NCBI GenBank assembly: GCA_017649945.1
Contig: JAGCFU010000009.1
Coordinates: forward strand, 1 to 57,629
DNA length: 57,629 nt
From: Bacteroidales bacterium
GTDB taxonomy: Bacteria > Bacteroidota > Bacteroidia > Bacteroidales > F082
Direction of reading: 5' to 3'
In this document: one piece after another, positions 1-57,629 of the stretch
How the letters are laid out: every line of letters begins with the position of its first letter
How positions within the stretch are numbered: the stretch's first letter is position 1
The notes under the pieces: model-generated
Seen by the model: the letters and a program-made list of their open reading frames with translations, nothing else
What the model was told of the DNA's origin: nothing
Databases searched by the model: none
Position numbers and translations under genes: made by a program

Positions 1-655
1 CACCCGGATAGGTCATCACGAAAGTGACGCCTGCAGCGGCGTTGCTCATGTGCTCATCATGTGAGCTGTTGAACTTCGGGATGATATCGCCACGGATGAG
101 CACATCGGGAGTCTTGAGGATGCTGTTGCCAAAGTCTTTGAAGACGCCACAGATAGTCAGCTGAATTGATTCGCCCTTGTCACCGATGGACATCTGCCGT
201 CCGACAGGGTCTTTATCACCAAAATGCGCGTTGGCGAACTCCTCGCTCACCATGCAGCGGTCGCCTGCAATGCGCCAGTCGTCTTTCGAGCCTTTCACAA
301 GGTCGTAGCTAAACATCTCAAAGAAGCACGAGTCGACCGCAATGGTGTTGCCATAGACTGTCTCGCCGTCGATTCTGTACTCCGAGGCATTCGACACATT
401 CGCAACACATGTTGATTTCTCTATCTCAGGAAACTGCCCGCGCAGATGTTTATCGAGCCAGTATCCCATGTTGACGCTTTCCTCGTTTGTTATGACGTAG
501 ATACGGTCGGCGTTTTTCTGGAAGGCATCCGTCGAGAGCTGTTTCTGTACATACACCGCCAAAAGCAGCACAAACGCCATTGAAATAGTCAAACCCAAGA
601 GGTTAATAAGTGCGTAAAGCTTGTTTCTTTTCAGGAAGTTTATAAATGATTTCAT
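1..655 (-). CDS. ABC transporter permease, MacB/FtsX type (N-terminal part, runs off window)
   Basis: This is an inner-membrane permease subunit of a MacB-like ABC exporter; only the first 218 codons lie in the window and no stop is reached. The protein starts MKSFINFLKRNKLYALINLL and continues into one hydrophobic segment (about residues 16-36), followed by a soluble periplasmic region with motifs usual for the MacB_PCD domain, such as the stretch around 'VNMGYWLDKHLRGQFPEIEK' and 'SYDLVKGSKDDWR'. The start is the ATG at 655-653. It lies 11 bases after the HlyD-like gene and follows a TolC-like gene, so the three form a tripartite export unit. The matching ATPase is not in the window. The family call is firm; the substrate is unknown. 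Confidence 0.85.
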   Translation of the reverse strand, partial: MKSFINFLKRNKLYALINLLGLTISMAFVLLLAVYVQKQLSTDAFQKNADRIYVITNEESVNMGYWLDKHLRGQFPEIEKSTCVANVSNASEYRIDGETVYGNTIAVDSCFFEMFSYDLVKGSKDDWRIAGDRCMVSEEFANAHFGDKDPVGRQMSIGDKGESIQLTICGVFKDFGNSILKTPDVLIRGDIIPKFNSSHDEHMSNAAAGVTFVMTYPG

Positions 656-666
656 TTTTTTAATTT

Positions 667-1923
667 TTAAAAGACTAACACATCACTGTCTCCGAAGTTA
701 TCATAATTTGAAGTAATAACCTTTTCCCCTACTTCAAGGCCTTCAATCACCTCATAATACTGCGGATTCTGTCGTCCGATGCGGATGTCGCGTTGCACCG
801 CCTTCGTGCCATCGGCGCTCATGACATAAATCCACTTGCCACCGGTCTTCTGATAAAATGCTCCGCGAGGAATCAGAATAGCCTCCACAGGCTGTCCGAG
901 CTGTAGGTTCAGGTAATACGTCTGACCGCTGCGGATGTTCTCAGGCTGCTGCCCGACGAACTTGAAATCGGCCTTGAACTTGCCATCGCGCACCTCCGGA
1001 TACACCTTGCGGATCTGCGCCTGATAACGCTCGCTCTGTCGCTCAAAGGTGGCATCCAAGCCTGCCGACACCCTGTCGATGTAATGCTCATCTATCTGAG
1101 CCTCAATCTTATAGCTGTCGAGGTTGTTAATCTGCCCTATCTTCGAGCCTGCTGCCACGCTCTGTCCCAAAACAACGTCGAGAAGTCCCAGCTCGCCATC
1201 GATAGGAGCCTTAATAGTGAGGTTGTCCTTACGTTTGCGAATCATCATCATGTTGCGGCGCATATTGTCGAGACTCTCCTGCATCTGGTTTATTTCCACC
1301 GAACGGTAGAGGCTGTCCTGCTTGGCGCGGTTCTCCACCAGCTTCAGGCGACTTGTCGAGAGCTCATAGTCTTCCTCTGCCTTCAGATACTCCTCCTTAG
1401 CGATGAGACCGTCGTCGTACAACGCCTTCTGAGCCTCGTAGTTACGTTTGTTGCGGCGCACGTCCATCTGCAGCTGCAGCTTCTCCTGTTCAACGCTCAG
1501 CTTCTGCTGTTCCATCTGAATCATGGTGTTTCGCAAGATGTTTTCCTTCTCGGCGAGGTCGGCTTCCGAATTCAGGATCTGCATATCGAGGTTTTCGTTG
1601 CTCAAAATGAGAATCACATCGCCTCGTTTCACTCGGCTGCCTTCTTCCGCCACAATCTCCTGAACCACGCCCCCTTCAAGCGGACTGATCTGAATAGTCG
1701 TTATCGGTGCCACCTGTCCGCTGATGCGGATGTAGTCGTTAAACTGCCCTGAAGTCACGGTACCCACGCTGATGTTGTCGAGGTTCACGCGCAGCTTCTT
1801 CGAGTCATCTCTCACCACAAGCCAGATGATAAATGCTAACAGCAGCGCACCAAGCCAAAACGGTACAGCTTTCTTTGTGAAAGCGAGGTTGATTCCTTTT
1901 TTCTTTTCAATAACTCTGTCCAT
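667..1923 (-). CDS. HlyD/MacA-family periplasmic adaptor (membrane fusion protein)
   Basis: This adaptor should join the inner-membrane ABC permease (next gene) to the TolC-like outer-membrane channel (previous gene). The 418-residue protein has a basic N-terminus and one membrane segment at about 20-37. It then has the first half of a lipoyl-like domain (about 70-110, 'GSRVKRGDVILILSNENLD'), a long charged coiled-coil hairpin (about 110-235), the second lipoyl half ('IKAPIDGELGLL') and a beta-barrel domain. Length and order fit MacA/HlyD-type adaptors. The spacer before it (1924-2059) contains an inverted heptamer array. The substrate cannot be told from sequence. Confidence 0.9.
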   Translation of the reverse strand: MDRVIEKKKGINLAFTKKAVPFWLGALLLAFIIWLVVRDDSKKLRVNLDNISVGTVTSGQFNDYIRISGQVAPITTIQISPLEGGVVQEIVAEEGSRVKRGDVILILSNENLDMQILNSEADLAEKENILRNTMIQMEQQKLSVEQEKLQLQMDVRRNKRNYEAQKALYDDGLIAKEEYLKAEEDYELSTSRLKLVENRAKQDSLYRSVEINQMQESLDNMRRNMMMIRKRKDNLTIKAPIDGELGLLDVVLGQSVAAGSKIGQINNLDSYKIEAQIDEHYIDRVSAGLDATFERQSERYQAQIRKVYPEVRDGKFKADFKFVGQQPENIRSGQTYYLNLQLGQPVEAILIPRGAFYQKTGGKWIYVMSADGTKAVQRDIRIGRQNPQYYEVIEGLEVGEKVITSNYDNFGDSDVLVF

Positions 1924-1980
1924 ATTACTATTTCAATAGTTTATTAAATCTTAATGTTTTTTACTTCTTTTCGTGTTTTT

Positions 1981-2058
1981 CAGCCATTAGGTTTTAGCCA
2001 TTAGCCATTGGTTTTTAGTCTCTGCTAATAGCTAATGGCTAGTGGCTAATGGCTAAAA
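1981..2058. repeat. Intergenic inverted array of the heptamer TAGCCAT
   Basis: This lies between the TolC-like stop codon (2062-2060, minus) and the HlyD-like start (1923). Degenerate copies of TAGCCAT run one way on the left and the other way on the right. The best arms are TTTTAGCCATTAGCCA at 1992-2007 and its exact reverse complement at 2043-2058, 16 bases each, so the transcript can fold into a long hairpin. The same word family occurs again at 55316-55410. Function is unknown; partial transcription termination or 3'-end protection between tolC and hlyD is possible. Confidence 0.85.
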
Positions 2059-2059
2059 A

Positions 2060-3403
2060 CTATTGTTCCAAATAATGTATACCTTTATAATATTCTACAA
2101 CGGATTTTTTAATGAAATGCTGCATCTTGGCGTTCATTTCTTCAGCTAAAGCGTTCAAATAATTGTTCGATGCGGTCTGATATTCAATAGACGAAATCAG
2201 TCCTTGCTCAAACCTTTTTGCATTGAGTTCAAATGCCTCTTCCTGAAGCTGCGCCCTCGTTTCTGCCTGCCTCACCGCATAGGCGGTACCGTCACAGTCG
2301 GCAACAGCGCGATAGACCTCCGCCTCAACCTGTTGAATCGTCTGCTCATAATCGGCTTTCGCCCTGATATATGCGTTCTTTTTTCTCGAAATGTTTGAAT
2401 GTCTCGAAAATCTGTCATAAATCGGTATGCTCAACGACACCTGAAGATATTCGTTTCGGTTGTCCCTAAACTGCTTTTCAAACGGCACTGGCGTATAACC
2501 GTCAAGCCCCGGATAAGTGAAATAATTCGTTGACCATCCACCATAAAGTGACAGGCGAGGTAGCAGTTTCCATTTCGATGTGCGAAGTTCCAACTGTGCG
2601 TTGTTCATCAAACTTTGGGCTATTATCACCGACGGCATGATTTCTTTTGCGTTCTCCACAATGAATTGCACATTCTCCACATTTTGCTCGAATGTTATTC
2701 CCGAATCTGTCAGGTTGTCAACCACCTTCAAAGGCTGTTCAATAGGCCAGAACATAACGTCTTTCAATGTTATTACAGCATCGTTTAGGCGGTTGTGGCA
2801 ATTCGTCAACTGATACTGGCGTTCAGCCAAGTCAGCTTGCATTTGCACCACGTCGGCATGCGACTTCTGACCCAGTTTCTCCTGACGCTCAGCGAGTTGC
2901 AGCGCCTTATCAGCCGTCGCCACCTGCGCCGCCAATGCTTCTTCAAGTTTTTTTAGATAAATCACATTGCAAAACGCCTCCATCGTGGCGAGACATATCT
3001 GGTCTTCAAGTTGTTGCGACTTCGTTTTTCCCATCAACTGCGCTGTCTTCGTAATCTTCATGTTGTTCACTGCCTGAAACCCATTGAACAGGTCTATTCC
3101 GCCCGACACGCTATAGCCGTTGTTAAACGAAGTTATCGTGCTGTAAGTGTTTGATTCAGGGTCAATGCTACGACCTAAGTTATAATAGGCATATGTGTTA
3201 CCGCTTATTTCCGGTGTAAACATTTGCAAAATCGCATCTCGTCTGTTAATCTGCGCATCTCTGTTATCAGCATTCTGAATCTTCACTTTCGTGGAATGCT
3301 CCACCGCATACCTCATGCAATCCTTCAGCCCCATCGAAATAGTGTCCTGCGCCATTGATAACATCGGCATAAAAATTGTGATAATCAAAATAATCCGTTT
3401 CAT
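2060..3403 (-). CDS. TolC-family outer-membrane efflux protein
   Basis: This is an outer-membrane channel of a tripartite exporter, about 447 residues. I use the ATG at 3403, 12 codons inside the longest frame, because it begins directly with a signal peptide (MKRIILIITIFMPMLSMAQ). The rest shows the two internally repeated helical halves of the OEP family, with heptad-rich stretches at about 110-200 and 330-430 ('LAEEMNAKMQHFIKKSVVEY' at the end). It is followed by the HlyD-like adaptor and the ABC permease, the usual order for such export sets. The upstream spacer holds a perfect 10-base inverted repeat (3432-3458). Confidence 0.88.
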   Translation of the reverse strand: MKRIILIITIFMPMLSMAQDTISMGLKDCMRYAVEHSTKVKIQNADNRDAQINRRDAILQMFTPEISGNTYAYYNLGRSIDPESNTYSTITSFNNGYSVSGGIDLFNGFQAVNNMKITKTAQLMGKTKSQQLEDQICLATMEAFCNVIYLKKLEEALAAQVATADKALQLAERQEKLGQKSHADVVQMQADLAERQYQLTNCHNRLNDAVITLKDVMFWPIEQPLKVVDNLTDSGITFEQNVENVQFIVENAKEIMPSVIIAQSLMNNAQLELRTSKWKLLPRLSLYGGWSTNYFTYPGLDGYTPVPFEKQFRDNRNEYLQVSLSIPIYDRFSRHSNISRKKNAYIRAKADYEQTIQQVEAEVYRAVADCDGTAYAVRQAETRAQLQEEAFELNAKRFEQGLISSIEYQTASNNYLNALAEEMNAKMQHFIKKSVVEYYKGIHYLEQ

Positions 3404-3431
3404 TTCATTATTTTTTTCAAATAATAAAACA

Positions 3432-3458
3432 AACGTCATGCCAAAAATGCATGACGTT
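3432..3458 (-). promoter_or_regulatory. Perfect 10-base inverted repeat upstream of the TolC-like gene
   Basis: AACGTCATGC (3432-3441) and GCATGACGTT (3449-3458) are exact reverse complements with a 7-base A/T-rich spacer. On the minus strand the repeat is followed by a T-rich stretch, so it could be the terminator of the OmpA-like gene. Its compact palindromic form 29 bases before the tolC start also fits an operator. The sequence alone does not decide. Confidence 0.6.
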
Positions 3459-3494
3459 GATTATCAATATTTTAAATAAAACGGAATCTTATAA

Positions 3495-3515
3495 AGTGTA
3501 AAAATATTTTACACT
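3495..3515. terminator. A/T-rich 9-base hairpin after the OmpA-like gene
   Basis: AGTGTAAAA and TTTTACACT form perfect 9-base arms around ATA. A second small stem (TGTAAA 3518-3523 with TTTACA 3529-3534) overlaps the stop codon of the OmpA-like gene. The stem is weak because it is A/T rich, so a terminator role is tentative. Confidence 0.4.
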
Positions 3516-3529
3516 ACTGTAAAAAATCT

Positions 3530-5179
3530 TTACATTACCCTGATTTCCACACGACGGTTCAATGCCTTGTTTTTCTCGCTGTCGTTCGGCACGAGAGGAC
3601 GGTTTGCGCCGTAACCGTTGGCGTCGATTCTTGTTATCGGGATTTCTCTCTCAAGAAGCGCCGTCATCACTGCAGCGGCACGCTCCAACGAAAGCATCAG
3701 ATTATGTTCCGCCGTACCGCTGTCATCAGTATATCCTGCGATTTCAATTCTGATGTCAGGATTCTCATTCATGAAATTAGCGAGAGAATCAATCTCAGCA
3801 TATGACGCCTCAGTAAGCACAGCGCTGTCGAACTCAAAGTTGATGTTACGCATCACAAAACGTTTCATGTCAAGAGAATCAGGAGCGTCGACGGATGCCA
3901 AATCAAAGACATAGATGTCGAAACCGCCCATTCCGCCTTCACGGTTGGTGGAGATATAACCTTTCTTTCCGTCAGAACTGACCACGAAACTTATCTCGTC
4001 TTTATCGGAATTGATAGGATATCCGAGGTTTACAGGAGTGCTCCACTCACCTCTCGGCAGCTTCTTGCACATGAAAATATCGTATCCGCCCATGCCTGGA
4101 TGACCGTCGGAAGCGAAATACAATGTGTTGCCGTCAGGATGGATAAACGGACTCATCTCATTGCCCTTTGAGTTAGCAAAAGTGATAGGTTTCGGATTAG
4201 TCCATTTTCCCTGATAGAACTCGCTGTAATAAATATCAGTGCTCTCGTATGTTCGCGAATATCTCACAAAATACAGCTCTTTGCCGTCTGCGCTGATGCA
4301 AGGCTGCGACTCCATCGTCGAGGTGTTGACGATATTTCCGAGATTCACAGGCTTACTCCATTGATTTTCAACAAAATCCGATGTATAGATATCACCTCTA
4401 CCATAGCTGTCGATAAAATCGATGCCGACGAAATACATCTTATTCTGATTTGCCGAGATGCTCACTGCACCCATTCTTTTCTTGTTATGCCAATCGATAT
4501 TCATCGACATGGCTGGCATATATTCGCCATTGATGATTGCTGAAGTGTACACAGACTCATCTCTAAATCCTTGTTTGTCAACTTCATCACCTCTACGAGT
4601 CAGATAGATACGGCTTCCGTCAGGCAATATCTGATTGATATACTCATCACCGGCGGTGTTGACATTCGCGCCAAGATTTGTCGGATTATAGTCTATCGGA
4701 TTATTGAATGCTTTGTCTCTAAACTCTGCGATCTCAAGCAGTTCTTTTGCTCTGACAATCAATGTACTTTTCTGGTTAGGCGCTTTCACATACCATCTAA
4801 GGATATTCACAGCATCGCTGAAACGGGAATGTTCAAGATACAGTTCCGACAATGTTATGGCCGATTTCGGGAACGCCATAGAGTCGGCGTCGAACATCTG
4901 CTCATAGCACGCAATAGCTGCATCTGCATCTTTCAGCTTCTGCGAGAGTTCAGCCTTCAGCAACAACGCATCGGTAAAACGCGCGTCGACATCCAGTGCC
5001 TTATCCAGATATTTAAAAGTCTTCTGATACTTTTTCTCATCATACTGTTTCTTAGCTTTTTTGAAATAATTCACAGCTTTTTTAGACTTAGTATGATAAT
5101 TCTGCGCAAAGACAGTCGCAGGAGCGGCCATCAGGCACAAAAGCATCAAAACCATTAAGTTTTTGAGACATTTTTTCAT
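3530..5179 (-). CDS. TPR / PD40 propeller / OmpA-C envelope protein (PorE-like layout)
   Basis: This is a 549-residue exported protein that probably bridges the outer membrane and peptidoglycan. A signal peptide (1-26, ending 'ATVFAQ') is followed by a lysine-rich TPR region (about 30-165), then PD40/WD40-like propeller blades (about 180-430; repeated 'ISADGKELYFVR' and 'IHPDGNTLYFASDG' motifs). An OmpA-C peptidoglycan-binding domain follows at about 440-549 ('INFEFDSAVLTEASYAEIDS', 'IEIAGYTDDSGTAEHN'). The usual GHTD is GYTD here. T9SS protein PorE has TPR, WD40 and OmpA-C modules but also a carboxypeptidase-regulatory-like domain, which I do not see, so PorE identity is only a suggestion. 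It starts 5 bases after folD. Confidence 0.85.
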   Translation of the reverse strand: MKKCLKNLMVLMLLCLMAAPATVFAQNYHTKSKKAVNYFKKAKKQYDEKKYQKTFKYLDKALDVDARFTDALLLKAELSQKLKDADAAIACYEQMFDADSMAFPKSAITLSELYLEHSRFSDAVNILRWYVKAPNQKSTLIVRAKELLEIAEFRDKAFNNPIDYNPTNLGANVNTAGDEYINQILPDGSRIYLTRRGDEVDKQGFRDESVYTSAIINGEYMPAMSMNIDWHNKKRMGAVSISANQNKMYFVGIDFIDSYGRGDIYTSDFVENQWSKPVNLGNIVNTSTMESQPCISADGKELYFVRYSRTYESTDIYYSEFYQGKWTNPKPITFANSKGNEMSPFIHPDGNTLYFASDGHPGMGGYDIFMCKKLPRGEWSTPVNLGYPINSDKDEISFVVSSDGKKGYISTNREGGMGGFDIYVFDLASVDAPDSLDMKRFVMRNINFEFDSAVLTEASYAEIDSLANFMNENPDIRIEIAGYTDDSGTAEHNLMLSLERAAAVMTALLEREIPITRIDANGYGANRPLVPNDSEKNKALNRRVEIRVM

Positions 5180-5184
5180 ATCAG

Positions 5185-6063
5185 TTATTTTCTTTTTTTA
5201 GCTTGCAATGTATTATAAAGTAATGATACGATTGTCATTGGTCCCACGCCACCTGGTACCGGGGTGATTTTCGATGCCACTTTCGCGACCTCGTCGAAGT
5301 CGACGTCGCCTTCGATGCGATAGCCTTTCTCTGTCGTAGGGTCGTCGATACGATGGATACCCACGTCGATGACTACTGCGCCCGGTTTCACCATGTCGGC
5401 CTTGAGGAACAACGGCTTACCGATGGCGACCACGAGTATATCAGCCTGACGTGTTATCTCAGGGAGATTCTGTGTGCGGCTGTGGCAGATTGTCACGGTA
5501 GCGTCGGCGCCTTTGCGCGAAAGCATCACGCTGATTGGTGTTCCCACGATGTTAGAACGTCCGAGCACCACCACATGTTTGCCTGCTGTCTCGACGCCAC
5601 TGCGCTTCAGGAGCTCCACGATGCCAGCCGGTGTGGCAGGCAGGAAACAAGGCTCACCGAGCTGCATAAGACCTATATTAAAAGGTGTGAAGCCGTCGAC
5701 GTCTTTCTTCGGGTTGATGGAGTGGATGACCTTGGTCTCGTTGATATGTTTCGGCAGAGGCAGCTGGATGATGTAACCGTCGATTTCCGCGTCGTTGTTG
5801 AGGAAATCAATGAGTTTCAGCAGTTCTTCCTCTGTGGTGTTGGCTGGCAGACGGTACACCGAACTCGTCATTCCCACACTCTGGCAGGCTTTCTCTTTCG
5901 ATGCCACATACGTCTTGGATGCTCCGTCCTCACCTACTATCACTGCTGCGAGATGTGGGGCGTCCATGCCTTTGTCCAACATTCCGGCGACTTCCGCCGC
6001 TATTTCTTTTTTCATTGCATCGGCGATGGCTTTACCGTCGATGATCTTTTCTTCTGGTATCAT
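5185..6063 (-). CDS. folD: Bifunctional methylenetetrahydrofolate dehydrogenase / cyclohydrolase
   Basis: FolD interconverts 5,10-methylene-, methenyl- and 10-formyl-tetrahydrofolate in the cytoplasm, supplying one-carbon units. The protein is 292 residues, normal for the family. Visible motifs are the catalytic YVASK (Lys56), 'DGYIIQLPLPKHI' (about 95-107), 'DVDGFTPFNIG' (about 121-131), 'PATPAGIVELL' and the NADP-binding 'VVLGRSNIVGTPISVML'. It follows ffh across a GATAAGAAG repeat array whose last unit abuts the folD ATG, and is itself only 5 bases before the OmpA-like gene. A long antisense frame across it is a shadow. Confidence 0.97.
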   Translation of the reverse strand: MIPEEKIIDGKAIADAMKKEIAAEVAGMLDKGMDAPHLAAVIVGEDGASKTYVASKEKACQSVGMTSSVYRLPANTTEEELLKLIDFLNNDAEIDGYIIQLPLPKHINETKVIHSINPKKDVDGFTPFNIGLMQLGEPCFLPATPAGIVELLKRSGVETAGKHVVVLGRSNIVGTPISVMLSRKGADATVTICHSRTQNLPEITRQADILVVAIGKPLFLKADMVKPGAVVIDVGIHRIDDPTTEKGYRIEGDVDFDEVAKVASKITPVPGGVGPMTIVSLLYNTLQAKKRK

Positions 6064-6118
6064 ATTATCTCTTTTTATCCTTTCTTATCCTTCTTATCCT
6101 TCTTATCCTTCTTATCTT
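6064..6118 (-). repeat. Intergenic GATAAGAAG nonamer array between ffh and folD
   Basis: On the minus strand there are three clean copies of GATAAGAAG followed by degenerate ones (GATAAGAAAG, GATAAAAAG, AGATAATATG). The ffh stop codon TAA (6114-6112) is part of the first unit and the last degenerate unit contains the folD ATG. The purine-rich units resemble Shine-Dalgarno sequence, so they may aid folD translation. The same word is found at 29346-29457. Confidence 0.85.
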
Positions 6119-7446
6119 CTGCGCTTCGCTTGTTGCATCATCTGCATCATCTTCTTTGCGCCGCCTGTTGTCATCATGCGCATCATCTTCGAGGTCTCTT
6201 CAAACTGTTTGATGAGTCGGTTCACCTCTTCGATGTTATTACCGGAGCCGAGAGCTATTCTTCTCTTGCGGCTGCCGTTGATGATTCTCGGGTTCTCGCG
6301 TTCTTCCGGTGTCATCGAGCCGATAATGGCTTCGATGCTCTTGAATGCGTCGTCGTCGATATCCTCATCGTTGATTTTGTTCATTCCAGGAATCATCTTG
6401 GCGAGGTCCTTGATGCTTCCCATTCTCTTGATTTGCTGAATCTGCTTGAGGAAATCGTTGTAGTTGAACTCGTTTTTAGCGAGTTTCTTCTTCAGCTTGG
6501 CTGCTTCTTCGGCGTCGAACTGCTCCTGTGCGCGTTCCACGAGGGAGACGATATCGCCCATGCCGAGGATACGGTCGGCCATACGTTTCGGGTAGAAGAT
6601 ATCGAGAGCGTCCATCTTCTCTCCGAGACCCACGAATTTGATAGGTTTCTCGACGACAGTACGGATTGTCAGAGCAGCACCGCCACGTGTGTCACCGTCG
6701 AGTTTGGTGAGCACCACGCCGTCGAAGTCCAAGCGGTCGTTGAAGGCCTTGGCGGTGTTCACCGCGTCCTGGCCAGTCATGGCATCGACCACGAACAGCG
6801 TCTCCTGTGGATTCACCGTCTCTTTGATCTTCGCTATCTCATTCATCATCTCCTCATCGACGGCGAGACGTCCTGCGGTATCGATGATGACCACGTTCTT
6901 ACCGTCTCTTCTCGCCTTCGCTATAGCGTTTTCCGCAATCTGAACCGGGCTCTTGTTGCCGTCTTCGGAATAGACCTCAACGCCGACTTGCTCGCCCAAC
7001 ACCTTCAACTGGTCGATAGCGGCCGGACGATAGACGTCGCCAGCCACGAGCATCACAGTCTTGCCTTTCTTATTTTTCAGGAAATTGGCGAGTTTTGCAG
7101 AGAAAGTGGTCTTACCGGAGCCTTGGAGACCAGCGATAAGCACTATTGTAGGATTGCCTTTGAGGTTAAGTTCGGAATGTTCGCCGCCCATCAACTCAGC
7201 GAGCTCGTCGTGTACGATCTTCACCATCAACTGGCTCGGCGACACTGCCGTCAGAATCTTCTGACCAATCGCCTTCTCCTTGATTTCGTTGGTGACATCC
7301 TTGGCTATCTTATAGCTCACGTCAGCGTCAAGCAACGCCTTACGCACCTCCTTCACGGTCTCCGCCACGTTGATTTCCGTGATATATCCCTGTCCTTTCA
7401 GTACCTTGAACGAACGTTCCAGTTTCTCAGTTAATCCTTCAAACAT
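6112..7446 (-). CDS. ffh: Signal recognition particle protein Ffh (SRP54)
   Basis: Ffh is the GTPase subunit of the signal recognition particle. It binds 4.5S-type SRP RNA and signal sequences and delivers ribosomes to FtsY. The 444-residue protein has the N domain (1-90), the G domain with the P-loop GLQGSGKTT (106-114), DTAGRL (189-194), TKLDGDTRGG (247-256), and a methionine-rich M domain (about 325-435, including 'RRIALGSGNNIEEVNRLIKQ'). Length is normal. A TAnnTTTG element lies at 7482-7475. Its stop codon sits inside the GATAAGAAG array that leads to folD. Confidence 0.98.
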   Translation of the reverse strand: MFEGLTEKLERSFKVLKGQGYITEINVAETVKEVRKALLDADVSYKIAKDVTNEIKEKAIGQKILTAVSPSQLMVKIVHDELAELMGGEHSELNLKGNPTIVLIAGLQGSGKTTFSAKLANFLKNKKGKTVMLVAGDVYRPAAIDQLKVLGEQVGVEVYSEDGNKSPVQIAENAIAKARRDGKNVVIIDTAGRLAVDEEMMNEIAKIKETVNPQETLFVVDAMTGQDAVNTAKAFNDRLDFDGVVLTKLDGDTRGGAALTIRTVVEKPIKFVGLGEKMDALDIFYPKRMADRILGMGDIVSLVERAQEQFDAEEAAKLKKKLAKNEFNYNDFLKQIQQIKRMGSIKDLAKMIPGMNKINDEDIDDDAFKSIEAIIGSMTPEERENPRIINGSRKRRIALGSGNNIEEVNRLIKQFEETSKMMRMMTTGGAKKMMQMMQQAKRRR

Positions 7447-7474
7447 ATCAATCTTTTTATTCTATTTTAAATTG

Positions 7475-7482
7475 CAAAAATA
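7475..7482 (-). promoter_or_regulatory. Bacteroidota -7 element (TATTTTTG) for ffh
   Basis: TATTTTTG on the minus strand matches TAnnTTTG, the known -7 consensus of the phylum. It sits 28 bases upstream of the ffh ATG and just after the end of the sulfatase gene, giving a predicted 5' leader of about 20-25 bases. No clear -33 TTG was identified. Confidence 0.6.
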
Positions 7483-7491
7483 CAAAATATT

Positions 7492-9360
7492 TTAATAACT
7501 GCTAAACAAATCAAAATGATATTGCATATAAGCCCTGCCTTGCTGTGTGAGGCTGTCGGACTTGTCTTTCGGGAAGGTGTTTGTAGTGATATTATTCTCA
7601 ACAGATATCACATATTCTCCTTCCTCCGTCTTCCATCCCAAGCCACTATTCAGCTCGAAGAAAGCGAACGGACGGTAGCAGGTGTTGAACACGTTTTTAC
7701 TCCAGAAAAACTCCTCATGCTGCAAGCCCAGCTGAGCCAACAAGGTAGCCGGCACGTCGGTGTTGCCGCAAATCTTGTCGTATGTGGTGCCGCGCAATGA
7801 GTCGATGATTGGCTCGCCATAAAGCAGCAACGGAATCTTATGATATGGGAATGACTCCATCCTGTGATTCTTATACGACGGATGGCTATGGTCGGCCATG
7901 AAGACAAACAAGGTGTTTTTGTACCAAGGTTGCTGTCTTGCCTTGTCCATAAACTGTTTTATGGCTATATCGGTGTATTTCGCCGAGTTGACGAATTCTT
8001 TCTCAAGCTGAGGCCATTCCATCTCCTCAAAAATCTTAGGATAATCGTATGGCGAGTGACTGCTGAGCGTGAAAATCGTAGTGAAGAACGGTTCAGGCTG
8101 ATTGCTGATGTCTTTCGCCGCCCAAGGAAGCATATCCACATCCTGAATGCCGAGTTTTCCTTTATGGAAACGCTCTTTGACGTCTTTGCCCTCAACGATT
8201 CTGTCGAATTCGTTATATCTCAGATACGACAGGATATTGCCGTAATTCAGTTCGCCGCCGAAATAAAAACTCGTGTAATAACCCACTGAGTCAAGGGTTT
8301 TCACCACCGACGGGATGGCATAATATTTCTCCTGATGGTTGGTGATTGTCGTAACAGGCAAGCCGGGCAGACCACCGATAATCGAAGCTATACCTTGCTG
8401 TGAACGGTTTGCAGAGGCATAGAAATCAGTAAACAGGATGCCGTCTTTCTCAAGATTATGGAAATTCGGCGTAATGCGCGAGTCACCGCCCAACGACTCG
8501 ATGAGGTCGGCCGACCAGCTCTCGAGAAGCACGATGAGGATGTTCGGACGGTCGGTTTTCAACACCATGACTGTTGAGTCGCACTCCACTTCATGAGTCT
8601 CTTTGGTGATAGCCGCGGCTTTTTCAGAATTCATGTAATTGAAATGCGCCTTGGAGTCGACCATCCTTGAATTTGAGATGTTCTCCATGAGGTTGTAGGC
8701 CGGATTCACTGTCATCACATTCACGATTTTGTAATTGCTAAAATAGCCGGAGCTCGTTGAAATCGGGATTTCGCCGAGGCCGCCACGCATGCCGATGAAC
8801 ATCAGTCCGAACACTGCGACAAACACTATCACGAAGGTGTATATGCCGTCTTTCTCTCTCCTGTACTCGCCAAACGAAGGCTCGATCCATCTCACATACA
8901 GCCACGAGAACAGCAACGTGAAGCATGCCCACAGCGAGATGAGAAGCACAGTCTGTTGTGTAGATGCGGTATTAAACACCTCAGCAGGCTCTTTAAGATA
9001 CATCAAAGCCTTGTAACTCAACTTGGTACGCCATTCACCATATATTCCTATCTCACCCATCACGGCGAGGATGTAAAGGGCTATTATCAGGTAAAAATAC
9101 CATCTCACCCAGCGATAGCTGACATCTCTGTCGAAACATGTCAAGATAAACATCACCAAAGCCGGGATAGGCATTATAAAACAGGCGCTTGCGATATCCA
9201 AAGGCCATGCCTTGACGAAACCTTTCAGCACCTCAACAAACGGCACCATGTCGTGATTAACGAGATTCCAGTAGTTCACTATGAAGACGATTCTCATTCC
9301 TGCGAACAAAACCAAAAAGAAAATCAACACCTTAATAAGGTAAATGACGTATTTTTTCAT
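7492..9360 (-). CDS. LTA synthase-like membrane sulfatase / phosphoglycerol or phosphoethanolamine transferase family
   Basis: This inner-membrane enzyme has an N-terminal block of about five hydrophobic segments (8-28, 55-75, 88-106, 138-157, 173-192) and an extracytoplasmic alkaline-phosphatase-fold sulfatase domain (about 270-580). Visible motifs are 'PNILIVLLESWSAD' (metal-binding Glu280), 'ASANRSQQGIAS' and 'MADHSHPS'. LtaS-type enzymes normally use Thr as nucleophile; the aligned position here appears to be Ser320. I chose the ATG at 9360, because the longer frame adds only MQKFIS before the first membrane helix. Family membership is clear. Substrate is unknown; Bacteroidota lack lipoteichoic acid, so head-group transfer to a lipid or glycan is an inference. 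Confidence 0.85.
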   Translation of the reverse strand: MKKYVIYLIKVLIFFLVLFAGMRIVFIVNYWNLVNHDMVPFVEVLKGFVKAWPLDIASACFIMPIPALVMFILTCFDRDVSYRWVRWYFYLIIALYILAVMGEIGIYGEWRTKLSYKALMYLKEPAEVFNTASTQQTVLLISLWACFTLLFSWLYVRWIEPSFGEYRREKDGIYTFVIVFVAVFGLMFIGMRGGLGEIPISTSSGYFSNYKIVNVMTVNPAYNLMENISNSRMVDSKAHFNYMNSEKAAAITKETHEVECDSTVMVLKTDRPNILIVLLESWSADLIESLGGDSRITPNFHNLEKDGILFTDFYASANRSQQGIASIIGGLPGLPVTTITNHQEKYYAIPSVVKTLDSVGYYTSFYFGGELNYGNILSYLRYNEFDRIVEGKDVKERFHKGKLGIQDVDMLPWAAKDISNQPEPFFTTIFTLSSHSPYDYPKIFEEMEWPQLEKEFVNSAKYTDIAIKQFMDKARQQPWYKNTLFVFMADHSHPSYKNHRMESFPYHKIPLLLYGEPIIDSLRGTTYDKICGNTDVPATLLAQLGLQHEEFFWSKNVFNTCYRPFAFFELNSGLGWKTEEGEYVISVENNITTNTFPKDKSDSLTQQGRAYMQYHFDLFSSY

Positions 9361-9375
9361 AGATATAAATTTTTG

Positions 9376-9383
9376 CAAAAATA
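9376..9383 (-). promoter_or_regulatory. -7 element (TATTTTTG) for the LtaS-like gene
   Basis: TATTTTTG on the minus strand lies 15 bases upstream of the ATG at 9360. This position supports the shorter start, because the longer frame would begin only about at the element itself. It is back to back with the yggS promoter. Confidence 0.6.
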
Positions 9384-9429
9384 ATAATTTTTGTTATAAG
9401 ATATCAGTTAAAAATTAAAGATTTTTTAC

Positions 9430-9437
9430 TAATTTTG
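9430..9437 (+). promoter_or_regulatory. -7 element (TAATTTTG) for yggS-nadE
   Basis: TAATTTTG matches TAnnTTTG and is 21 bases upstream of the yggS ATG. A good -33 TTG at the right spacing was not found. Confidence 0.55.
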
Positions 9438-9458
9438 CGTGTTTAAATTTTTGTTGAT

Positions 9459-10130
9459 ATGGTCAAGGAAAATTTGGAAAAAATAAGAAAAACGGTTCCT
9501 GAGGGAGTCGTTTTGGTGGCGGTGTCGAAGACGAAGCCTGTGGAGGACATACAAGAGGCTTACGAAGCCGGACAACGTGTATTCGGCGAGAACCATGCGC
9601 TCGAGATGCGCGACAAACACGAGGTTCTGCCAAAGGACATCGACTGGCATTTCATCGGACATCTGCAGACAAACAAAATCAAATACATCATACCGTTCAC
9701 GCGGTTGATTCATTCCATCGACACGTTCAATCTGCTGCAAGCCGTTAATAAAGAAGCAGTTAAGCACGACAGAGTTGTCGACTGCCTGCTGCAATTCCAC
9801 ATCGCGGAAGAGGAAACGAAATTCGGCCTCAGCATGGAAGAAGCCAAGGATATCCTGAATTCCGAGATTTTCAAGGCAATGAACAACGTGCGCATCTGCG
9901 GCGTGATGGGAATGGCTACAAACACCGACGATATGGTACTGGTCCGCAAGGAATTCAAGCATCTGAAAGATATTTTCACCACCTTAAAATCAAAGTATTT
10001 CGCTGATTGTGAATGGTTTAAGGAGATTTCAATGGGAATGTCGCACGATTATCCGATTGCCATCGAAGAAGGAGCGACACTCGTAAGAGTCGGAAGCAAA
10101 ATTTTTGGAGAAAGAAATTATAATATTTAA
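9459..10130 (+). CDS. yggS: YggS/PROSC family pyridoxal-phosphate homeostasis protein
   Basis: This cytoplasmic PLP-binding protein helps hold free pyridoxal phosphate and affects amino-acid pools. The 223-residue protein matches the family's single-domain TIM barrel. The PLP lysine lies in 'VAVSKTKP' (Lys24), followed by 'FGENHALEM', 'DWHFIGHLQTNKIKYI' and the phosphate-binding 'SMGMSHDYPIAIEEGATLVR' near the C-terminus. nadE starts 2 bases after its stop, so the two are co-transcribed, which links two cofactor-related genes. Confidence 0.95.
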   Translation: MVKENLEKIRKTVPEGVVLVAVSKTKPVEDIQEAYEAGQRVFGENHALEMRDKHEVLPKDIDWHFIGHLQTNKIKYIIPFTRLIHSIDTFNLLQAVNKEAVKHDRVVDCLLQFHIAEEETKFGLSMEEAKDILNSEIFKAMNNVRICGVMGMATNTDDMVLVRKEFKHLKDIFTTLKSKYFADCEWFKEISMGMSHDYPIAIEEGATLVRVGSKIFGERNYNI

Positions 10131-10132
10131 CT

Positions 10133-10879
10133 ATGAATACATTCAATGCAAAAGAAGTAAAGGACCGTGTGGTTCAATGGATTCGTGATTGGTTTGAAGC
10201 AAACGGCAAAGGTTGCAATGCAGTTATCGGAATATCAGGCGGCAAGGACAGCAGCATAGTTGCAGGCTTGTGCGTCGAGGCACTCGGCAAAGACCGCGTC
10301 ATCGGTGTGACGATGCCAAACGGAGTGCAGAAAGACATCTCCGACAGCATGAAGCTCATCAACCATCTTGGAATTAAATACTGCTGCGTGAACATCGGCG
10401 AGACCTACAACGCTTTGATGGCAGAAGTGAAAAAGCAGCTGGCAACTCTTGACAAAGACGTTGCAAACCAGACAGTTATCAATATGCCACCTCGTTTGAG
10501 GATGACGGCTTTGTATGCTGTCTCACAGTCGATGAACGGCCGCGTGGCAAACACCTGCAACCTCTCGGAAGACTGGGTCGGATACAGCACACGCTACGGT
10601 GACGCTGCCGGCGACTTCTCCCCTCTCGGCGGACTCACAGTACAGGAAGTGAAAGCTGTCGGTAAAGAATTAGGATTACCGATTGAATTGATTGAGAAGA
10701 CCCCATCTGACGGTCTTTGCGGCAAGAGCGACGAAGACAATTTAGGCTTTACCTACGCCACCTTAGATAAATATATAAGGACTGGTGTTTGCGAAGATCC
10801 TGTCATCAAGGCGAAGATTGACGACAAACATGCAAAAAACCTATTCAAGTTAGAGCCGATTCCGCATTTCAGTCTTTAG
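10133..10879 (+). CDS. nadE: NAD synthetase (ammonia-dependent type)
   Basis: NadE converts nicotinic acid adenine dinucleotide to NAD using ATP and ammonia. The protein is 248 residues with no glutaminase domain, so it is the short, ammonia-using form. The PP-loop SGGKDSS is at 35-41. 'NTCNLSEDWVGYSTRYGDAA' (substrate loop) and 'PSDGLCGKSDEDNLGF' are as in the family. It sits 2 bases after yggS. A near-perfect inverted repeat follows (10891-10962) and probably ends the transcript. Confidence 0.95.
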   Translation: MNTFNAKEVKDRVVQWIRDWFEANGKGCNAVIGISGGKDSSIVAGLCVEALGKDRVIGVTMPNGVQKDISDSMKLINHLGIKYCCVNIGETYNALMAEVKKQLATLDKDVANQTVINMPPRLRMTALYAVSQSMNGRVANTCNLSEDWVGYSTRYGDAAGDFSPLGGLTVQEVKAVGKELGLPIELIEKTPSDGLCGKSDEDNLGFTYATLDKYIRTGVCEDPVIKAKIDDKHAKNLFKLEPIPHFSL

Positions 10880-10890
10880 ATCTCGTTAGC

Positions 10891-10962
10891 AGCAATAATG
10901 ATGCAAAAAGCAGTCTCGAAATCTGTCCTTTCTAAGGCCTGCTTTTCTGCATCATTATTGCT
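10891..10962. terminator. Long imperfect inverted repeat between convergent nadE and PHP genes
   Basis: The left arm (10891-10913) begins AGCAATAATGATGCA. The right arm (10939-10962) is its reverse complement with one extra base, a stem of about 23 base pairs with a 25-base loop. It fills the space between two convergent genes and touches the stop codon of the PHP gene, so a bidirectional terminator is the simplest reading. The stem is long for a Rho-independent terminator and lacks a uniform U tract on either side. Confidence 0.7.
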
Positions 10963-12153
10963 TTATTTCCTTCTAATCAGTAATACTATAAGTGTAATTA
11001 TTCCGATGTAAATACCCCACAACGCTGCGGTCCAGAAATAAGAGATGTGATCGAGGCGCTGTTTGGTTATCACGTCACTTTCATGGCGCGTGACAGGGTT
11101 CAGCCACATAGTGGTGCCGTCGAAGAATGTCAAGACGGTACGCACATACTGGTCGGAAGGCTGGATGTCGTAAGAAGCGCCGAAAATCGAATCTGCAATT
11201 TTATGATTTTCTTCTTTAAGAATCATGCCGCCCTGTCCGATAAAATTGACTTTCGCTATTGGTTTTGTCACACTGATGTCATAGTGAGTTCCATCGAGTC
11301 TTGCATGGTTGAGGTGCGGCATCGTGCGTTTGAAGCGGACAACCTTATCATCCATTTTCTCTTTTCTGTCGAGTTTGAAATCGATGCCGACAGCCTTGCC
11401 TGAAAGAAGCGCGTCGTAAAGTTGGTTGGCGTCGTTATCTTTGGCATTAAGATATGTTATCCTCAACGCTATATCATTGATTTTCAACACATCATGAGTG
11501 TCATCATCAGCAATGAGATATACAAGATGTCCGTTGGAAAGCGCCATGTCCCAATGTTTCGGTGAGTTCACGAAACCGTTCAGAACCTCAAGAATATTGT
11601 AGTTGCTGAGATATTTCATGTCACGGACAAGATAGCCGCCGTCGACGAAGCTCGGATGCGCAATAGCCACCACCCTGTTCTGTTCGCCTAACTTGTTGAG
11701 CATGTGCTGTTTATGACTTAAAGTCTGGTAAAAGAAATAGTCGACATAGCGCACTTTTTTCGTACCGAGGCACACCTGATGTATTTTCCAGACGTTGTAG
11801 CCGTGCTCGTAGCCAGGGATGAAACCAGGATCACGGCCGTCTTCATAGCCGTTCACCTTATTATAATCGGAGATTCCGACATGGTCGTAACCGAACATGC
11901 GATACATGCTGTCGTAGACCTCGTTACCGTTGTTGCGGCCGTTCGTAACACCGCCATACTGACGCGTGTGACCGTGGAAATTACAGCATTTCCAATAAGT
12001 CGAATCTATGTCCTGATAAGGATTCAGAAGATAATCGCCATGGAAAGGCACCGGCTCATCGAAAACGTAAAACGGCACGAAGATGTTCATCGCGATGAGG
12101 AAGGCGACGAAGGTACCTATGAGGTATAGGAAATATTTTAAGATTTTTTTCAT
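10963..12153 (-). CDS. Membrane-anchored PHP-domain phosphoesterase-like protein
   Basis: This 396-residue protein has a membrane helix at each end (about 5-27 and 372-392) and a PHP-like metal-dependent domain between them. Likely metal ligands are HGH (His60, His62), 'YDHVGISD' (Asp90, His91), Glu116/His117 in 'PGYEHGY', His166 in 'VVAIAHPS' and 'ADDDTHD' (Asp217/His220). PHP enzymes hydrolyse phosphoesters, but the substrate here is unknown, and the active domain probably faces the periplasm. The start at 12153 is preferred over upstream Met codons because it begins directly with the basic and hydrophobic segment. It is divergent from the EamA gene and convergent with nadE. Confidence 0.75.
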   Translation of the reverse strand: MKKILKYFLYLIGTFVAFLIAMNIFVPFYVFDEPVPFHGDYLLNPYQDIDSTYWKCCNFHGHTRQYGGVTNGRNNGNEVYDSMYRMFGYDHVGISDYNKVNGYEDGRDPGFIPGYEHGYNVWKIHQVCLGTKKVRYVDYFFYQTLSHKQHMLNKLGEQNRVVAIAHPSFVDGGYLVRDMKYLSNYNILEVLNGFVNSPKHWDMALSNGHLVYLIADDDTHDVLKINDIALRITYLNAKDNDANQLYDALLSGKAVGIDFKLDRKEKMDDKVVRFKRTMPHLNHARLDGTHYDISVTKPIAKVNFIGQGGMILKEENHKIADSIFGASYDIQPSDQYVRTVLTFFDGTTMWLNPVTRHESDVITKQRLDHISYFWTAALWGIYIGIITLIVLLIRRK

Positions 12154-12194
12154 CATCAAATCATTAAATGCCATTAATGGCGTTAATAAGTTTA

Positions 12195-12202
12195 CAAAAT
12201 TA
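12195..12202 (-). promoter_or_regulatory. -7 element (TAATTTTG) for the PHP gene
   Basis: TAATTTTG on the minus strand is 41 bases upstream of the ATG at 12153. No convincing -33 element was seen. Confidence 0.45.
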
Positions 12203-12211
12203 CAGATAATT

Positions 12212-12245
12212 TTTGAATTACAGATGGATTTTTTTGATATTTTTG
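12212..12245 (+). promoter_or_regulatory. -33 / -7 promoter for the EamA gene, predicting a leaderless mRNA
   Basis: TTTG at 12212-12215 and TATTTTTG at 12238-12245 are separated by 22 bases. The ATG begins at 12250, only 4 bases after the -7 element. Transcription should therefore start at or next to the A of the start codon. Confidence 0.65.
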
Positions 12246-12249
12246 CACC

Positions 12250-13143
12250 ATGAAAAACAGAAATTATTTAGTACATATCGCAGGCGTTATCGCCATGATT
12301 ATCTGGGGGTTATCGTTCATCTGGTCGACACAGGTGTACCGTAACCTGAACCCGACGGCGACGATATTCCTGCGTTTGGTGATAGCGACGATTTTCTTCA
12401 CAGCGATACTTTTCATCTTCAAGTTAAACGAGAAAGTCGAGCGCAAACACCTTGGATTGTTCGCTTTGGCTGCGATGTTCGAGCCGTTTTTGTACTTTAT
12501 TTTCGAGGGTTACGGCCTGAAAAGCACCTCCCCCATCATCGGGTCGGCCATCATCGCAATGATTCCGTTGGTGACGCCTATCGCAGCGACCATTTTCCTA
12601 AAAGAGAAGCTGACCCCGATGAACATCTTGGGATTCATCATTTCATTCCTTGGCGTTATTGTGATGCTGATGAACAAAGACCTTGAGTTCGTGGCGTCGC
12701 CCAAAGGAGTGATTTTCCTATTCTGCGCCGTGTTGGTGGCTGTAGGTTATTCCATTTCCTTAGCGAAGCTGACAAAACTTTATAAACCATTGACAATCAC
12801 CTGGATGCAAAATATAATCGGCATGATTTACTTCATTCCGTTGACTATCATCATGGAGCAGTTTGAGCCGTCGAATTTCGCCAACGTGAGCGGTTACATT
12901 GTGCCGTTGGTGTGCCTCGGCGTGTTCTGCAGCGCCATAGCCTACTCGCTGTGGGCGTTCGCGTTCAGCCGTCTCGGAGCTTCTAAAGCCAACGTGTACA
13001 GCAACCTCATACCAGTGTTCACCGGCATTTTCAGTTTCATTTTAGGCATCGAGGCACTGTCATACAACAAGATTCTCGGCATCGTTTTTGTTGTCGTAGG
13101 TTTAATATTCGCACAGTTAAAAAAGAAGGAGACGAAAGCATGA
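12250..13143 (+). CDS. EamA/DMT-family transporter
   Basis: This 297-residue inner-membrane protein is built of about ten hydrophobic helices arranged as two EamA repeats (about 8-140 and 150-290). The first repeat opens with 'GVIAMIIWGLSFIWST' and the second ends 'ILGIVFVVVGLIFAQLKKKE'. Family members export metabolites, often amino acids or nucleosides; the substrate cannot be read from the sequence. Its last codons overlap the methyltransferase start by 4 bases (ATGA), implying translational coupling. The promoter predicts a leaderless transcript. Confidence 0.92.
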   Translation: MKNRNYLVHIAGVIAMIIWGLSFIWSTQVYRNLNPTATIFLRLVIATIFFTAILFIFKLNEKVERKHLGLFALAAMFEPFLYFIFEGYGLKSTSPIIGSAIIAMIPLVTPIAATIFLKEKLTPMNILGFIISFLGVIVMLMNKDLEFVASPKGVIFLFCAVLVAVGYSISLAKLTKLYKPLTITWMQNIIGMIYFIPLTIIMEQFEPSNFANVSGYIVPLVCLGVFCSAIAYSLWAFAFSRLGASKANVYSNLIPVFTGIFSFILGIEALSYNKILGIVFVVVGLIFAQLKKKETKA

Positions 13144-13925
13144 TAACGAGCAAGTCGAACCCTAAAATCAAGAATATCAGCAAGTTAGAGAAAGCCTCGG
13201 AGCGCCGTGAGCAGAACCGCATCCTCATCGAAGGGCGACGCGAAATAGAGCGCGCCGTGGCATGTGGCTTCGAGATTGACACGTTATTTATATGTCCGGA
13301 AATTGCACGCAAAGATGTAGGAATAACGGCGCGCTCGGTGGAGGAAGTCTCGTTGGAAGTCTTCGAGAAGATAGCTTACCGCGAAGGCAGCGACGGACTC
13401 TTGGCAGTGGCGATTCCAAAATACGCTGACTTACAAGCGTTTAAACCCAAAAAGAAAAACCCGCTCATAATCGTTTTAGAAACAGTTGAAAAGCCAGGAA
13501 ATCTCGGTGCTGTGATGCGTACAGCAGACGCAGCAGGAGTCGACGCAGTCATCATCGCCGACCAGAGGACAGATTTGTACAACCCTAACGCCATCCGTGC
13601 AAGCGTGGGATGCATCTTCTCGGTGCCGCTGTTCGCTTGCTCATCGGAAGAATGCATCAAATGGCTGAAAGCCAACAATATAACGATATATTGCACATAT
13701 CTTAAAGCCTCTATCGATTACTTAGAGGCAGATTTCAAGAAAGCATCGGCCATTGTGATGGGAACGGAGGCGACAGGCATCTCGCAACAATGGGTTGACG
13801 CCGCCGACCAGAACATCATCATCCCGATGAACGGCATTGCGGATTCACTGAATGTTTCGGTTACGACTGCAATCGTGACGTTTGAGGCAATAAGACAACG
13901 TAGAATTAATATCACGCAGAAATAG
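13140..13925 (+). CDS. SpoU/TrmH-family RNA 2'-O-methyltransferase
   Basis: This protein methylates the 2'-hydroxyl of a ribose in rRNA or tRNA with S-adenosylmethionine. The 261-residue protein has the N-terminal substrate-binding domain (about 1-95; 'NRILIEGRREIERAV') and the knotted SPOUT domain with motif 1 'EKPGNLGAVMRTADAAGVDA', motif 2 'IVMGTEATGIS' and motif 3 'IPMNGIADSLNVSVTTAI'. The target base is unknown; RlmB-like or TrmH-like roles are both possible. It overlaps the upstream transporter gene by 4 bases. Its last codons and TAG stop fall inside an inverted GCAGAAA array. Confidence 0.93.
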   Translation: MITSKSNPKIKNISKLEKASERREQNRILIEGRREIERAVACGFEIDTLFICPEIARKDVGITARSVEEVSLEVFEKIAYREGSDGLLAVAIPKYADLQAFKPKKKNPLIIVLETVEKPGNLGAVMRTADAAGVDAVIIADQRTDLYNPNAIRASVGCIFSVPLFACSSEECIKWLKANNITIYCTYLKASIDYLEADFKKASAIVMGTEATGISQQWVDAADQNIIIPMNGIADSLNVSVTTAIVTFEAIRQRRINITQK

Positions 13926-13982
13926 CAGAAACTGCAGAAAAAAAATTATTAATACTTTCTGCTATTTCTGCGGTTTCTGCGT
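13914..13982. repeat. Inverted pair of three nonamers (nnGCAGAAA) forming a hairpin
   Basis: The left arm is ACGCAGAAA, TAGCAGAAA, CTGCAGAAA (13914-13940). The right arm (13956-13982), read on the minus strand, is ACGCAGAAA, CCGCAGAAA, TAGCAGAAA. The left arm holds the last two codons and TAG stop of the methyltransferase gene, and the right arm ends at a GTG that opens the next frame. A stem of about 27 pairs with few mismatches and a 15-base loop is expected. It could terminate or shield the message, or mask the thioesterase start. Confidence 0.85.
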
Positions 13983-13989
13983 GAAAAAT

Positions 13990-14727
13990 ATGAATATGGG
14001 AAATAATCATTATACAAAAAACTTCAAGGTCATGTCGAGTTACTGCGACAGCGTGAACAGGTTGAGTCCTTTCATGATGCAGACTTTGTTTGAGGAACTC
14101 GCTGACGCCAACGCCACGCAACTTGGTATCGACCAGCCGACACTGGGAGAGCGCGACAACGCCTTCTGGGTCGTCCGTCGCATAAAATTCGAGTTCAAAA
14201 GCGTGGTGAAAGACCACGACGACGTGATTTTGAAGACATGGCCATCCGGACCTGAGACACTGCGCTGCTTCCGTTCTTATCAGATTCTGAAAAGTCCAAC
14301 GGAACCGGCGGTCAACGCCTTGGCGGAATGGGTGATTTTGGATAAGGAGACTCGTCGCTTGCGCAAAACCGACAGCGTACACTACCCTGACATTCAATTC
14401 ATTCCGGAGAAAGCATGCGAACCGACATTCAGAAGGTTCAAAGACGACTTCACCGAAGACAATTTCGTTTACGAGAAGACAATCCGCGCCTGCGACATCG
14501 ATATTTCGCACCACACCAACAACACAAAATACTGCATGATGGTTCTCGACTCATTCTCCATCAAAGAGTTGGAAGCGATGACACTCAAGGAGTTAGAAAT
14601 CCATTACGAGGCTGAGAGTTTGGAAGGCGACGTGCTCCGCATCTATCGTAAAAAAGTCGACGACGAATGGCATTTCGCTATAAAACGTGACGGGAAAGTC
14701 ATCACCTACGCCTATATTAAAAATTAA
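13990..14727 (+). CDS. Acyl-ACP thioesterase (hotdog fold)
   Basis: This enzyme hydrolyses acyl-ACP to release free fatty acids. About 245 residues form two hotdog modules, an N-terminal one ('FEELADANATQLGID', 'NAFWVVRRIKFEFK') and a C-terminal one ('CDIDISHHTNNTKYCMMVLD', about 155-175), as in bacterial members of the plant FatA/FatB-like family. The HTNN stretch contains the expected Asn and His catalytic residues. I chose the ATG at 13990. A GTG at 13981 is in frame but lies in the right arm of the preceding hairpin, and an ATG at 13996 is also possible. Confidence 0.87.
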   Translation: MNMGNNHYTKNFKVMSSYCDSVNRLSPFMMQTLFEELADANATQLGIDQPTLGERDNAFWVVRRIKFEFKSVVKDHDDVILKTWPSGPETLRCFRSYQILKSPTEPAVNALAEWVILDKETRRLRKTDSVHYPDIQFIPEKACEPTFRRFKDDFTEDNFVYEKTIRACDIDISHHTNNTKYCMMVLDSFSIKELEAMTLKELEIHYEAESLEGDVLRIYRKKVDDEWHFAIKRDGKVITYAYIKN

Positions 14728-14728
14728 T

Positions 14729-14759
14729 TTTGAGAATACGGCAAATTGTCTTATTTTTG
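14729..14759 (+). promoter_or_regulatory. Textbook Bacteroidota promoter for acetate-CoA ligase
   Basis: TTTG (14729-14732) and TATTTTTG (14752-14759) are 19 bases apart, the ideal spacing for the phylum's primary sigma factor. The predicted leader to the ATG at 14791 is about 25 bases. The -33 box begins right after the thioesterase stop. Confidence 0.75.
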
Positions 14760-14790
14760 CAAAAAATTGAAACAAATTAAAATTACAGAT

Positions 14791-16851
14791 ATGATAGCAA
14801 AAGAACTTTTAAATCCGAAAAGCATCGTAGTGTGCGGTGCATCGAGTGACATTCACAAACCAGGTGGAAAAGCTTTGAAAAACCTTCTTGAGAGTCCTTT
14901 CAGAGGTCCTGTTTACACAGTGAACCCGAAAGAGACTGAGGTGCAAGGCGTGAAATGCTACGCCAAGGTCGATGACCTTCCACAGGTGGAGTGCGCCATT
15001 CTCTGCATCGCCGCCAAGTTCTGCGCACAGACCGTCGATGTGTTAGCAAAAGAAAAAGGCTGCAAGGGCTTCATCATCATCAGTGCCGGATTCTCTGAGG
15101 AGAACCACGAGGGCGCTTTGATTGAGAAACATATCGTCGACACCATCAACAGCGTCGGCGGCAGCTTGATAGGCCCTAACTGCACAGGCTTCCTCAACGT
15201 GAACTACGCAGGCTGCTTCGACACTCCTATCCCAGCACTCGACCCTAAGGGCGTCGACTTCATCACCGGCTCAGGCGCAACAGCAGTGTTCATCAAGGAA
15301 TACGGAATGAGCAACGGTCTGAAGTTCAACAGCGTGTGGGCAGTCGGCAACAGCGCTCAGCTCGGTATCGAAGACGTGTTGGAGCACTTGGACGAGACCT
15401 TCGACCCTGTGAAGTCGAGCCATGTCATCATGCTTTACATGGAAAAGATTGGCGACCCACAGAGACTGCTGAAACACTCACGCAGCCTCATCAACAAAGG
15501 ATGCCACATCGCAGCCATCAAGTCAGGAGGCTCTGCAGCAGGTAGCCGTGCAGCATCGTCACACACCGGAGCTCTCGCGACAAACGACGCCGTGGTCGAC
15601 GCCTTGTTCAAGAAAGCAGGCATCGTGCGCTGCCAGAACCGTCAGGAGCTGACGACAGTGTGCGGCGTGTTTATGCACCCTGAAATCAAAGGCAAACGCT
15701 GCGCTGTCATCACACACGCAGGAGGTCCGGCCGTCATGCTCACCGACGTGCTCTCAAACGGCGGCATGGAAGTGCCATCATTGAAAGAACACCCAGCAAG
15801 CCCGGCATTGTTGGAGAAACTTTTCGCAGGCTCTTCAGTCGGCAACCCTATCGACTTCCTCGCAACAGGAACAGCAGAACAGCTCGGATATATCATCGAC
15901 ACCGTCGAGAACGAATACACCGACATCGACTTCTCAGTGGTCATCTTCGGTTCACCGGGATTGTTCAGCAACAAAGAGGTTTACGACCTGCTCGACGCAA
16001 AGATGAAGACCTGCAAGAAGCCTATCTTCCCTGTCTTGCCTTCAATCATCAACGTGAAAGATGAAATCGAGGACTTCATCGCCAAGGGCCGCATCAACTT
16101 CCCTGAAGAATGCGTGCTCGGCAATGCAATCTGCAAAGTTTACAACACCCCGAAGCCACAGCCTGAGAACGTGGAGATGCCAAAGGTCGACATCGCTCGC
16201 ATCCGCAAGTGCATCGACAGCTGTGAGAACGGATATATCGCTCCGGATAAGATTTACGAATTGCTCGACGCAGCAGGCATAGCACAGAAACAGATCCGCG
16301 TCGTCGACAAGAAACAGCAGGCTCTCGACTTCGCCAACGAGGTTGGTTATCCGCTCGTGATGAAGGTCGTGGGACCTGTCCACAAGTCAGACGTGGGCGG
16401 CGTGACATTGAATGTCCGCGACATCGAGACCGTCGGCAAGGAGTTCGACCGCTTGATGGCAATTAAAGACACTTACGCAGTGGAGATGTACCCGATGCTT
16501 GACGGTACAGAAGTTTACATCGGCGCCATCCGCGACCAGAAGTTCGGACATCAGGTATTCTTCGGCTTGGGCGGCATCTTCATCGAGGTGCTGAAAGACG
16601 TACAGAGCTCGTTGGTGCCAATCAGCGCTCCTGAAGCGAAAGACATGCTCACCAAGCTTCGCGGATACAAGATTTTGCAGGGCGTTCGCGGTCAGCAGCC
16701 AGTCAACATCGACGTCTATGCTGAGCAGATTGCACGAGTAGCAGCCTTGGTGATGGCAGCTCCTGAGATCGCTGAGATGGACCTCAACCCGTTGCTCGGC
16801 AATCCGAAGAACGTGGTGGCAGTCGACGCCCGTATAAGAATAGAAAAATAG
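14791..16851 (+). CDS. ADP-forming acetate/acyl-CoA ligase (fused alpha-beta)
   Basis: This enzyme interconverts acyl-CoA, ADP and phosphate with free acid, CoA and ATP. In fermenting Bacteroidota it can make ATP from acetyl-CoA or from acyl-CoAs of amino-acid breakdown. The 686-residue chain has a CoA-binding Rossmann domain (about 5-130), a succinyl-CoA-ligase-like flavodoxin domain with the phosphohistidine in 'SSHTGALA' (His258), and a C-terminal ATP-grasp domain (about 455-686; 'YPLVMKVVGPVHKSDVGGV'). No GNAT domain is present, which sets it apart from Pat-type acetyltransferases. The start at 14791 is supported by the promoter at 14752-14759. Acyl specificity is unknown. Confidence 0.93.
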   Translation: MIAKELLNPKSIVVCGASSDIHKPGGKALKNLLESPFRGPVYTVNPKETEVQGVKCYAKVDDLPQVECAILCIAAKFCAQTVDVLAKEKGCKGFIIISAGFSEENHEGALIEKHIVDTINSVGGSLIGPNCTGFLNVNYAGCFDTPIPALDPKGVDFITGSGATAVFIKEYGMSNGLKFNSVWAVGNSAQLGIEDVLEHLDETFDPVKSSHVIMLYMEKIGDPQRLLKHSRSLINKGCHIAAIKSGGSAAGSRAASSHTGALATNDAVVDALFKKAGIVRCQNRQELTTVCGVFMHPEIKGKRCAVITHAGGPAVMLTDVLSNGGMEVPSLKEHPASPALLEKLFAGSSVGNPIDFLATGTAEQLGYIIDTVENEYTDIDFSVVIFGSPGLFSNKEVYDLLDAKMKTCKKPIFPVLPSIINVKDEIEDFIAKGRINFPEECVLGNAICKVYNTPKPQPENVEMPKVDIARIRKCIDSCENGYIAPDKIYELLDAAGIAQKQIRVVDKKQQALDFANEVGYPLVMKVVGPVHKSDVGGVTLNVRDIETVGKEFDRLMAIKDTYAVEMYPMLDGTEVYIGAIRDQKFGHQVFFGLGGIFIEVLKDVQSSLVPISAPEAKDMLTKLRGYKILQGVRGQQPVNIDVYAEQIARVAALVMAAPEIAEMDLNPLLGNPKNVVAVDARIRIEK

Positions 16852-16859
16852 TATTTTTG
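16852..16859 (+). promoter_or_regulatory. TATTTTTG directly before the first CotH gene
   Basis: This matches TAnnTTTG but ends only 2 bases before the ATG at 16862 and lacks a -33 box at the right distance. It may be chance, or a leaderless promoter with a transcript starting at the ATG. Confidence 0.3.
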
Positions 16860-16861
16860 CT

Positions 16862-18661
16862 ATGAAAAAGATATGCTTCGTTGCATTCATCGTGATAATG
16901 TTACGGTTGGGGCTGTGTTCCCAGACCGTCACATTCTCACACTCAGGAGGTTTCTATAATAACAGTTTCAACCTGGAATTGACATGCGATGAGGGCTATC
17001 ATATTCGTTACACCACTAACGGCGGCATCCCGACAGCGAATTCGCCGTTATATACCAATCCTTTGGCTTTAAATGAGAGTTTGTATTCAAATTCCGACAT
17101 TTACACCATCACCACCACCATCGACGAGCTTCTTTACATCCCCAATTCGGTAAAGAAATGCATCATAATCAGGGCTTGTGCATTCGACAACGATGAGAAC
17201 CGCGTGGGTCAAGTGACAACACAAAGTTATTTCATCAATGAGTTGGGCTGCGACACCCATGGTCTGCCTGCGATGTCAATAGCCGCCGATTCGTCAGATT
17301 TGTTTGACTATTACACCGGAATTTTCGTCCCAGGTGTCAATTTCGACCCTTCACACGATTATTGGAGCGGCAATTATTACATGAGCGGCGATGAGTGGGA
17401 ACGCGTTGTAAACATCGAGTTTTATGAGCCTGCCGACAACAGCGGCGTCAACCAGACAGCAGGCATCAGGACACACGGAGGCACAGCGCGTCGCGGACCA
17501 CAAAAAGGCATGAAACTCTACGCACGACAGGAATACGGCACAAAACGTTTTTATCACAAATTCTTCGACGACTCGCCCAAAAACAGCATCAAGCACCTTG
17601 TATTGAAACCGTTCAGCTGCCAGTGGTTCTCGACAGGAATCCAAGATTGGATCTGTAACAACATGGCGAAAAGCATAGGCTTAGAGTATATCGCATCGCG
17701 TCCGGAAGCGCTTTTCATCAACGGTGAATATTGGGGCATCTACTATGTCAGCGAGCGTCCTGACTCACATTATTTGGAAGACCATTTCGGGCACGGCGAC
17801 GACGATTACAATGTCATCGGAAGTTGGCACGGCGAAGCTGAAGACGGTGAAAACGCCAATTTCATTCAGATGATGCAATGGCTCGAAGATGCCGACTTGG
17901 CGGATTCGACAAACTACGAATATCTGTGCTCGCTCATCGATATCGACAATTTCATAAACTATTACTGTTTGGAGCTTTTCATCGCGAACAACGACTGGCC
18001 GGCTAACAACATGCGATGTTATCAATACCAAGACGGAAAATGGCGCTGGATTTTCTTTGACGGCGACGACTGCCTTAAGAAAATGAGTTTCGACGTCTTC
18101 GGCAACGCCACATGCGAGCAGAATCTGGGCTGGCCCACTGACGCCATCTCCACGCTGATGTTCCGGCGGTTGCTCGAAAACGAAGACTTCAGGTCAGCAT
18201 TTTACACAAGATTCGAGCATCTTTTGAACAACCAATTCGATTACGTAACGACAAAACCATATTTAACTTATGCAAAAAGTCTCGTGATTGATGAGATACC
18301 ACAGCAGGCGGCACGTTTCAACAGACCTAAGAATCTGTCATCATGGGAAAGCAGCATCAACGGCATCAACAATTTCCTGAGCGACAGATGCGACAACATG
18401 AGAGAACGAATCAACGAGTTTTTTGTAAGCCTTGAGGAGAATCAGAGCATTGTAGCATCAATATTCCCGAACCCGACATACGGCACAATTCACATAAATC
18501 TACCTGAAAATCAATTCCATACAATTAAAATACAGATTTTCAGCATTGTCGGGACACTCGTATGCGAGAGATACGCGACCACATCGTTAGACATTGATAT
18601 GCCAGCAGGCATTTATTTAATAAAAATCGGAAATTCAACACAACGCATTGTTGTCATATGA
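16862..18661 (+). CDS. Secreted CotH-kinase protein with T9SS sorting domain
   Basis: This 599-residue exported protein has a signal peptide (1-20), a chitobiase/hexosaminidase C-terminal-type beta-sandwich (about 21-120; 'HIRYTTNGGIPTANSPLY'), and a CotH kinase domain (about 135-480). It ends in a T9SS type A sorting domain ('SIFPNPTYGTIHINLP' onward, about 537-599). CotH proteins are atypical kinases. Conserved elements here are 'GIRTHGGTARRGPQKGMKLY', 'NGEYWGIYYVSERPDSHYLE' and 'RWIFFDGDD'. The predicted place of action is the cell surface or outside. It overlaps the next gene, a paralogue with a different C-terminus, by 4 bases. The substrate is unknown. Confidence 0.88.
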   Translation: MKKICFVAFIVIMLRLGLCSQTVTFSHSGGFYNNSFNLELTCDEGYHIRYTTNGGIPTANSPLYTNPLALNESLYSNSDIYTITTTIDELLYIPNSVKKCIIIRACAFDNDENRVGQVTTQSYFINELGCDTHGLPAMSIAADSSDLFDYYTGIFVPGVNFDPSHDYWSGNYYMSGDEWERVVNIEFYEPADNSGVNQTAGIRTHGGTARRGPQKGMKLYARQEYGTKRFYHKFFDDSPKNSIKHLVLKPFSCQWFSTGIQDWICNNMAKSIGLEYIASRPEALFINGEYWGIYYVSERPDSHYLEDHFGHGDDDYNVIGSWHGEAEDGENANFIQMMQWLEDADLADSTNYEYLCSLIDIDNFINYYCLELFIANNDWPANNMRCYQYQDGKWRWIFFDGDDCLKKMSFDVFGNATCEQNLGWPTDAISTLMFRRLLENEDFRSAFYTRFEHLLNNQFDYVTTKPYLTYAKSLVIDEIPQQAARFNRPKNLSSWESSINGINNFLSDRCDNMRERINEFFVSLEENQSIVASIFPNPTYGTIHINLPENQFHTIKIQIFSIVGTLVCERYATTSLDIDMPAGIYLIKIGNSTQRIVVI

Positions 18662-20349
18662 TGAAGAGATTGTTGTTCATATCATTGTTTTTCTTGCTTT
18701 TGCCGACCGTAGTGTTTGCGCAAAAGGTGATATTCTCACAAGAAGGCGGTTTTTATGACAAAAGTTTCGATCTCACGCTGTCACCAAGTCCTGACGATTA
18801 TCAGATACATTACACCATCGACGGCAGCACTCCGACAGCCCAGTCGACGCTGTACAAAAAGCCTCTTCACCTTGACGCGAGTCTGTATTCCAAGGCCGAC
18901 ATCTATAAGATTCAGATTTCGCCAGACAATTTGCTGTATGTGCCCGATTCGGTGAAGCATGTCATTGTCATCCGTGCGGCGCTCTTTGATGAAAACGACA
19001 GCTGTGTAAGCAAGGTTTCAACACAGACATATCTGATACGCAGCCTCGGAGCCGACAGTCACGGCATGGCAGCGGTCTCGGTATGTGCCGACTACGATGA
19101 TTTGTTTGACGAGGAGACCGGCATCTTTGTAAAAGGTGTAAATTGGAGTCCAGACAAACCCGACCATACCGGAAACTATTTCATGCACGGCAGAGCATGG
19201 GAACGCATGGCTAACGTAGAGTTTTACGAGCCTGACGACAACAGCGGCATCAACCAGATTTGCGGACTTAGAGCACACGGCAACCGCTCGAGACGTCAGC
19301 CATCGAAAGGAATGAAGATTTATGCGCGCTCGGAATACGGCAAGAAGAGATTCAAACACGATTTCTTCAACGACACCGCCATGAACAGCTACAAGCATCT
19401 GCTGCTGAAGCCGTTCGCCTCGTTCTGGCCTTTCTCTGGAGTGCAGGATTATTTCTGCAACAAAATGGCTTTGCAACTCGACATGGAGGCGCCAAACTGC
19501 CGGCCTGTGGTGTTATATCTCAACGGAGAATACTGGGGCGTGTATTTCATCCAGGAAAAGACCGACGACCGATTTTTGGAAGACCACCGCTATGTGAGCC
19601 CTGCCAACTGCAACATCATAGGCAGTTGGAGAGGCGAGCTGGAACACGGCGACAACAAAAACTTCAAGCAGATGATGGAGTGGTTTAAGGACGCCGACCT
19701 CACCGACAAAGCGACATACAAAAAAGCCTGCGACATCATCGACATGCACTGTTACATCGACTACATGGTGTTCCAGACCTTTGTCGGCAACTTCGACTGG
19801 CCAGGCAACAACACACGACTTTGGCAGGAAGGCGACGGCAAATGGCGCTGGATATTCTTCGACGGCGACGCCACCATCATCAAGCCTGACCTCGATGTTT
19901 TCACCAACGCGGCCATATACAAGGAGCCGTCCGACTGGCTCAACTACCCTCAGGCAAAACTGGTTTTCGGCAAGCTTCTGCAAAACAAACAGTTCCGTAA
20001 CGCTTTCAAAGCACGGGCTCGCGAGTTGTGTAAAGGACTATTCAGATATGAGAGCACCTACCCTGTCTTCCACGAAATCGAAGAGGCACTGCGTCCGCAC
20101 ATCCACGACCAGAAACACCGCTTCGGCTATCCGCCATCGGAAAAAGCCTGGAACGAAGGCAACGCTGTCATCAATGAGTTCCTCAAACAAAGAGTTGAGG
20201 CTTATCTCAAAGCCATGGACGAGTCGCCACTATTATCCGACGACAACTACGACAGCCAACATCTTCCTTTGTGGCTGACTGTGATGTTAGCAACAGCTTT
20301 AGGTGCGGCGATAATCATGATTATTATAAGAAAAATACATAAAAAATGA
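18658..20349 (+). CDS. Membrane-anchored CotH-kinase protein (paralogue of the previous gene)
   Basis: This 563-residue protein has the same order as its neighbour: signal peptide (1-21), beta-sandwich (about 22-120; 'YQIHYTIDGSTPTAQSTLY') and CotH kinase domain (about 140-500; 'GLRAHGNRSRRQPSKGMKIY', 'NGEYWGVYFIQEKTDDRFLE', 'RWIFFDGDA'). It lacks the T9SS sorting domain and instead ends in a hydrophobic helix (about 535-556) and a short basic tail (IRKIHKK). It should therefore stay in the inner membrane facing the periplasm. It overlaps both neighbouring genes by 4 bases. Similarity to the first CotH is clear but far from identical, so the duplication is old. Confidence 0.88.
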   Translation: MMKRLLFISLFFLLLPTVVFAQKVIFSQEGGFYDKSFDLTLSPSPDDYQIHYTIDGSTPTAQSTLYKKPLHLDASLYSKADIYKIQISPDNLLYVPDSVKHVIVIRAALFDENDSCVSKVSTQTYLIRSLGADSHGMAAVSVCADYDDLFDEETGIFVKGVNWSPDKPDHTGNYFMHGRAWERMANVEFYEPDDNSGINQICGLRAHGNRSRRQPSKGMKIYARSEYGKKRFKHDFFNDTAMNSYKHLLLKPFASFWPFSGVQDYFCNKMALQLDMEAPNCRPVVLYLNGEYWGVYFIQEKTDDRFLEDHRYVSPANCNIIGSWRGELEHGDNKNFKQMMEWFKDADLTDKATYKKACDIIDMHCYIDYMVFQTFVGNFDWPGNNTRLWQEGDGKWRWIFFDGDATIIKPDLDVFTNAAIYKEPSDWLNYPQAKLVFGKLLQNKQFRNAFKARARELCKGLFRYESTYPVFHEIEEALRPHIHDQKHRFGYPPSEKAWNEGNAVINEFLKQRVEAYLKAMDESPLLSDDNYDSQHLPLWLTVMLATALGAAIIMIIIRKIHKK

Positions 20350-21035
20350 AAAAATCAGATTTCACAACAATCATTGTGATAGCAGCGGTAATCTGCGGCT
20401 TTGCTTTCATCCCGGGAGCCTGGGATTGGTTTCTCACCACTACGAAAAACCACGGCTTGCTGATGAGTTTCTTCAAGTTTGCTATCCTTGGAACCTTCGG
20501 AGAGATGCTTTCCTTAAGAATCAAAGAAGGCGTCTACCTTAGAAAAGGCTTCGGTTTACTGCCGAAGATGCTCGTGTGGGGCGTTTTAGGCGTCGTTATC
20601 GCCTCTGCGATGACAATCTTCAAGACAGGAACAGTAGCACTTCTCGACGGCGGTTTCCATCTCAACGGGAAAGCGGCAATGTGGTTCACGGGCGGCCTCA
20701 GCTGGGGCAAGTTCTTCGTGGCCTTGTGCGTGAGCGTGCTGATGAACACCCTGTTCGCTCCAGTCTTCATGACATTCCACAAGATTACAGATATCCATGT
20801 AGCGGAAACAGGCGGTTCACTGGCAGGATTCTTCAGCAATCCGTTGTACATTCAAAAAACCATGGCTGAGAAGATAAACTGGAACATCCAATACGGATTC
20901 GTTTTCAAGAAGACGATACCTCTGTTCTGGTATCCTGCACACACCATCACATTCCTGTTACCAGGCACATTGCAAGTGTTGTTCGCCGCAGCTTTAGGAA
21001 TAGCGCTGGGAGTGATTCTTAGTATTAAAAAGTAG
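20346..21035 (+). CDS. Polytopic membrane protein of unknown function, coupled to CotH genes
   Basis: This 229-residue protein has about five hydrophobic segments (about 7-26, 40-55, 75-95, 118-140, 205-226) and no signal peptide. Aromatic motifs such as 'VFKKTIPLFWYPAHTITFLL' near the C-terminus recur, as I recall, in unannotated Bacteroidales proteins, some of which are loosely called Mpv17/PMP22-like. I cannot confirm that here. Its ATG overlaps the CotH stop (ATGA), so the three genes form one translationally coupled unit. It could carry a substrate for, or partner with, the membrane-bound CotH protein; that is inference only. Confidence 0.7.
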   Translation: MKKSDFTTIIVIAAVICGFAFIPGAWDWFLTTTKNHGLLMSFFKFAILGTFGEMLSLRIKEGVYLRKGFGLLPKMLVWGVLGVVIASAMTIFKTGTVALLDGGFHLNGKAAMWFTGGLSWGKFFVALCVSVLMNTLFAPVFMTFHKITDIHVAETGGSLAGFFSNPLYIQKTMAEKINWNIQYGFVFKKTIPLFWYPAHTITFLLPGTLQVLFAAALGIALGVILSIKK

Positions 21036-21049
21036 TTAGAAGTTAAACG

Positions 21050-21301
21050 TTATTTGTTACGTTTTCGGATTGAATAACAAACTCCGAGTGCAGTCAGAAT
21101 AATGAGCCCGTTCCCAATAGGTGCGGGTTCATTATTTGTTGCCCCAAGCCCACCTGACGGCAGATTCAAGATATCATCCGGGTTGCTTATCCTATTGTAT
21201 ATATTATCATTATCAGTCTTAAAGAAAACATCGCTGCGTTGAGAGAACATATCAAAACTCACCGAAAACAACAGTACTAATATCAACAATATCTTTTTCA
21301 T
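21050..21301 (-). CDS. Small exported protein with PID-CTERM-like tail
   Basis: This 83-residue protein has a signal peptide (MKKILLILVLLFSVSFDMFS) and a short polar middle. The C-terminus is 'APIGNGLIILTALGVCYSI' followed by RKRNK: a Pro-Ile-Gly start, a hydrophobic helix and a basic tail. This layout resembles the PID-CTERM sorting or anchoring signals of Bacteroidota. The mature part is only about 40 residues. The ATG at 21301 is preferred because it starts the signal peptide; a longer frame begins at 21316. It is 15 bases after the endonuclease gene and probably co-transcribed. Function is unknown. Confidence 0.7.
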   Translation of the reverse strand: MKKILLILVLLFSVSFDMFSQRSDVFFKTDNDNIYNRISNPDDILNLPSGGLGATNNEPAPIGNGLIILTALGVCYSIRKRNK

Positions 21302-21316
21302 AGCTCTCATTTTCAA

Positions 21317-24265
21317 TTATTTAACAACAATTTTCTGCGTTTTTGCATTCAATTTGAAAATGTAAACGCCATTTGACGGTTGTGTAATCGTTTCGATGCC
21401 TTTCACACATCTCTGCATAACAATGCGTCCCATCAGGTCAAAAATTTGCAATTCGCCATCACCTTCGACAACAATTTCATTTCCACTCTGATATGCGAAA
21501 ATATCTTCATCGACGTTGGATGTTGAACTGCATCTGAATTTAACGATGAACCGGCTTTCATTGTCTGATGGTGTGCCTATGAAGGAATACTCGTCCTCGA
21601 CAAGCAAATCTACATCCTCTCCTGTTATCCTATCGATAAGATGCAGACAGCTGAAGTCGCCGCTCGCCTTTATCTTCATGGTGTATCTCGCTGTAGTGGC
21701 AGCATGGAATCTGAGGTTAAACGTCTGTGCATCCTCACCGATGTCGGCTATGGCGAAATCCTCCCCGTTGTGCTCAATGTAAAGCTTCTGAATAGCCTCG
21801 TTTCTATGCTCAATCTTATTCAGTCCGTGACCTTCCTTAAACACGGCATAAGCCACGTCCTCGTAATCGTTGTTCGATACGACAAACATGATATTATCGT
21901 AATTGTCTTTAGCCGTACCTGTTGACGTCGTCTTTGTTATCGTCAAAGTATCATTGTTGACAGAACTCTTTGCTTGCACCAATATAGCCTGACATGGCGC
22001 TATGGCCATAGTGTGGTCGGTGCCTGCAGACCATCCTCCGGCAGATGTCAGAGTGTAGAAACCATCTTCGAGATATGTGTTCGGGATAGCTGCGTCTGCA
22101 CCTTTATATATATTATGCGGATAAGGATTGCCGATGAGATGGAATCCTTTTGTCGTTGATGAAGTATATGTCAGCGGATAGATTACATTGCCTACGTTAA
22201 GTGTGCCGTTGAACTCGATTGCCGTATTGTTGCCTTTACGATAGAGATATCCGCGGCCGTTATCAAACCAATCAAAAACATTGTGGTCGTCAAAGCAGTT
22301 TTCCCAAGTCATAGTTGATTCGTTCAAACGATAGACGTTGTATGAACCGGTTGGTGTAAGATTCGTCACATTTGCGAAAGTAACGTTATTGACCGGGGTT
22401 GAAATAGCGTGCCAACCTGCTACAGGTGACGCAACCCATTTTGTAACATTCTTTTTGACTTTGGCACTTATGCCCGGTGTAGTATTAACGAGCTGACCGG
22501 TATTATTGAGAACAAGGGACGAGCCTTCAGGTTGTGTGATTGTGCCTGTAACTGTAAGAGTTTGTCCTGACCAGACAGTAACTTTACCATTCAAAGTCAG
22601 TGAAGCTATAGTCTGACTCGAAGAAACAGCATTATTAATGAAATTCGCCTGTAAATTAGCGGCTTCCGTCACTGTGAAAGTGTAAGAGATATCAGAAGAG
22701 ACATGCGTGTTGTTTTTCGTCCAGTCGACGAACGAATATCCTGAGTTTGGTGACGCTGTGACTGTAACCTCAGTACCTACGGCCAAATCGGCTTGTGTTG
22801 CAGGGGCGCCACCGGAATATGTAACTGATATGCTTGAAATTCTACGTTGGCCCGAATCACCAAGTGTGAATGTTACCGATGAACTGTTTCCTGTCCACGT
22901 TGTCCCATCAAACGTACCCACATTAGTAGTAATTGCGGCGGTATAAGTATATGTCAATGTAATGGATGTGATAGAATATGTACCAGCACTGATTACAAAA
23001 TTGTTTTTTGCATAACATCTAACAGAGGTGCCATTTTGGTAATACATCGGGTTGTTCTGTCCTTCACTTTTATTGAACACAACATTTACATTATTATCGT
23101 CAAAGTTGATTTGAGTACCGTTCAAATCTGTATCGCTTGAATATCTCTTAGAGAAAGTAACCGAAGTCGTTACCGGTGTCGATGACGGGCTATCTCCTAT
23201 ATAGGCTGTACCGCCTGAGCTTGCTGTGACTGCTATTTGATATGTACCGCTTCCGAAGTTGGCTTGATATGCGGCGTTTTCTGCCACTGTAAAACTATAA
23301 GTGGCATTGGTTGAAACAACAGTGCTGTTTTTCGTCCAGTTGATGAATGTATAGCCTGCATTCGGTGTCGCCGTCAGCGTGCATGTATGTCCTGCCGCGT
23401 ATGAGCCTGCCCCACTCACTGTTCCCGCATTCGACGGGCTGACCGAAGCCGTTATCTGATAGCTGCTGTTAGGCGCCCATATCGCTGCAGCATACTCAGG
23501 ATGATCCACAAATGGATTTCTGTTGCCCTGAATACCGTAAACGGCCTCGTTTCTGGCTATTTCCTTATCCGAAACGGGATCTTCAGCATGCCAGCGCAAC
23601 AGCATCGATATCGCCCAGTCTTTGATAACCGACTTTGTTGACATAGCAGAGTTATCCCAACCGCTGTCTTCCGTGTAATAGCGAACGCTGACATACATCA
23701 AAGCACGTGCGATATCGCCTTTATATTCATCGATTGGCTCGAACACCGTGCCGGTATAGCCTGAAGTTTTACAGGCACCCAACTTGCCACCGTTTAATGA
23801 TGTCCATGATGCTGTTCCGACTTCACCGAATGCATAATTACTGCGTTGTGAGTTTACATATCCGTCAGTAGGATAAACATGATGCAAATCGGTTTTCTCA
23901 TTACTATCGTTGTTGGTCCACGACTGTGCCCAAAGGTGCTCTCTGTTGTAGCAACTGCCCTCACCGTTGTAGCCACCGCATTGGTTATCGCCTAAAACAT
24001 ATTCATATGGCAACTGTCCGCCAGGATTGTCGGAATATATATCCCACACCTTATTTGTACCACGTTTGTCGGTTTGATAATAAGCAGTCCACAATCCACT
24101 GTAAGTGGTATGATCGTCATTCTTTATTATGTTATGCAACGCCGCTTTCAAAGTCGTCCCAGTCTGGTTAGTAATACCGTTATAATAACCTGAAGGAATA
24201 TTCTGCGCATGCAATACAACAGCAACAACCAACAGAATTAAAGATATGTATAATCGTTTCATCAT
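21317..24265 (-). CDS. Secreted endonuclease I with repeat domains and T9SS sorting domain
   Basis: This 982-residue extracellular nuclease has a signal peptide (1-20), then an endonuclease I (EndA/NucM-like) domain (about 22-265) with 'CYNREHLWAQSW' (His110) and 'DLHHVYPTDGYVNSQRSNY' (His128/His129), the metal-dependent nuclease motif. Two InlB/Flg_new-type beta repeats follow ('TATPNAGYTFINWTKN' at about 300 and 'TASPNSGYSFVDWTKN' at about 505), separated by an inserted beta domain. A long beta-rich part comes next, ending in a T9SS sorting domain that closes 'NGVYIFKLNAKTQKIVVK'. The likely role is to degrade external DNA for nutrients or in biofilm. The start could also be the second Met (24262). 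Confidence 0.9.
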   Translation of the reverse strand: MMKRLYISLILLVVAVVLHAQNIPSGYYNGITNQTGTTLKAALHNIIKNDDHTTYSGLWTAYYQTDKRGTNKVWDIYSDNPGGQLPYEYVLGDNQCGGYNGEGSCYNREHLWAQSWTNNDSNEKTDLHHVYPTDGYVNSQRSNYAFGEVGTASWTSLNGGKLGACKTSGYTGTVFEPIDEYKGDIARALMYVSVRYYTEDSGWDNSAMSTKSVIKDWAISMLLRWHAEDPVSDKEIARNEAVYGIQGNRNPFVDHPEYAAAIWAPNSSYQITASVSPSNAGTVSGAGSYAAGHTCTLTATPNAGYTFINWTKNSTVVSTNATYSFTVAENAAYQANFGSGTYQIAVTASSGGTAYIGDSPSSTPVTTSVTFSKRYSSDTDLNGTQINFDDNNVNVVFNKSEGQNNPMYYQNGTSVRCYAKNNFVISAGTYSITSITLTYTYTAAITTNVGTFDGTTWTGNSSSVTFTLGDSGQRRISSISVTYSGGAPATQADLAVGTEVTVTASPNSGYSFVDWTKNNTHVSSDISYTFTVTEAANLQANFINNAVSSSQTIASLTLNGKVTVWSGQTLTVTGTITQPEGSSLVLNNTGQLVNTTPGISAKVKKNVTKWVASPVAGWHAISTPVNNVTFANVTNLTPTGSYNVYRLNESTMTWENCFDDHNVFDWFDNGRGYLYRKGNNTAIEFNGTLNVGNVIYPLTYTSSTTKGFHLIGNPYPHNIYKGADAAIPNTYLEDGFYTLTSAGGWSAGTDHTMAIAPCQAILVQAKSSVNNDTLTITKTTSTGTAKDNYDNIMFVVSNNDYEDVAYAVFKEGHGLNKIEHRNEAIQKLYIEHNGEDFAIADIGEDAQTFNLRFHAATTARYTMKIKASGDFSCLHLIDRITGEDVDLLVEDEYSFIGTPSDNESRFIVKFRCSSTSNVDEDIFAYQSGNEIVVEGDGELQIFDLMGRIVMQRCVKGIETITQPSNGVYIFKLNAKTQKIVVK

Positions 24266-24300
24266 ACAAACAGTAAAAAATCATTTTTTAAATAAGCTAC

Positions 24301-24308
24301 AAAAATAA
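24301..24308 (-). promoter_or_regulatory. -7 element (TATTTTTG) for the endonuclease gene
   Basis: TATTTTTG on the minus strand is 35 bases upstream of the ATG at 24265. The -33 region is A/T rich with no clear TTG. Confidence 0.5.
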
Positions 24309-24354
24309 GATATTTTTCTTTATGCTAAAAAATTTAAAATTTTTCATTTTTTTC

Positions 24355-24383
24355 TTGACATGTAAAAAAATGTTGTATTTTTG
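24355..24383 (+). promoter_or_regulatory. Promoter of the ABC/GntR operon
   Basis: TTG of TTGACA at 24355-24360 and TATTTTTG at 24376-24383 have 18 bases between them, close to the phylum's ideal. The palindrome that follows at 24387-24406 covers the expected start of transcription. Confidence 0.75.
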
Positions 24384-24386
24384 CAG

Positions 24387-24406
24387 TGTATTAGATGACT
24401 AATACA
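24387..24406 (+). promoter_or_regulatory. Predicted operator of the YtrA-like regulator
   Basis: TGTATTAG and CTAATACA are perfect 8-base inverted arms around ATGA, placed 3 bases after the -7 element. GntR regulators of the YtrA subfamily bind palindromes of the GTnnTAn(spacer)nTAnnAC kind. The operon ends with such a regulator (26124-26477). Binding here would block initiation, giving autoregulation of the whole operon. Confidence 0.75.
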
Positions 24407-24436
24407 GGGAATTAAATGACAAAAAATTTTTATAAC

Positions 24437-25261
24437 ATGATTAAAATCAATAACTTAGACTTCGCATACAAGAATACGCAAGTCTTCAAACACATCAGCC
24501 TGGAGTTCAAAAAAGGTAACATTTACGGGCTTTTGGGCGAGAACGGCGTCGGTAAGACCACCTTATTAAAATTAATATGCGGTCTGCAGAAGCCACAGCA
24601 CGGCAGCGTGACAGTCGACGGCCACATCCCTTCCATGAGGCAGCCGCAGTTCCTGCAAAACGTTTACTTCCTTCCTGAAGAAGTGATTACCGAGGACACC
24701 ACTCCTGAGAAGTTCGTGCAGAAAATCGGGGTGTTCTACCCTCGCTACGATTTCGCGCTCTTCAACCAGCTAATGAAGGAACTTGAAGTCGACCTCGCAA
24801 AGAAATTCAACGAACTTTCGCACGGTCAGAAGAAGAAGGCTTTGCTGGCATGCGCACTGTCACTGCAAACAGACTATCTCTTCCTCGACGAGCCTACTAA
24901 CGGTCTCGACATCCCTTCAAAAGCCCTGTTCCGCAAGGTTATCTCGCAATATTGCAGCGACGCGACCACCGTCATTATCTCGACACATCAGGTGAAAGAT
25001 GTTGAGAACCTCATCGACCCTATCGTGATTTTGGACAAGGACGATGTGCTTCTAAACGCAAGCTTTGCAGAAATCACCGACAAGATTTACTTTGAATACG
25101 GTCCGGAGAGACTGCAGAACGCCTACTACACCGAGATGCTGCCGGGCGGCTACATCAACGTGATGCCAAACACTGAACATTTGGAGAGCAACGTCAACAT
25201 TGAGGCGTTGTTCAATGCGGTAATGAAAAATAAAGAAACCATCAAAAACTTAATGAAATGA
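24437..25261 (+). CDS. ABC transporter ATP-binding protein (YtrB-like)
   Basis: This is a cytoplasmic ATPase subunit of about 274 residues. It shows Walker A 'GENGVGKTT', signature 'LSHGQKKK', Walker B 'YLFLDEPTNGLD' and the switch His in 'STHQVKD'. It pairs with the permease in the next gene (4-base overlap). The operon also contains a YtrA-like GntR repressor, an arrangement known from Gram-positive YtrABCDEF-type systems linked to cell-wall stress. I chose the ATG at 24437 since it begins with the usual MIKINNLDFAY strand; an in-frame ATG at 24416 adds 7 residues. Confidence 0.92.
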   Translation: MIKINNLDFAYKNTQVFKHISLEFKKGNIYGLLGENGVGKTTLLKLICGLQKPQHGSVTVDGHIPSMRQPQFLQNVYFLPEEVITEDTTPEKFVQKIGVFYPRYDFALFNQLMKELEVDLAKKFNELSHGQKKKALLACALSLQTDYLFLDEPTNGLDIPSKALFRKVISQYCSDATTVIISTHQVKDVENLIDPIVILDKDDVLLNASFAEITDKIYFEYGPERLQNAYYTEMLPGGYINVMPNTEHLESNVNIEALFNAVMKNKETIKNLMK

Positions 25262-26106
25262 ACAACACATTCAATATCAATCGTTTCGGCAAAGTCCTCA
25301 AACACGACGGATTGAACTTCTTCCCGAATATGGGTTTGGCTTTGGCTATTTTATGGGCTATTCCGGTCATATTCTACCTGTTTGTCAGCCTCATGCCTGG
25401 CCACGAGACACATGTCTTCGATGCTTACTCAAGAATCGACACCATCGATTTAATATTAAAAATAACCATCATCATTGCGCCAGCCAGACTTTACAAATAC
25501 TGCAACGACCAACGCCAAGGCATCAGTTACGCAATGTTGCCTGCATCAACATTCGAGAAGTTCCTCAGCATGGTGATTTACTGCGTCATCGTCACACCTA
25601 TTGTATATATAGCAGGTGCTCTCGCGATTGACAGCATCCTCGCGCTATACAACGGCCCATACGAAGGCTTCGCAGTGCCGATTTATTTCGACAAACACGC
25701 ACAATTAAGCTATATTGTCGACGAGCACAATATGGCAGGTGTCTTTGACGATTCATGGACAGTCTTCCTCAACAGTTTATCTCCGACATTCATGTCATTT
25801 TTAGGTATGTTCGGCATGTTGATGCTATCGTCAATATTCATGTTCGGAAATATGATTTTCAAGAAACACAAAACCCCGAAAATGATTGGCATTCTGATTC
25901 TTTTATCCATCATTTTCATGATTCTTGTGATAAACTATGTCGCACATTACGAGACGATTTTCAGCAACTGGAACAGAGAAACAGCGACAGATATTCTCGA
26001 ACGTTTGATTTACATCACTATAAATGTAGCATTCTATCTGGAAATCATCGTTTCAGCACTGCTGCTTTGGGGCGTTTATCGTAAAATTAAAACTCAAAAA
26101 TACTAA
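25258..26106 (+). CDS. ABC transporter permease of the YtrA-type operon
   Basis: This 282-residue membrane protein has about six helices (about 22-44, 60-80, 98-122, 170-190, 204-226, 245-270). No domain name is obvious beyond the ABC-2-like permease shape, and it is diverged, as these subunits usually are. Its ATG overlaps the ATPase stop by 4 bases, and the GntR gene follows 17 bases later. What it moves is unknown; the mechanism may be transport or membrane-stress sensing. Confidence 0.8.
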   Translation: MNNTFNINRFGKVLKHDGLNFFPNMGLALAILWAIPVIFYLFVSLMPGHETHVFDAYSRIDTIDLILKITIIIAPARLYKYCNDQRQGISYAMLPASTFEKFLSMVIYCVIVTPIVYIAGALAIDSILALYNGPYEGFAVPIYFDKHAQLSYIVDEHNMAGVFDDSWTVFLNSLSPTFMSFLGMFGMLMLSSIFMFGNMIFKKHKTPKMIGILILLSIIFMILVINYVAHYETIFSNWNRETATDILERLIYITINVAFYLEIIVSALLLWGVYRKIKTQKY

Positions 26107-26123
26107 TCAACTACTAATTAACT

Positions 26124-26477
26124 ATGGATTTTAACGGACATAAACCGATATATCTGCAGATCTACGACCATGTGTGCGAACGCATTCTCAACGGGGAATT
26201 TCGCAGCGGCGAAAGAGTAATGTCGGTACGCGAACTCGGCGTCGAGCTGGGAGTGAATCCCAACACGGTGATGCGAGCCTTCGAACGGCTGCAGATGAAA
26301 GAGATTATCTCTACAAAACGCGGAATAGGATTCTATGTTTGCGAAGACGCAAAGGAAAAGATTCTTTCTGAACAGAAAAAAGATTTTATGGAAAACGAAG
26401 TGCCTGAATTCCTAAAAAAAATGGAATTATACGGGATTAAGATAGAAGATATAATAAAGTTAAAAGTTAAAAGTTAA
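26124..26477 (+). CDS. GntR-family regulator, YtrA subfamily
   Basis: This 117-residue DNA-binding protein has a winged helix (about 8-75; 'PIYLQIYDHVCERILNGEF', 'LGVNPNTVMRAFERLQ') and only a short C-terminal tail of about 40 residues, the hallmark of YtrA-type GntR repressors, which lack a large ligand domain. It is the third gene of the ABC operon and most likely binds the palindrome at 24387-24406. Its last seven codons and stop are written in a heptamer array (AAAGTTA), giving the lysine-rich end IKLKVKS. Confidence 0.93.
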   Translation: MDFNGHKPIYLQIYDHVCERILNGEFRSGERVMSVRELGVELGVNPNTVMRAFERLQMKEIISTKRGIGFYVCEDAKEKILSEQKKDFMENEVPEFLKKMELYGIKIEDIIKLKVKS

Positions 26478-26497
26478 AAAATAAAAGATAAAAGATG
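26456..26497 (+). repeat. Six-unit heptamer array joining gntR stop to M16 start
   Basis: The units are AAAGTTA three times, then AAAAATA, AAAGATA and AAAGATG, with no extra base. The gntR stop TAA (26475-26477) is formed at the boundary of units 3 and 4, and the M16 start ATG (26495-26497) is the end of unit 6. The array therefore forms the C-terminus of one protein, the whole spacer and the start codon of the next gene. Confidence 0.9.
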
Positions 26498-29350
26498 AAA
26501 AGATTATTATTATCATTAGTTATTGTCCTGAGTGTCAATGTGATGAGTGCTCAGGTGAAGGTCAAGACCACGAAGCTTGACAACGGATTGAAGGTGGTTA
26601 TGTGCGAAGACCACAGCTCACCTCAGGCTTACGGTGCAGTGTACGTGCACGCAGGCAGCAAGAACGACCCTCTCGAAGCCACAGGTATGGCTCACTATTT
26701 CGAGCATATCATGTTCAAGGGCACCGATAAGATCGGAACCATCAACTGGGAAGCTGAGAAGGTGTATCTCGACAGCATCGACATGATGTACGACAAGCTG
26801 CATGAGACGACAGACCTCAATGAGCGTGCTGCCATTCAAAAGAAAATCAACGAATTGTCGATTGCCTCGACAGAGTATGCCATCCCTAACGAAGTCGACG
26901 TTATCCTCACCAAGATGGGTGGTGAAGGTCTGAATGCCGGCACAGCCTACGATCAGACGATGTATTTCAACTCCTTCCCTGCCAACCAGATCGGCAAATG
27001 GATGGATGTCTACGCCGAGCGTTTCCACTACCCTGTGTTCCGTCTCTTCCAGAGCGAGCTAGAGACCGTTTATGAAGAGAAGAACATGTATGGTGACGGA
27101 CCTATCAACGCCTTCCAGGAATATATGTTCCAGGAAATTTTCGGTGAGCATCCTTACGGACGTCCTGTCATCGGTTTGACCGAGCACCTGAAGAACCCAC
27201 AGACCACAAAGATGCGTGAGTTCTTCAACACATATTACGTTGCCAACAACATGACGCTCATCCTCGTCGGTGACTTCAACATCGAGGAAATCGAGCCTAT
27301 GGTGGCTGAGAAATTCGGCTCATGGCGCAGCGGTGAAATCCCAGCACAGCCTGAGTTCACCTTGCCAGAGTTCAAAGGCCAGACTCTGAGAGAAGTAAGA
27401 ATGACTCCTATTAAAATCGGTGCTCTTGCATGGAAAGGTGTCAAGATATCCGACCCTGATTACCTGCCGCTCAGCATCGCCTGCAGCATTTTCAGCAACG
27501 GCGAAACCGGTATCATGGACAAAGACATGCTTGATGGCAACATCATGATGGCCATGCTCATGCCTCTCTCTCTCGAAGACCATGGTGCCAACATCATACT
27601 CTACATCCCGAAACTCATTGGACAGTCACACGAGAAAGCCGAGGCATTCGTCTTCGCGAGCCTCGACAAACTCAAAAAAGGCGAGTTTAGCGACGACCTC
27701 TTCGAAGCAATCCGTGTCAATATGCTGAAAGAACGCGAACTGGAACTTGAAAGTTTAGGTAGTTTGGCAAACCTCTTCCTCGAACTCGAGATGCGAGGAA
27801 TGACATACTACGAGTATCTCGCTGAGAGTGAACGTATTAAGAGCATCACAAAAGAAGAAATCGTCAAGATTGCAAACAAATATTTCGGCGAGGATTACCT
27901 CGACATCCGTTCAAAGATGGGCTTCCCTGAGAAGGATAAGGTTGACAAACCTAACTGGAAAGCTATTGAGGCTAAGAACACCGACGCCAAGTCTGAGTTT
28001 GCAAAGATGATTGAGGCTGAAGAAATTCCAGAAGTGAAACCACAGGTCGTTGATTTCCAAAAAGACGTCACAATCAACAAGATAAACGATTGTTTTACAA
28101 TGATTTCCGCAAAGAATCCTTATAACGACATCTTCAATTTGACTATCACCCATAATTACGGCACCATCGACGATCCTGACCTCAACCGCGCAATCAGCTA
28201 TTTTGAGATGCAGGGCACCGAGAATAAGAGTTTCGAGGAGTTAAGCCTTGAGCTTCAAAAACTTGGAGCTATGATTTATATCAGCGCCAGCCAAAGCAAC
28301 ACAAACATCGTAATAGAAGGTTTCGAGAAGGATTTGGACCAGATTCTCGCTCTTTGCGAAGAAAAAATCTACAAACCTGCCAACGATGAGAAGAAGATTG
28401 GCATCATCTATGAGAATGAGTCAATGAATGAAGAGACAGTGAAAGAAGACGCTTCGGAATGGGCATCAGCAGTGCGCCAGTACTCTCTCTACGGCGAAAA
28501 ATCATCTTATCTCGCTGAGACGCCTCTCAAACAATGGAAGAAACGCAGCGGAGCAGAACTTTTGAGAGAGGTAGACAACGCCCTCAACTACAACGGAGAA
28601 GTGTTATTCATAGGAAACATTGACAATCAAGAAGTTATCAATGCATTAAAGAAACATAACCTTGTAAAGGACAATGTAGTCAAATCTGAAAAGAGCTTCT
28701 TGACAGAGAAAACAAACACCGACAACCAGATATTTATCGCACATAACAAGAAGTTCCGTCAGAGCAATATCTACATGCACGTTCCAAGCGAGTTATTAAA
28801 CAAGGAAGAGAAAGCTGTCGCTATGGTGTTCAACAAATATTTCGGCACCGACATGTATTCGATTGTTTTCCAAGAGGTTAGAGAATTCCGTTCTTTAGGT
28901 TACACTGCATACGGTTATTTCATGAGCGACTATCTCAACAGAAAGCCCAGCTTCTTATTCACCTATCTCGGAACACAATCTGACAAAACCAATGAAGGTA
29001 TCGACGTTTTGCGCGGTCTCATCACCGATATGCCTGAACGACTTGAGAAGTTCAACGCCTCTAAAGACGCTTTAATCATGTCACGCGCATCAGATTATGT
29101 AGGATTCAGAAGTCTTCCTGCACAAGTGAGCACCTGGCTTGAAGAGGGTTACGACCACGACCCGCGTATGGAATACACCAACCTCATCAAGAAGACCGAG
29201 TACAAGGACGTTGACGATTTCTACAAGAAGTTCGTCGCCGACCGCCCTATCGTCATCATGATGTCGGGAAACAAGAAACAAATTGACGTTAAAGCCTTGG
29301 AGAAATACGGAACCGTGAAGGAGTTGAAGTACAAGGAAATATTCAGATAA
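26495..29350 (+). CDS. M16-family zinc metallopeptidase (pitrilysin-like, two-half protein)
   Basis: This 951-residue exported protein has a signal peptide (1-19, ending 'VMSA'). An active N-terminal M16 half follows with the inverted zinc motif HYFEH (His67, Glu70, His71) and the distal 'ELETVYEEKNMY' glutamate region. The second half (about 520-951) lacks HxxEH and should be the inactive partner domain that closes the chamber. Such periplasmic peptidases degrade short peptides. It is 17 bases after the gntR-like gene, joined by the heptamer array, so it may be part of the same operon. A GGATAAG array begins at its stop codon. Confidence 0.93.
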   Translation: MKRLLLSLVIVLSVNVMSAQVKVKTTKLDNGLKVVMCEDHSSPQAYGAVYVHAGSKNDPLEATGMAHYFEHIMFKGTDKIGTINWEAEKVYLDSIDMMYDKLHETTDLNERAAIQKKINELSIASTEYAIPNEVDVILTKMGGEGLNAGTAYDQTMYFNSFPANQIGKWMDVYAERFHYPVFRLFQSELETVYEEKNMYGDGPINAFQEYMFQEIFGEHPYGRPVIGLTEHLKNPQTTKMREFFNTYYVANNMTLILVGDFNIEEIEPMVAEKFGSWRSGEIPAQPEFTLPEFKGQTLREVRMTPIKIGALAWKGVKISDPDYLPLSIACSIFSNGETGIMDKDMLDGNIMMAMLMPLSLEDHGANIILYIPKLIGQSHEKAEAFVFASLDKLKKGEFSDDLFEAIRVNMLKERELELESLGSLANLFLELEMRGMTYYEYLAESERIKSITKEEIVKIANKYFGEDYLDIRSKMGFPEKDKVDKPNWKAIEAKNTDAKSEFAKMIEAEEIPEVKPQVVDFQKDVTINKINDCFTMISAKNPYNDIFNLTITHNYGTIDDPDLNRAISYFEMQGTENKSFEELSLELQKLGAMIYISASQSNTNIVIEGFEKDLDQILALCEEKIYKPANDEKKIGIIYENESMNEETVKEDASEWASAVRQYSLYGEKSSYLAETPLKQWKKRSGAELLREVDNALNYNGEVLFIGNIDNQEVINALKKHNLVKDNVVKSEKSFLTEKTNTDNQIFIAHNKKFRQSNIYMHVPSELLNKEEKAVAMVFNKYFGTDMYSIVFQEVREFRSLGYTAYGYFMSDYLNRKPSFLFTYLGTQSDKTNEGIDVLRGLITDMPERLEKFNASKDALIMSRASDYVGFRSLPAQVSTWLEEGYDHDPRMEYTNLIKKTEYKDVDDFYKKFVADRPIVIMMSGNKKQIDVKALEKYGTVKELKYKEIFR

Positions 29351-29457
29351 GAAGGATAAGCGCTTCGCTGAGAAGGAGGATAAGCGCTTCGCTGAGAAGA
29401 ATCTTATCCTTCTTCTCTTTCTTATCCTTATTATCTTTCTTATCCTTCTTATCCTTA
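29346..29457. repeat. Inverted GGATAAG/GATAAGAAG array between convergent M16 and recN genes
   Basis: The array begins in the M16 stop codon (AGATAAGAAGGATAAG) and, read on the other strand, also in the recN stop codon (TAAGGATAAGAAGGATAAG). The left half includes a 24-base unit GGATAAGCGCTTCGCTGAGAAG plus GA, present about twice (29354-29377, 29378-29399), and each copy can form a small AGCG/CGCT hairpin. The two halves can pair. It probably serves both genes as a 3'-end structure. The same nonamer occurs between ffh and folD. Confidence 0.85.
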
Positions 29458-31119
29458 AATGTTCAGGATTACCTCGGCGGCTTTGATTGCTTCCGGGGTT
29501 ATTTTATCGTTGCTGAGCATTTTAGCAATCTCCGTAACACGTTCATCGTGAGACAACAGTCTGATGCATGAACGTGTTTTTTGTTCGCTCTCGTCTTTGT
29601 AAACAAAGAAATGGTTCTTGGCTTTTGATGCAATCTGCGGCAGATGCGTGATTGAGACAATCTGCAGGCTCTCCCCCATTTTCTGCATGATGTCACCGAG
29701 TTTCGACGCCACCTCGCCTGAGACGCCTGTATCTATTTCATCGAAAATCAACGTAGGAATGTAGTTGTTTTCTGCAGCTACAGCCTTAATAGCCAGCATC
29801 AAACGCGACAACTCACCGCCAGAAGCGACTCGGCTCATGTCGTCAGGAGCTATGCCTTTGTTGGCGGAAAATAGGAAACGAACATTGTCTTTGCCACTCT
29901 CAGAGAACTTTGAGTATTCTGAATTCTCGGAGAGCTCTATCTCAAAAACGCCATGCGGCATCTTCAACTGATGAATAATCTCAGTAACAGCTTTTTCAAA
30001 TGAGACCTTGACTTTTTTGCGCTTTACAGAAAGCTCATCAGCAAGTTTTGTCAATTCTTTCTCGCATTTTTTCAGTTCTTGCTCTTTCTGTGCGATTTCC
30101 TCGTCAATGTTCGCAAAAGCACCCACTTTATGCTGTAATTCCTCGCGAATCTTAAGCAAGTCGGCGTAATCAGAGACATGATGTTTCATCATCAGACGTT
30201 GCAGCAAGTCGAAACGCTCTTGGATTTCATTCAATGATGCGGCGTCAAACTGAGTGCTATCTTGCAGACTGTCAAGGTCTTGAGCAATATCTTTGAGCTC
30301 TATTTTCGTGGACTCAAGGCGTTCCGAATACAGCTCGGTCTGAGGAACATATCTTCTTAACTTGTCAACAGAAGATTTCAGGTCATTCAGTTGGTTTAGA
30401 ATCGAGAGTTCCGATTCGCTCAAAGTACTTAGAGACTGTGCAAGAAGTGTTTTCACCTCCTCCGCGTTTTCCAGGAGCTCGAGGCGTTGACTAACTTCAT
30501 CATACTCATCGTCTTGCAAGTCAGCTTTCAGAAGTTCGTCAAGTTGAAAAGCCAGAAAATCATTTTCAGCAACGTTTTTTTGAGACATGTCACGAAGCTG
30601 TCTCAACTCATTGCGCAACGTGATGTAAGTATTATAAACTTTCTGATACTCAAGAAGTAACGGCGCATTATTCGCTGCATCATCAACAATCTTCAGTTGA
30701 AAATCGCTGTTGGTAAGAAGCAGAGAGTCGTGTTGTGAATGTATGTCAACCAACTGATTGCCAAGCTCTTTCAGCTGTTGGGCAGTCACTGGAGTGTCAT
30801 TGATAAAAGCCCGGGATTTCTTTGTAGGTGACAACTCGCGTCTCAAAATCAGTTCCTCTTCAAAATCGAGGTCGTTTTCTTCAAAGAAAGGCTTGAAGCG
30901 CTCATTATCAACAACAAACGTCGCCTCTACAGCACATTTTTTCGTCTCATCGAGCATGATGCTTGAGTCGGAACGGTCACCGAGCACGAAGCCGAGTGCA
31001 CCGAGCAAGATAGATTTTCCCGCTCCGGTCTCACCTGTAATAACGCTGAATCCATCACCAAAAGCTATTGATAATGAATCAATTAAAGCGTAATTACTGA
31101 TAGCAAGATGCTTTAACAC
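29455..31119 (-). CDS. recN: DNA repair protein RecN
   Basis: RecN is an SMC-like ATPase that holds DNA ends during double-strand break repair. The 554-residue protein has Walker A 'GETGAGKS' (about 29-36), two coiled-coil arms (about 160-240 and 300-375; 'DEEIAQKEQELKKCEKELTK') around a centre, signature 'SRVASGGELSRLMLAIK' and Walker B 'TLIFDEIDTGVSGEVASKLG'. Length is normal. It is the last gene of bamD-rpoZ-coaBC-DUF4835-recN, starting 5 bases after DUF4835. Its stop codon opens the convergent repeat array. Confidence 0.97.
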   Translation of the reverse strand: MLKHLAISNYALIDSLSIAFGDGFSVITGETGAGKSILLGALGFVLGDRSDSSIMLDETKKCAVEATFVVDNERFKPFFEENDLDFEEELILRRELSPTKKSRAFINDTPVTAQQLKELGNQLVDIHSQHDSLLLTNSDFQLKIVDDAANNAPLLLEYQKVYNTYITLRNELRQLRDMSQKNVAENDFLAFQLDELLKADLQDDEYDEVSQRLELLENAEEVKTLLAQSLSTLSESELSILNQLNDLKSSVDKLRRYVPQTELYSERLESTKIELKDIAQDLDSLQDSTQFDAASLNEIQERFDLLQRLMMKHHVSDYADLLKIREELQHKVGAFANIDEEIAQKEQELKKCEKELTKLADELSVKRKKVKVSFEKAVTEIIHQLKMPHGVFEIELSENSEYSKFSESGKDNVRFLFSANKGIAPDDMSRVASGGELSRLMLAIKAVAAENNYIPTLIFDEIDTGVSGEVASKLGDIMQKMGESLQIVSITHLPQIASKAKNHFFVYKDESEQKTRSCIRLLSHDERVTEIAKMLSNDKITPEAIKAAEVILNI

Positions 31120-31124
31120 AACAG

Positions 31125-32036
31125 TTAGAATTTAGGTTTCGCGGTCAGAAGCGCCTCGTATTCTTCAGAGTGAGTCGGGTCAAGTTCGCGCAGGATATTC
31201 ACAACTTTTGTCCTTTCCTGTTGAGGGCCGATGGAGTACACGTTCTTCCATTCCTCACGTTTTGTATCGTTAAGAATCTGGACGAAATACAGGTTAGGCT
31301 TGCTGAGATAGGCTGATTTCACGTATTCGAGAGCTTTTGTCATGGCATTACGGCCTTCATCCACTTTTCCGTTACCCATCACATCCAAGCCAAGTCGGTG
31401 ATATTCATACAAAAACTGACGCAACGGGCGGTATGTTGTATTGGTGAAATTCTCGATAAGCCAGTAGCGGTTTGTATATCCGTCAAAGGCCTTCCAGCCG
31501 GCATCCACCGAACTTTGCGCCTGCGTCACCACAGTCTCCGCAGCCTTAAACATCTCTTCACCGCCATAAAGTCCGAACGTGTCGAAATACAATCCTAAAC
31601 TGTAATATGCGTAAAACGCGAGCAATGAAGTGAGGTTCGACATATAGGCATTCTCATTGAAATCGAGAGGTTGCGATTCGATATATGTGAATGAGAACTC
31701 TGTATCAATATAGTTCAGCAGAGGTGTGTTGTAATTCGATTTATACACCGGACGGCGGACAGCAAGGTTCATTTCCCCTGTGATGCTGTTGCCTTCCCTA
31801 CTTTTAACAGTTATGACCATCGTTCCTTCAATACGCTCGTGTTGCTCAAATCTGACATTTGTCCAGATACGGTTATTCATGAAATTAATCACGGCTTCCT
31901 GCAGCGACTCGTACAACCTCTGGTCGGTGCCGCCAACTTGTTTTGAGTTGACAGTCACATTAAAATTCAGTTCCTGAGCGTCAACATATGCCGAGAAGCA
32001 CAGTGCGAGCAATATTGAGAGAATGATTTTTTTCAT
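31125..32036 (-). CDS. porD: DUF4835 family exported protein (T9SS-associated PorD-like)
   Basis: This 303-residue exported protein has a signal peptide (1-20, ending 'AYVDAQ'). The body begins 'ELNFNVTVNSKQVGGTDQRL' and includes 'NNRIWTNVRFEQHERIEGTM', 'LLNYIDTEFSFTYIESQPL' and 'NLTSLLAFYAYYSLGLYFDT', which I recognise as DUF4835. From memory, recent annotation calls this family T9SS protein PorD; the symbol rests on that. The position between coaBC and recN is conserved across Bacteroidota. Given the many T9SS cargo proteins in the window, a role in that secretion route is plausible. The exact function is not known to me. Confidence 0.75.
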   Translation of the reverse strand: MKKIILSILLALCFSAYVDAQELNFNVTVNSKQVGGTDQRLYESLQEAVINFMNNRIWTNVRFEQHERIEGTMVITVKSREGNSITGEMNLAVRRPVYKSNYNTPLLNYIDTEFSFTYIESQPLDFNENAYMSNLTSLLAFYAYYSLGLYFDTFGLYGGEEMFKAAETVVTQAQSSVDAGWKAFDGYTNRYWLIENFTNTTYRPLRQFLYEYHRLGLDVMGNGKVDEGRNAMTKALEYVKSAYLSKPNLYFVQILNDTKREEWKNVYSIGPQQERTKVVNILRELDPTHSEEYEALLTAKPKF

Positions 32037-32041
32037 AACAG

Positions 32042-33247
32042 TTATTTTGTAAATGATTGATATATAGAGTTTAAGATATCTTGTGCAACTTCACTCTTCG
32101 GTTTCAGTTCAAAATCCACAACATTATCGTCTTTCGTGATGATGTTCACTTTGTTTGTCTTCGTTTTGAATCCGACACCTGCCTCGTTCATCGTATTGAG
32201 CACTATCATGTCGAGGTTCTTGGAATGAAGTTTTTTCTTTGCGTTTTCGAGTCCGTTTTCTGTCTCGAGCGCGAAGCCGACAAGGAACTGGTTTTCTTTC
32301 TTGTTCTGACCGAGAGTCTTGAGGATATCTTCTGTCTTGACGAGTTTCAGTGTCATCTCGTCTTTGTTCGGGTCTTTCTTAATCTTCTGATCTGCAGTCA
32401 CTTCCGGACGGAAATCAGCCACTGCTGCGCTCAGCACGGCGATGTCGGCGCGTTTGAAAGCCGCCGTTGTCGCGTTGTACATCTCTTGTGCGCTTGTCAC
32501 AGGAATCACTTGGATATTGCTTCTTTCCGGGCGTATCGACGACGGGCCGAGCACCAGAGTGACATCGGCGCCTTGGTCGGCGAAAGCACGTGCAATCTCA
32601 ATGCCCATAAGGCCTGAGCTATGGTTACCTATGAAACGCACCGGGTCGATAGCCTCATAAGTCGGGCCGGCTGTCACAACCACTTTCTTGCCTGCGAAAC
32701 GTTGTTTGTTCTGGAAGAACTCTTTGATACGGTTGAATATCTCCTGTGGTTCCTCCATCCTGCCCTCGCCGCACAATCCGGATGCGAGCTCGCCTGATGA
32801 CGGTGCTATGAAGCGGTAGCCGCGACTTATAAGAGTGCGGATGTTTTCCTGCGTTGCCGGATGCTTGTACATGTCGAGGTCCATCGCCGGAGCGAACATT
32901 ATAGGGCATTTTGCTGAGAGACAAACGGTTAGAAGGTAGTTATCGGCTATTCCTGCCGCCATTTTTGCTATGGTGTTTGCCGATGCCGGCGCTATCACGA
33001 AGAGGTCGGCCCACATGCCGAGTTCCACGTGGCTGTTCCACTTACCTGTCTCAGCGTCAAAGCCTTTCGATAAAACGGGTAAACCACTCAACGTTGCTAA
33101 CGTGAGTGGTGTTACGAAATCTTTTGCCGCATCGGTCATCACGACCTGAACCTCAGCACCTTGCTTCTTCAGAAGCCTTACCAACAGCGGAATCTTATAC
33201 GCGGCAATGCTTCCCGTAATGCCTATCAGAATCTTTTTAGAAGTCAC
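32042..33247 (-). CDS. coaBC: Bifunctional phosphopantothenoylcysteine decarboxylase / phosphopantothenate-cysteine ligase
   Basis: This enzyme carries out two steps of coenzyme A synthesis, ligation of cysteine to 4'-phosphopantothenate and FMN-dependent decarboxylation. The 401-residue protein has the CoaC flavoprotein half (1-180; 'GITGSIAAYK', the active-site His in 'NSHVELGMWAD', 'PAMDLDMY') and the CoaB half (about 185-400; 'VVVTAGPTYEAIDPVRFIGN', 'AAVADFRP', 'KIKKDPNKDEMTLKLVKTED'). The start at 33247 overlaps rpoZ by 11 bases. It is in the conserved bamD-rpoZ-coaBC set. Confidence 0.97.
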   Translation of the reverse strand: MTSKKILIGITGSIAAYKIPLLVRLLKKQGAEVQVVMTDAAKDFVTPLTLATLSGLPVLSKGFDAETGKWNSHVELGMWADLFVIAPASANTIAKMAAGIADNYLLTVCLSAKCPIMFAPAMDLDMYKHPATQENIRTLISRGYRFIAPSSGELASGLCGEGRMEEPQEIFNRIKEFFQNKQRFAGKKVVVTAGPTYEAIDPVRFIGNHSSGLMGIEIARAFADQGADVTLVLGPSSIRPERSNIQVIPVTSAQEMYNATTAAFKRADIAVLSAAVADFRPEVTADQKIKKDPNKDEMTLKLVKTEDILKTLGQNKKENQFLVGFALETENGLENAKKKLHSKNLDMIVLNTMNEAGVGFKTKTNKVNIITKDDNVVDFELKPKSEVAQDILNSIYQSFTK

Positions 33248-33575
33248 CTTCGTTCTTCTTGTTAGGATTACGATAGTAAAGCTTGTCGTTCAAAAACTCG
33301 TCGATGGCGATAAGAGTAGGCTTCGGCAGTCTCTCATAGAACTTCGCCACTTCGATCTGTTCCTTGTTCTCGAAAACTTCCTCCAAAGTATCGTTGCTTG
33401 AAGCGAACTCTTCAATCTTCTTGTTGAGTTCCTGCTTCTCTTCAGTTGCTATCTGGTTTGCTCTCTTCGCAAGAATAGCCACCGTCTCGTAGATATTACC
33501 TGTTCCGACGTAGAATTGATCTTTCTGACGTGTGATTGCGGTTGTTTCCGTCTTAACTTTTCTAAAGTCTATCAT
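33237..33575 (-). CDS. rpoZ: RNA polymerase omega subunit (Bacteroidota type)
   Basis: Omega helps fold and assemble RNA polymerase by clasping the beta' C-terminus. The 112-residue protein is of the Rpb6/omega kind seen in this phylum: 'TGNIYETVAILAKRANQIAT' is the conserved helix, followed by a charged stretch and 'IEVAKFYERLPKPTLIAIDE'. It overlaps bamD by 4 bases (ATGA) and coaBC by 11 bases, showing tight coupling. The beta' gene itself (rpoC) is about 22 kb away at the right edge. Confidence 0.88.
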   Translation of the reverse strand: MIDFRKVKTETTAITRQKDQFYVGTGNIYETVAILAKRANQIATEEKQELNKKIEEFASSNDTLEEVFENKEQIEVAKFYERLPKPTLIAIDEFLNDKLYYRNPNKKNEGDF

Positions 33576-34387
33576 TTTGTTCTATTTAATTTAATTTTTT
33601 CCAATTTTTCTCTGATTTTTGCTACAGTAGGCTCCAATTTCGCGATATATTCGCTATCAGGATACACATAACACAAGGTGTTATATTTTTCTAAAGCCAA
33701 CTCATAACGTTCGCGCTGTTTGCCCTGGACGCTCTTCTCTGCATAACGATAGTAGTTGATAACCATGTTGCTGAGAATCTCCTCACGATATTTCGTGGTC
33801 GGATGTTCTCTCAGAAAAGCCTCATAACTCGTTATGGCAGCCTGGAACTCCTCCATTTTGAAATACAATCTGCAGATATCGTACTCTTTGTCCTCAAGTT
33901 TTGTCCGCAACGTATCGATTCTTGCATTTGCATCTGCAACCAACGGACTCTGTGGGAACGCGTCTATGAAATCCTGGAATTCAGAAATACATCTGTATGT
34001 ATCCGTCTGATCCAGAGTCATTTTAGGCGATATCCTATAGTAGCATATACCGCTTTTATACATAGCCTCTTCAGCATCCTTAGAAAAAGGATATCTTGAA
34101 ACAAAGCGTCTATAATAGCCACTTGCTATGACATAATCTTGCTTATTAAAATAACATTCAGCCGTAAGGAATGCAATCTGCTCACCCTCCGGTTTTGTAC
34201 GGTAATACGCCTGCATAACGTCGAAAAGCTGCAAAGCACGGTCATAATTCTTTTTCTCATAATAAGCCAATGCGGCCCTGAGTTTTGCCTCGTTGTCCGT
34301 ACTTTTAAGCAATTTCCTGTATTTACTGCAAGATGCGCATCCCAGTAAACATATTATTATCAATAAGAAAAACCTATTCTTTAGCAT
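33572..34387 (-). CDS. bamD: Outer-membrane assembly lipoprotein BamD
   Basis: BamD is a TPR lipoprotein of the beta-barrel assembly machine at the inner face of the outer membrane. The 271-residue protein begins MLKNRFFLLIIICLLGCASC, with a lipobox ending at Cys17 or Cys20, and continues with about five TPR-like units ('ALAYYEKKNYDRALQLFDVM', 'VIASGYYRRFVSRYPFSKDA', 'FIDAFPQSPLVADANARIDT'). It leads the bamD-rpoZ-coaBC-porD-recN operon. The -7 element ends only 4 bases before its ATG, predicting a leaderless message. Confidence 0.93.
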   Translation of the reverse strand: MLKNRFFLLIIICLLGCASCSKYRKLLKSTDNEAKLRAALAYYEKKNYDRALQLFDVMQAYYRTKPEGEQIAFLTAECYFNKQDYVIASGYYRRFVSRYPFSKDAEEAMYKSGICYYRISPKMTLDQTDTYRCISEFQDFIDAFPQSPLVADANARIDTLRTKLEDKEYDICRLYFKMEEFQAAITSYEAFLREHPTTKYREEILSNMVINYYRYAEKSVQGKQRERYELALEKYNTLCYVYPDSEYIAKLEPTVAKIREKLEKIKLNRTK

Positions 34388-34391
34388 GCTG

Positions 34392-34399
34392 CAAAATTA
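34392..34399 (-). promoter_or_regulatory. -7 element (TAATTTTG) for bamD, predicting a leaderless mRNA
   Basis: On the minus strand TAATTTTG is followed by CAGC and then the bamD ATG at 34387. With transcription starting about 5-6 bases after the element, the message would begin at the start codon. No strong -33 TTG was found. Confidence 0.55.
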
Positions 34400-34430
34400 C
34401 GTTTTTTTTAGCTATCTTATTTATTATTTT

Positions 34431-36956
34431 TTATTTAATAACAATTTTCTGAAGATATTGTTGTCCGTCGCAGTCTATTTTGATGAAATAAATTCCTGAT
34501 TCGACATCTGACACATTGATTTCCAATGCGTTAGACACTTCTTTCACAATTTGTCCATGAATATTGACGAACTTAACATTGAGGCTTGTGAAACCGTTGG
34601 CCACGTTGATATTGAGGGTTGATGAGGCAGGATTCGGGTAGACCGACACTTTGCCGCCTTCTATTTCCTCAACTCCGGTGTTGTCGATGACTGTAAATGT
34701 CAATGATGTTGAAGCTGTCTCATTGCCATCGCTAACTGTAACGGTGTATGTAAACTCACCTGCTTCTGTTGCGGTGAACACAGGGCTCTGTGATGACGGA
34801 TCATCGAGATTTGTAGCAGGCGACCATGAATATGTGTAATTGCCTGTACCGCCATATGCTGCCGCATACAAAGGATTTGTCTGGTTAATGAACATTGTGT
34901 CATACTCTGCAACTGTCCATATATTCAACGGCACACCGACACATGAAACGTAAGCTGCCCAGCCTTCTCTCGTGACGCTGATGTCTGTTGTGCATTTGAA
35001 TGTCAAGGCACCACTCTCATTGGTAGCTGTATATGTACCTGCGCTGATAGTGCCTGTTAAGTCAGCAATCTGTGCCGAAGCTATTGCATTTTCACCGTCA
35101 TAGATATAAAGATGGTCATAGTTCTGTTCCATATCAAACGATTGGAAAGTCACTTGAATCTTGCCGCCTGGTGTGCCAGGGAAGATTGTGAGGGTCATGT
35201 CAAGGTTGTTTCCGTAGTTTTCAGTCGGGCCGCCGTTGTCGTAGAACATTGCGCCGTCTGTTGTTTCATCGCCATTATGCATATTGAACGCATTTACAAC
35301 AGTAATCAGGTTTGGCACATATTTTGTATCGGTCTCGCCGGCGGCATTGGTGACAACCAGACGCACTCCGAAAGTACCGGCTGCGTTGTATGTCACTGTA
35401 GGATTCTGTGCTGTTGACGTGTAAGGTGTTCCGCCTTCAAAATCCCAGTACCAGTCGGTGATTTGAGCGCCCCATGAGTTATCGATGAAATGTACGGTAC
35501 CGCCGGTGCTGATCTCTGTCACGTCAACTGTGAAATCAGCGACAAGGCCTTCCAAAGCGACCATCTCTGCTGAAATTGTAATTGCCTCATTATCAGCCAC
35601 TGTAACCTGTGTCTCATATACCTCATAGCCGTTTTTAGTGATTCTAACATTATACGTTCCAGCCTTGATTGGACGGTGGAAATCGCCTGCGAGTCCTGTT
35701 GAAATTGTAGAATACTGGTCATCATGGCCAAGTATATTGATTGTTGCGCCAGCGATTGGAGCTTTTGACACTGCATCGACGACTGTGCCATGGATACCGT
35801 TCAAGCACTGGTTCACGAATGCAAAGATTGAGTTTTTATTGATGTTCCAGAAACTTGGCATCTGGGTAGCGCTCGGGCATTTTGTGTTTGAGCACTCGAT
35901 AGTAAGCTCGCGGCACTGTGCATAGCCGTTCATGTAGTCCTGACGGCCGCCGCCAATCATATACCACTGTGCGCCGTTGGTGACACCGTTGTTGTAATCG
36001 GTCATATAGCTTGAGCTTTGTACATGACAAAGGTCAGCATATTCGTGTGAGATAAGCTGATACCACTGGTCGTCGGCGTGGAGAGTGTAGGTGTTATCCC
36101 AAGGATAGTTCATAACCTCTGCTCCACCGTGATAGTTAGCGCCCATCACGAAGTTGTTATTCTGTGCCAGATCCATGAACCACAGTGTTTCCTGCTGATA
36201 AGCGTTTCCGTCAGGATGCGGGCCACCATGAGGGTCAGCATAGTTACGGTTCATATCAACACCGTTGGCATTGGCACGTGTAGCGCCCGTTACAGTATTG
36301 TTGCCGCCATGGTATGTTCCGTCAGGGTTGGTGTTAGGACCGACATACAAATCGACGTTATTGAGAATGTTTTCGCACTCTGGAAGTGTCGGATTTTCAA
36401 GGAGATAGTCGATGAAACGGAGCATCAGCATCCAGCCTGTTGTCTCGTCGCCATGGATGGTCGATGTGTATAAAAACTTCGGTTTGCCTGCGCCGCTGCC
36501 GTTGTTGATATGGGCAATCAAAATCTTACGGTTGCTCGGCAGTGTTCCGAGGTCGAGGATTTCGCACATGTCAGGATGGTCGGTGGCAAACTGGAACATC
36601 ATAGCTTCGTAAGCACTGTATGTCGGATATGCATCCCAGTCATATTCGGCACGGTTGCTGCCGTCCCACATCTCAGCCTCGAACATCATTGAAGGCGGAG
36701 TCTGCAATGTGATTTCATATCCAAATTGCTGGAACTCAGCAAATTCCTTATTGTTTGCGTAAGCTGTAACGACATTTCCGTCGACGCGGTCAACAGAGAT
36801 TGTCTGTGCTATTTTCTGAAGGTTGTCATTGCCGTTCAGTTCAAAAGTGAAATAATACTCATTGCGGTCTTGCATGAGTTTGCTGAGGTTTGTTTCTTGC
36901 GCAAAAAGTCCTAAAGAAACAAATAAGAAGAGGATCGCAAAAAATTTAGTTTTCAT
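34431..36956 (-). CDS. Secreted M14 zinc carboxypeptidase with T9SS sorting domain
   Basis: This 841-residue exported peptidase has a signal peptide (1-19) and a propeptide (about 20-105), followed by the M14 catalytic domain (about 110-385). Zinc ligands are His168 and Glu171 in 'TIHGDE' and His276 in 'NYHGGAE'. 'NPDG', 'MNRNY' and a catalytic Glu in 'ELTIECSNTK' (Glu354) are also present. Next come a carboxypeptidase-regulatory-like domain (about 395-470), a PKD domain (about 470-555), a CUB-like domain (about 560-680), another PKD-like domain and the T9SS sorting domain ('VSVYPNPASSTLNINV'). The likely role is extracellular trimming of peptides for food. It lies 20 bases after dapA. Confidence 0.92.
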   Translation of the reverse strand: MKTKFFAILFLFVSLGLFAQETNLSKLMQDRNEYYFTFELNGNDNLQKIAQTISVDRVDGNVVTAYANNKEFAEFQQFGYEITLQTPPSMMFEAEMWDGSNRAEYDWDAYPTYSAYEAMMFQFATDHPDMCEILDLGTLPSNRKILIAHINNGSGAGKPKFLYTSTIHGDETTGWMLMLRFIDYLLENPTLPECENILNNVDLYVGPNTNPDGTYHGGNNTVTGATRANANGVDMNRNYADPHGGPHPDGNAYQQETLWFMDLAQNNNFVMGANYHGGAEVMNYPWDNTYTLHADDQWYQLISHEYADLCHVQSSSYMTDYNNGVTNGAQWYMIGGGRQDYMNGYAQCRELTIECSNTKCPSATQMPSFWNINKNSIFAFVNQCLNGIHGTVVDAVSKAPIAGATINILGHDDQYSTISTGLAGDFHRPIKAGTYNVRITKNGYEVYETQVTVADNEAITISAEMVALEGLVADFTVDVTEISTGGTVHFIDNSWGAQITDWYWDFEGGTPYTSTAQNPTVTYNAAGTFGVRLVVTNAAGETDTKYVPNLITVVNAFNMHNGDETTDGAMFYDNGGPTENYGNNLDMTLTIFPGTPGGKIQVTFQSFDMEQNYDHLYIYDGENAIASAQIADLTGTISAGTYTATNESGALTFKCTTDISVTREGWAAYVSCVGVPLNIWTVAEYDTMFINQTNPLYAAAYGGTGNYTYSWSPATNLDDPSSQSPVFTATEAGEFTYTVTVSDGNETASTSLTFTVIDNTGVEEIEGGKVSVYPNPASSTLNINVANGFTSLNVKFVNIHGQIVKEVSNALEINVSDVESGIYFIKIDCDGQQYLQKIVIK

Positions 36957-36976
36957 TTTTTATTAAAGTTTAACTT

Positions 36977-37861
36977 TTATTTCAAATTGTTATCGTATTC
37001 ATTTTCAATGTCTTGGCGCACATTTTCAGAAGCAGGCACCAAAGGAAGGCGGAGCACGTTCTTGCACAACCCGGCATGAGCCATGAGAGCTTTTATTCCG
37101 GCCGGGTTACCGTCGGCGAATATCAATCCGTTCATTTTCAGCATCTTATAATGCAGTGGAAGTGCTTCTTTCTCTTTACCTTCGAGCATCATATGCACCA
37201 TCTCGCAGAACGGTTTCGGGTAGCCGTTGGCGGCCACAGAAATCACTCCCTTGGCGCCGAGAGCCATCATAGGCTGTGTGATGCCGTCGTCGCCTGAAAG
37301 CACCGTGAAATCCGACGGTTTGTCGCGCAAGATCTCCATTATCTGTTGCAGGTTCCCTGACGCTTCTTTCACCGCGATGATGTTAGGATGTTTGGCGAGT
37401 TCCACTGTCGTTGCCGCCTGAAGGTTCACCCCCACTCTGCCCGGAACGTTGTAAAGCACCACCGGCACCGGCGAGGCGTCGGCCACAGCTGTGAAATGAG
37501 CTTTCATTCCGCGCTGGTTCGGTTTGTTATAATAAGGAACGACGCTCAAGATACCGTCAATCCCTGTAAAGTCCTGATGCTTAATGGTTTCCACCAAAGC
37601 AGCGGTATTGTTTCCGCCCATTCCCAACAGTATCGGGCAGCGACCGTCAACAGTATCAACGATAGTCTTCACCACTTGTGCTTTCTCTTCAGCGGTCATC
37701 GTCGGAGCTTCAGAAGTCGTTCCGAGAGCTACCAAAAAGTCAGCGCCATTGTGCAGAGTGTAGTCAACAATCTTCCTTAACGACTGATAATCAACGGAAT
37801 AATCGTCGTTAAACGGAGTTATCAGAGCCACTCCAGTACCTATAAATGGGTTCTTTTTCAT
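36977..37861 (-). CDS. dapA: 4-hydroxy-tetrahydrodipicolinate synthase
   Basis: DapA condenses pyruvate with aspartate semialdehyde, the first committed step to diaminopimelate and lysine. The 294-residue TIM-barrel protein has 'GTTSEAPTMTAEE' (about 47-59), the catalytic Tyr137 in 'VVLYNVPGR' and the Schiff-base Lys165 in 'IIAVKEASGN'. Length is normal. It overlaps the DUF6913-like gene by 4 bases at its start, and the secreted M14 peptidase follows after 20 bases. N-acetylneuraminate lyase relatives exist, but the GTTSE motif and context favour DapA. Confidence 0.95.
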   Translation of the reverse strand: MKKNPFIGTGVALITPFNDDYSVDYQSLRKIVDYTLHNGADFLVALGTTSEAPTMTAEEKAQVVKTIVDTVDGRCPILLGMGGNNTAALVETIKHQDFTGIDGILSVVPYYNKPNQRGMKAHFTAVADASPVPVVLYNVPGRVGVNLQAATTVELAKHPNIIAVKEASGNLQQIMEILRDKPSDFTVLSGDDGITQPMMALGAKGVISVAANGYPKPFCEMVHMMLEGKEKEALPLHYKMLKMNGLIFADGNPAGIKALMAHAGLCKNVLRLPLVPASENVRQDIENEYDNNLK

Positions 37862-38391
37862 CTTTGTCCTAATAACATCGACAGATAATTCTTCAGAATC
37901 TCTATCCTATTTAACATATTATCGTCATTTTTCGAGTCAATCACCATGTCGTACAATTTATGGTTCGACTTTCCAAAAGTCATTCTGAATGAATTGTTTA
38001 TCAAAGTCAAGATATACTTATTTGTCATCACTTCGTCACGCACTTTTGTAAAATCCACCACCATGTCGAACGAAAGACTTATCAAAGATTCGTATTTATC
38101 CCTTTTCATCAGTCCCCAAAAGTTGAAGTCTTCCTTCCTGATAAAGAAATATCGGTCGGTCTGCATCACGTCTTTCGGGAGCGCATCCACGAACACTATG
38201 AACGTATATCTTTTCAGCACAAACAGTCTTTTAAGCGTATTCTCGATATCCTTGTACTGCTTGAACTGCTCCGGATCGAGCAAAATCGCCACTGACGGAT
38301 ACTTTGAGATATCCGGGAGTATGCAGGATTTCTTGCGTTTCAAGAATCCGTTTATCGCACGCTGTCTAAAAAACCTTACAATAGCCTTCAT
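37858..38391 (-). CDS. DUF6913-like conserved protein upstream of dapA
   Basis: This 177-residue protein of unknown function is mixed alpha/beta with no signal peptide or membrane helix. The basic N-terminus 'MKAIVRFFRQRAINGFLKRK' is followed by 'SVAILLDPEQFKQYKDIENT' and 'KYESLISLSFDMVVDFTKVR'. From memory it matches a Bacteroidota family (DUF6913) commonly found next to dapA; I cannot verify this here. I chose the ATG at 38391. The longer frame would begin at a TTG at 38412, which lies too close to the -7 element at 38428-38421 to be translated. Confidence 0.7.
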   Translation of the reverse strand: MKAIVRFFRQRAINGFLKRKKSCILPDISKYPSVAILLDPEQFKQYKDIENTLKRLFVLKRYTFIVFVDALPKDVMQTDRYFFIRKEDFNFWGLMKRDKYESLISLSFDMVVDFTKVRDEVMTNKYILTLINNSFRMTFGKSNHKLYDMVIDSKNDDNMLNRIEILKNYLSMLLGQR

Positions 38392-38420
38392 TCGTTTCGA
38401 TGACGTACTCAATAAACTTG

Positions 38421-38428
38421 CAAAGATA
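38421..38428 (-). promoter_or_regulatory. -7 element (TATCTTTG) for the DUF6913-dapA operon
   Basis: TATCTTTG on the minus strand is 29 bases before the chosen ATG. It is divergent from a second TATCTTTG at 38480-38487 that serves the metallo-beta-lactamase gene, so the two promoters share a spacer of about 50 bases. Confidence 0.6.
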
Positions 38429-38479
38429 CGAATTTTCCATTAAATGATGATATTTTTTCATCTATTGAAATGATTTTTT

Positions 38480-38487
38480 TATCTTTG
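38480..38487 (+). promoter_or_regulatory. -7 element (TATCTTTG) for the PhnP-like gene
   Basis: TATCTTTG is followed 18 bases later by the tandem ATGATG start at 38506. This supports the start near 38506-38509 rather than the ATG at 38470 upstream of the element. Confidence 0.6.
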
Positions 38488-38508
38488 CATCGTTTTTACA
38501 CGAGTATG

Positions 38509-39288
38509 ATGAAGATTACCATTTTAGGTTGCGGCACATCTCAAGGCGTTCCGGTCATCGGATGCGATTGTGAGGTCTGCAGGTCACACGATCCGCGCGA
38601 CAAACGTTTGCGCACGTCGATTCTCGTTCAGACCGAGCACACTACGATTTGTGTCGATGCAGGTCCGGATTTCCGTCAGCAGATGCTTCGCGAGAACGTG
38701 AGACATCTCGATGCCATCCTCATCACGCACCATCACAAGGACCACATAGGCGGTTTGGACGACGTCAGGTCTTTCAATTTCCTGCAAAACATCTCCATGC
38801 CGATTTACGCGTCGCCTGATACGCAAGAGGAAATAAAGCGCGAATATTCCTACGCTTTCGTCGATAAAAGCGAACTTTATCCAGGTGCTCCGACATACAA
38901 TCTCATCGACATAAAAGACAACAAACCCATCATCATCAACGAGTTGACCATCGAGCCTATACCGTTAGTGCATCTCAAGATGTTATGTTACGCCTTCCGT
39001 ATCGGCAACTTCGCATACGTCACCGACTTCAATTACATCTCCGAAGAGAGTTTGAAAAAACTTGAGGGCGTTGAATACCTCATCATTGAGGCTTTACGCC
39101 ACGAGAAACATTATTCGCACATCAGTCTTCCGGAGGCTATTGAAATCGCGCAGCGACTCAATGTCAAGAAAGCATGGTTCACTCATGTCAGCCATTCCAT
39201 GGGAAAGGCCGAGGATGTCAACAAGACTTTACCGTCTAACATGATGTTAGCCTTTGACGGCCTTAGCATCACGATAGAAAACGACTAA
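38509..39288 (+). CDS. PhnP-like metallo-beta-lactamase-fold hydrolase
   Basis: This cytoplasmic metal-dependent hydrolase has about 259 residues. The N-terminal strand 'MKITILGCGTSQGVPVIGCD' is followed by a CxxC-like 'CDCEVCRSHDPRDKR', typical of the PhnP/phosphodiesterase group. The metal motif HHHKDHIGG and C-terminal 'THVSHSMG' are also present. PhnP acts on cyclic phosphodiesters; the substrate here is not known. The start could be the ATG at 38506, one codon earlier. Its last 42 bases overlap the convergent zinc-ribbon gene. Confidence 0.88.
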   Translation: MKITILGCGTSQGVPVIGCDCEVCRSHDPRDKRLRTSILVQTEHTTICVDAGPDFRQQMLRENVRHLDAILITHHHKDHIGGLDDVRSFNFLQNISMPIYASPDTQEEIKREYSYAFVDKSELYPGAPTYNLIDIKDNKPIIINELTIEPIPLVHLKMLCYAFRIGNFAYVTDFNYISEESLKKLEGVEYLIIEALRHEKHYSHISLPEAIEIAQRLNVKKAWFTHVSHSMGKAEDVNKTLPSNMMLAFDGLSITIEND

Positions 39289-39642
39289 ACTTACTCTCTC
39301 GTTCTCGTCAAAGCTAAATGCCTGGTCGTAAACAAGATAGTACAGCCTTCCTCTCTTTGTTTTATGAATACCGGTAAAACAACCGAAATCAAATTCCAGT
39401 TCCTCGAGATATCTCTTTGGAACCGACATTCTCCCTGAAGGATTTACAGTCCTGAGGATTCCGCGGTTTTTCAGTAGAATCCCGTTGATTTTGCGGATAT
39501 ACGTCTTCTGTTCATTGTTGACCATGTAATAAAAATTGTTTCTACATTTGTCATCGCAGAACACCTTATCAGTTCGTCCAGAAATCACATTATTGCAATA
39601 CGGACATTTTTTAGTTTTTTTTCTAAGATTAGTTTCATTCAT
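39247..39642 (-). CDS. Small zinc-ribbon protein (DUF2116-like) overlapping the PhnP-like gene
   Basis: This 131-residue cytoplasmic protein has four cysteines placed for zinc binding: CPYC (13-16) and 'FCDDKC' (29-33), with 'CRNNFYYM' after them. The rest is basic and beta-rich ('GRMSVPKRYLEELEFDFGCF') and unassigned. It is the last gene of the argS-rsmE-DUF4159 operon, 30 bases after DUF4159. Its final 14 codons are antisense to the end of the PhnP-like gene. Nucleic-acid binding is possible but unproven. Confidence 0.78.
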   Translation of the reverse strand: MNETNLRKKTKKCPYCNNVISGRTDKVFCDDKCRNNFYYMVNNEQKTYIRKINGILLKNRGILRTVNPSGRMSVPKRYLEELEFDFGCFTGIHKTKRGRLYYLVYDQAFSFDENERVSLVVFYRDAKAVKG

Positions 39643-39672
39643 TTTGACAGTTTTTGTTATACATTCATTTTT

Positions 39673-40320
39673 TCATTTGGAGAAAACATATTGTATTATG
39701 TTCGCTCCCATTTTCAGTGCCTTCAGTCGCACCTCGTCGGAATCTTTGTGCACCCGTTGGTCTTCCCAGCCGTCGCCGAGGTCGCATTCGTAGGTGAAGA
39801 GGCAAACCAAGCGGCCTTCGTAAATCATGCCGAACGCTTGCGGCGTCTTCATATCATGCTCATGAACCTTAGGCAATCCGTTTGGAAACTCATATGGTTC
39901 CTTAAATATCTCATGCGAATACGGCAGTTCCACCCATTCCAGCTCCGGGAACACCTTCTGCATCTGCGGCATGATGAAATCCTTGAGACCGTAGTTGTCG
40001 TCGATGTGCAGGAAACCTCCGCCAAGCAGATAGTTGCGCAGATTCTCACATTCAGCCTTGTCGAAGCTCACGTTTCCGTGACCGGTCATGTGCACAAACG
40101 GATAGTTGAATATATCCGGGTTCCCCACCTCCACCGTCGCTATGTCGGGATTGAGGTCGGTGTGCAACTCTTGGTTACAGAACTTCACCAGATTAGGCAA
40201 TGATGTAGGGTTAGCATACCAGTCGCCGCCGCCTCTGTATTTCAGAAGCGCTATCTGCGTCTGTTGGGCTGTAAGTCCCATTGTCAGCAGCAGAAACACG
40301 ACTGTCAGCAACCGTTTCAT
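39673..40320 (-). CDS. DUF4159 family exported protein
   Basis: This 215-residue protein has a signal peptide (MKRLLTVVFLLLTMGLTAQ) and a DUF4159 domain, a glutamine-amidotransferase-like fold: 'YRGGGDWYANPTSLPNLVKF', 'PFVHMTGHGNVSFDKAECEN', 'LLGGGFLHIDDNYG'. Its molecular role is not known. The ATG at 40320 shares one base with the rsmE stop (TGATG), so translation is coupled and the longer frame is rejected. The zinc-ribbon gene follows. Confidence 0.85.
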   Translation of the reverse strand: MKRLLTVVFLLLTMGLTAQQTQIALLKYRGGGDWYANPTSLPNLVKFCNQELHTDLNPDIATVEVGNPDIFNYPFVHMTGHGNVSFDKAECENLRNYLLGGGFLHIDDNYGLKDFIMPQMQKVFPELEWVELPYSHEIFKEPYEFPNGLPKVHEHDMKTPQAFGMIYEGRLVCLFTYECDLGDGWEDQRVHKDSDEVRLKALKMGANIIQYVFSK

Positions 40321-41030
40321 CACTTCGACATTTGGTTTATAAGATTCACTGTATGGCAAGCCACCACTGCCGCCGTCTCCGTTCTCAGCCGGGCATCGCC
40401 CAGACTAACCGGAATGAATCCGTTATCTTTTGCCAGCTGCACCTCTTCCGGACTGAAGTCGCCTTCAGGACCTATAAGCACAAGTGCGTTACGTCCTTTT
40501 TCGTATTTGTCGCACAACAATTCCGTCACGTTGTCGTCGATCCAAGCTATGAACTTTTGCCCGTCGAACGGCTGCTTCACGAGTTTGTTGAAATCTATAA
40601 CATCCTCCACAACAGGCAGTTTCGACTTTATCGACTGTTTCATGGCGGCTATCATCACTTTACGGAAACGCTCAACGTTAGCCACACGACGCTCTGAGTG
40701 ATACGAGGCGAATAATTGCACCTTGTCGATTCCGATTTCCGTCGCTTTTTCGAGGAACCATTCCGTGCGCTCGTTCAGTTTTGTAGGCGCTATTGCTATC
40801 TCGAGTTCAAACGCTTTGTTATCATATCCGGCGCGTTTGTTCGACAAGCAGGCCACAGCACGTTTCGGATGTGCCTCCACCAGTTCCGCATCATACAACG
40901 ATCCCTTGCCGTCGGTGACGCAGAAACGGTCTCCCTCCTGCATCCTCAAAACCTTGACACAGTGTTTCGATTCCTCCTCAGGGAAGGAGACCATTCCTTC
41001 TGTAGCGTCCGATAAGTAAAAAACGTTCAT
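40320..41030 (-). CDS. rsmE: 16S rRNA (uracil-1498-N3)-methyltransferase
   Basis: RsmE methylates N3 of U1498 in 16S rRNA. The 236-residue protein has a PUA-like N-terminal domain ('HCVKVLRMQEGDRFCVTDGK') and a SPOUT domain with 'EWFLEKATEIGIDKVQLFAS', 'ALVLIGPEGDFSPEEVQLAK' and 'VSLGDARLRTETAAVVA', the classic RsmE signatures. It starts 10 bases after argS and is coupled to DUF4159. Confidence 0.96.
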   Translation of the reverse strand: MNVFYLSDATEGMVSFPEEESKHCVKVLRMQEGDRFCVTDGKGSLYDAELVEAHPKRAVACLSNKRAGYDNKAFELEIAIAPTKLNERTEWFLEKATEIGIDKVQLFASYHSERRVANVERFRKVMIAAMKQSIKSKLPVVEDVIDFNKLVKQPFDGQKFIAWIDDNVTELLCDKYEKGRNALVLIGPEGDFSPEEVQLAKDNGFIPVSLGDARLRTETAAVVACHTVNLINQMSK

Positions 41031-41040
41031 GTTACTATCT

Positions 41041-42852
41041 TTACATTCTCTCTGGCATCTGCATACCCAGCAAGTTACCTGCGTTACGCAGCAAACGTGC
41101 CGTCATTGCCGCCAACTGCAAACGGAACGCTCTGCGTTTCTCGTCCTGTTCCTTCAAGATACTACACTCCTGATAGAACTGGTTGAATCCTTTGCAGAGG
41201 TCGTAGATGTAGTTGGCAACCATAGCCGGACTGCGGTTTATAGCCGCTTGTTCAAGCACTCCCGGCCATGTATGAATATTGGTAAGGAGCGTTTTCTCGC
41301 TAGGCAAAATATTATTTATAATAATATTATTGCCAGCGTCAATTCCAGCTTCTGCAGCCTTTCTCAACACCGAGCAGATACGCGCGTGGGTGTACTGTAT
41401 GAATGAGCCAGTATTGCCATTGAAATCGATTGATTCTTTCGGGTCGAACAGCATCGTCTTCTTAGGGTCAACTTTCAAGATGAAGTACTTCAGAGCGCCG
41501 AGTCCTATCATGTGATACAATTTGTTTGCCTCTTCGTCACTCAATCCGTGAGCTTTTCCCAATTCTTCCGACACGTTCTTCGCCGTCGCGACCATCTCGT
41601 CCATAAGGTCATCGGCATCGACCACCGTTCCTTCGCGCGACTTCATCTTACCGCTTGGCAACTCAACCATACCATAGGACAGATGTTCAATGTCGTTACC
41701 CCATTCAAAGCCTAATCTCACTAAAACACGTTTCAGCACGTCGAAATGATAATTCTGTTCATTACCAACGACATAGATCAGTTTCTTCGGATGGAACTCG
41801 TCATAACGAAGTTGAGCAGTTCCAAGGTCTTGAGTCATATACACGGAAGTTCCGTCTCTACGAAGCAGCAGTTTCTCGTCCAATCCCTCGTCACGGAGGT
41901 CACACCACACCGAGTTGTCATCTCTCTGATACAGAACGCCTTTCTTCAAGCCATCCATCACCGTGCTCTTACCCAACAAGTAGGTCTGTGATTCGTAATA
42001 GATCTTGTCGAACGACACTCCGAGACGTTTGTACGTCACATCAAAGCCTTCGTAAACCCAGTTGTTCATCATCTCCCAAAGTTCTCTCACCTCTTTGTCA
42101 CCGGCCTCCCATTTGCGCAGCATTTCCCTTGTCTCCTGCATCAGTGGAGAATTATTTTCAGCTTCAGCCTTGGCTTTGTCTTTAGCCTCGTCGTCAAGCT
42201 CATCATAATTCGCAGGTAACAGATTCTTCACTTCTTCCTTGAAATGTTTGTCGAACATCACATAGAAGTCGCCAATGAGGTGGTCGCCTTTCTTCCCCGT
42301 CGATTCCGGAGTGCATCCGTTGCCCCATTTCTGCCATGCTATCATGCTCTTGCAGATATGAATACCTCTATCGTTAACGAGATTCACACGCACAACATTT
42401 TCGCCGTTGGCTTTGAGTATTTCGCTCACACTCCAACCCAACAGGTTATTACGGATATGACCGAGATGCAACGGTTTGTTGGTATTCGGTGAGGAATACT
42501 CCACCACTACCGGTTTGCCTGAAACCTCTTTTCGTCCGAACTTTTCATTCTGATGGTTCTTTTGCATGAAGTCAATCCAATAGCTGTCGGAAATCAACAG
42601 GTTGAGAAATCCTTTCACCACATTATATTGCGCGATGAACGTGCTTTCCTGCATCATCTCTGTTCCGAGTTCATTGGCAAGGGCTTCCGGAGCTTTTCCC
42701 GCAAGTTTCACAAACGGAAAAACCACAATAGTCACATCACCTTCAAATTCAGGGCGCGTTTTCTGAAAACTCACATTCTGCGCAGGAGGTTCCTGTCCGT
42801 AGAGTTTCTTGAAAGCGTCAACAAAAAGTTGTTTCAAAATCAATTCCAGCAT
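41041..42852 (-). CDS. argS: Arginyl-tRNA synthetase
   Basis: ArgS charges tRNA-Arg. The 603-residue class I enzyme has the N-terminal tRNA-binding domain (1-110), the HIGH motif as HLGH (129-132, in 'NTNKPLHLGHIRNN'), the KMSKS-like 'SGKMKSREGTVVDADDLMDE' and a helical DALR anticodon domain that ends 'NLLGMQMPERM'. It leads the argS-rsmE-DUF4159-zinc ribbon operon. A -7 element lies at 42889-42882. Confidence 0.97.
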   Translation of the reverse strand: MLELILKQLFVDAFKKLYGQEPPAQNVSFQKTRPEFEGDVTIVVFPFVKLAGKAPEALANELGTEMMQESTFIAQYNVVKGFLNLLISDSYWIDFMQKNHQNEKFGRKEVSGKPVVVEYSSPNTNKPLHLGHIRNNLLGWSVSEILKANGENVVRVNLVNDRGIHICKSMIAWQKWGNGCTPESTGKKGDHLIGDFYVMFDKHFKEEVKNLLPANYDELDDEAKDKAKAEAENNSPLMQETREMLRKWEAGDKEVRELWEMMNNWVYEGFDVTYKRLGVSFDKIYYESQTYLLGKSTVMDGLKKGVLYQRDDNSVWCDLRDEGLDEKLLLRRDGTSVYMTQDLGTAQLRYDEFHPKKLIYVVGNEQNYHFDVLKRVLVRLGFEWGNDIEHLSYGMVELPSGKMKSREGTVVDADDLMDEMVATAKNVSEELGKAHGLSDEEANKLYHMIGLGALKYFILKVDPKKTMLFDPKESIDFNGNTGSFIQYTHARICSVLRKAAEAGIDAGNNIIINNILPSEKTLLTNIHTWPGVLEQAAINRSPAMVANYIYDLCKGFNQFYQECSILKEQDEKRRAFRLQLAAMTARLLRNAGNLLGMQMPERM

Positions 42853-42881
42853 AGTACAAATCGTTATTTGATATTTGGGTG

Positions 42882-42889
42882 CAAAAATA
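42882..42889 (-). promoter_or_regulatory. -7 element (TATTTTTG) for the argS operon
   Basis: TATTTTTG on the minus strand lies 29 bases before the argS ATG, inside the 59-base gap after the RHS gene. So argS has its own promoter and need not depend on read-through from the RHS operon. Confidence 0.6.
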
Positions 42890-42911
42890 GTAAAAAACTA
42901 CCAATTACTTG

Positions 42912-45900
42912 TCATATTTTTAAAAATAAAGAACGAATCATGCTATAATTGTCTCCGACACCCATTTGATAATTGTTTTTAGGCATCAGATCATTGATTT
43001 TCAGAATCGTTCTATATGCCCAGCCCATATTCTCAACATTATCAATTTGGCCGAGTTTTTCAGCATAAACGTCTATGAAATTGACGACACTTGGAATAAC
43101 ATATTTCCCGAAATCCCCATTTTTAACATCTATACCCAAGACATCAAACAGGTTTTGCCCGGCGAACACGTTTCCGGCCACATTTGCGATTGTATTTTCA
43201 AATATTTCCTGGTCGAGAGTGCTGCCGCAAAGCATGCTTGCAAAGCTCACGCCTTGTTCGGTCTCAGTGGGATGAACTATGTATGAACCAAGCGCTGCCG
43301 ATGCCAGGCTCGAGCCCAAAGTATACATCACATCATGTTTCAAGTTGTCAGTGTCGATTTTATCCCAATCATAGCTTCCGTCGTTTTGTTTGATAAAATT
43401 ATTCACGCCGGCTTTCAATGTATTCCCGGCCACATTGCCAGCGACCTGCCATATCCATGCGCTTTCACTGAATCCATTTGTCAGACATCCCTGCACAAAT
43501 CCTGCCGTAAATGCGAGAAGACCCTCTCCCAAATCGTCAATATTGGGGGCATCGAAAATCAAATTCATCACGCCATTGAAAATGCCATAAAGCAGCCACT
43601 CGACCCATTCTCCCGAAGGATCATGGTAAGACAGCGGATTATTCCAACAGTAGCTGTACCGATTATAGTTTTGCGACATATCAGGACACTGGATGTAATT
43701 GTCAGGACTCATCATCATCGACAACATCGGGTCATAAGCACGACCATTCATGTTTATGATTCCAAACGACGACAAATGTTCATGTCCAGTAAACCCTCTG
43801 TCACACAGCAGTTCGCCGCTGTATCCGCCCGACCAGGTGTCGGCATTTCTCGGATTTCCCCAAGCGTCATAACTTGTTTTCTGGAGCACTTTACCATCTT
43901 CATCAGTAATCAGGCACCACGAACCAAGGTGATCTTTATGGACATATTTCATTGATTTCTCTCCGTTTTCATCAGTACAACAAACCGCGAAGACGCCCAT
44001 AGGCCCTCTGAGATAGGTGTATGCCGCGTTTTTGCCGTTAAAATCAACGTATTCACAATCGCCGGCATACACTTTTTCCTTCTTTTTGCCATCAATCATC
44101 TCGACCGAATAAATGCGCTCATAGTCATAGCCATAACCAATAGAATAACTATTGTTCCCTGTTTGAATATCGGAAATTTTGTCAAACGCAGTGTATGCAA
44201 CACTTTGGTTCATCCCTGACAGATTATCCCAATCAGTAGTGACTTTGCTTACAGCGTAAGGGCTGTCGCCATCATAATGCGCATCGTAATAAACGCTCTT
44301 GCCATCAATACTTTTTGAAAGGATATTTCCATAGTTATCATACTCCATCTCGCCAGTAACAGTCTTATCTTTCCTGATTTCAACCAGCCTGTTAAAATCA
44401 TCGTAAACGAAACTTTCACTGTGCTTGTTACCGGTCAGACTGCTCCTATTTGTAAGATTTCCGAATCCATCGTAAGAATATGAAAGGTCTTGATAAACTT
44501 TTTTGTCCTTTTGCGTGAATATTCCGCACAAAAGATTGGTTTTGGCATCATAGGTCAGAGTTGTTTGCATCCCATTGCCCATTTGATAATCAGTAACACG
44601 TCCCAGGGCATTTGTTTTGTCTGTATGCCAAAGCACTGTCTCATCGTCAGCATCAATCATCGACATATAATAGCCTGAATTTGAATATTTTTTCTGCACT
44701 GTCAGGCCACTGGAATAAGTCACGACATCCTCTCTATTTGCGTTGTCATACGAATAATTCGTGACATAACTGATGCCTTTAATATTTTCAGTCACACTCG
44801 TGATTCTCAGCAAATCGTCATAATAATATGACACAATATGGTTATTCCCGTAAATAATTTTTGACAAAGTGCCTATTTTACCTTTTTTATTATCATAAAT
44901 CCACTGTGTAGCAACGACATTGCCGCCATTCCCGTCAGATTCGGCTCGTCCAATAAGGTTGCCCATATTATCATAATTATAAGTCGTTATGCAATTTTTA
45001 GGGGATCTCATTTCAAGAAGTTCGCCATAGGCATTGTATTCATATTGCACTTCTCCACACGCCGGATCCTTCATTCTCAGCACGTTACGTCTGTTATCAT
45101 ATTCGTATTCGACTTTCGTCATGGGATTATCGCCAATCACAGCGCTTTTCAGCTTGCCATCGCTATAATACGCATAGTTAATAGTATTGCCGCCGATGTC
45201 CACTGTTTGCACGCGCCATCCCATCGCATTGTTCGTTTCAACGACGTTGTTAGATACTCCGTCAGGCGAAACGGTATTAATTGTCGTTTGCAGCTTATTG
45301 TAATGATAATTTTTCACCGTACCATTGGGCCACACCTCCTCGATCAGCCTGTTGTTTTTATCATAAACATAATACAACCTATCGATGTCGTCGCCTGCAA
45401 TATAAGGCATTGATTTAGAAATCATATTGCCATAATCATCGTAAGCCATATCGACATATACCGTTTCACCATTCGGATTAAACGAAACATCTCTGAGCTT
45501 TTTGCCTGTTTTACTGAAAAACGCCATCGTCTCCGCCTTTCCTTTTGTTTTTTCCCAACAATAGTATGAAGCAAGCTGTGGCGCATGTTTGTTGCCATTA
45601 GCCCACCGTTTCGTTTTCACATTAATAATGCCATCAGGCAACATTTTCTCAACCGTTATCTCAAAAGGATCTGACGAACATTTTGTCTCAAACTGGTTAT
45701 AATCAACCGTTGACAACAGGTTGCCGTAATTCTTGTCATAAGAATGATACGTTTCCCAACCATTTTCGTTAACCGTCGATGTCGGATAACGATGATTATA
45801 CTCTTCACCATAAGTCAGACTCGTAACTCTTTGATTTTTAGAGGATGGAGATGTTAGAACTTGAGTTACCGCATGACCGACATTATCATATGAATAGTCA

Positions 45901-48900
45901 GCGACGATTTTCAACGGATCGGCAAAATTCATATTAGCATTAGGCAAAGACGTTTTTTTAGTCACCTGATAGGCATTATTTCCTGAATAATCAAAAATAT
46001 CACACGAACCCACTGCGTCGTTATCCCCGTAATGCTTTGAATAAGAGATACTTTGCGGACGTGCCACTATCCATGCTGCAGGATTGTCATTAAAGACATA
46101 ATTCGTTCCCTCTCTATATGAGCAAGCTGACGCATCATTGCCTGTATAACTATCATCAACACCGAGCACCGAACTTGGATTCTTGACAAAATCAGTATAG
46201 TTGAAACCACCTATATCGCTCTGATAATCAAAGGATTCTATCTTTGTCTTTAAGACTGCGTTAGGGATGTCGAAATCATAAAAAATCGTTCTTTTATTTG
46301 AAATCAGAGGCATTACAGTCTTGGCATTCTGCGTGCAGGAATATTTTTCATATTCATACTGCTCTAAAGCCACCAACTGCCCGCTGTAATTATAAATTGA
46401 GCACGTTTTGGGCAATGCGATGAAGTAATCGTCCATAAAATCAACATCTTTTTCAAAAACCCTTGATTCTGAGACAGAGTTTCCAACCAGCAGTTTTGTC
46501 TCACTTTGCTCAAATCCAATGAGTCCGTGCCCTTTCGGGTGATACATCGCATTTTTGTAGGAATATTTTGTCACACATGGTTTATTGTTGATCGAGAAAA
46601 CCGTGTCTGACGCCAAAGCTTTAAACGGTATCGCGACAGTTCTCAGGCCTTCATTAATCCACCTATAATTATACGTGTAAAATTCATCACCCGACGGAAC
46701 GAGATACGCATATTTGAAACCTCTGGAGTTCCCGAGTCCGTCAGTGATACGCTCAACACAGAACTTCGACGAATGTGGATTCAACGACACTATTTTAGGA
46801 AATTCCGCATTATACGGGTTGCTTTTCACGCTGCCGAGAATGCTCGCATTTTCATGTCCAAGAAAATTCCCAACATGCACATACTGGTGAGAATGGTTGA
46901 TATTTAGATAAAATCGCTTTATGTCGCTGAATCCGAAATCTCCATTGGCTGATTCACACATCTTAAAACCGATTTCCATATAATGGTTCCCTCCAGTATT
47001 TTTAAAGACACCCACATCAGTTTTTCCATCACCGTCAAAATCAGCAGTTCGTATCGTGACCGACGGCGCAGACATGTTTTTCAGCGAGCAATAGTATCGA
47101 TCTTGAGGCGCAAGCATAAGTCCTCTTAACAAATTGTTGTTCAAACAGTTAACTGGCGTTCTCAGTCTCTGCCCGTCAGAAAAGGCTATTTTCCAATAAG
47201 TCCTGTCGTCGTATTTCAGAAAATCAGTGTATCCGTCGCCGTTAAAATCTCCAGGGAAAAGGAAGTCGTCGCTGTCAAAATTATCGTCAGTATACACCTC
47301 TCTAAGCTCATACGCGTTATTCTCATAAAACATTTTGGCGATGATGGCATTATCCGCCTTCAAAAATATGATTTCTGCCCGGCCGTCAGCGTCAATGTCT
47401 TCCACAACGATTCTCTCCGGATTTATCGAGCTCAGTTGTCCCCCGAGCGTGTGTGTATCAAATGAGCCATCAGCGTAATATACGGCGCACGGTGAGCTTT
47501 TGCTGTTGTTTGTGTGTTCATATTTCAACAGAAAGCCCACCTTGTCTTCCGCAAGAAAATCTCCAGGATATATGGTGAAAAAATCCGTGCTTTGATACTC
47601 TCCAAGGTACGAAAAATAGCCGTCATAATTCAAATATGCCACAATCTTTGACTTCCAATCATCATTGCTTGCATATTTGGCATAAAAAGCCACGACATCG
47701 TCAAGACCATCGCCGTTCAAATCAACTACATAAACCCATTCAAGCGTGTTATCAAAATAAAATGTATAATATTCATTATAAAACGAGCCATTCGCATCGT
47801 TCAGATAAACCGGCGCAATGACTTCATCAAGGTATGAATTGCCTGTTTTATACGGCACAGTAAGCGCATCCGACACTCCATCACCGTTAAAGTCACCGAC
47901 AAAAATCATTTTATTAAAGATGTTTTTATCCTGCGAATATGACAAGAATTTATCCTGATAATGACTCTTCTTATTCCAGTTAATCTTTGTAGAATTCAGT
48001 TTTACGCCCTTGGCCGCCAGTCCCACTTTGGCAAGTCTGTAATACAAGAATTTGTAATCACCCGCATAGTTTCCAGGCTCAAGATAATCGAAAGAATATT
48101 CATACAAAACCGCACCAGTATTCATGTTTTTAACAAGGATTTTGCTAAGTATCTTCTTTTTTTGGACATTATTGCCAAAAATGAAATATGACTCAACATC
48201 TTCCCTGTCGGAATATTCAAAACTCAGCCTATACATCGATTGGATGCCTGCATTATCGTTTAAAGTGTAGTCAATATAATTTATATACGACTCTCCAAAG
48301 CTTTGATGTTCAACATAATTAAAAACAATACTGTTGCCATCAGGATCTGAAATCTTATTTACGAGCCATGTGAGCACAAAATCCGATGCAGTCTGGGGTT
48401 CGACCCTCGAATCCTGAGTATATCCGTATTCCCACACAGTGCCGTCTTTTTTATGAACTTTGAATTTCGCCGGACCGTTATAACCATCAGTATACGAAAC
48501 GATTTTGCTCATTTCGTCAACCTCTGTCTTATAGACAGCGCCATTACCGCCATAATTGCCAGCGCACAGCATGAGTCGTTTACCATCCATGACGAACCTG
48601 TCATCAAGCAAATTCACAGCTGTTTTTTCTCCGTCATGATAATATGTCTTGCCTGTCCTGACTATCGAAGAAAGTCCCGACAAATCCCAGCACCATCCGA
48701 GCAAGCCATTTCCCGACTGGCTATCATAAACGACCGAAATCTCAGGCGTCATTTTGCCAAGTCCTTGTGGTATCTGCAAAGGCATCGAATATATTGCAGC
48801 ACCGATATCACTTACATTCAAGTTTCCCGGCAACGCGCCTACCACTCCATCCTGATCCGACATTATCGGACCTCCAATCATGCCGTCGTCAGGCGGAAAC

Positions 48901-49115
48901 ACTCCATATCTGTCAATAGACAAAGTAACATCATTCTTTTTCTGTGGCTCATATCGGAAGCCGTTCAACAGTGTTATCGACGTTGAAGCCTCGTAGAGCA
49001 TGCTTTGGTCTTTTGGAATCTCTGAATCGAGCACTATGTCGGTCTGCTGATACGTTTGCGAGTACATCTCCGCCATGACCAACGACAGCAAAATAAATAA
49101 CCATTTCTTTTTCAT
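42912..49115 (-). CDS. Giant secreted SpvB / FG-GAP / RHS (YD-repeat) protein
   Basis: This 2067-residue exported protein has a signal peptide (1-19, MKKKWLFILLSLVMAEMYS). An SpvB-like N-terminal domain follows (about 100-270; 'LGKMTPEISVVYDSQSGNGL'), then an integrin-like FG-GAP/VCBS propeller (about 400-740; 'GDFNGDGVSDALT', 'VDLNGDGLDDVVAF', 'ADFDGDGKTDVGVF'), many YD repeats (about 1100-1680; 'YEYDNRRNVLRMKDPACGEV'), and an RHS core (about 1690-1837, ending 'YHDPSGEW'). The last 230 residues (43604-42912) form a distinct tip without a known domain. It has no T9SS sorting domain and no immunity-like gene follows. The layout is that of TcB/TcC-like cocoon proteins. It looks A/T richer than argS beside it. 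Confidence 0.9.
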   Translation of the reverse strand: MKKKWLFILLSLVMAEMYSQTYQQTDIVLDSEIPKDQSMLYEASTSITLLNGFRYEPQKKNDVTLSIDRYGVFPPDDGMIGGPIMSDQDGVVGALPGNLNVSDIGAAIYSMPLQIPQGLGKMTPEISVVYDSQSGNGLLGWCWDLSGLSSIVRTGKTYYHDGEKTAVNLLDDRFVMDGKRLMLCAGNYGGNGAVYKTEVDEMSKIVSYTDGYNGPAKFKVHKKDGTVWEYGYTQDSRVEPQTASDFVLTWLVNKISDPDGNSIVFNYVEHQSFGESYINYIDYTLNDNAGIQSMYRLSFEYSDREDVESYFIFGNNVQKKKILSKILVKNMNTGAVLYEYSFDYLEPGNYAGDYKFLYYRLAKVGLAAKGVKLNSTKINWNKKSHYQDKFLSYSQDKNIFNKMIFVGDFNGDGVSDALTVPYKTGNSYLDEVIAPVYLNDANGSFYNEYYTFYFDNTLEWVYVVDLNGDGLDDVVAFYAKYASNDDWKSKIVAYLNYDGYFSYLGEYQSTDFFTIYPGDFLAEDKVGFLLKYEHTNNSKSSPCAVYYADGSFDTHTLGGQLSSINPERIVVEDIDADGRAEIIFLKADNAIIAKMFYENNAYELREVYTDDNFDSDDFLFPGDFNGDGYTDFLKYDDRTYWKIAFSDGQRLRTPVNCLNNNLLRGLMLAPQDRYYCSLKNMSAPSVTIRTADFDGDGKTDVGVFKNTGGNHYMEIGFKMCESANGDFGFSDIKRFYLNINHSHQYVHVGNFLGHENASILGSVKSNPYNAEFPKIVSLNPHSSKFCVERITDGLGNSRGFKYAYLVPSGDEFYTYNYRWINEGLRTVAIPFKALASDTVFSINNKPCVTKYSYKNAMYHPKGHGLIGFEQSETKLLVGNSVSESRVFEKDVDFMDDYFIALPKTCSIYNYSGQLVALEQYEYEKYSCTQNAKTVMPLISNKRTIFYDFDIPNAVLKTKIESFDYQSDIGGFNYTDFVKNPSSVLGVDDSYTGNDASACSYREGTNYVFNDNPAAWIVARPQSISYSKHYGDNDAVGSCDIFDYSGNNAYQVTKKTSLPNANMNFADPLKIVADYSYDNVGHAVTQVLTSPSSKNQRVTSLTYGEEYNHRYPTSTVNENGWETYHSYDKNYGNLLSTVDYNQFETKCSSDPFEITVEKMLPDGIINVKTKRWANGNKHAPQLASYYCWEKTKGKAETMAFFSKTGKKLRDVSFNPNGETVYVDMAYDDYGNMISKSMPYIAGDDIDRLYYVYDKNNRLIEEVWPNGTVKNYHYNKLQTTINTVSPDGVSNNVVETNNAMGWRVQTVDIGGNTINYAYYSDGKLKSAVIGDNPMTKVEYEYDNRRNVLRMKDPACGEVQYEYNAYGELLEMRSPKNCITTYNYDNMGNLIGRAESDGNGGNVVATQWIYDNKKGKIGTLSKIIYGNNHIVSYYYDDLLRITSVTENIKGISYVTNYSYDNANREDVVTYSSGLTVQKKYSNSGYYMSMIDADDETVLWHTDKTNALGRVTDYQMGNGMQTTLTYDAKTNLLCGIFTQKDKKVYQDLSYSYDGFGNLTNRSSLTGNKHSESFVYDDFNRLVEIRKDKTVTGEMEYDNYGNILSKSIDGKSVYYDAHYDGDSPYAVSKVTTDWDNLSGMNQSVAYTAFDKISDIQTGNNSYSIGYGYDYERIYSVEMIDGKKKEKVYAGDCEYVDFNGKNAAYTYLRGPMGVFAVCCTDENGEKSMKYVHKDHLGSWCLITDEDGKVLQKTSYDAWGNPRNADTWSGGYSGELLCDRGFTGHEHLSSFGIINMNGRAYDPMLSMMMSPDNYIQCPDMSQNYNRYSYCWNNPLSYHDPSGEWVEWLLYGIFNGVMNLIFDAPNIDDLGEGLLAFTAGFVQGCLTNGFSESAWIWQVAGNVAGNTLKAGVNNFIKQNDGSYDWDKIDTDNLKHDVMYTLGSSLASAALGSYIVHPTETEQGVSFASMLCGSTLDQEIFENTIANVAGNVFAGQNLFDVLGIDVKNGDFGKYVIPSVVNFIDVYAEKLGQIDNVENMGWAYRTILKINDLMPKNNYQMGVGDNYSMIRSLFLKI

Positions 49116-49126
49116 AAACTTAAATT

Positions 49127-49552
49127 TTACCGTTTCAAAATTACTTTAGAAAAAACCTCTTCCCCTTTATATATTTTAAGAAGATACACTCCTGTGTTTA
49201 ACGTCCCGATGTCAACAAATGTCTCTCCGACATACAAATCGGCTTTCACATGAAGCATGCCATTGACATCATATAATTCAAAATGCTGCGAGGTGTACTC
49301 AAAACCATCAGGCACGACAATAGTAAAACATCCTTCTGTAGGATTCGGATACACCACGATTTCTCCCACATCAACCAATTCCCGCACATCATCTTCATCG
49401 CCCCTGCCGTTGCAGTCATAGTCCACGATACGGCTTACCCTGTTGCCGTCAGAATCATAATCGAAAACCAGACAGTTTTGGGCATATGTTTCATTATACC
49501 AAGCGAAAGACATTAGGAGTGCAAGAAACATTAAAAAATATTTCGTCCTCAT
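49127..49552 (-). CDS. Mini T9SS protein with a single YD-like motif
   Basis: This 141-residue protein has a signal peptide (1-25, ending 'ETYAQ'), then one YD/RHS-like motif ('FDYDSDGNRVSRIVDYD', about 30-46), an acidic linker, and a T9SS type A sorting domain (about 66-141; 'VVYPNPTEGCFTIVV', ending 'FSKVILKR'). It contains nothing else. It lies 11 bases before the RHS gene, which has YD repeats but no sorting domain. It may be an adaptor that brings the RHS protein to the T9SS, or a decoy or remnant. Function is unknown. Confidence 0.82.
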   Translation of the reverse strand: MRTKYFLMFLALLMSFAWYNETYAQNCLVFDYDSDGNRVSRIVDYDCNGRGDEDDVRELVDVGEIVVYPNPTEGCFTIVVPDGFEYTSQHFELYDVNGMLHVKADLYVGETFVDIGTLNTGVYLLKIYKGEEVFSKVILKR

Positions 49553-49573
49553 AACTAATATGTTTTAAATAAG

Positions 49574-50560
49574 TTACTTAGCGGTCGCTTTCAATTTATC
49601 AATAACATCTTGTTGAGCCTGCAACTGTCGCTGCAGTTCGATAGTATACAATGTCAGCTCCTCAATCTTTTTCAGGAGCACTCCTTCCATAATAGCAACA
49701 TCATAGCCATTCTCTTGAATATCGCTATCAGATGGAAGATCCGGCAAATGTTTATTATCACGAATATACTTCTCCAGCTCACACAACGGCATCAAGTGAT
49801 AATCATCAGAGAACACATAATCGTGCCATTCGCCGACCTCCTTAACGTAGACTTTACTGGTAAGAACTCCACCTTTCACGGCCAAGGAATAATCGTAATC
49901 ACCGGTAAAAGTGTTATCGATATTTATTCCTACTTTTCCACTTATTTTAACGCTTGACGCATCAAAACTCAGCGCGTCATCGGCCGACGATATCTTCATA
50001 CCGTCTTTCGACACAACAATTTTATGATTGTCATCATACAGCTGCAAGAAAGCCGTCTTTGAAGCCTTGTTTGATGTCTCAAGAATCATTCCGGCATCTT
50101 CATTGGAGTCCGACAACATATGAAGTTTCGCTAAAGGATTCGTCATATTTCCTATGCCAATCTTTCCAGTCGTGACTCCTCCGTTGGATGGTCCGACAAA
50201 CAATGTAGGTTTGCGGCTGTTAAACCCGACCATCAATGTCCCCGAATAATTGTTAATCAGTGCTTTAGATTCAGTATTATCCGTTCCGGCACCGATAACT
50301 ATTGCATTTGTAGCGTTCGCCCAAGCGAATTTACCCAGAGCCAACGAGGCTGCGCCAACGGTTTTGTTAGCTTGTCCGATAGCCATAGAATTGGCTCCCA
50401 TTGTTATATTATTCATTCCCACAGTGGCGGAATAGTTACCTTTTGCCTGATTTTGTGATGTTCCCGATGGTCCGCACAAATCGCAGCCACCCTTTTCCTG
50501 CGCCATTATCACACTACTTACAAGTGATAAAGCGATAAATAAAAAATTACGTAGTTTCAT
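49574..50560 (-). CDS. Exported tail-fibre / YadA-head-like protein with coiled-coil end
   Basis: This 328-residue exported protein has a signal peptide (1-20, ending 'SSVIMAQ'). A run of short hydrophobic repeats follows (about 40-100; 'NNITMGANSMAIGQANKTVG', 'ASLALGKFAWANATNAIVIG'), typical of trimeric adhesin heads of the YadA/Hep_Hag kind. A variable middle comes next, and then the C-terminus of many Bacteroidota tail-fibre-like proteins: 'HLPDLPSDSDIQENGYDVAI' and a coiled coil (about 290-325). No sorting domain is seen. It is the third gene of the RHS operon; a trimeric surface fibre is plausible. Confidence 0.8.
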   Translation of the reverse strand: MKLRNFLFIALSLVSSVIMAQEKGGCDLCGPSGTSQNQAKGNYSATVGMNNITMGANSMAIGQANKTVGAASLALGKFAWANATNAIVIGAGTDNTESKALINNYSGTLMVGFNSRKPTLFVGPSNGGVTTGKIGIGNMTNPLAKLHMLSDSNEDAGMILETSNKASKTAFLQLYDDNHKIVVSKDGMKISSADDALSFDASSVKISGKVGINIDNTFTGDYDYSLAVKGGVLTSKVYVKEVGEWHDYVFSDDYHLMPLCELEKYIRDNKHLPDLPSDSDIQENGYDVAIMEGVLLKKIEELTLYTIELQRQLQAQQDVIDKLKATAK

Positions 50561-50584
50561 AAATCTAAAATTTAAATCCTTTAA

Positions 50585-52072
50585 TCAATTTTTAATAAAA
50601 TTTCCTTTTTGTGTAGCATTACCATCTACACATACTTCATAAAAATACGCTCCGTCCTCAAGTGATGACACGTCAATCGTCAGCAAGCCTCCGCAGCATT
50701 CTAATCTACGCTCGAAACGTTTCCGCCCCATGCCATCAGCAATCGTCACCTGGTACCGCCTACAGCCGACATCGTATAGGACTATATTCAAGCGATCATT
50801 TGTCGGATTCGGGTATGCCTGCTGGTGTGGCGGAGCCTCCGGTGTCTCATTCAGAGTCCAAGGAATCACGAAATCTTCAGGCAAAAGCTTCCAAACATAC
50901 ACCATGTAACTGCCATAACTTTCCTTGCATTGTCCATAAACGAGGCATCCTCCGTCAAATGTCTTTTGGCAGTGCATTATTCTTATCTTGGTGTCATCAA
51001 TTTTCAGTCTTTTCGTCCCTCTAAGATTCAACTTATTGTCTATCAAGCATATAACAGCATCCGACGGCATCTCATTATACCCACTTTCCCAATATGTTGC
51101 TATGTATATCTCATCGTTACTAACATAGGCCATGCTGCCGAACTGAGCCGTATAATCAGAGGTATCAGCTCTGTCATACACCAAAGTGTCAACGTAATGT
51201 CCTTCAGCATCGACTTCAAACACCGCCACATAATAAGAATTGTTCACAACACCATAATGATGCGTCATCGACGACATCAGAAAATGTCCGTTATCTTTCC
51301 AACAATCCGTGTAATTCCTGTTATCCTCAAGCCATGGCAACGGATAAGTGGCAACCTTGTCCAACTCGTTGTCAATATAACAAATGCTATGACAGTTGTT
51401 GACATAAAATCCTTTCCCTATCAGCATCATGTTATCGCTATTCGGAACCCTGATAATACCGGTAGGCCTCGCGCCATTCGCTCCATGTCCTTCCGTGAAA
51501 TACTTGCTTTTCAGCACGTTACCGTTTGTATCACATTTCAACAAAGCGTACACACCATTCGTCACATTCGGATATTCCTGCTCGCTGACATCTGTCAAGA
51601 CAATGACATTCCCTTCATTATCAAAATCCAAGTAAACATCGGTTGTCCACGTCTTATACGGTGCCACCAACGGATAATTATGTTCTTCAAGAATCTCAAG
51701 TCCTGGATTCATCACCGTTATCCACAACGTATCGTATTCGTGATCCGTCAACTTCCCTCCTTTGACTCCAACAACAAAAGCGTTTCCGTTCTCAAGACAT
51801 ATTGCACTGCAAAAATGCGACTTATATTCTTCAAAACCAATCTTCCTATAAATATATTCACCGTTTCCGGAAACATAAATCACATAAGCATCCGAATATC
51901 CCAAGCCGTTTTCATTGTCACACGCCCCGACGATATAATTACCGTCGCCATTACAATCTCCGCCAACGAGCGTCACGCCTTCTTCAACAGGATACGTCAC
52001 CACCCATTGCTGCGATTGCATAACCAAGGCCTCCATGCATAACGCCAGCAACAAAAATCTCTTCATGACCAC
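50585..52072 (-). CDS. Secreted propeller-like protein with T9SS sorting domain
   Basis: This 495-residue exported protein has a signal peptide within 1-20 (MVMKRFLLLALCMEALVMQS). The middle looks like repeated beta-sheet blades ('GGDCNGDGNYIVGACDNENG', 'FDNEGNVIVLTDVSE', 'KTFDGGCLVYGQCKESYGSY') and I do not recognise a named domain. The C-terminus is a T9SS type A domain ('QQAYPNPTNDRLNIVL', about 417-495). It starts 8 bases after the first gene of the RHS operon. An in-frame Met at 52066 is an equal start candidate. Function is unknown; a surface or released binding protein is likely. Confidence 0.8.
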   Translation of the reverse strand: MVMKRFLLLALCMEALVMQSQQWVVTYPVEEGVTLVGGDCNGDGNYIVGACDNENGLGYSDAYVIYVSGNGEYIYRKIGFEEYKSHFCSAICLENGNAFVVGVKGGKLTDHEYDTLWITVMNPGLEILEEHNYPLVAPYKTWTTDVYLDFDNEGNVIVLTDVSEQEYPNVTNGVYALLKCDTNGNVLKSKYFTEGHGANGARPTGIIRVPNSDNMMLIGKGFYVNNCHSICYIDNELDKVATYPLPWLEDNRNYTDCWKDNGHFLMSSMTHHYGVVNNSYYVAVFEVDAEGHYVDTLVYDRADTSDYTAQFGSMAYVSNDEIYIATYWESGYNEMPSDAVICLIDNKLNLRGTKRLKIDDTKIRIMHCQKTFDGGCLVYGQCKESYGSYMVYVWKLLPEDFVIPWTLNETPEAPPHQQAYPNPTNDRLNIVLYDVGCRRYQVTIADGMGRKRFERRLECCGGLLTIDVSSLEDGAYFYEVCVDGNATQKGNFIKN

Positions 52073-52080
52073 AATCTCAA

Positions 52081-53160
52081 CTAATTCAACAAATCTCTCA
52101 ACGGAGGCAGCTCCTGCGACGGAATAGCCACCTTATTGCCATATACCACATAGTTTTTGTGATGGCAACACGTCCCGTTTCCAATATAATCCAACAGTCC
52201 GACTATATCCACCTCAACAAATGCAGGATCTTTAGGCATATAAGCCTGATATCTCGGATCCGACGGCAAAATATGCAGCAACACCTCGAGCTCCCTTGTG
52301 TAATAATAGTTAAGCATCTCGTAATCCAAATACATCGGAGTGTTATCATTCAAATAATGGAAATACAAATACGGCTCCCCGTTTTCATCAAGATACTCAT
52401 TTCCGTCAATGGCAATCCTGAACAATCCTACATTAAGACGCCTGAATCCAGCCTGTGGAACATGTTCAGCCCGATAATAATAGTTGATTGTATCCTCAAT
52501 TATCTCAGCCGCGTCACAGAAAACCGACGGGTCGTCACAGCTACCGCCATATTCTCCGAAATACCAACAGTCACCGGGACCAAACGGACCTTGAACAGGA
52601 TCTTTAACAGTATTGTCACTCTCATAACGTCCCGAGATGACACAAACATCAATCTCCACCCTATTTCCGACCGTTTCTCCTTTGTCGACAACCACAGCCA
52701 TCAACGATTTGTCGGTACTGATTCCGTCACCGGCATAGGCCTGTCGCACCGCTTCTGTAATCTCATCATACAAATCCGCTACCACGCTGAGTGGAGCCTC
52801 ATTGTTTCCATTTACATCAACGAAAAATTCCAACTCCTGCTTGACCGTCTCCAAATATTTCCTTTCCGAAAATGCATACTCCGCATTGAAAAGCGCCTCA
52901 ACATTCCAAATGACGCTGTCAATCGGCATACATTGTCCGCTTCTCATAACATTTTCTTTATCAGCAATTTGGCGTTTAAACTTATTGATTTGCGATGCTA
53001 TAGTTCTCGCATTATCAGTATAATCATGATATTCCTCACCTTGAGCAGGCTTATTATTAATAGGTGTGACAAGTTCTTTTTTACATGCCTCAAGATATAA
53101 GGCTGCCCCTAACGTCAGCGTTACAATTAGTGAAATCCCTAAAATTTTTCTACGTTTCAT
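52081..53160 (-). CDS. Exported protein of unknown function, first gene of the RHS operon
   Basis: This 359-residue protein has an N-terminal hydrophobic segment (about 7-22) ending 'ALYLEACKK', which could be a weak lipobox with Cys26 as the lipid site. The rest is acidic and rich in Tyr, with a run of cysteines ('GDCWYFGEYGGSCDDPSVFC', 'GTCCHHKNYVVYG'). I do not recognise a domain. No sorting domain is present. A promoter about 150 bases upstream (53345-53315) and tight spacing place it at the head of a 10-kb transcript with four other secreted-protein genes. Confidence 0.75.
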   Translation of the reverse strand: MKRRKILGISLIVTLTLGAALYLEACKKELVTPINNKPAQGEEYHDYTDNARTIASQINKFKRQIADKENVMRSGQCMPIDSVIWNVEALFNAEYAFSERKYLETVKQELEFFVDVNGNNEAPLSVVADLYDEITEAVRQAYAGDGISTDKSLMAVVVDKGETVGNRVEIDVCVISGRYESDNTVKDPVQGPFGPGDCWYFGEYGGSCDDPSVFCDAAEIIEDTINYYYRAEHVPQAGFRRLNVGLFRIAIDGNEYLDENGEPYLYFHYLNDNTPMYLDYEMLNYYYTRELEVLLHILPSDPRYQAYMPKDPAFVEVDIVGLLDYIGNGTCCHHKNYVVYGNKVAIPSQELPPLRDLLN

Positions 53161-53314
53161 AAATATGACTTTTTAAATTAATAAAATAATGGATTACGCA
53201 CAACAAAATCTTGAATTGTCATCGCCCACAGCTATTTGTGCCCAAACTGCAGACTTTAAAAAAGTGTTTTTATCATGATCCGTTTCATAACTTTTAGCGT
53301 TTGTGTTTTCGATG

Positions 53315-53345
53315 CAAAATTATAACACTTTTTTTCATTTGTCAA
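53315..53345 (-). promoter_or_regulatory. Promoter of the five-gene RHS operon
   Basis: On the minus strand TTGACA (53345-53340) and TAATTTTG (53322-53315) are spaced 20 bases from the TTG, close to the ideal for Bacteroidota. Transcription should start near 53309, leaving a leader of about 150 bases. Confidence 0.7.
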
Positions 53346-53424
53346 GAACTTTTTTCATAAAATTTTTTAACATTTCATTCATTTTCATGCAATTATAGTT
53401 AAAAAAAATTTACAATATTTTTGA

Positions 53425-53454
53425 TTGATATTTCAAAAATATTTCGTAACTTTG
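53425..53454 (+). promoter_or_regulatory. Promoter of pyrBI
   Basis: TTG (53425-53427) and TAACTTTG (53447-53454) are 19 bases apart. The ATG of pyrB is at 53487, so the leader is about 27 bases, too short for an enterobacterial-type pyrBI attenuator. Confidence 0.7.
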
Positions 53455-53486
53455 CATTCCGATAATCAAATAAAATCTTTACAACA

Positions 53487-54407
53487 ATGTCTATCTCCTT
53501 GAAAAACCGTAGCCTGATTTCCATCAGCGACTACACTCCGGAAGAAATATGCCATGTTTTGGACATCGCCGAGGACTTTGAAAAGAACCCTCACCAGAAC
53601 TTGCTCAACGGACGCATCATCGCTTCGCTCTTCTTCGAACCTTCCACCCGTACACGTCTCAGCTTCGAGACAGCCATCCAGTTGCTCGGCGGTAACGTCA
53701 TCGGCTTCAGCAGCACCGCCGGCACCAGCGTGCAGAAAGGCGAATCGCTCGCCGACACCATCACAATGGTGGCTTCATACGCCGACCTCATCGTGATGCG
53801 TAACCCTATCGAAGGCTCTGCCCGTTTCGCATCGGAAGTGTCGAAAGTGCCGGTCATCAACGCAGGCGACGGAGCAAATCAGCACCCTACCCAGTGCATG
53901 CTCGACCTCTATAGCATCCGCAAGACTCAGGGAACTCTCGAAAACCTTGAAATCACGCTCGTGGGCGACCTCAAATACGGCCGCACAGTGCACAGCCTCG
54001 TAGAAGCCATGTGCCACTTCAACGCCAAGTTCAACCTCGTCTCCCCTGTCGAGCTGAAACTGCCGAGTGTTGTAAAACAGCACATCAAAGACAAACATCT
54101 TGAGTATCATCAATATACAGAGCTCGAAGAAGCCATTCCGCATAGCGATATCATCTACATGACACGTATCCAACGCGAGCGCTTCCCGGATCCTGAGGAA
54201 TACGAAAAAGTGAAGAATTCATACGTTTTGCGCAATGCAATGCTTGACGCTTCAAAGCCTAACTGCCGCGTGCTGCACCCACTTCCGCGTGTCAACGAAA
54301 TCCATGTCGACGTCGACGCCAACCCGAAGGCTTACTACTTCCAACAGGCACAGAACGGCGTTTACGCCCGCGAGGCTCTGATTGCCACAATCCTCGGATT
54401 AAAATAA
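53487..54407 (+). CDS. pyrB: Aspartate carbamoyltransferase catalytic chain
   Basis: PyrB condenses carbamoyl phosphate and aspartate, the committed step of pyrimidine synthesis. The 306-residue protein has the carbamoyl-phosphate motif '[15 protein letters not shown]' (STRT at 53-56), Lys84 in '[10 protein letters not shown]', '[10 protein letters not shown]' (His133) and 'HPLPRVNEI'. The regulatory chain gene follows, so the holoenzyme is probably the 12-subunit, allosterically controlled form. A heptamer array (TTTAAAA type) fills the gap to pyrI, starting at the pyrB stop. Confidence 0.97.
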
Positions 54408-54489
54408 TTTAAAATTTAAAATTCAAAATTCAAAATTAAGAGTTACAAAGTTTTAAATCTTTAAATTTTAAATCTTAAATCTTTAAATG
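54408..54489. repeat. Inverted heptamer array (TTTAAAA / TTCAAAA) between pyrB and pyrI
   Basis: Right after the pyrB TAA come TTTAAAA twice, TTCAAAA twice and TTAAGAG (54408-54442). A right part of opposite sense then follows (TTTTAAA, TCTTTAAA, TTTTAAA, TCTTAAA, TCTTTAAATG; 54451-54489). The halves can pair into an A/U hairpin. The final ATG at 54487 is out of frame with pyrI. Confidence 0.8.
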
Positions 54490-54497
54490 AAAAAGTT

Positions 54498-54965
54498 ATG
54501 GAAAAGAGAAAAGAATTAATCGTGTCTGCCATTGAGAATGGCACCGTTATCGACCATATCCCTGCCGACAAAGTGTTCCAGGTCGTGAAGATTTTGGGAC
54601 TTGAAAAAGTCAGCAACCCTGTGTATTTCGGCACCAACGTGGAAAGCAAGAAATACGGAAAGAAAGGCTTCATAAAGGTCTCTAACAAATATTTCGCACC
54701 GGAAGACTACAACAAAATCGGTTTGGTGGCTCCGACAGCTTCAATCATCGAAATCAAAGATTACGAAGTGATTAAAAAACAAACAGTTACGCTTCCTGAC
54801 AGCATCGAGCACATCGTAAAATGCTTCAACCCTAACTGCGTCACTAACAAAGAACACGATGTTCCGACCAAGTTCACGGTCATAAAAGACGCTGAAGGCA
54901 ATATCAAACTGCATTGCCACTACTGCGAAAAGAACACGACGCAGGATAAGCTGGAGTTTATATAA
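54498..54965 (+). CDS. pyrI: Aspartate carbamoyltransferase regulatory chain
   Basis: PyrI binds nucleotides and passes the feedback signal to PyrB. The 155-residue protein has the allosteric domain (1-100; 'AIENGTVIDHIPADKVFQVV') and the zinc domain with four cysteines: Cys109 and Cys114 ('CFNPNC') and Cys140 and Cys143 ('CHYC'). The spacing matches that of the enteric regulatory chain closely. A strong terminator begins directly at its stop codon. Confidence 0.97.
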   Translation: MEKRKELIVSAIENGTVIDHIPADKVFQVVKILGLEKVSNPVYFGTNVESKKYGKKGFIKVSNKYFAPEDYNKIGLVAPTASIIEIKDYEVIKKQTVTLPDSIEHIVKCFNPNCVTNKEHDVPTKFTVIKDAEGNIKLHCHYCEKNTTQDKLEFI

Positions 54966-54994
54966 AAAAAGGTCGGCGTTGCCGACCTTTTTTT
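54964..54994. terminator. Bidirectional Rho-independent terminator of pyrBI and DUF3467
   Basis: Seven A, then GGTCGGC, loop GTT, GCCGACC and seven T form a perfect 14-base stem with T tracts in both directions. The right T tract runs into the stop codon of the minus-strand DUF3467 gene (54995-54993). It serves both convergent transcripts. Confidence 0.95.
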
Positions 54995-55298
54995 ATGCCT
55001 CCCCTGCTGACCCCATCGTAAACGGAGCCACAGTGTCGTTGATGTCCTTTATAGGACCGAAATTCTGTTCGTATTTCTGCAAATTTTCAGCCAACGCCCT
55101 GAATAACCTCTTGGCATGCTGAGGTGTCATGATGACTCTCGAACGCACCTTCGCCTTCTGCATAGCAGGAGCAATCTGAGCGAAATCAATAACAAACTCT
55201 GTCGGTGAATGGCTTATAATCGCCAAATTTGAATAAACACCGTCCGCAACAGTTTCCGGAATGTCGATGTTTAATTGTTTCTTGTTGTTGTTTTCCAT
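54993..55298 (-). CDS. DUF3467 family protein downstream of rpoC
   Basis: This is a 101-residue cytoplasmic protein. Its core 'VADGVYSNLAIISHSPTEFV' and 'RVIMTPQHAKRLFRALAENL' are typical of DUF3467, a small beta-rich family often encoded right after rpoC in Bacteroidota. Its function is unknown. It is separated from rpoC by the TAGCCAT heptamer array and ends in the shared terminator. Confidence 0.9.
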   Translation of the reverse strand: MENNNKKQLNIDIPETVADGVYSNLAIISHSPTEFVIDFAQIAPAMQKAKVRSRVIMTPQHAKRLFRALAENLQKYEQNFGPIKDINDTVAPFTMGSAGEA

Positions 55299-55315
55299 AA
55301 TTCTATTTATTTAAA

Positions 55316-55410
55316 AAGCCATTAGCTACTAGCCAATAGCCATTAGGTAATTATTACGGTAGAATAATGCTAATGGCTAATAGCTAACGGCTAATGGCTA
55401 ATGACTAATT
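55316..55410. repeat. Inverted array of the heptamer TAGCCAT between rpoC and DUF3467
   Basis: On the minus strand the array starts in the rpoC stop codon (TAATTAGTCA) and continues as TTAGCCA-type heptamers (variants TTAGCCG, TTAGCTA). After a spacer of about 20 bases the units recur in the opposite sense. The word is the same as at 1981-2058, 53 kb away. Pairing of the two halves gives a long hairpin between two co-directed genes. Confidence 0.85.
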
Positions 55411-57629
55411 ACGCCTCAACCGGTTCAGCAGTAACCACCTCAGGATACATATCTTCCTTCGAACCGACAATCAAATCGTCGTATTCGCGCAAACCTGTAC
55501 CTGCAGGGATCTTGTGACCCACGATGACGTTCTCTTTCATACCCTCGAGATAGTCGGTCTTTGCGCTGATAGCAGCCTGTGTCAAGACCTTCGTTGTCTC
55601 CTGGAATGAAGCGGCCGAGATAAAGCTGTCGGTCTGCAAAGCGGCGCGTGTGATACCCTGAAGCACCTGGTGTGCTGTAGCAGGTTTCGCGTCACGTGCC
55701 TCGACGAGTTTCTTGTCGCGACGTTTCAATGATGAATTTTCGTCACGCAGTCTTCTTGCCGAGATAATCTGACCCACAAACAATGTATCTGAATCGCCCG
55801 GATCTGTAACAACGACCTTTCCGAAGATGTCGTCGTTGGTCTCCTGGAACGTAATCTTGCTAACGAGCTCGCCCTCAAGGTATCTTGTGTCACCCGGATC
55901 GTCGATTTCAACCTTACGCATCATCTGACGAACAATGACCTCAAAGTGCTTACCGTTGATGGTCACACCTTGTGAACGATACACCTCCTGAACGTTGTTC
56001 ACGATGTATTCCTGAACCTTCATAGGACCTTCGATAGCCAAGATGTTGGCCGGTGTGATGGCACCTTCCGACAATGGCTGACCTGCCTTCACGTAGTCGT
56101 TTTCTGAAGCGAGAACTTCCTTCGTTGTCGGGATGAGATACTTCTTCACCTCACCTGTCTTCGACGTGACAACCAACACACGGTTACCACGCACGAGCTT
56201 CTTCTCAAACGAGACCTCACCGTCGATTTCAGAGATGATAGCCGGTTCTGAAGAGTTACGTGCCTCGAAGAGCTCTGTAACACGTGGAAGACCACCGGTG
56301 ATATCGCCCAGACCTCCAGTAGCACGCGGCTTCTTGGTCAGGATGTCACCAGCCTTGATCTTGTCACCGTCCTCAACCATGACGTGTGCGCCGACAGGCA
56401 AGTCATATGACTTGATGACCTCGCCACTCTTGTCAACGATTGAAATTGACGGGTTCTTCGAGAACTTACGGCCTTCGATGATAACACGCTCGTTGTAACC
56501 TGTCTGCTCATCCGATTCATTACGGAATGTGACGTTCTCAACGATGTTGTCGAAACGTGCCTTACCGTCATGCTCAGAGATGATGAGTGAGTTATATTTA
56601 TCCCATTCGCAGATGATATCGCCTTGGTTGACGTCGCTGCCAGCCGGGATGTACAACTTAGAACCGTAAGGGATGTTCTCTGTGACGAGAGCGATACCTG
56701 TATTGTGGTCCAAAATCTTCATCTCACTTGCACGGCTCACCACGACCTGGTACTTGTTGTTGTCCTTATCGACATAGTCAACAGCACGTAAGTCGTTGAT
56801 AATCATCTTGCCGCTATAATCTGCCTTAATCATTGAGTCTTCCGATGTGCTCGATGCAGTACCACCTTGGTGGAAGGTACGCAATGTCAACTGTGTACCA
56901 GGCTCACCGATTGACTGTGCCGCGATAACGCCGACGGCCTCGCCTCTCTGAACGAGTTTACCTGATGAAAGGTTACGTCCGTAGCAGTTGGCGCAAACGC
57001 CCTTCTTCGACTCGCAAGTCAACACGGAACGGATTTCAATGGTCTGGTCTTTCAAAGGTGAATCGCAAATTCTCTTAGCGATGTCTTCAGTGATTTCAGC
57101 GCCACCGTTGCAGAGCAACTCGCCTGTCTGTGGATGGAAGATGTCGTGCAAAGCCACACGGCCGAGGATACGGTCGTACAACGACTCGACGATTTCCTTA
57201 CCGCGTTTCAAAGCACCTATTGACAAACCTCTTAATGTGCCGCAGTCTTTCTCAGTGATGATAACATCGTGAGCGACGTCGACCAAACGACGGGTCAAGT
57301 AACCAGCGTCAGCGGTCTTCAAAGCGGTATCGGCCAAACCTTTACGGGCACCGTGGGTTGAGATGAAGTACTCCAACACTGACAAACCTTCCTTGAAGTT
57401 CGAAAGAATCGGGTTCTCGATAATCTCAGCGCCACCGGCTGCTGTTGATTTCTGCGGTTTTGCCATCAAACCTCTCATACCGCAAAGCTGACGAATCTGC
57501 TCCTTACTACCACGAGCTCCTGAATCCAACATCATGTAAACCGGGTTGAATCCCTGGTCGTCCTGAGGCAACAGCTTCATAACCTCGTCGGTCAGCTTGG
57601 TGACGTCGTGACCCCAAATATCGATAATC
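55409..57629 (-). CDS. rpoC: RNA polymerase beta' subunit (3' part, 5' end outside window)
   Basis: About 740 C-terminal residues of the beta' subunit are present; the reading frame is open to the window edge (from 57628), so the upstream part is missing only because of the window. Key elements are '[20 protein letters not shown]' near the bridge helix, the zinc-binding cysteines '[11 protein letters not shown]', and '[20 protein letters not shown]' at the trigger loop. The C-terminal '[20 protein letters not shown]' and '[19 protein letters not shown]' are also there. It ends 'VTAEPVEA'. Its stop opens a heptamer array. Confidence 0.97.

What the first reader, a model, noticed from the sequence alone, without database searches (positions are those of the whole stretch)
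49127..49552. RHS protein without sorting signal next to a tiny sorting-domain protein that carries one YD motif
The 141-residue protein is almost only signal peptide, one YD-like motif (FDYDSDGNRVSRIVDYD) and a T9SS domain. Its neighbour 11 bases downstream is full of YD repeats but has no sorting domain. A YD strand given in trans could complete or dock onto the RHS cocoon and lend it the sorting signal, a split-cargo route to T9SS export. Alternatively the pair arose by gene fission.
Basis: inference. Interest (0 to 1): 0.75.

Follow-up and report, generated by a model that had tools for sequence, protein, structure and literature searches.

The report
Tiny export-tag partner of RHS proteins
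Next to giant RHS surface proteins that lack an export tag, these bacteria encode a tiny protein made of one RHS-like hairpin plus the export tag, which probably clips onto the giant and carries it to the cell surface.

Summary
In detail: a 141-aa protein of signal peptide, one YD motif, linker and type A T9SS sorting domain (CTD) lies 11 bases before a 2067-aa RHS protein without CTD. It is no local oddity. SP-YD-CTD mini-proteins occur in 26 families of Bacteroidia (labels). Of 61 fetched, 57 have RHS in the fetched stretch, 58 after a wider look; of 22 short CTD proteins without the motif, 4 do. RHS-first, 14 of 18 RHS genes of the window's type have such a mini-protein (15 with a long form), against 1 of 61 others. 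In five genomes the YD-CTD module is fused to the YadA-like gene of the operon, still directly before RHS. In one family, 12 of 14 such RHS loci in SprA-positive genomes have it, 0 of 2 in SprA-negative ones. Best explanation: an adaptor that docks on RHS, lends it the T9SS signal in trans and anchors it. Docking and export are not shown; my structure jobs could not test them. Eight paper searches showed no description of it.

The parts
49127..49552 (-). mini-protein gene (141 aa): signal peptide, YD motif, linker, type A sorting domain
49478..49552 (-). presumed signal peptide, residues 1-25
   Evidence: read by eye from the sequence
49412..49477 (-). YD stretch, residues 26-47, with invariant D33, G36, N37 and flanking C27 and C47
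   Evidence: predicted hairpin strands 27-32 and 39-44 with pLDDT mostly under 50
49361..49411 (-). variable linker, residues 48-64
49130..49360 (-). type A T9SS sorting domain, about residues 65-141
   Evidence: PF18962 43 bits; TIGR04183 43.6 bits
49116..49126 (.). 11-base gap between mini-protein stop and RHS start
42912..49115 (-). RHS protein, 2067 aa, presumed signal peptide, SpvB/FG-GAP/YD/RHS core, no sorting domain
49574..50560 (-). YadA-head-like protein with coiled-coil-like C-terminus; fused to the YD-CTD module in five other genomes
   Evidence: PF05658 19.6 bits, below its cut-off of 25; fusions
50585..52072 (-). 495-aa sorting-domain protein of the same conserved gene row
   Evidence: PF18962 33.3 bits; row conserved
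52081..53160 (-). 359-aa protein, lipoprotein-like by eye, first gene of the conserved row
   Evidence: no family match; row conserved

Best explanation
The mini-protein is an export adaptor for the RHS protein. Both enter the periplasm by their own signal peptides. The single YD hairpin at the mature N-terminus of the mini-protein adds onto the YD-repeat shell of its partner RHS. The linked type A sorting domain is recognised by the T9SS (PorV/SprA) and pulls RHS through the outer membrane. If the sorting domain is then cut off and replaced by a lipid-sugar anchor, as for other type A cargo, a peptide of about 40 residues stays as the clip that holds RHS on the surface. A reason for doing this in trans: the C-terminus of an RHS protein usually lies inside, or is cut within, the closed shell (recalled), so a C-terminal tag there would not work. 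Shown: layout, conservation, neighbourhood, lack of a type A sorting domain in RHS, fusion to a sister gene, link to SprA in one family. Inferred: docking, export in trans, anchoring.
For: 58 of 61 YD-CTD mini-proteins lie with RHS against 4 of 22 short CTD proteins without the motif (p 5.6e-11 on 57/4 vs 4/18). RHS genes of the window's type have a mini-protein in 14 of 18 loci (15 with a long form) against 1 of 61 others. None of 78 RHS ORFs with visible C-terminus hits the type A model. Motif residues are as invariant as those of the sorting domain and the YD stretch is better conserved than the sorting domain in 13 orthologues. The motif is RHS-like: its profile matches teneurin-like proteins 9ifo and 9pt5 at E 0.004-0.005. 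YD-CTD is fused to the YadA-like gene in five genomes, 16-21 bases before RHS. In family f42, 12 of 14 long RHS loci in SprA-positive genomes have a mini-protein 5-35 bases upstream, 0 of 2 in SprA-negative genomes. SprA is present in the window's genome. Type A CTDs are stated to be necessary and sufficient for export of fused proteins (PMC12618676, passages), and substrates are stated to leave CTD-first with PorV (PMC10994853, passages).
Against: No contact between the two proteins was shown or modelled; the RHS fragment model failed and the hairpin alone is low-confidence. RHS genes of the window's type without an adjacent partner in SprA-positive genomes exist: L149, G871 C16 and G876. Mini-protein L186 has no RHS on its 8.6-kb contig. 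Many other RHS types with a signal-peptide-like start lack both a type A sorting domain and such a partner, so lack of the tag alone proves little. Type B sorting domains in RHS were not excluded. In G834 and G937 the turn of the motif has decayed (YNAQGSC) beside an RHS gene. Both mini-protein searches began from RHS-linked members, so the 61 are not independent. Whether a folded RHS shell fits the translocon was not examined.
Confidence: 0.55

Rival explanations
1. Surface receptor only: the mini-protein is exported alone by T9SS, is anchored, and its YD peptide captures RHS that leaves the cell by another route.
For: Same neighbourhood and motif evidence. A ~40-residue anchored peptide would suit a receptor.
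Against: RHS has its own signal-peptide-like start and no other exporter was seen beside it; other routes were not surveyed. The mini-protein is missing where SprA is missing in 2 of 2 f42 loci, which fits this rival equally well.
Confidence: 0.16
2. The sorting domain serves the YadA-like stalk, and the hairpin links stalk and RHS: a three-part surface structure in which the mini-protein primarily exports the stalk.
For: Five stalk-YD-CTD fusions. The stalk gene is next to the mini-protein in L058-L074 and lacks a sorting domain there (for the window).
Against: Many mini-protein/RHS pairs show no stalk gene in the fetched stretch by BLAST to the window's stalk (for example L084, L086, L088, L179, L183, L201). 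The hairpin, not needed for stalk export, is kept in every fusion seen.
Confidence: 0.13
3. Assembly factor: the hairpin completes or plugs the RHS shell in the periplasm, and the sorting domain merely sends the factor out with other cargo.
For: In partnered RHS the repeat just before the core often reads YGxDxxR where other RHS read Y[DN]xxGx[RK], the form the mini-protein carries (read by eye).
Against: A sorting domain would be unnecessary. The motif model found no single matching site in the RHS arrays.
Confidence: 0.08
4. Relic of gene fission or chance neighbour without function.
For: The motif is an RHS-type repeat; RHS tips and pieces are common.
Against: Kept in 26 families with invariant motif residues. 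Has its own signal peptide. Lies 5' of RHS in most loci, whereas a split C-terminal tag would lie 3'. Fusions are with another gene.
Confidence: 0.02

Closest known systems
T9SS type A cargo (Por_Secre_tail, PF18962, TIGR04183)
   Same: signal peptide plus a type A sorting domain above curated cut-offs
   Different: almost no cargo of its own: one RHS-like hairpin, and the presumed cargo is a second protein
TANFOR-domain polymorphic toxins of Bacteroidetes (PMC7073777, passages read)
   Same: proteins proposed as T9SS substrates with genes for sorting-domain proteins enriched nearby
   Different: the neighbours described are larger SprB/CTD proteins; no hairpin shared with the toxin is described in the passages I saw; the window RHS has no TANFOR match
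Type B CTD proteins with PorP/SprF-like partners (PMC12618676, passages)
   Same: a dedicated neighbouring partner gene is needed for export
   Different: there the partner is a membrane shuttle and the cargo carries its own CTD; here the partner would carry the CTD
TcB-TcC split shells and T6SS Rhs with helper proteins (recalled, not from a call)
   Same: an RHS shell built or handled with a second polypeptide
   Different: the second part there is a large shell half or a chaperone, not a hairpin with a sorting tag

Membership tests
T9SS type A cargo (mini-protein) | C-terminal type A sorting domain | tested here: met
   PF18962 43 bits vs 27; TIGR04183 43.6 vs 23
T9SS type A cargo (mini-protein) | Sec signal peptide | tested here: inconclusive
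   hydrophobic N-terminus ending AQ read by eye; no predictor run
T9SS type A cargo (mini-protein) | T9SS translocon in the same genome | tested here: met
   SprA, 2506 bits
T9SS type A cargo (mini-protein) | T9SS-dependent export | not testable with these tools
   needs an experiment
T9SS type A cargo (RHS protein) | own C-terminal sorting domain | tested here: not met
   no match at E 0.1
RHS / YD-repeat proteins (RHS protein) | RHS core and YD repeats | tested here: met
   TIGR03696 50.9 vs 32.5, TIGR01643 46 vs 15.8
Polymorphic RHS toxin with immunity gene (window locus) | variable C-terminus and neighbouring immunity gene | tested here: inconclusive
   argS follows in the window and in L058-L069; four aligned C-terminal parts align throughout; no toxin family matched; other loci have small genes after RHS
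TANFOR polymorphic toxins | N-terminal TANFOR domain | tested here: not met
   no such match in NCBIfam at E 0.1; that NCBIfam holds a TANFOR model is recalled

The most novel reading that the evidence does not exclude
Across Bacteroidia, large RHS proteins are type IX cargo whose sorting signal is supplied in trans by a dedicated one-hairpin adaptor, which also becomes their lipid-linked surface clip: a modular split-cargo route in which any protein offering the docking surface could be exported.
Probability: 0.5. Interest if true: 0.85.

Novelty: new variant of a known kind. Interest (0 to 1): 0.74.

Why it matters
T9SS cargo is looked for by a C-terminal tag on the cargo itself. If the tag can sit on a separate adaptor, whole classes of untagged giant surface proteins, RHS first, have been missed as T9SS substrates. 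It would explain how proteins whose C-terminus is shut inside a shell can use a C-terminal-tag pathway, and would give a small portable clip for surface display. It is directly testable by deleting one 141-codon gene.

Tried and rejected
RHS fragment model (residues 868-2067, four-row alignment): mean pLDDT 35, unusable; no fold search was run. Motif model of the hairpin against the RHS arrays: no single site. The repeat before the RHS core was read by eye; suggestive, not used as proof. SprA presence across the phylum as a test: 50 of 53 and 27 of 27 genomes positive, uninformative; replaced by one family with and without SprA. Type B sorting domains in RHS C-termini: 78 members scanned, 51 families matched, 25 shown and no sorting domain among them; the other 26 were not shown, so not excluded. 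Gene fission: rejected as above. A first named-genome scan with the mini-protein confirmed no relative; the second, with RHS, gave three Bacteroidales MAG loci with the same gene row. Literature: eight searches, of which I saw the listings, and passages of seven papers; none that I saw joins an RHS protein to a sorting-domain mini-protein. Subscription papers are mostly missing and preprints are not held.

Rows chosen or dropped: the 79 RHS loci were picked by hand from the printed hits (59 with open frame of 1500 aa or more, 20 of about 1120-1430 aa). Several long printed hits were left out for variety, and hits that were not printed were never seen. One of the 79 (L150) runs off its 3' end, so 78 C-termini were seen. 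The class set covers the printed short frames only (down to about E 4e-17); L116 and L131 were already in hand and not counted. In the f42 count I used RHS frames over 1000 aa: G871 C16 (no mini-protein found) and G876 (a mini-like CTD protein about 3.6 kb away) are counted as misses, giving 12 of 14 against 0 of 2, p 0.05 worked out by hand; one search printed 12 of 13, p 0.029. Shorter RHS pieces in that family (G803, G839, G891, G911, G924 and others) were left out. A second mini-protein of G889 (L251) lies before an ORF that runs off the locus without an RHS hit; it is in no count.

Full report
What is there. On the minus strand the window holds a row of five genes: a 359-aa lipoprotein-like protein (53160-52081), a 495-aa sorting-domain protein (52072-50585), a YadA-head-like protein (50560-49574), the 141-aa mini-protein (49552-49127) and the 2067-aa RHS protein (49115-42912), followed by argS. 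The same row, with argS after RHS, is present in twelve same-genus loci (L058-L069), with mini-proteins 44-60% identical to the window's. Three named relatives with the same row are Bacteroidales MAGs; two record titles name water buffalo abomasum and red deer.

Conservation. In an alignment of 41 mini-proteins the invariant columns are D33, G36 and N37 of the YD motif and P69, N70, P71, G98 and Y123 of the sorting domain. Among 13 close orthologues the mean pairwise identity is 0.64 for the signal peptide, 0.63 for the YD stretch, 0.47 for the sorting domain and 0.30 for the linker. The motif begins a few residues after the presumed signal-peptide cleavage site, so the mature protein would start with the hairpin. 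A PDB search with the profile matched its YD part (26-49) to teneurin-like proteins 9ifo and 9pt5 (E 0.0044 and 0.005) and its C-terminal part to known sorting domains. The motif is thus an RHS-type repeat.

Mini-protein first. I took the short frames (under 200 aa) in the printed hit lists of a search of 100 relatives and of 296 class genomes, with one from the own genome, fetched their surroundings and scored them by one script. With a YD motif before the sorting domain there are 61, of which 57 have an RHS ORF in the stretch, each on the same strand. A 58th (L190) has an 836-aa RHS piece further upstream. Of the other three, L204 lies at a contig end, L186 is on an 8.6-kb contig without RHS, and L189 has only a weak hit that NCBIfam does not confirm. 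Without the motif there are 22, of which 4 have RHS by the script: L079 has lost its N-terminus beside a broken RHS, L181 holds a 104-aa copy within an array, L198 lies 4.3 kb away, and L215 is a 71-bit hit that NCBIfam does not call RHS. Fisher's exact test on 57/4 against 4/18 gives p 5.6e-11. A caution: both searches began from RHS-linked mini-proteins, so the 61 are relatives of each other; the proteins without the motif come from the same searches and act as control. In most loci the mini-protein lies within 50 bases before RHS; in L075 and L076 the YadA-like or another gene lies between; in L175, L188, L190, L191, L193, L196-L198 and L203 it follows RHS, mostly after one or more small genes. 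By the tools' labels the mini-proteins span 26 families, 27 with the long form below.

RHS first. From TIGR03696 searches of 296 phylum and 197 order genomes I fetched 79 RHS loci chosen by hand. None hits my type A sorting-domain model; one (L150) is cut at its C-terminus, so 78 were truly seen. 18 are of the window's type (100 bits or more to its N-terminal half). 14 of these have a mini-protein: L116, L121, L122, L128, L129, L131, L138, L140, L141, L142, L146 (via L224), L148, L150, L151. In L142 and L146 it lies 3' of RHS. L147 has a 567-aa protein with the YD motif right after its signal peptide and an end that looks like a sorting domain by eye (L230). L145 and L152 are cut by contig ends, and L149 has a long CTD neighbour without YD. 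Of the other 61 RHS loci one has a CTD mini-protein, with two YD motifs (L126). 15 of 18 against 1 of 61 gives p 2.3e-12, and 14 of 18 gives 3.5e-11. Against my reading: many of the other 61 start with a signal-peptide-like stretch and yet have neither a type A sorting domain nor such a partner, so RHS proteins without any T9SS sign are common.

Fusions. In L045, L047, L049, L050 and L052 (five genomes) the YD-CTD module is the C-terminus of a 527-568-aa protein whose N-terminal part is the YadA-like protein, 16-21 bases before RHS (L091-L093 show three of these loci at length). The hairpin is kept although the stalk would not need it for export. This ties stalk, hairpin and sorting domain into one unit and argues against a relic.

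With and without the secretion system. In one family (f42, 151 genomes) SprA is found in 111. Window-like RHS matches occur in 19 genomes. Counting RHS frames over 1000 aa, 14 lie in SprA-positive genomes and 12 of these have a mini-protein 5-35 bases upstream; in two of the twelve (G834, G937) the turn of the motif has decayed. The misses are G871 C16 (none found) and G876 (a mini-like CTD protein about 3.6 kb off). Two lie in SprA-negative genomes (G329, G848), where no sorting-domain hit was found. The numbers are small (0.05 by hand) and the two negatives are of one genus, but the direction fits: without the translocon the RHS gene stands alone.

Structure. AlphaFold2 on the mini-protein with three relatives gives a moderately confident sorting domain and a hairpin (strands 27-32 and 39-44) with pLDDT mostly under 50, i.e. 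no secure fold of its own. The RHS fragment failed. A two-chain model was not available, so docking is untested.

How it most likely works. Type A sorting domains are described as necessary and sufficient for export of fused proteins (PMC12618676, passages), and substrates as leaving the translocon CTD-first with PorV (PMC10994853, passages). A hairpin that adds to the RHS shell would tether RHS to such a domain. RHS C-termini end in the shell or are cleaved there (recalled), which gives a reason for a tag in trans. After the usual replacement of the sorting domain by a lipid-sugar anchor (starts of the abstracts of PMC8545088 and PMC4804311, listing), hairpin and linker would remain as a surface clip. 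Docking, export in trans and anchoring are inference.

Known or new. The nearest printed case I saw is the TANFOR class, polymorphic toxins with neighbouring T9SS substrates, hypothesised to be T9SS cargo (PMC7073777, passages). A Flavobacteriaceae genome paper describes a large rhs gene with SpvB and TcdB signatures and displaced tips (PMC6421346, passages), and an Apibacter paper lists three RHS genes as T9SS effectors (PMC12645872, passages); neither passage mentions a sorting-domain partner. In eight searches I saw no paper that does. The mini-proteins themselves meet the type A cargo model; the adaptor role and its spread are, as far as I could search, undescribed.

Noticed in passing
L104, L109, L119, L136, L139, L143, L144: All seven fetched RHS genes over 3000 aa have a 459-617-aa sorting-domain protein without YD motif 5-52 bases upstream: perhaps a second, unrelated partner type.
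   Followed up: no
L181:1-9256: An array in which RHS tips (about 450-473 aa, RHS core confirmed for one) alternate with YD-CTD mini-proteins.
   Followed up: partly
L126:6889-7341: A 150-aa CTD protein with two YD motifs 3' of a 1602-aa RHS gene of another type.
   Followed up: no
L079 (G058): A mini-protein that has lost its N-terminus beside an RHS gene in pieces: both decay together.
   Followed up: no
window 48950-49060 and L058-L195: Many partnered RHS proteins carry an A..SI.L..GF stretch after the signal peptide; in the window RHS residues 23-54 give a weak 3-coathanger hit (NF045639, E 0.0056, below cut-off).
   Followed up: partly
window about 43770-43860 and other RHS loci: The repeat just before the RHS core reads YGxDxxR in many partnered RHS and Y[DN]xxGx[RK] in many others, the form the mini-protein carries (by eye).
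   Followed up: partly
L205, L206, L209-L214, L217-L220: A different family of short (about 160-aa) sorting-domain proteins with a GG.A.G.GG...YS.GQ body recurs without RHS, mostly with another gene directly after it.
   Followed up: no
window 39673-57629: The five-gene row sits between argS-side housekeeping genes and a conserved gene at 53487-54407 (aspartate carbamoyltransferase by recall) in the window and in same-genus loci.
   Followed up: partly
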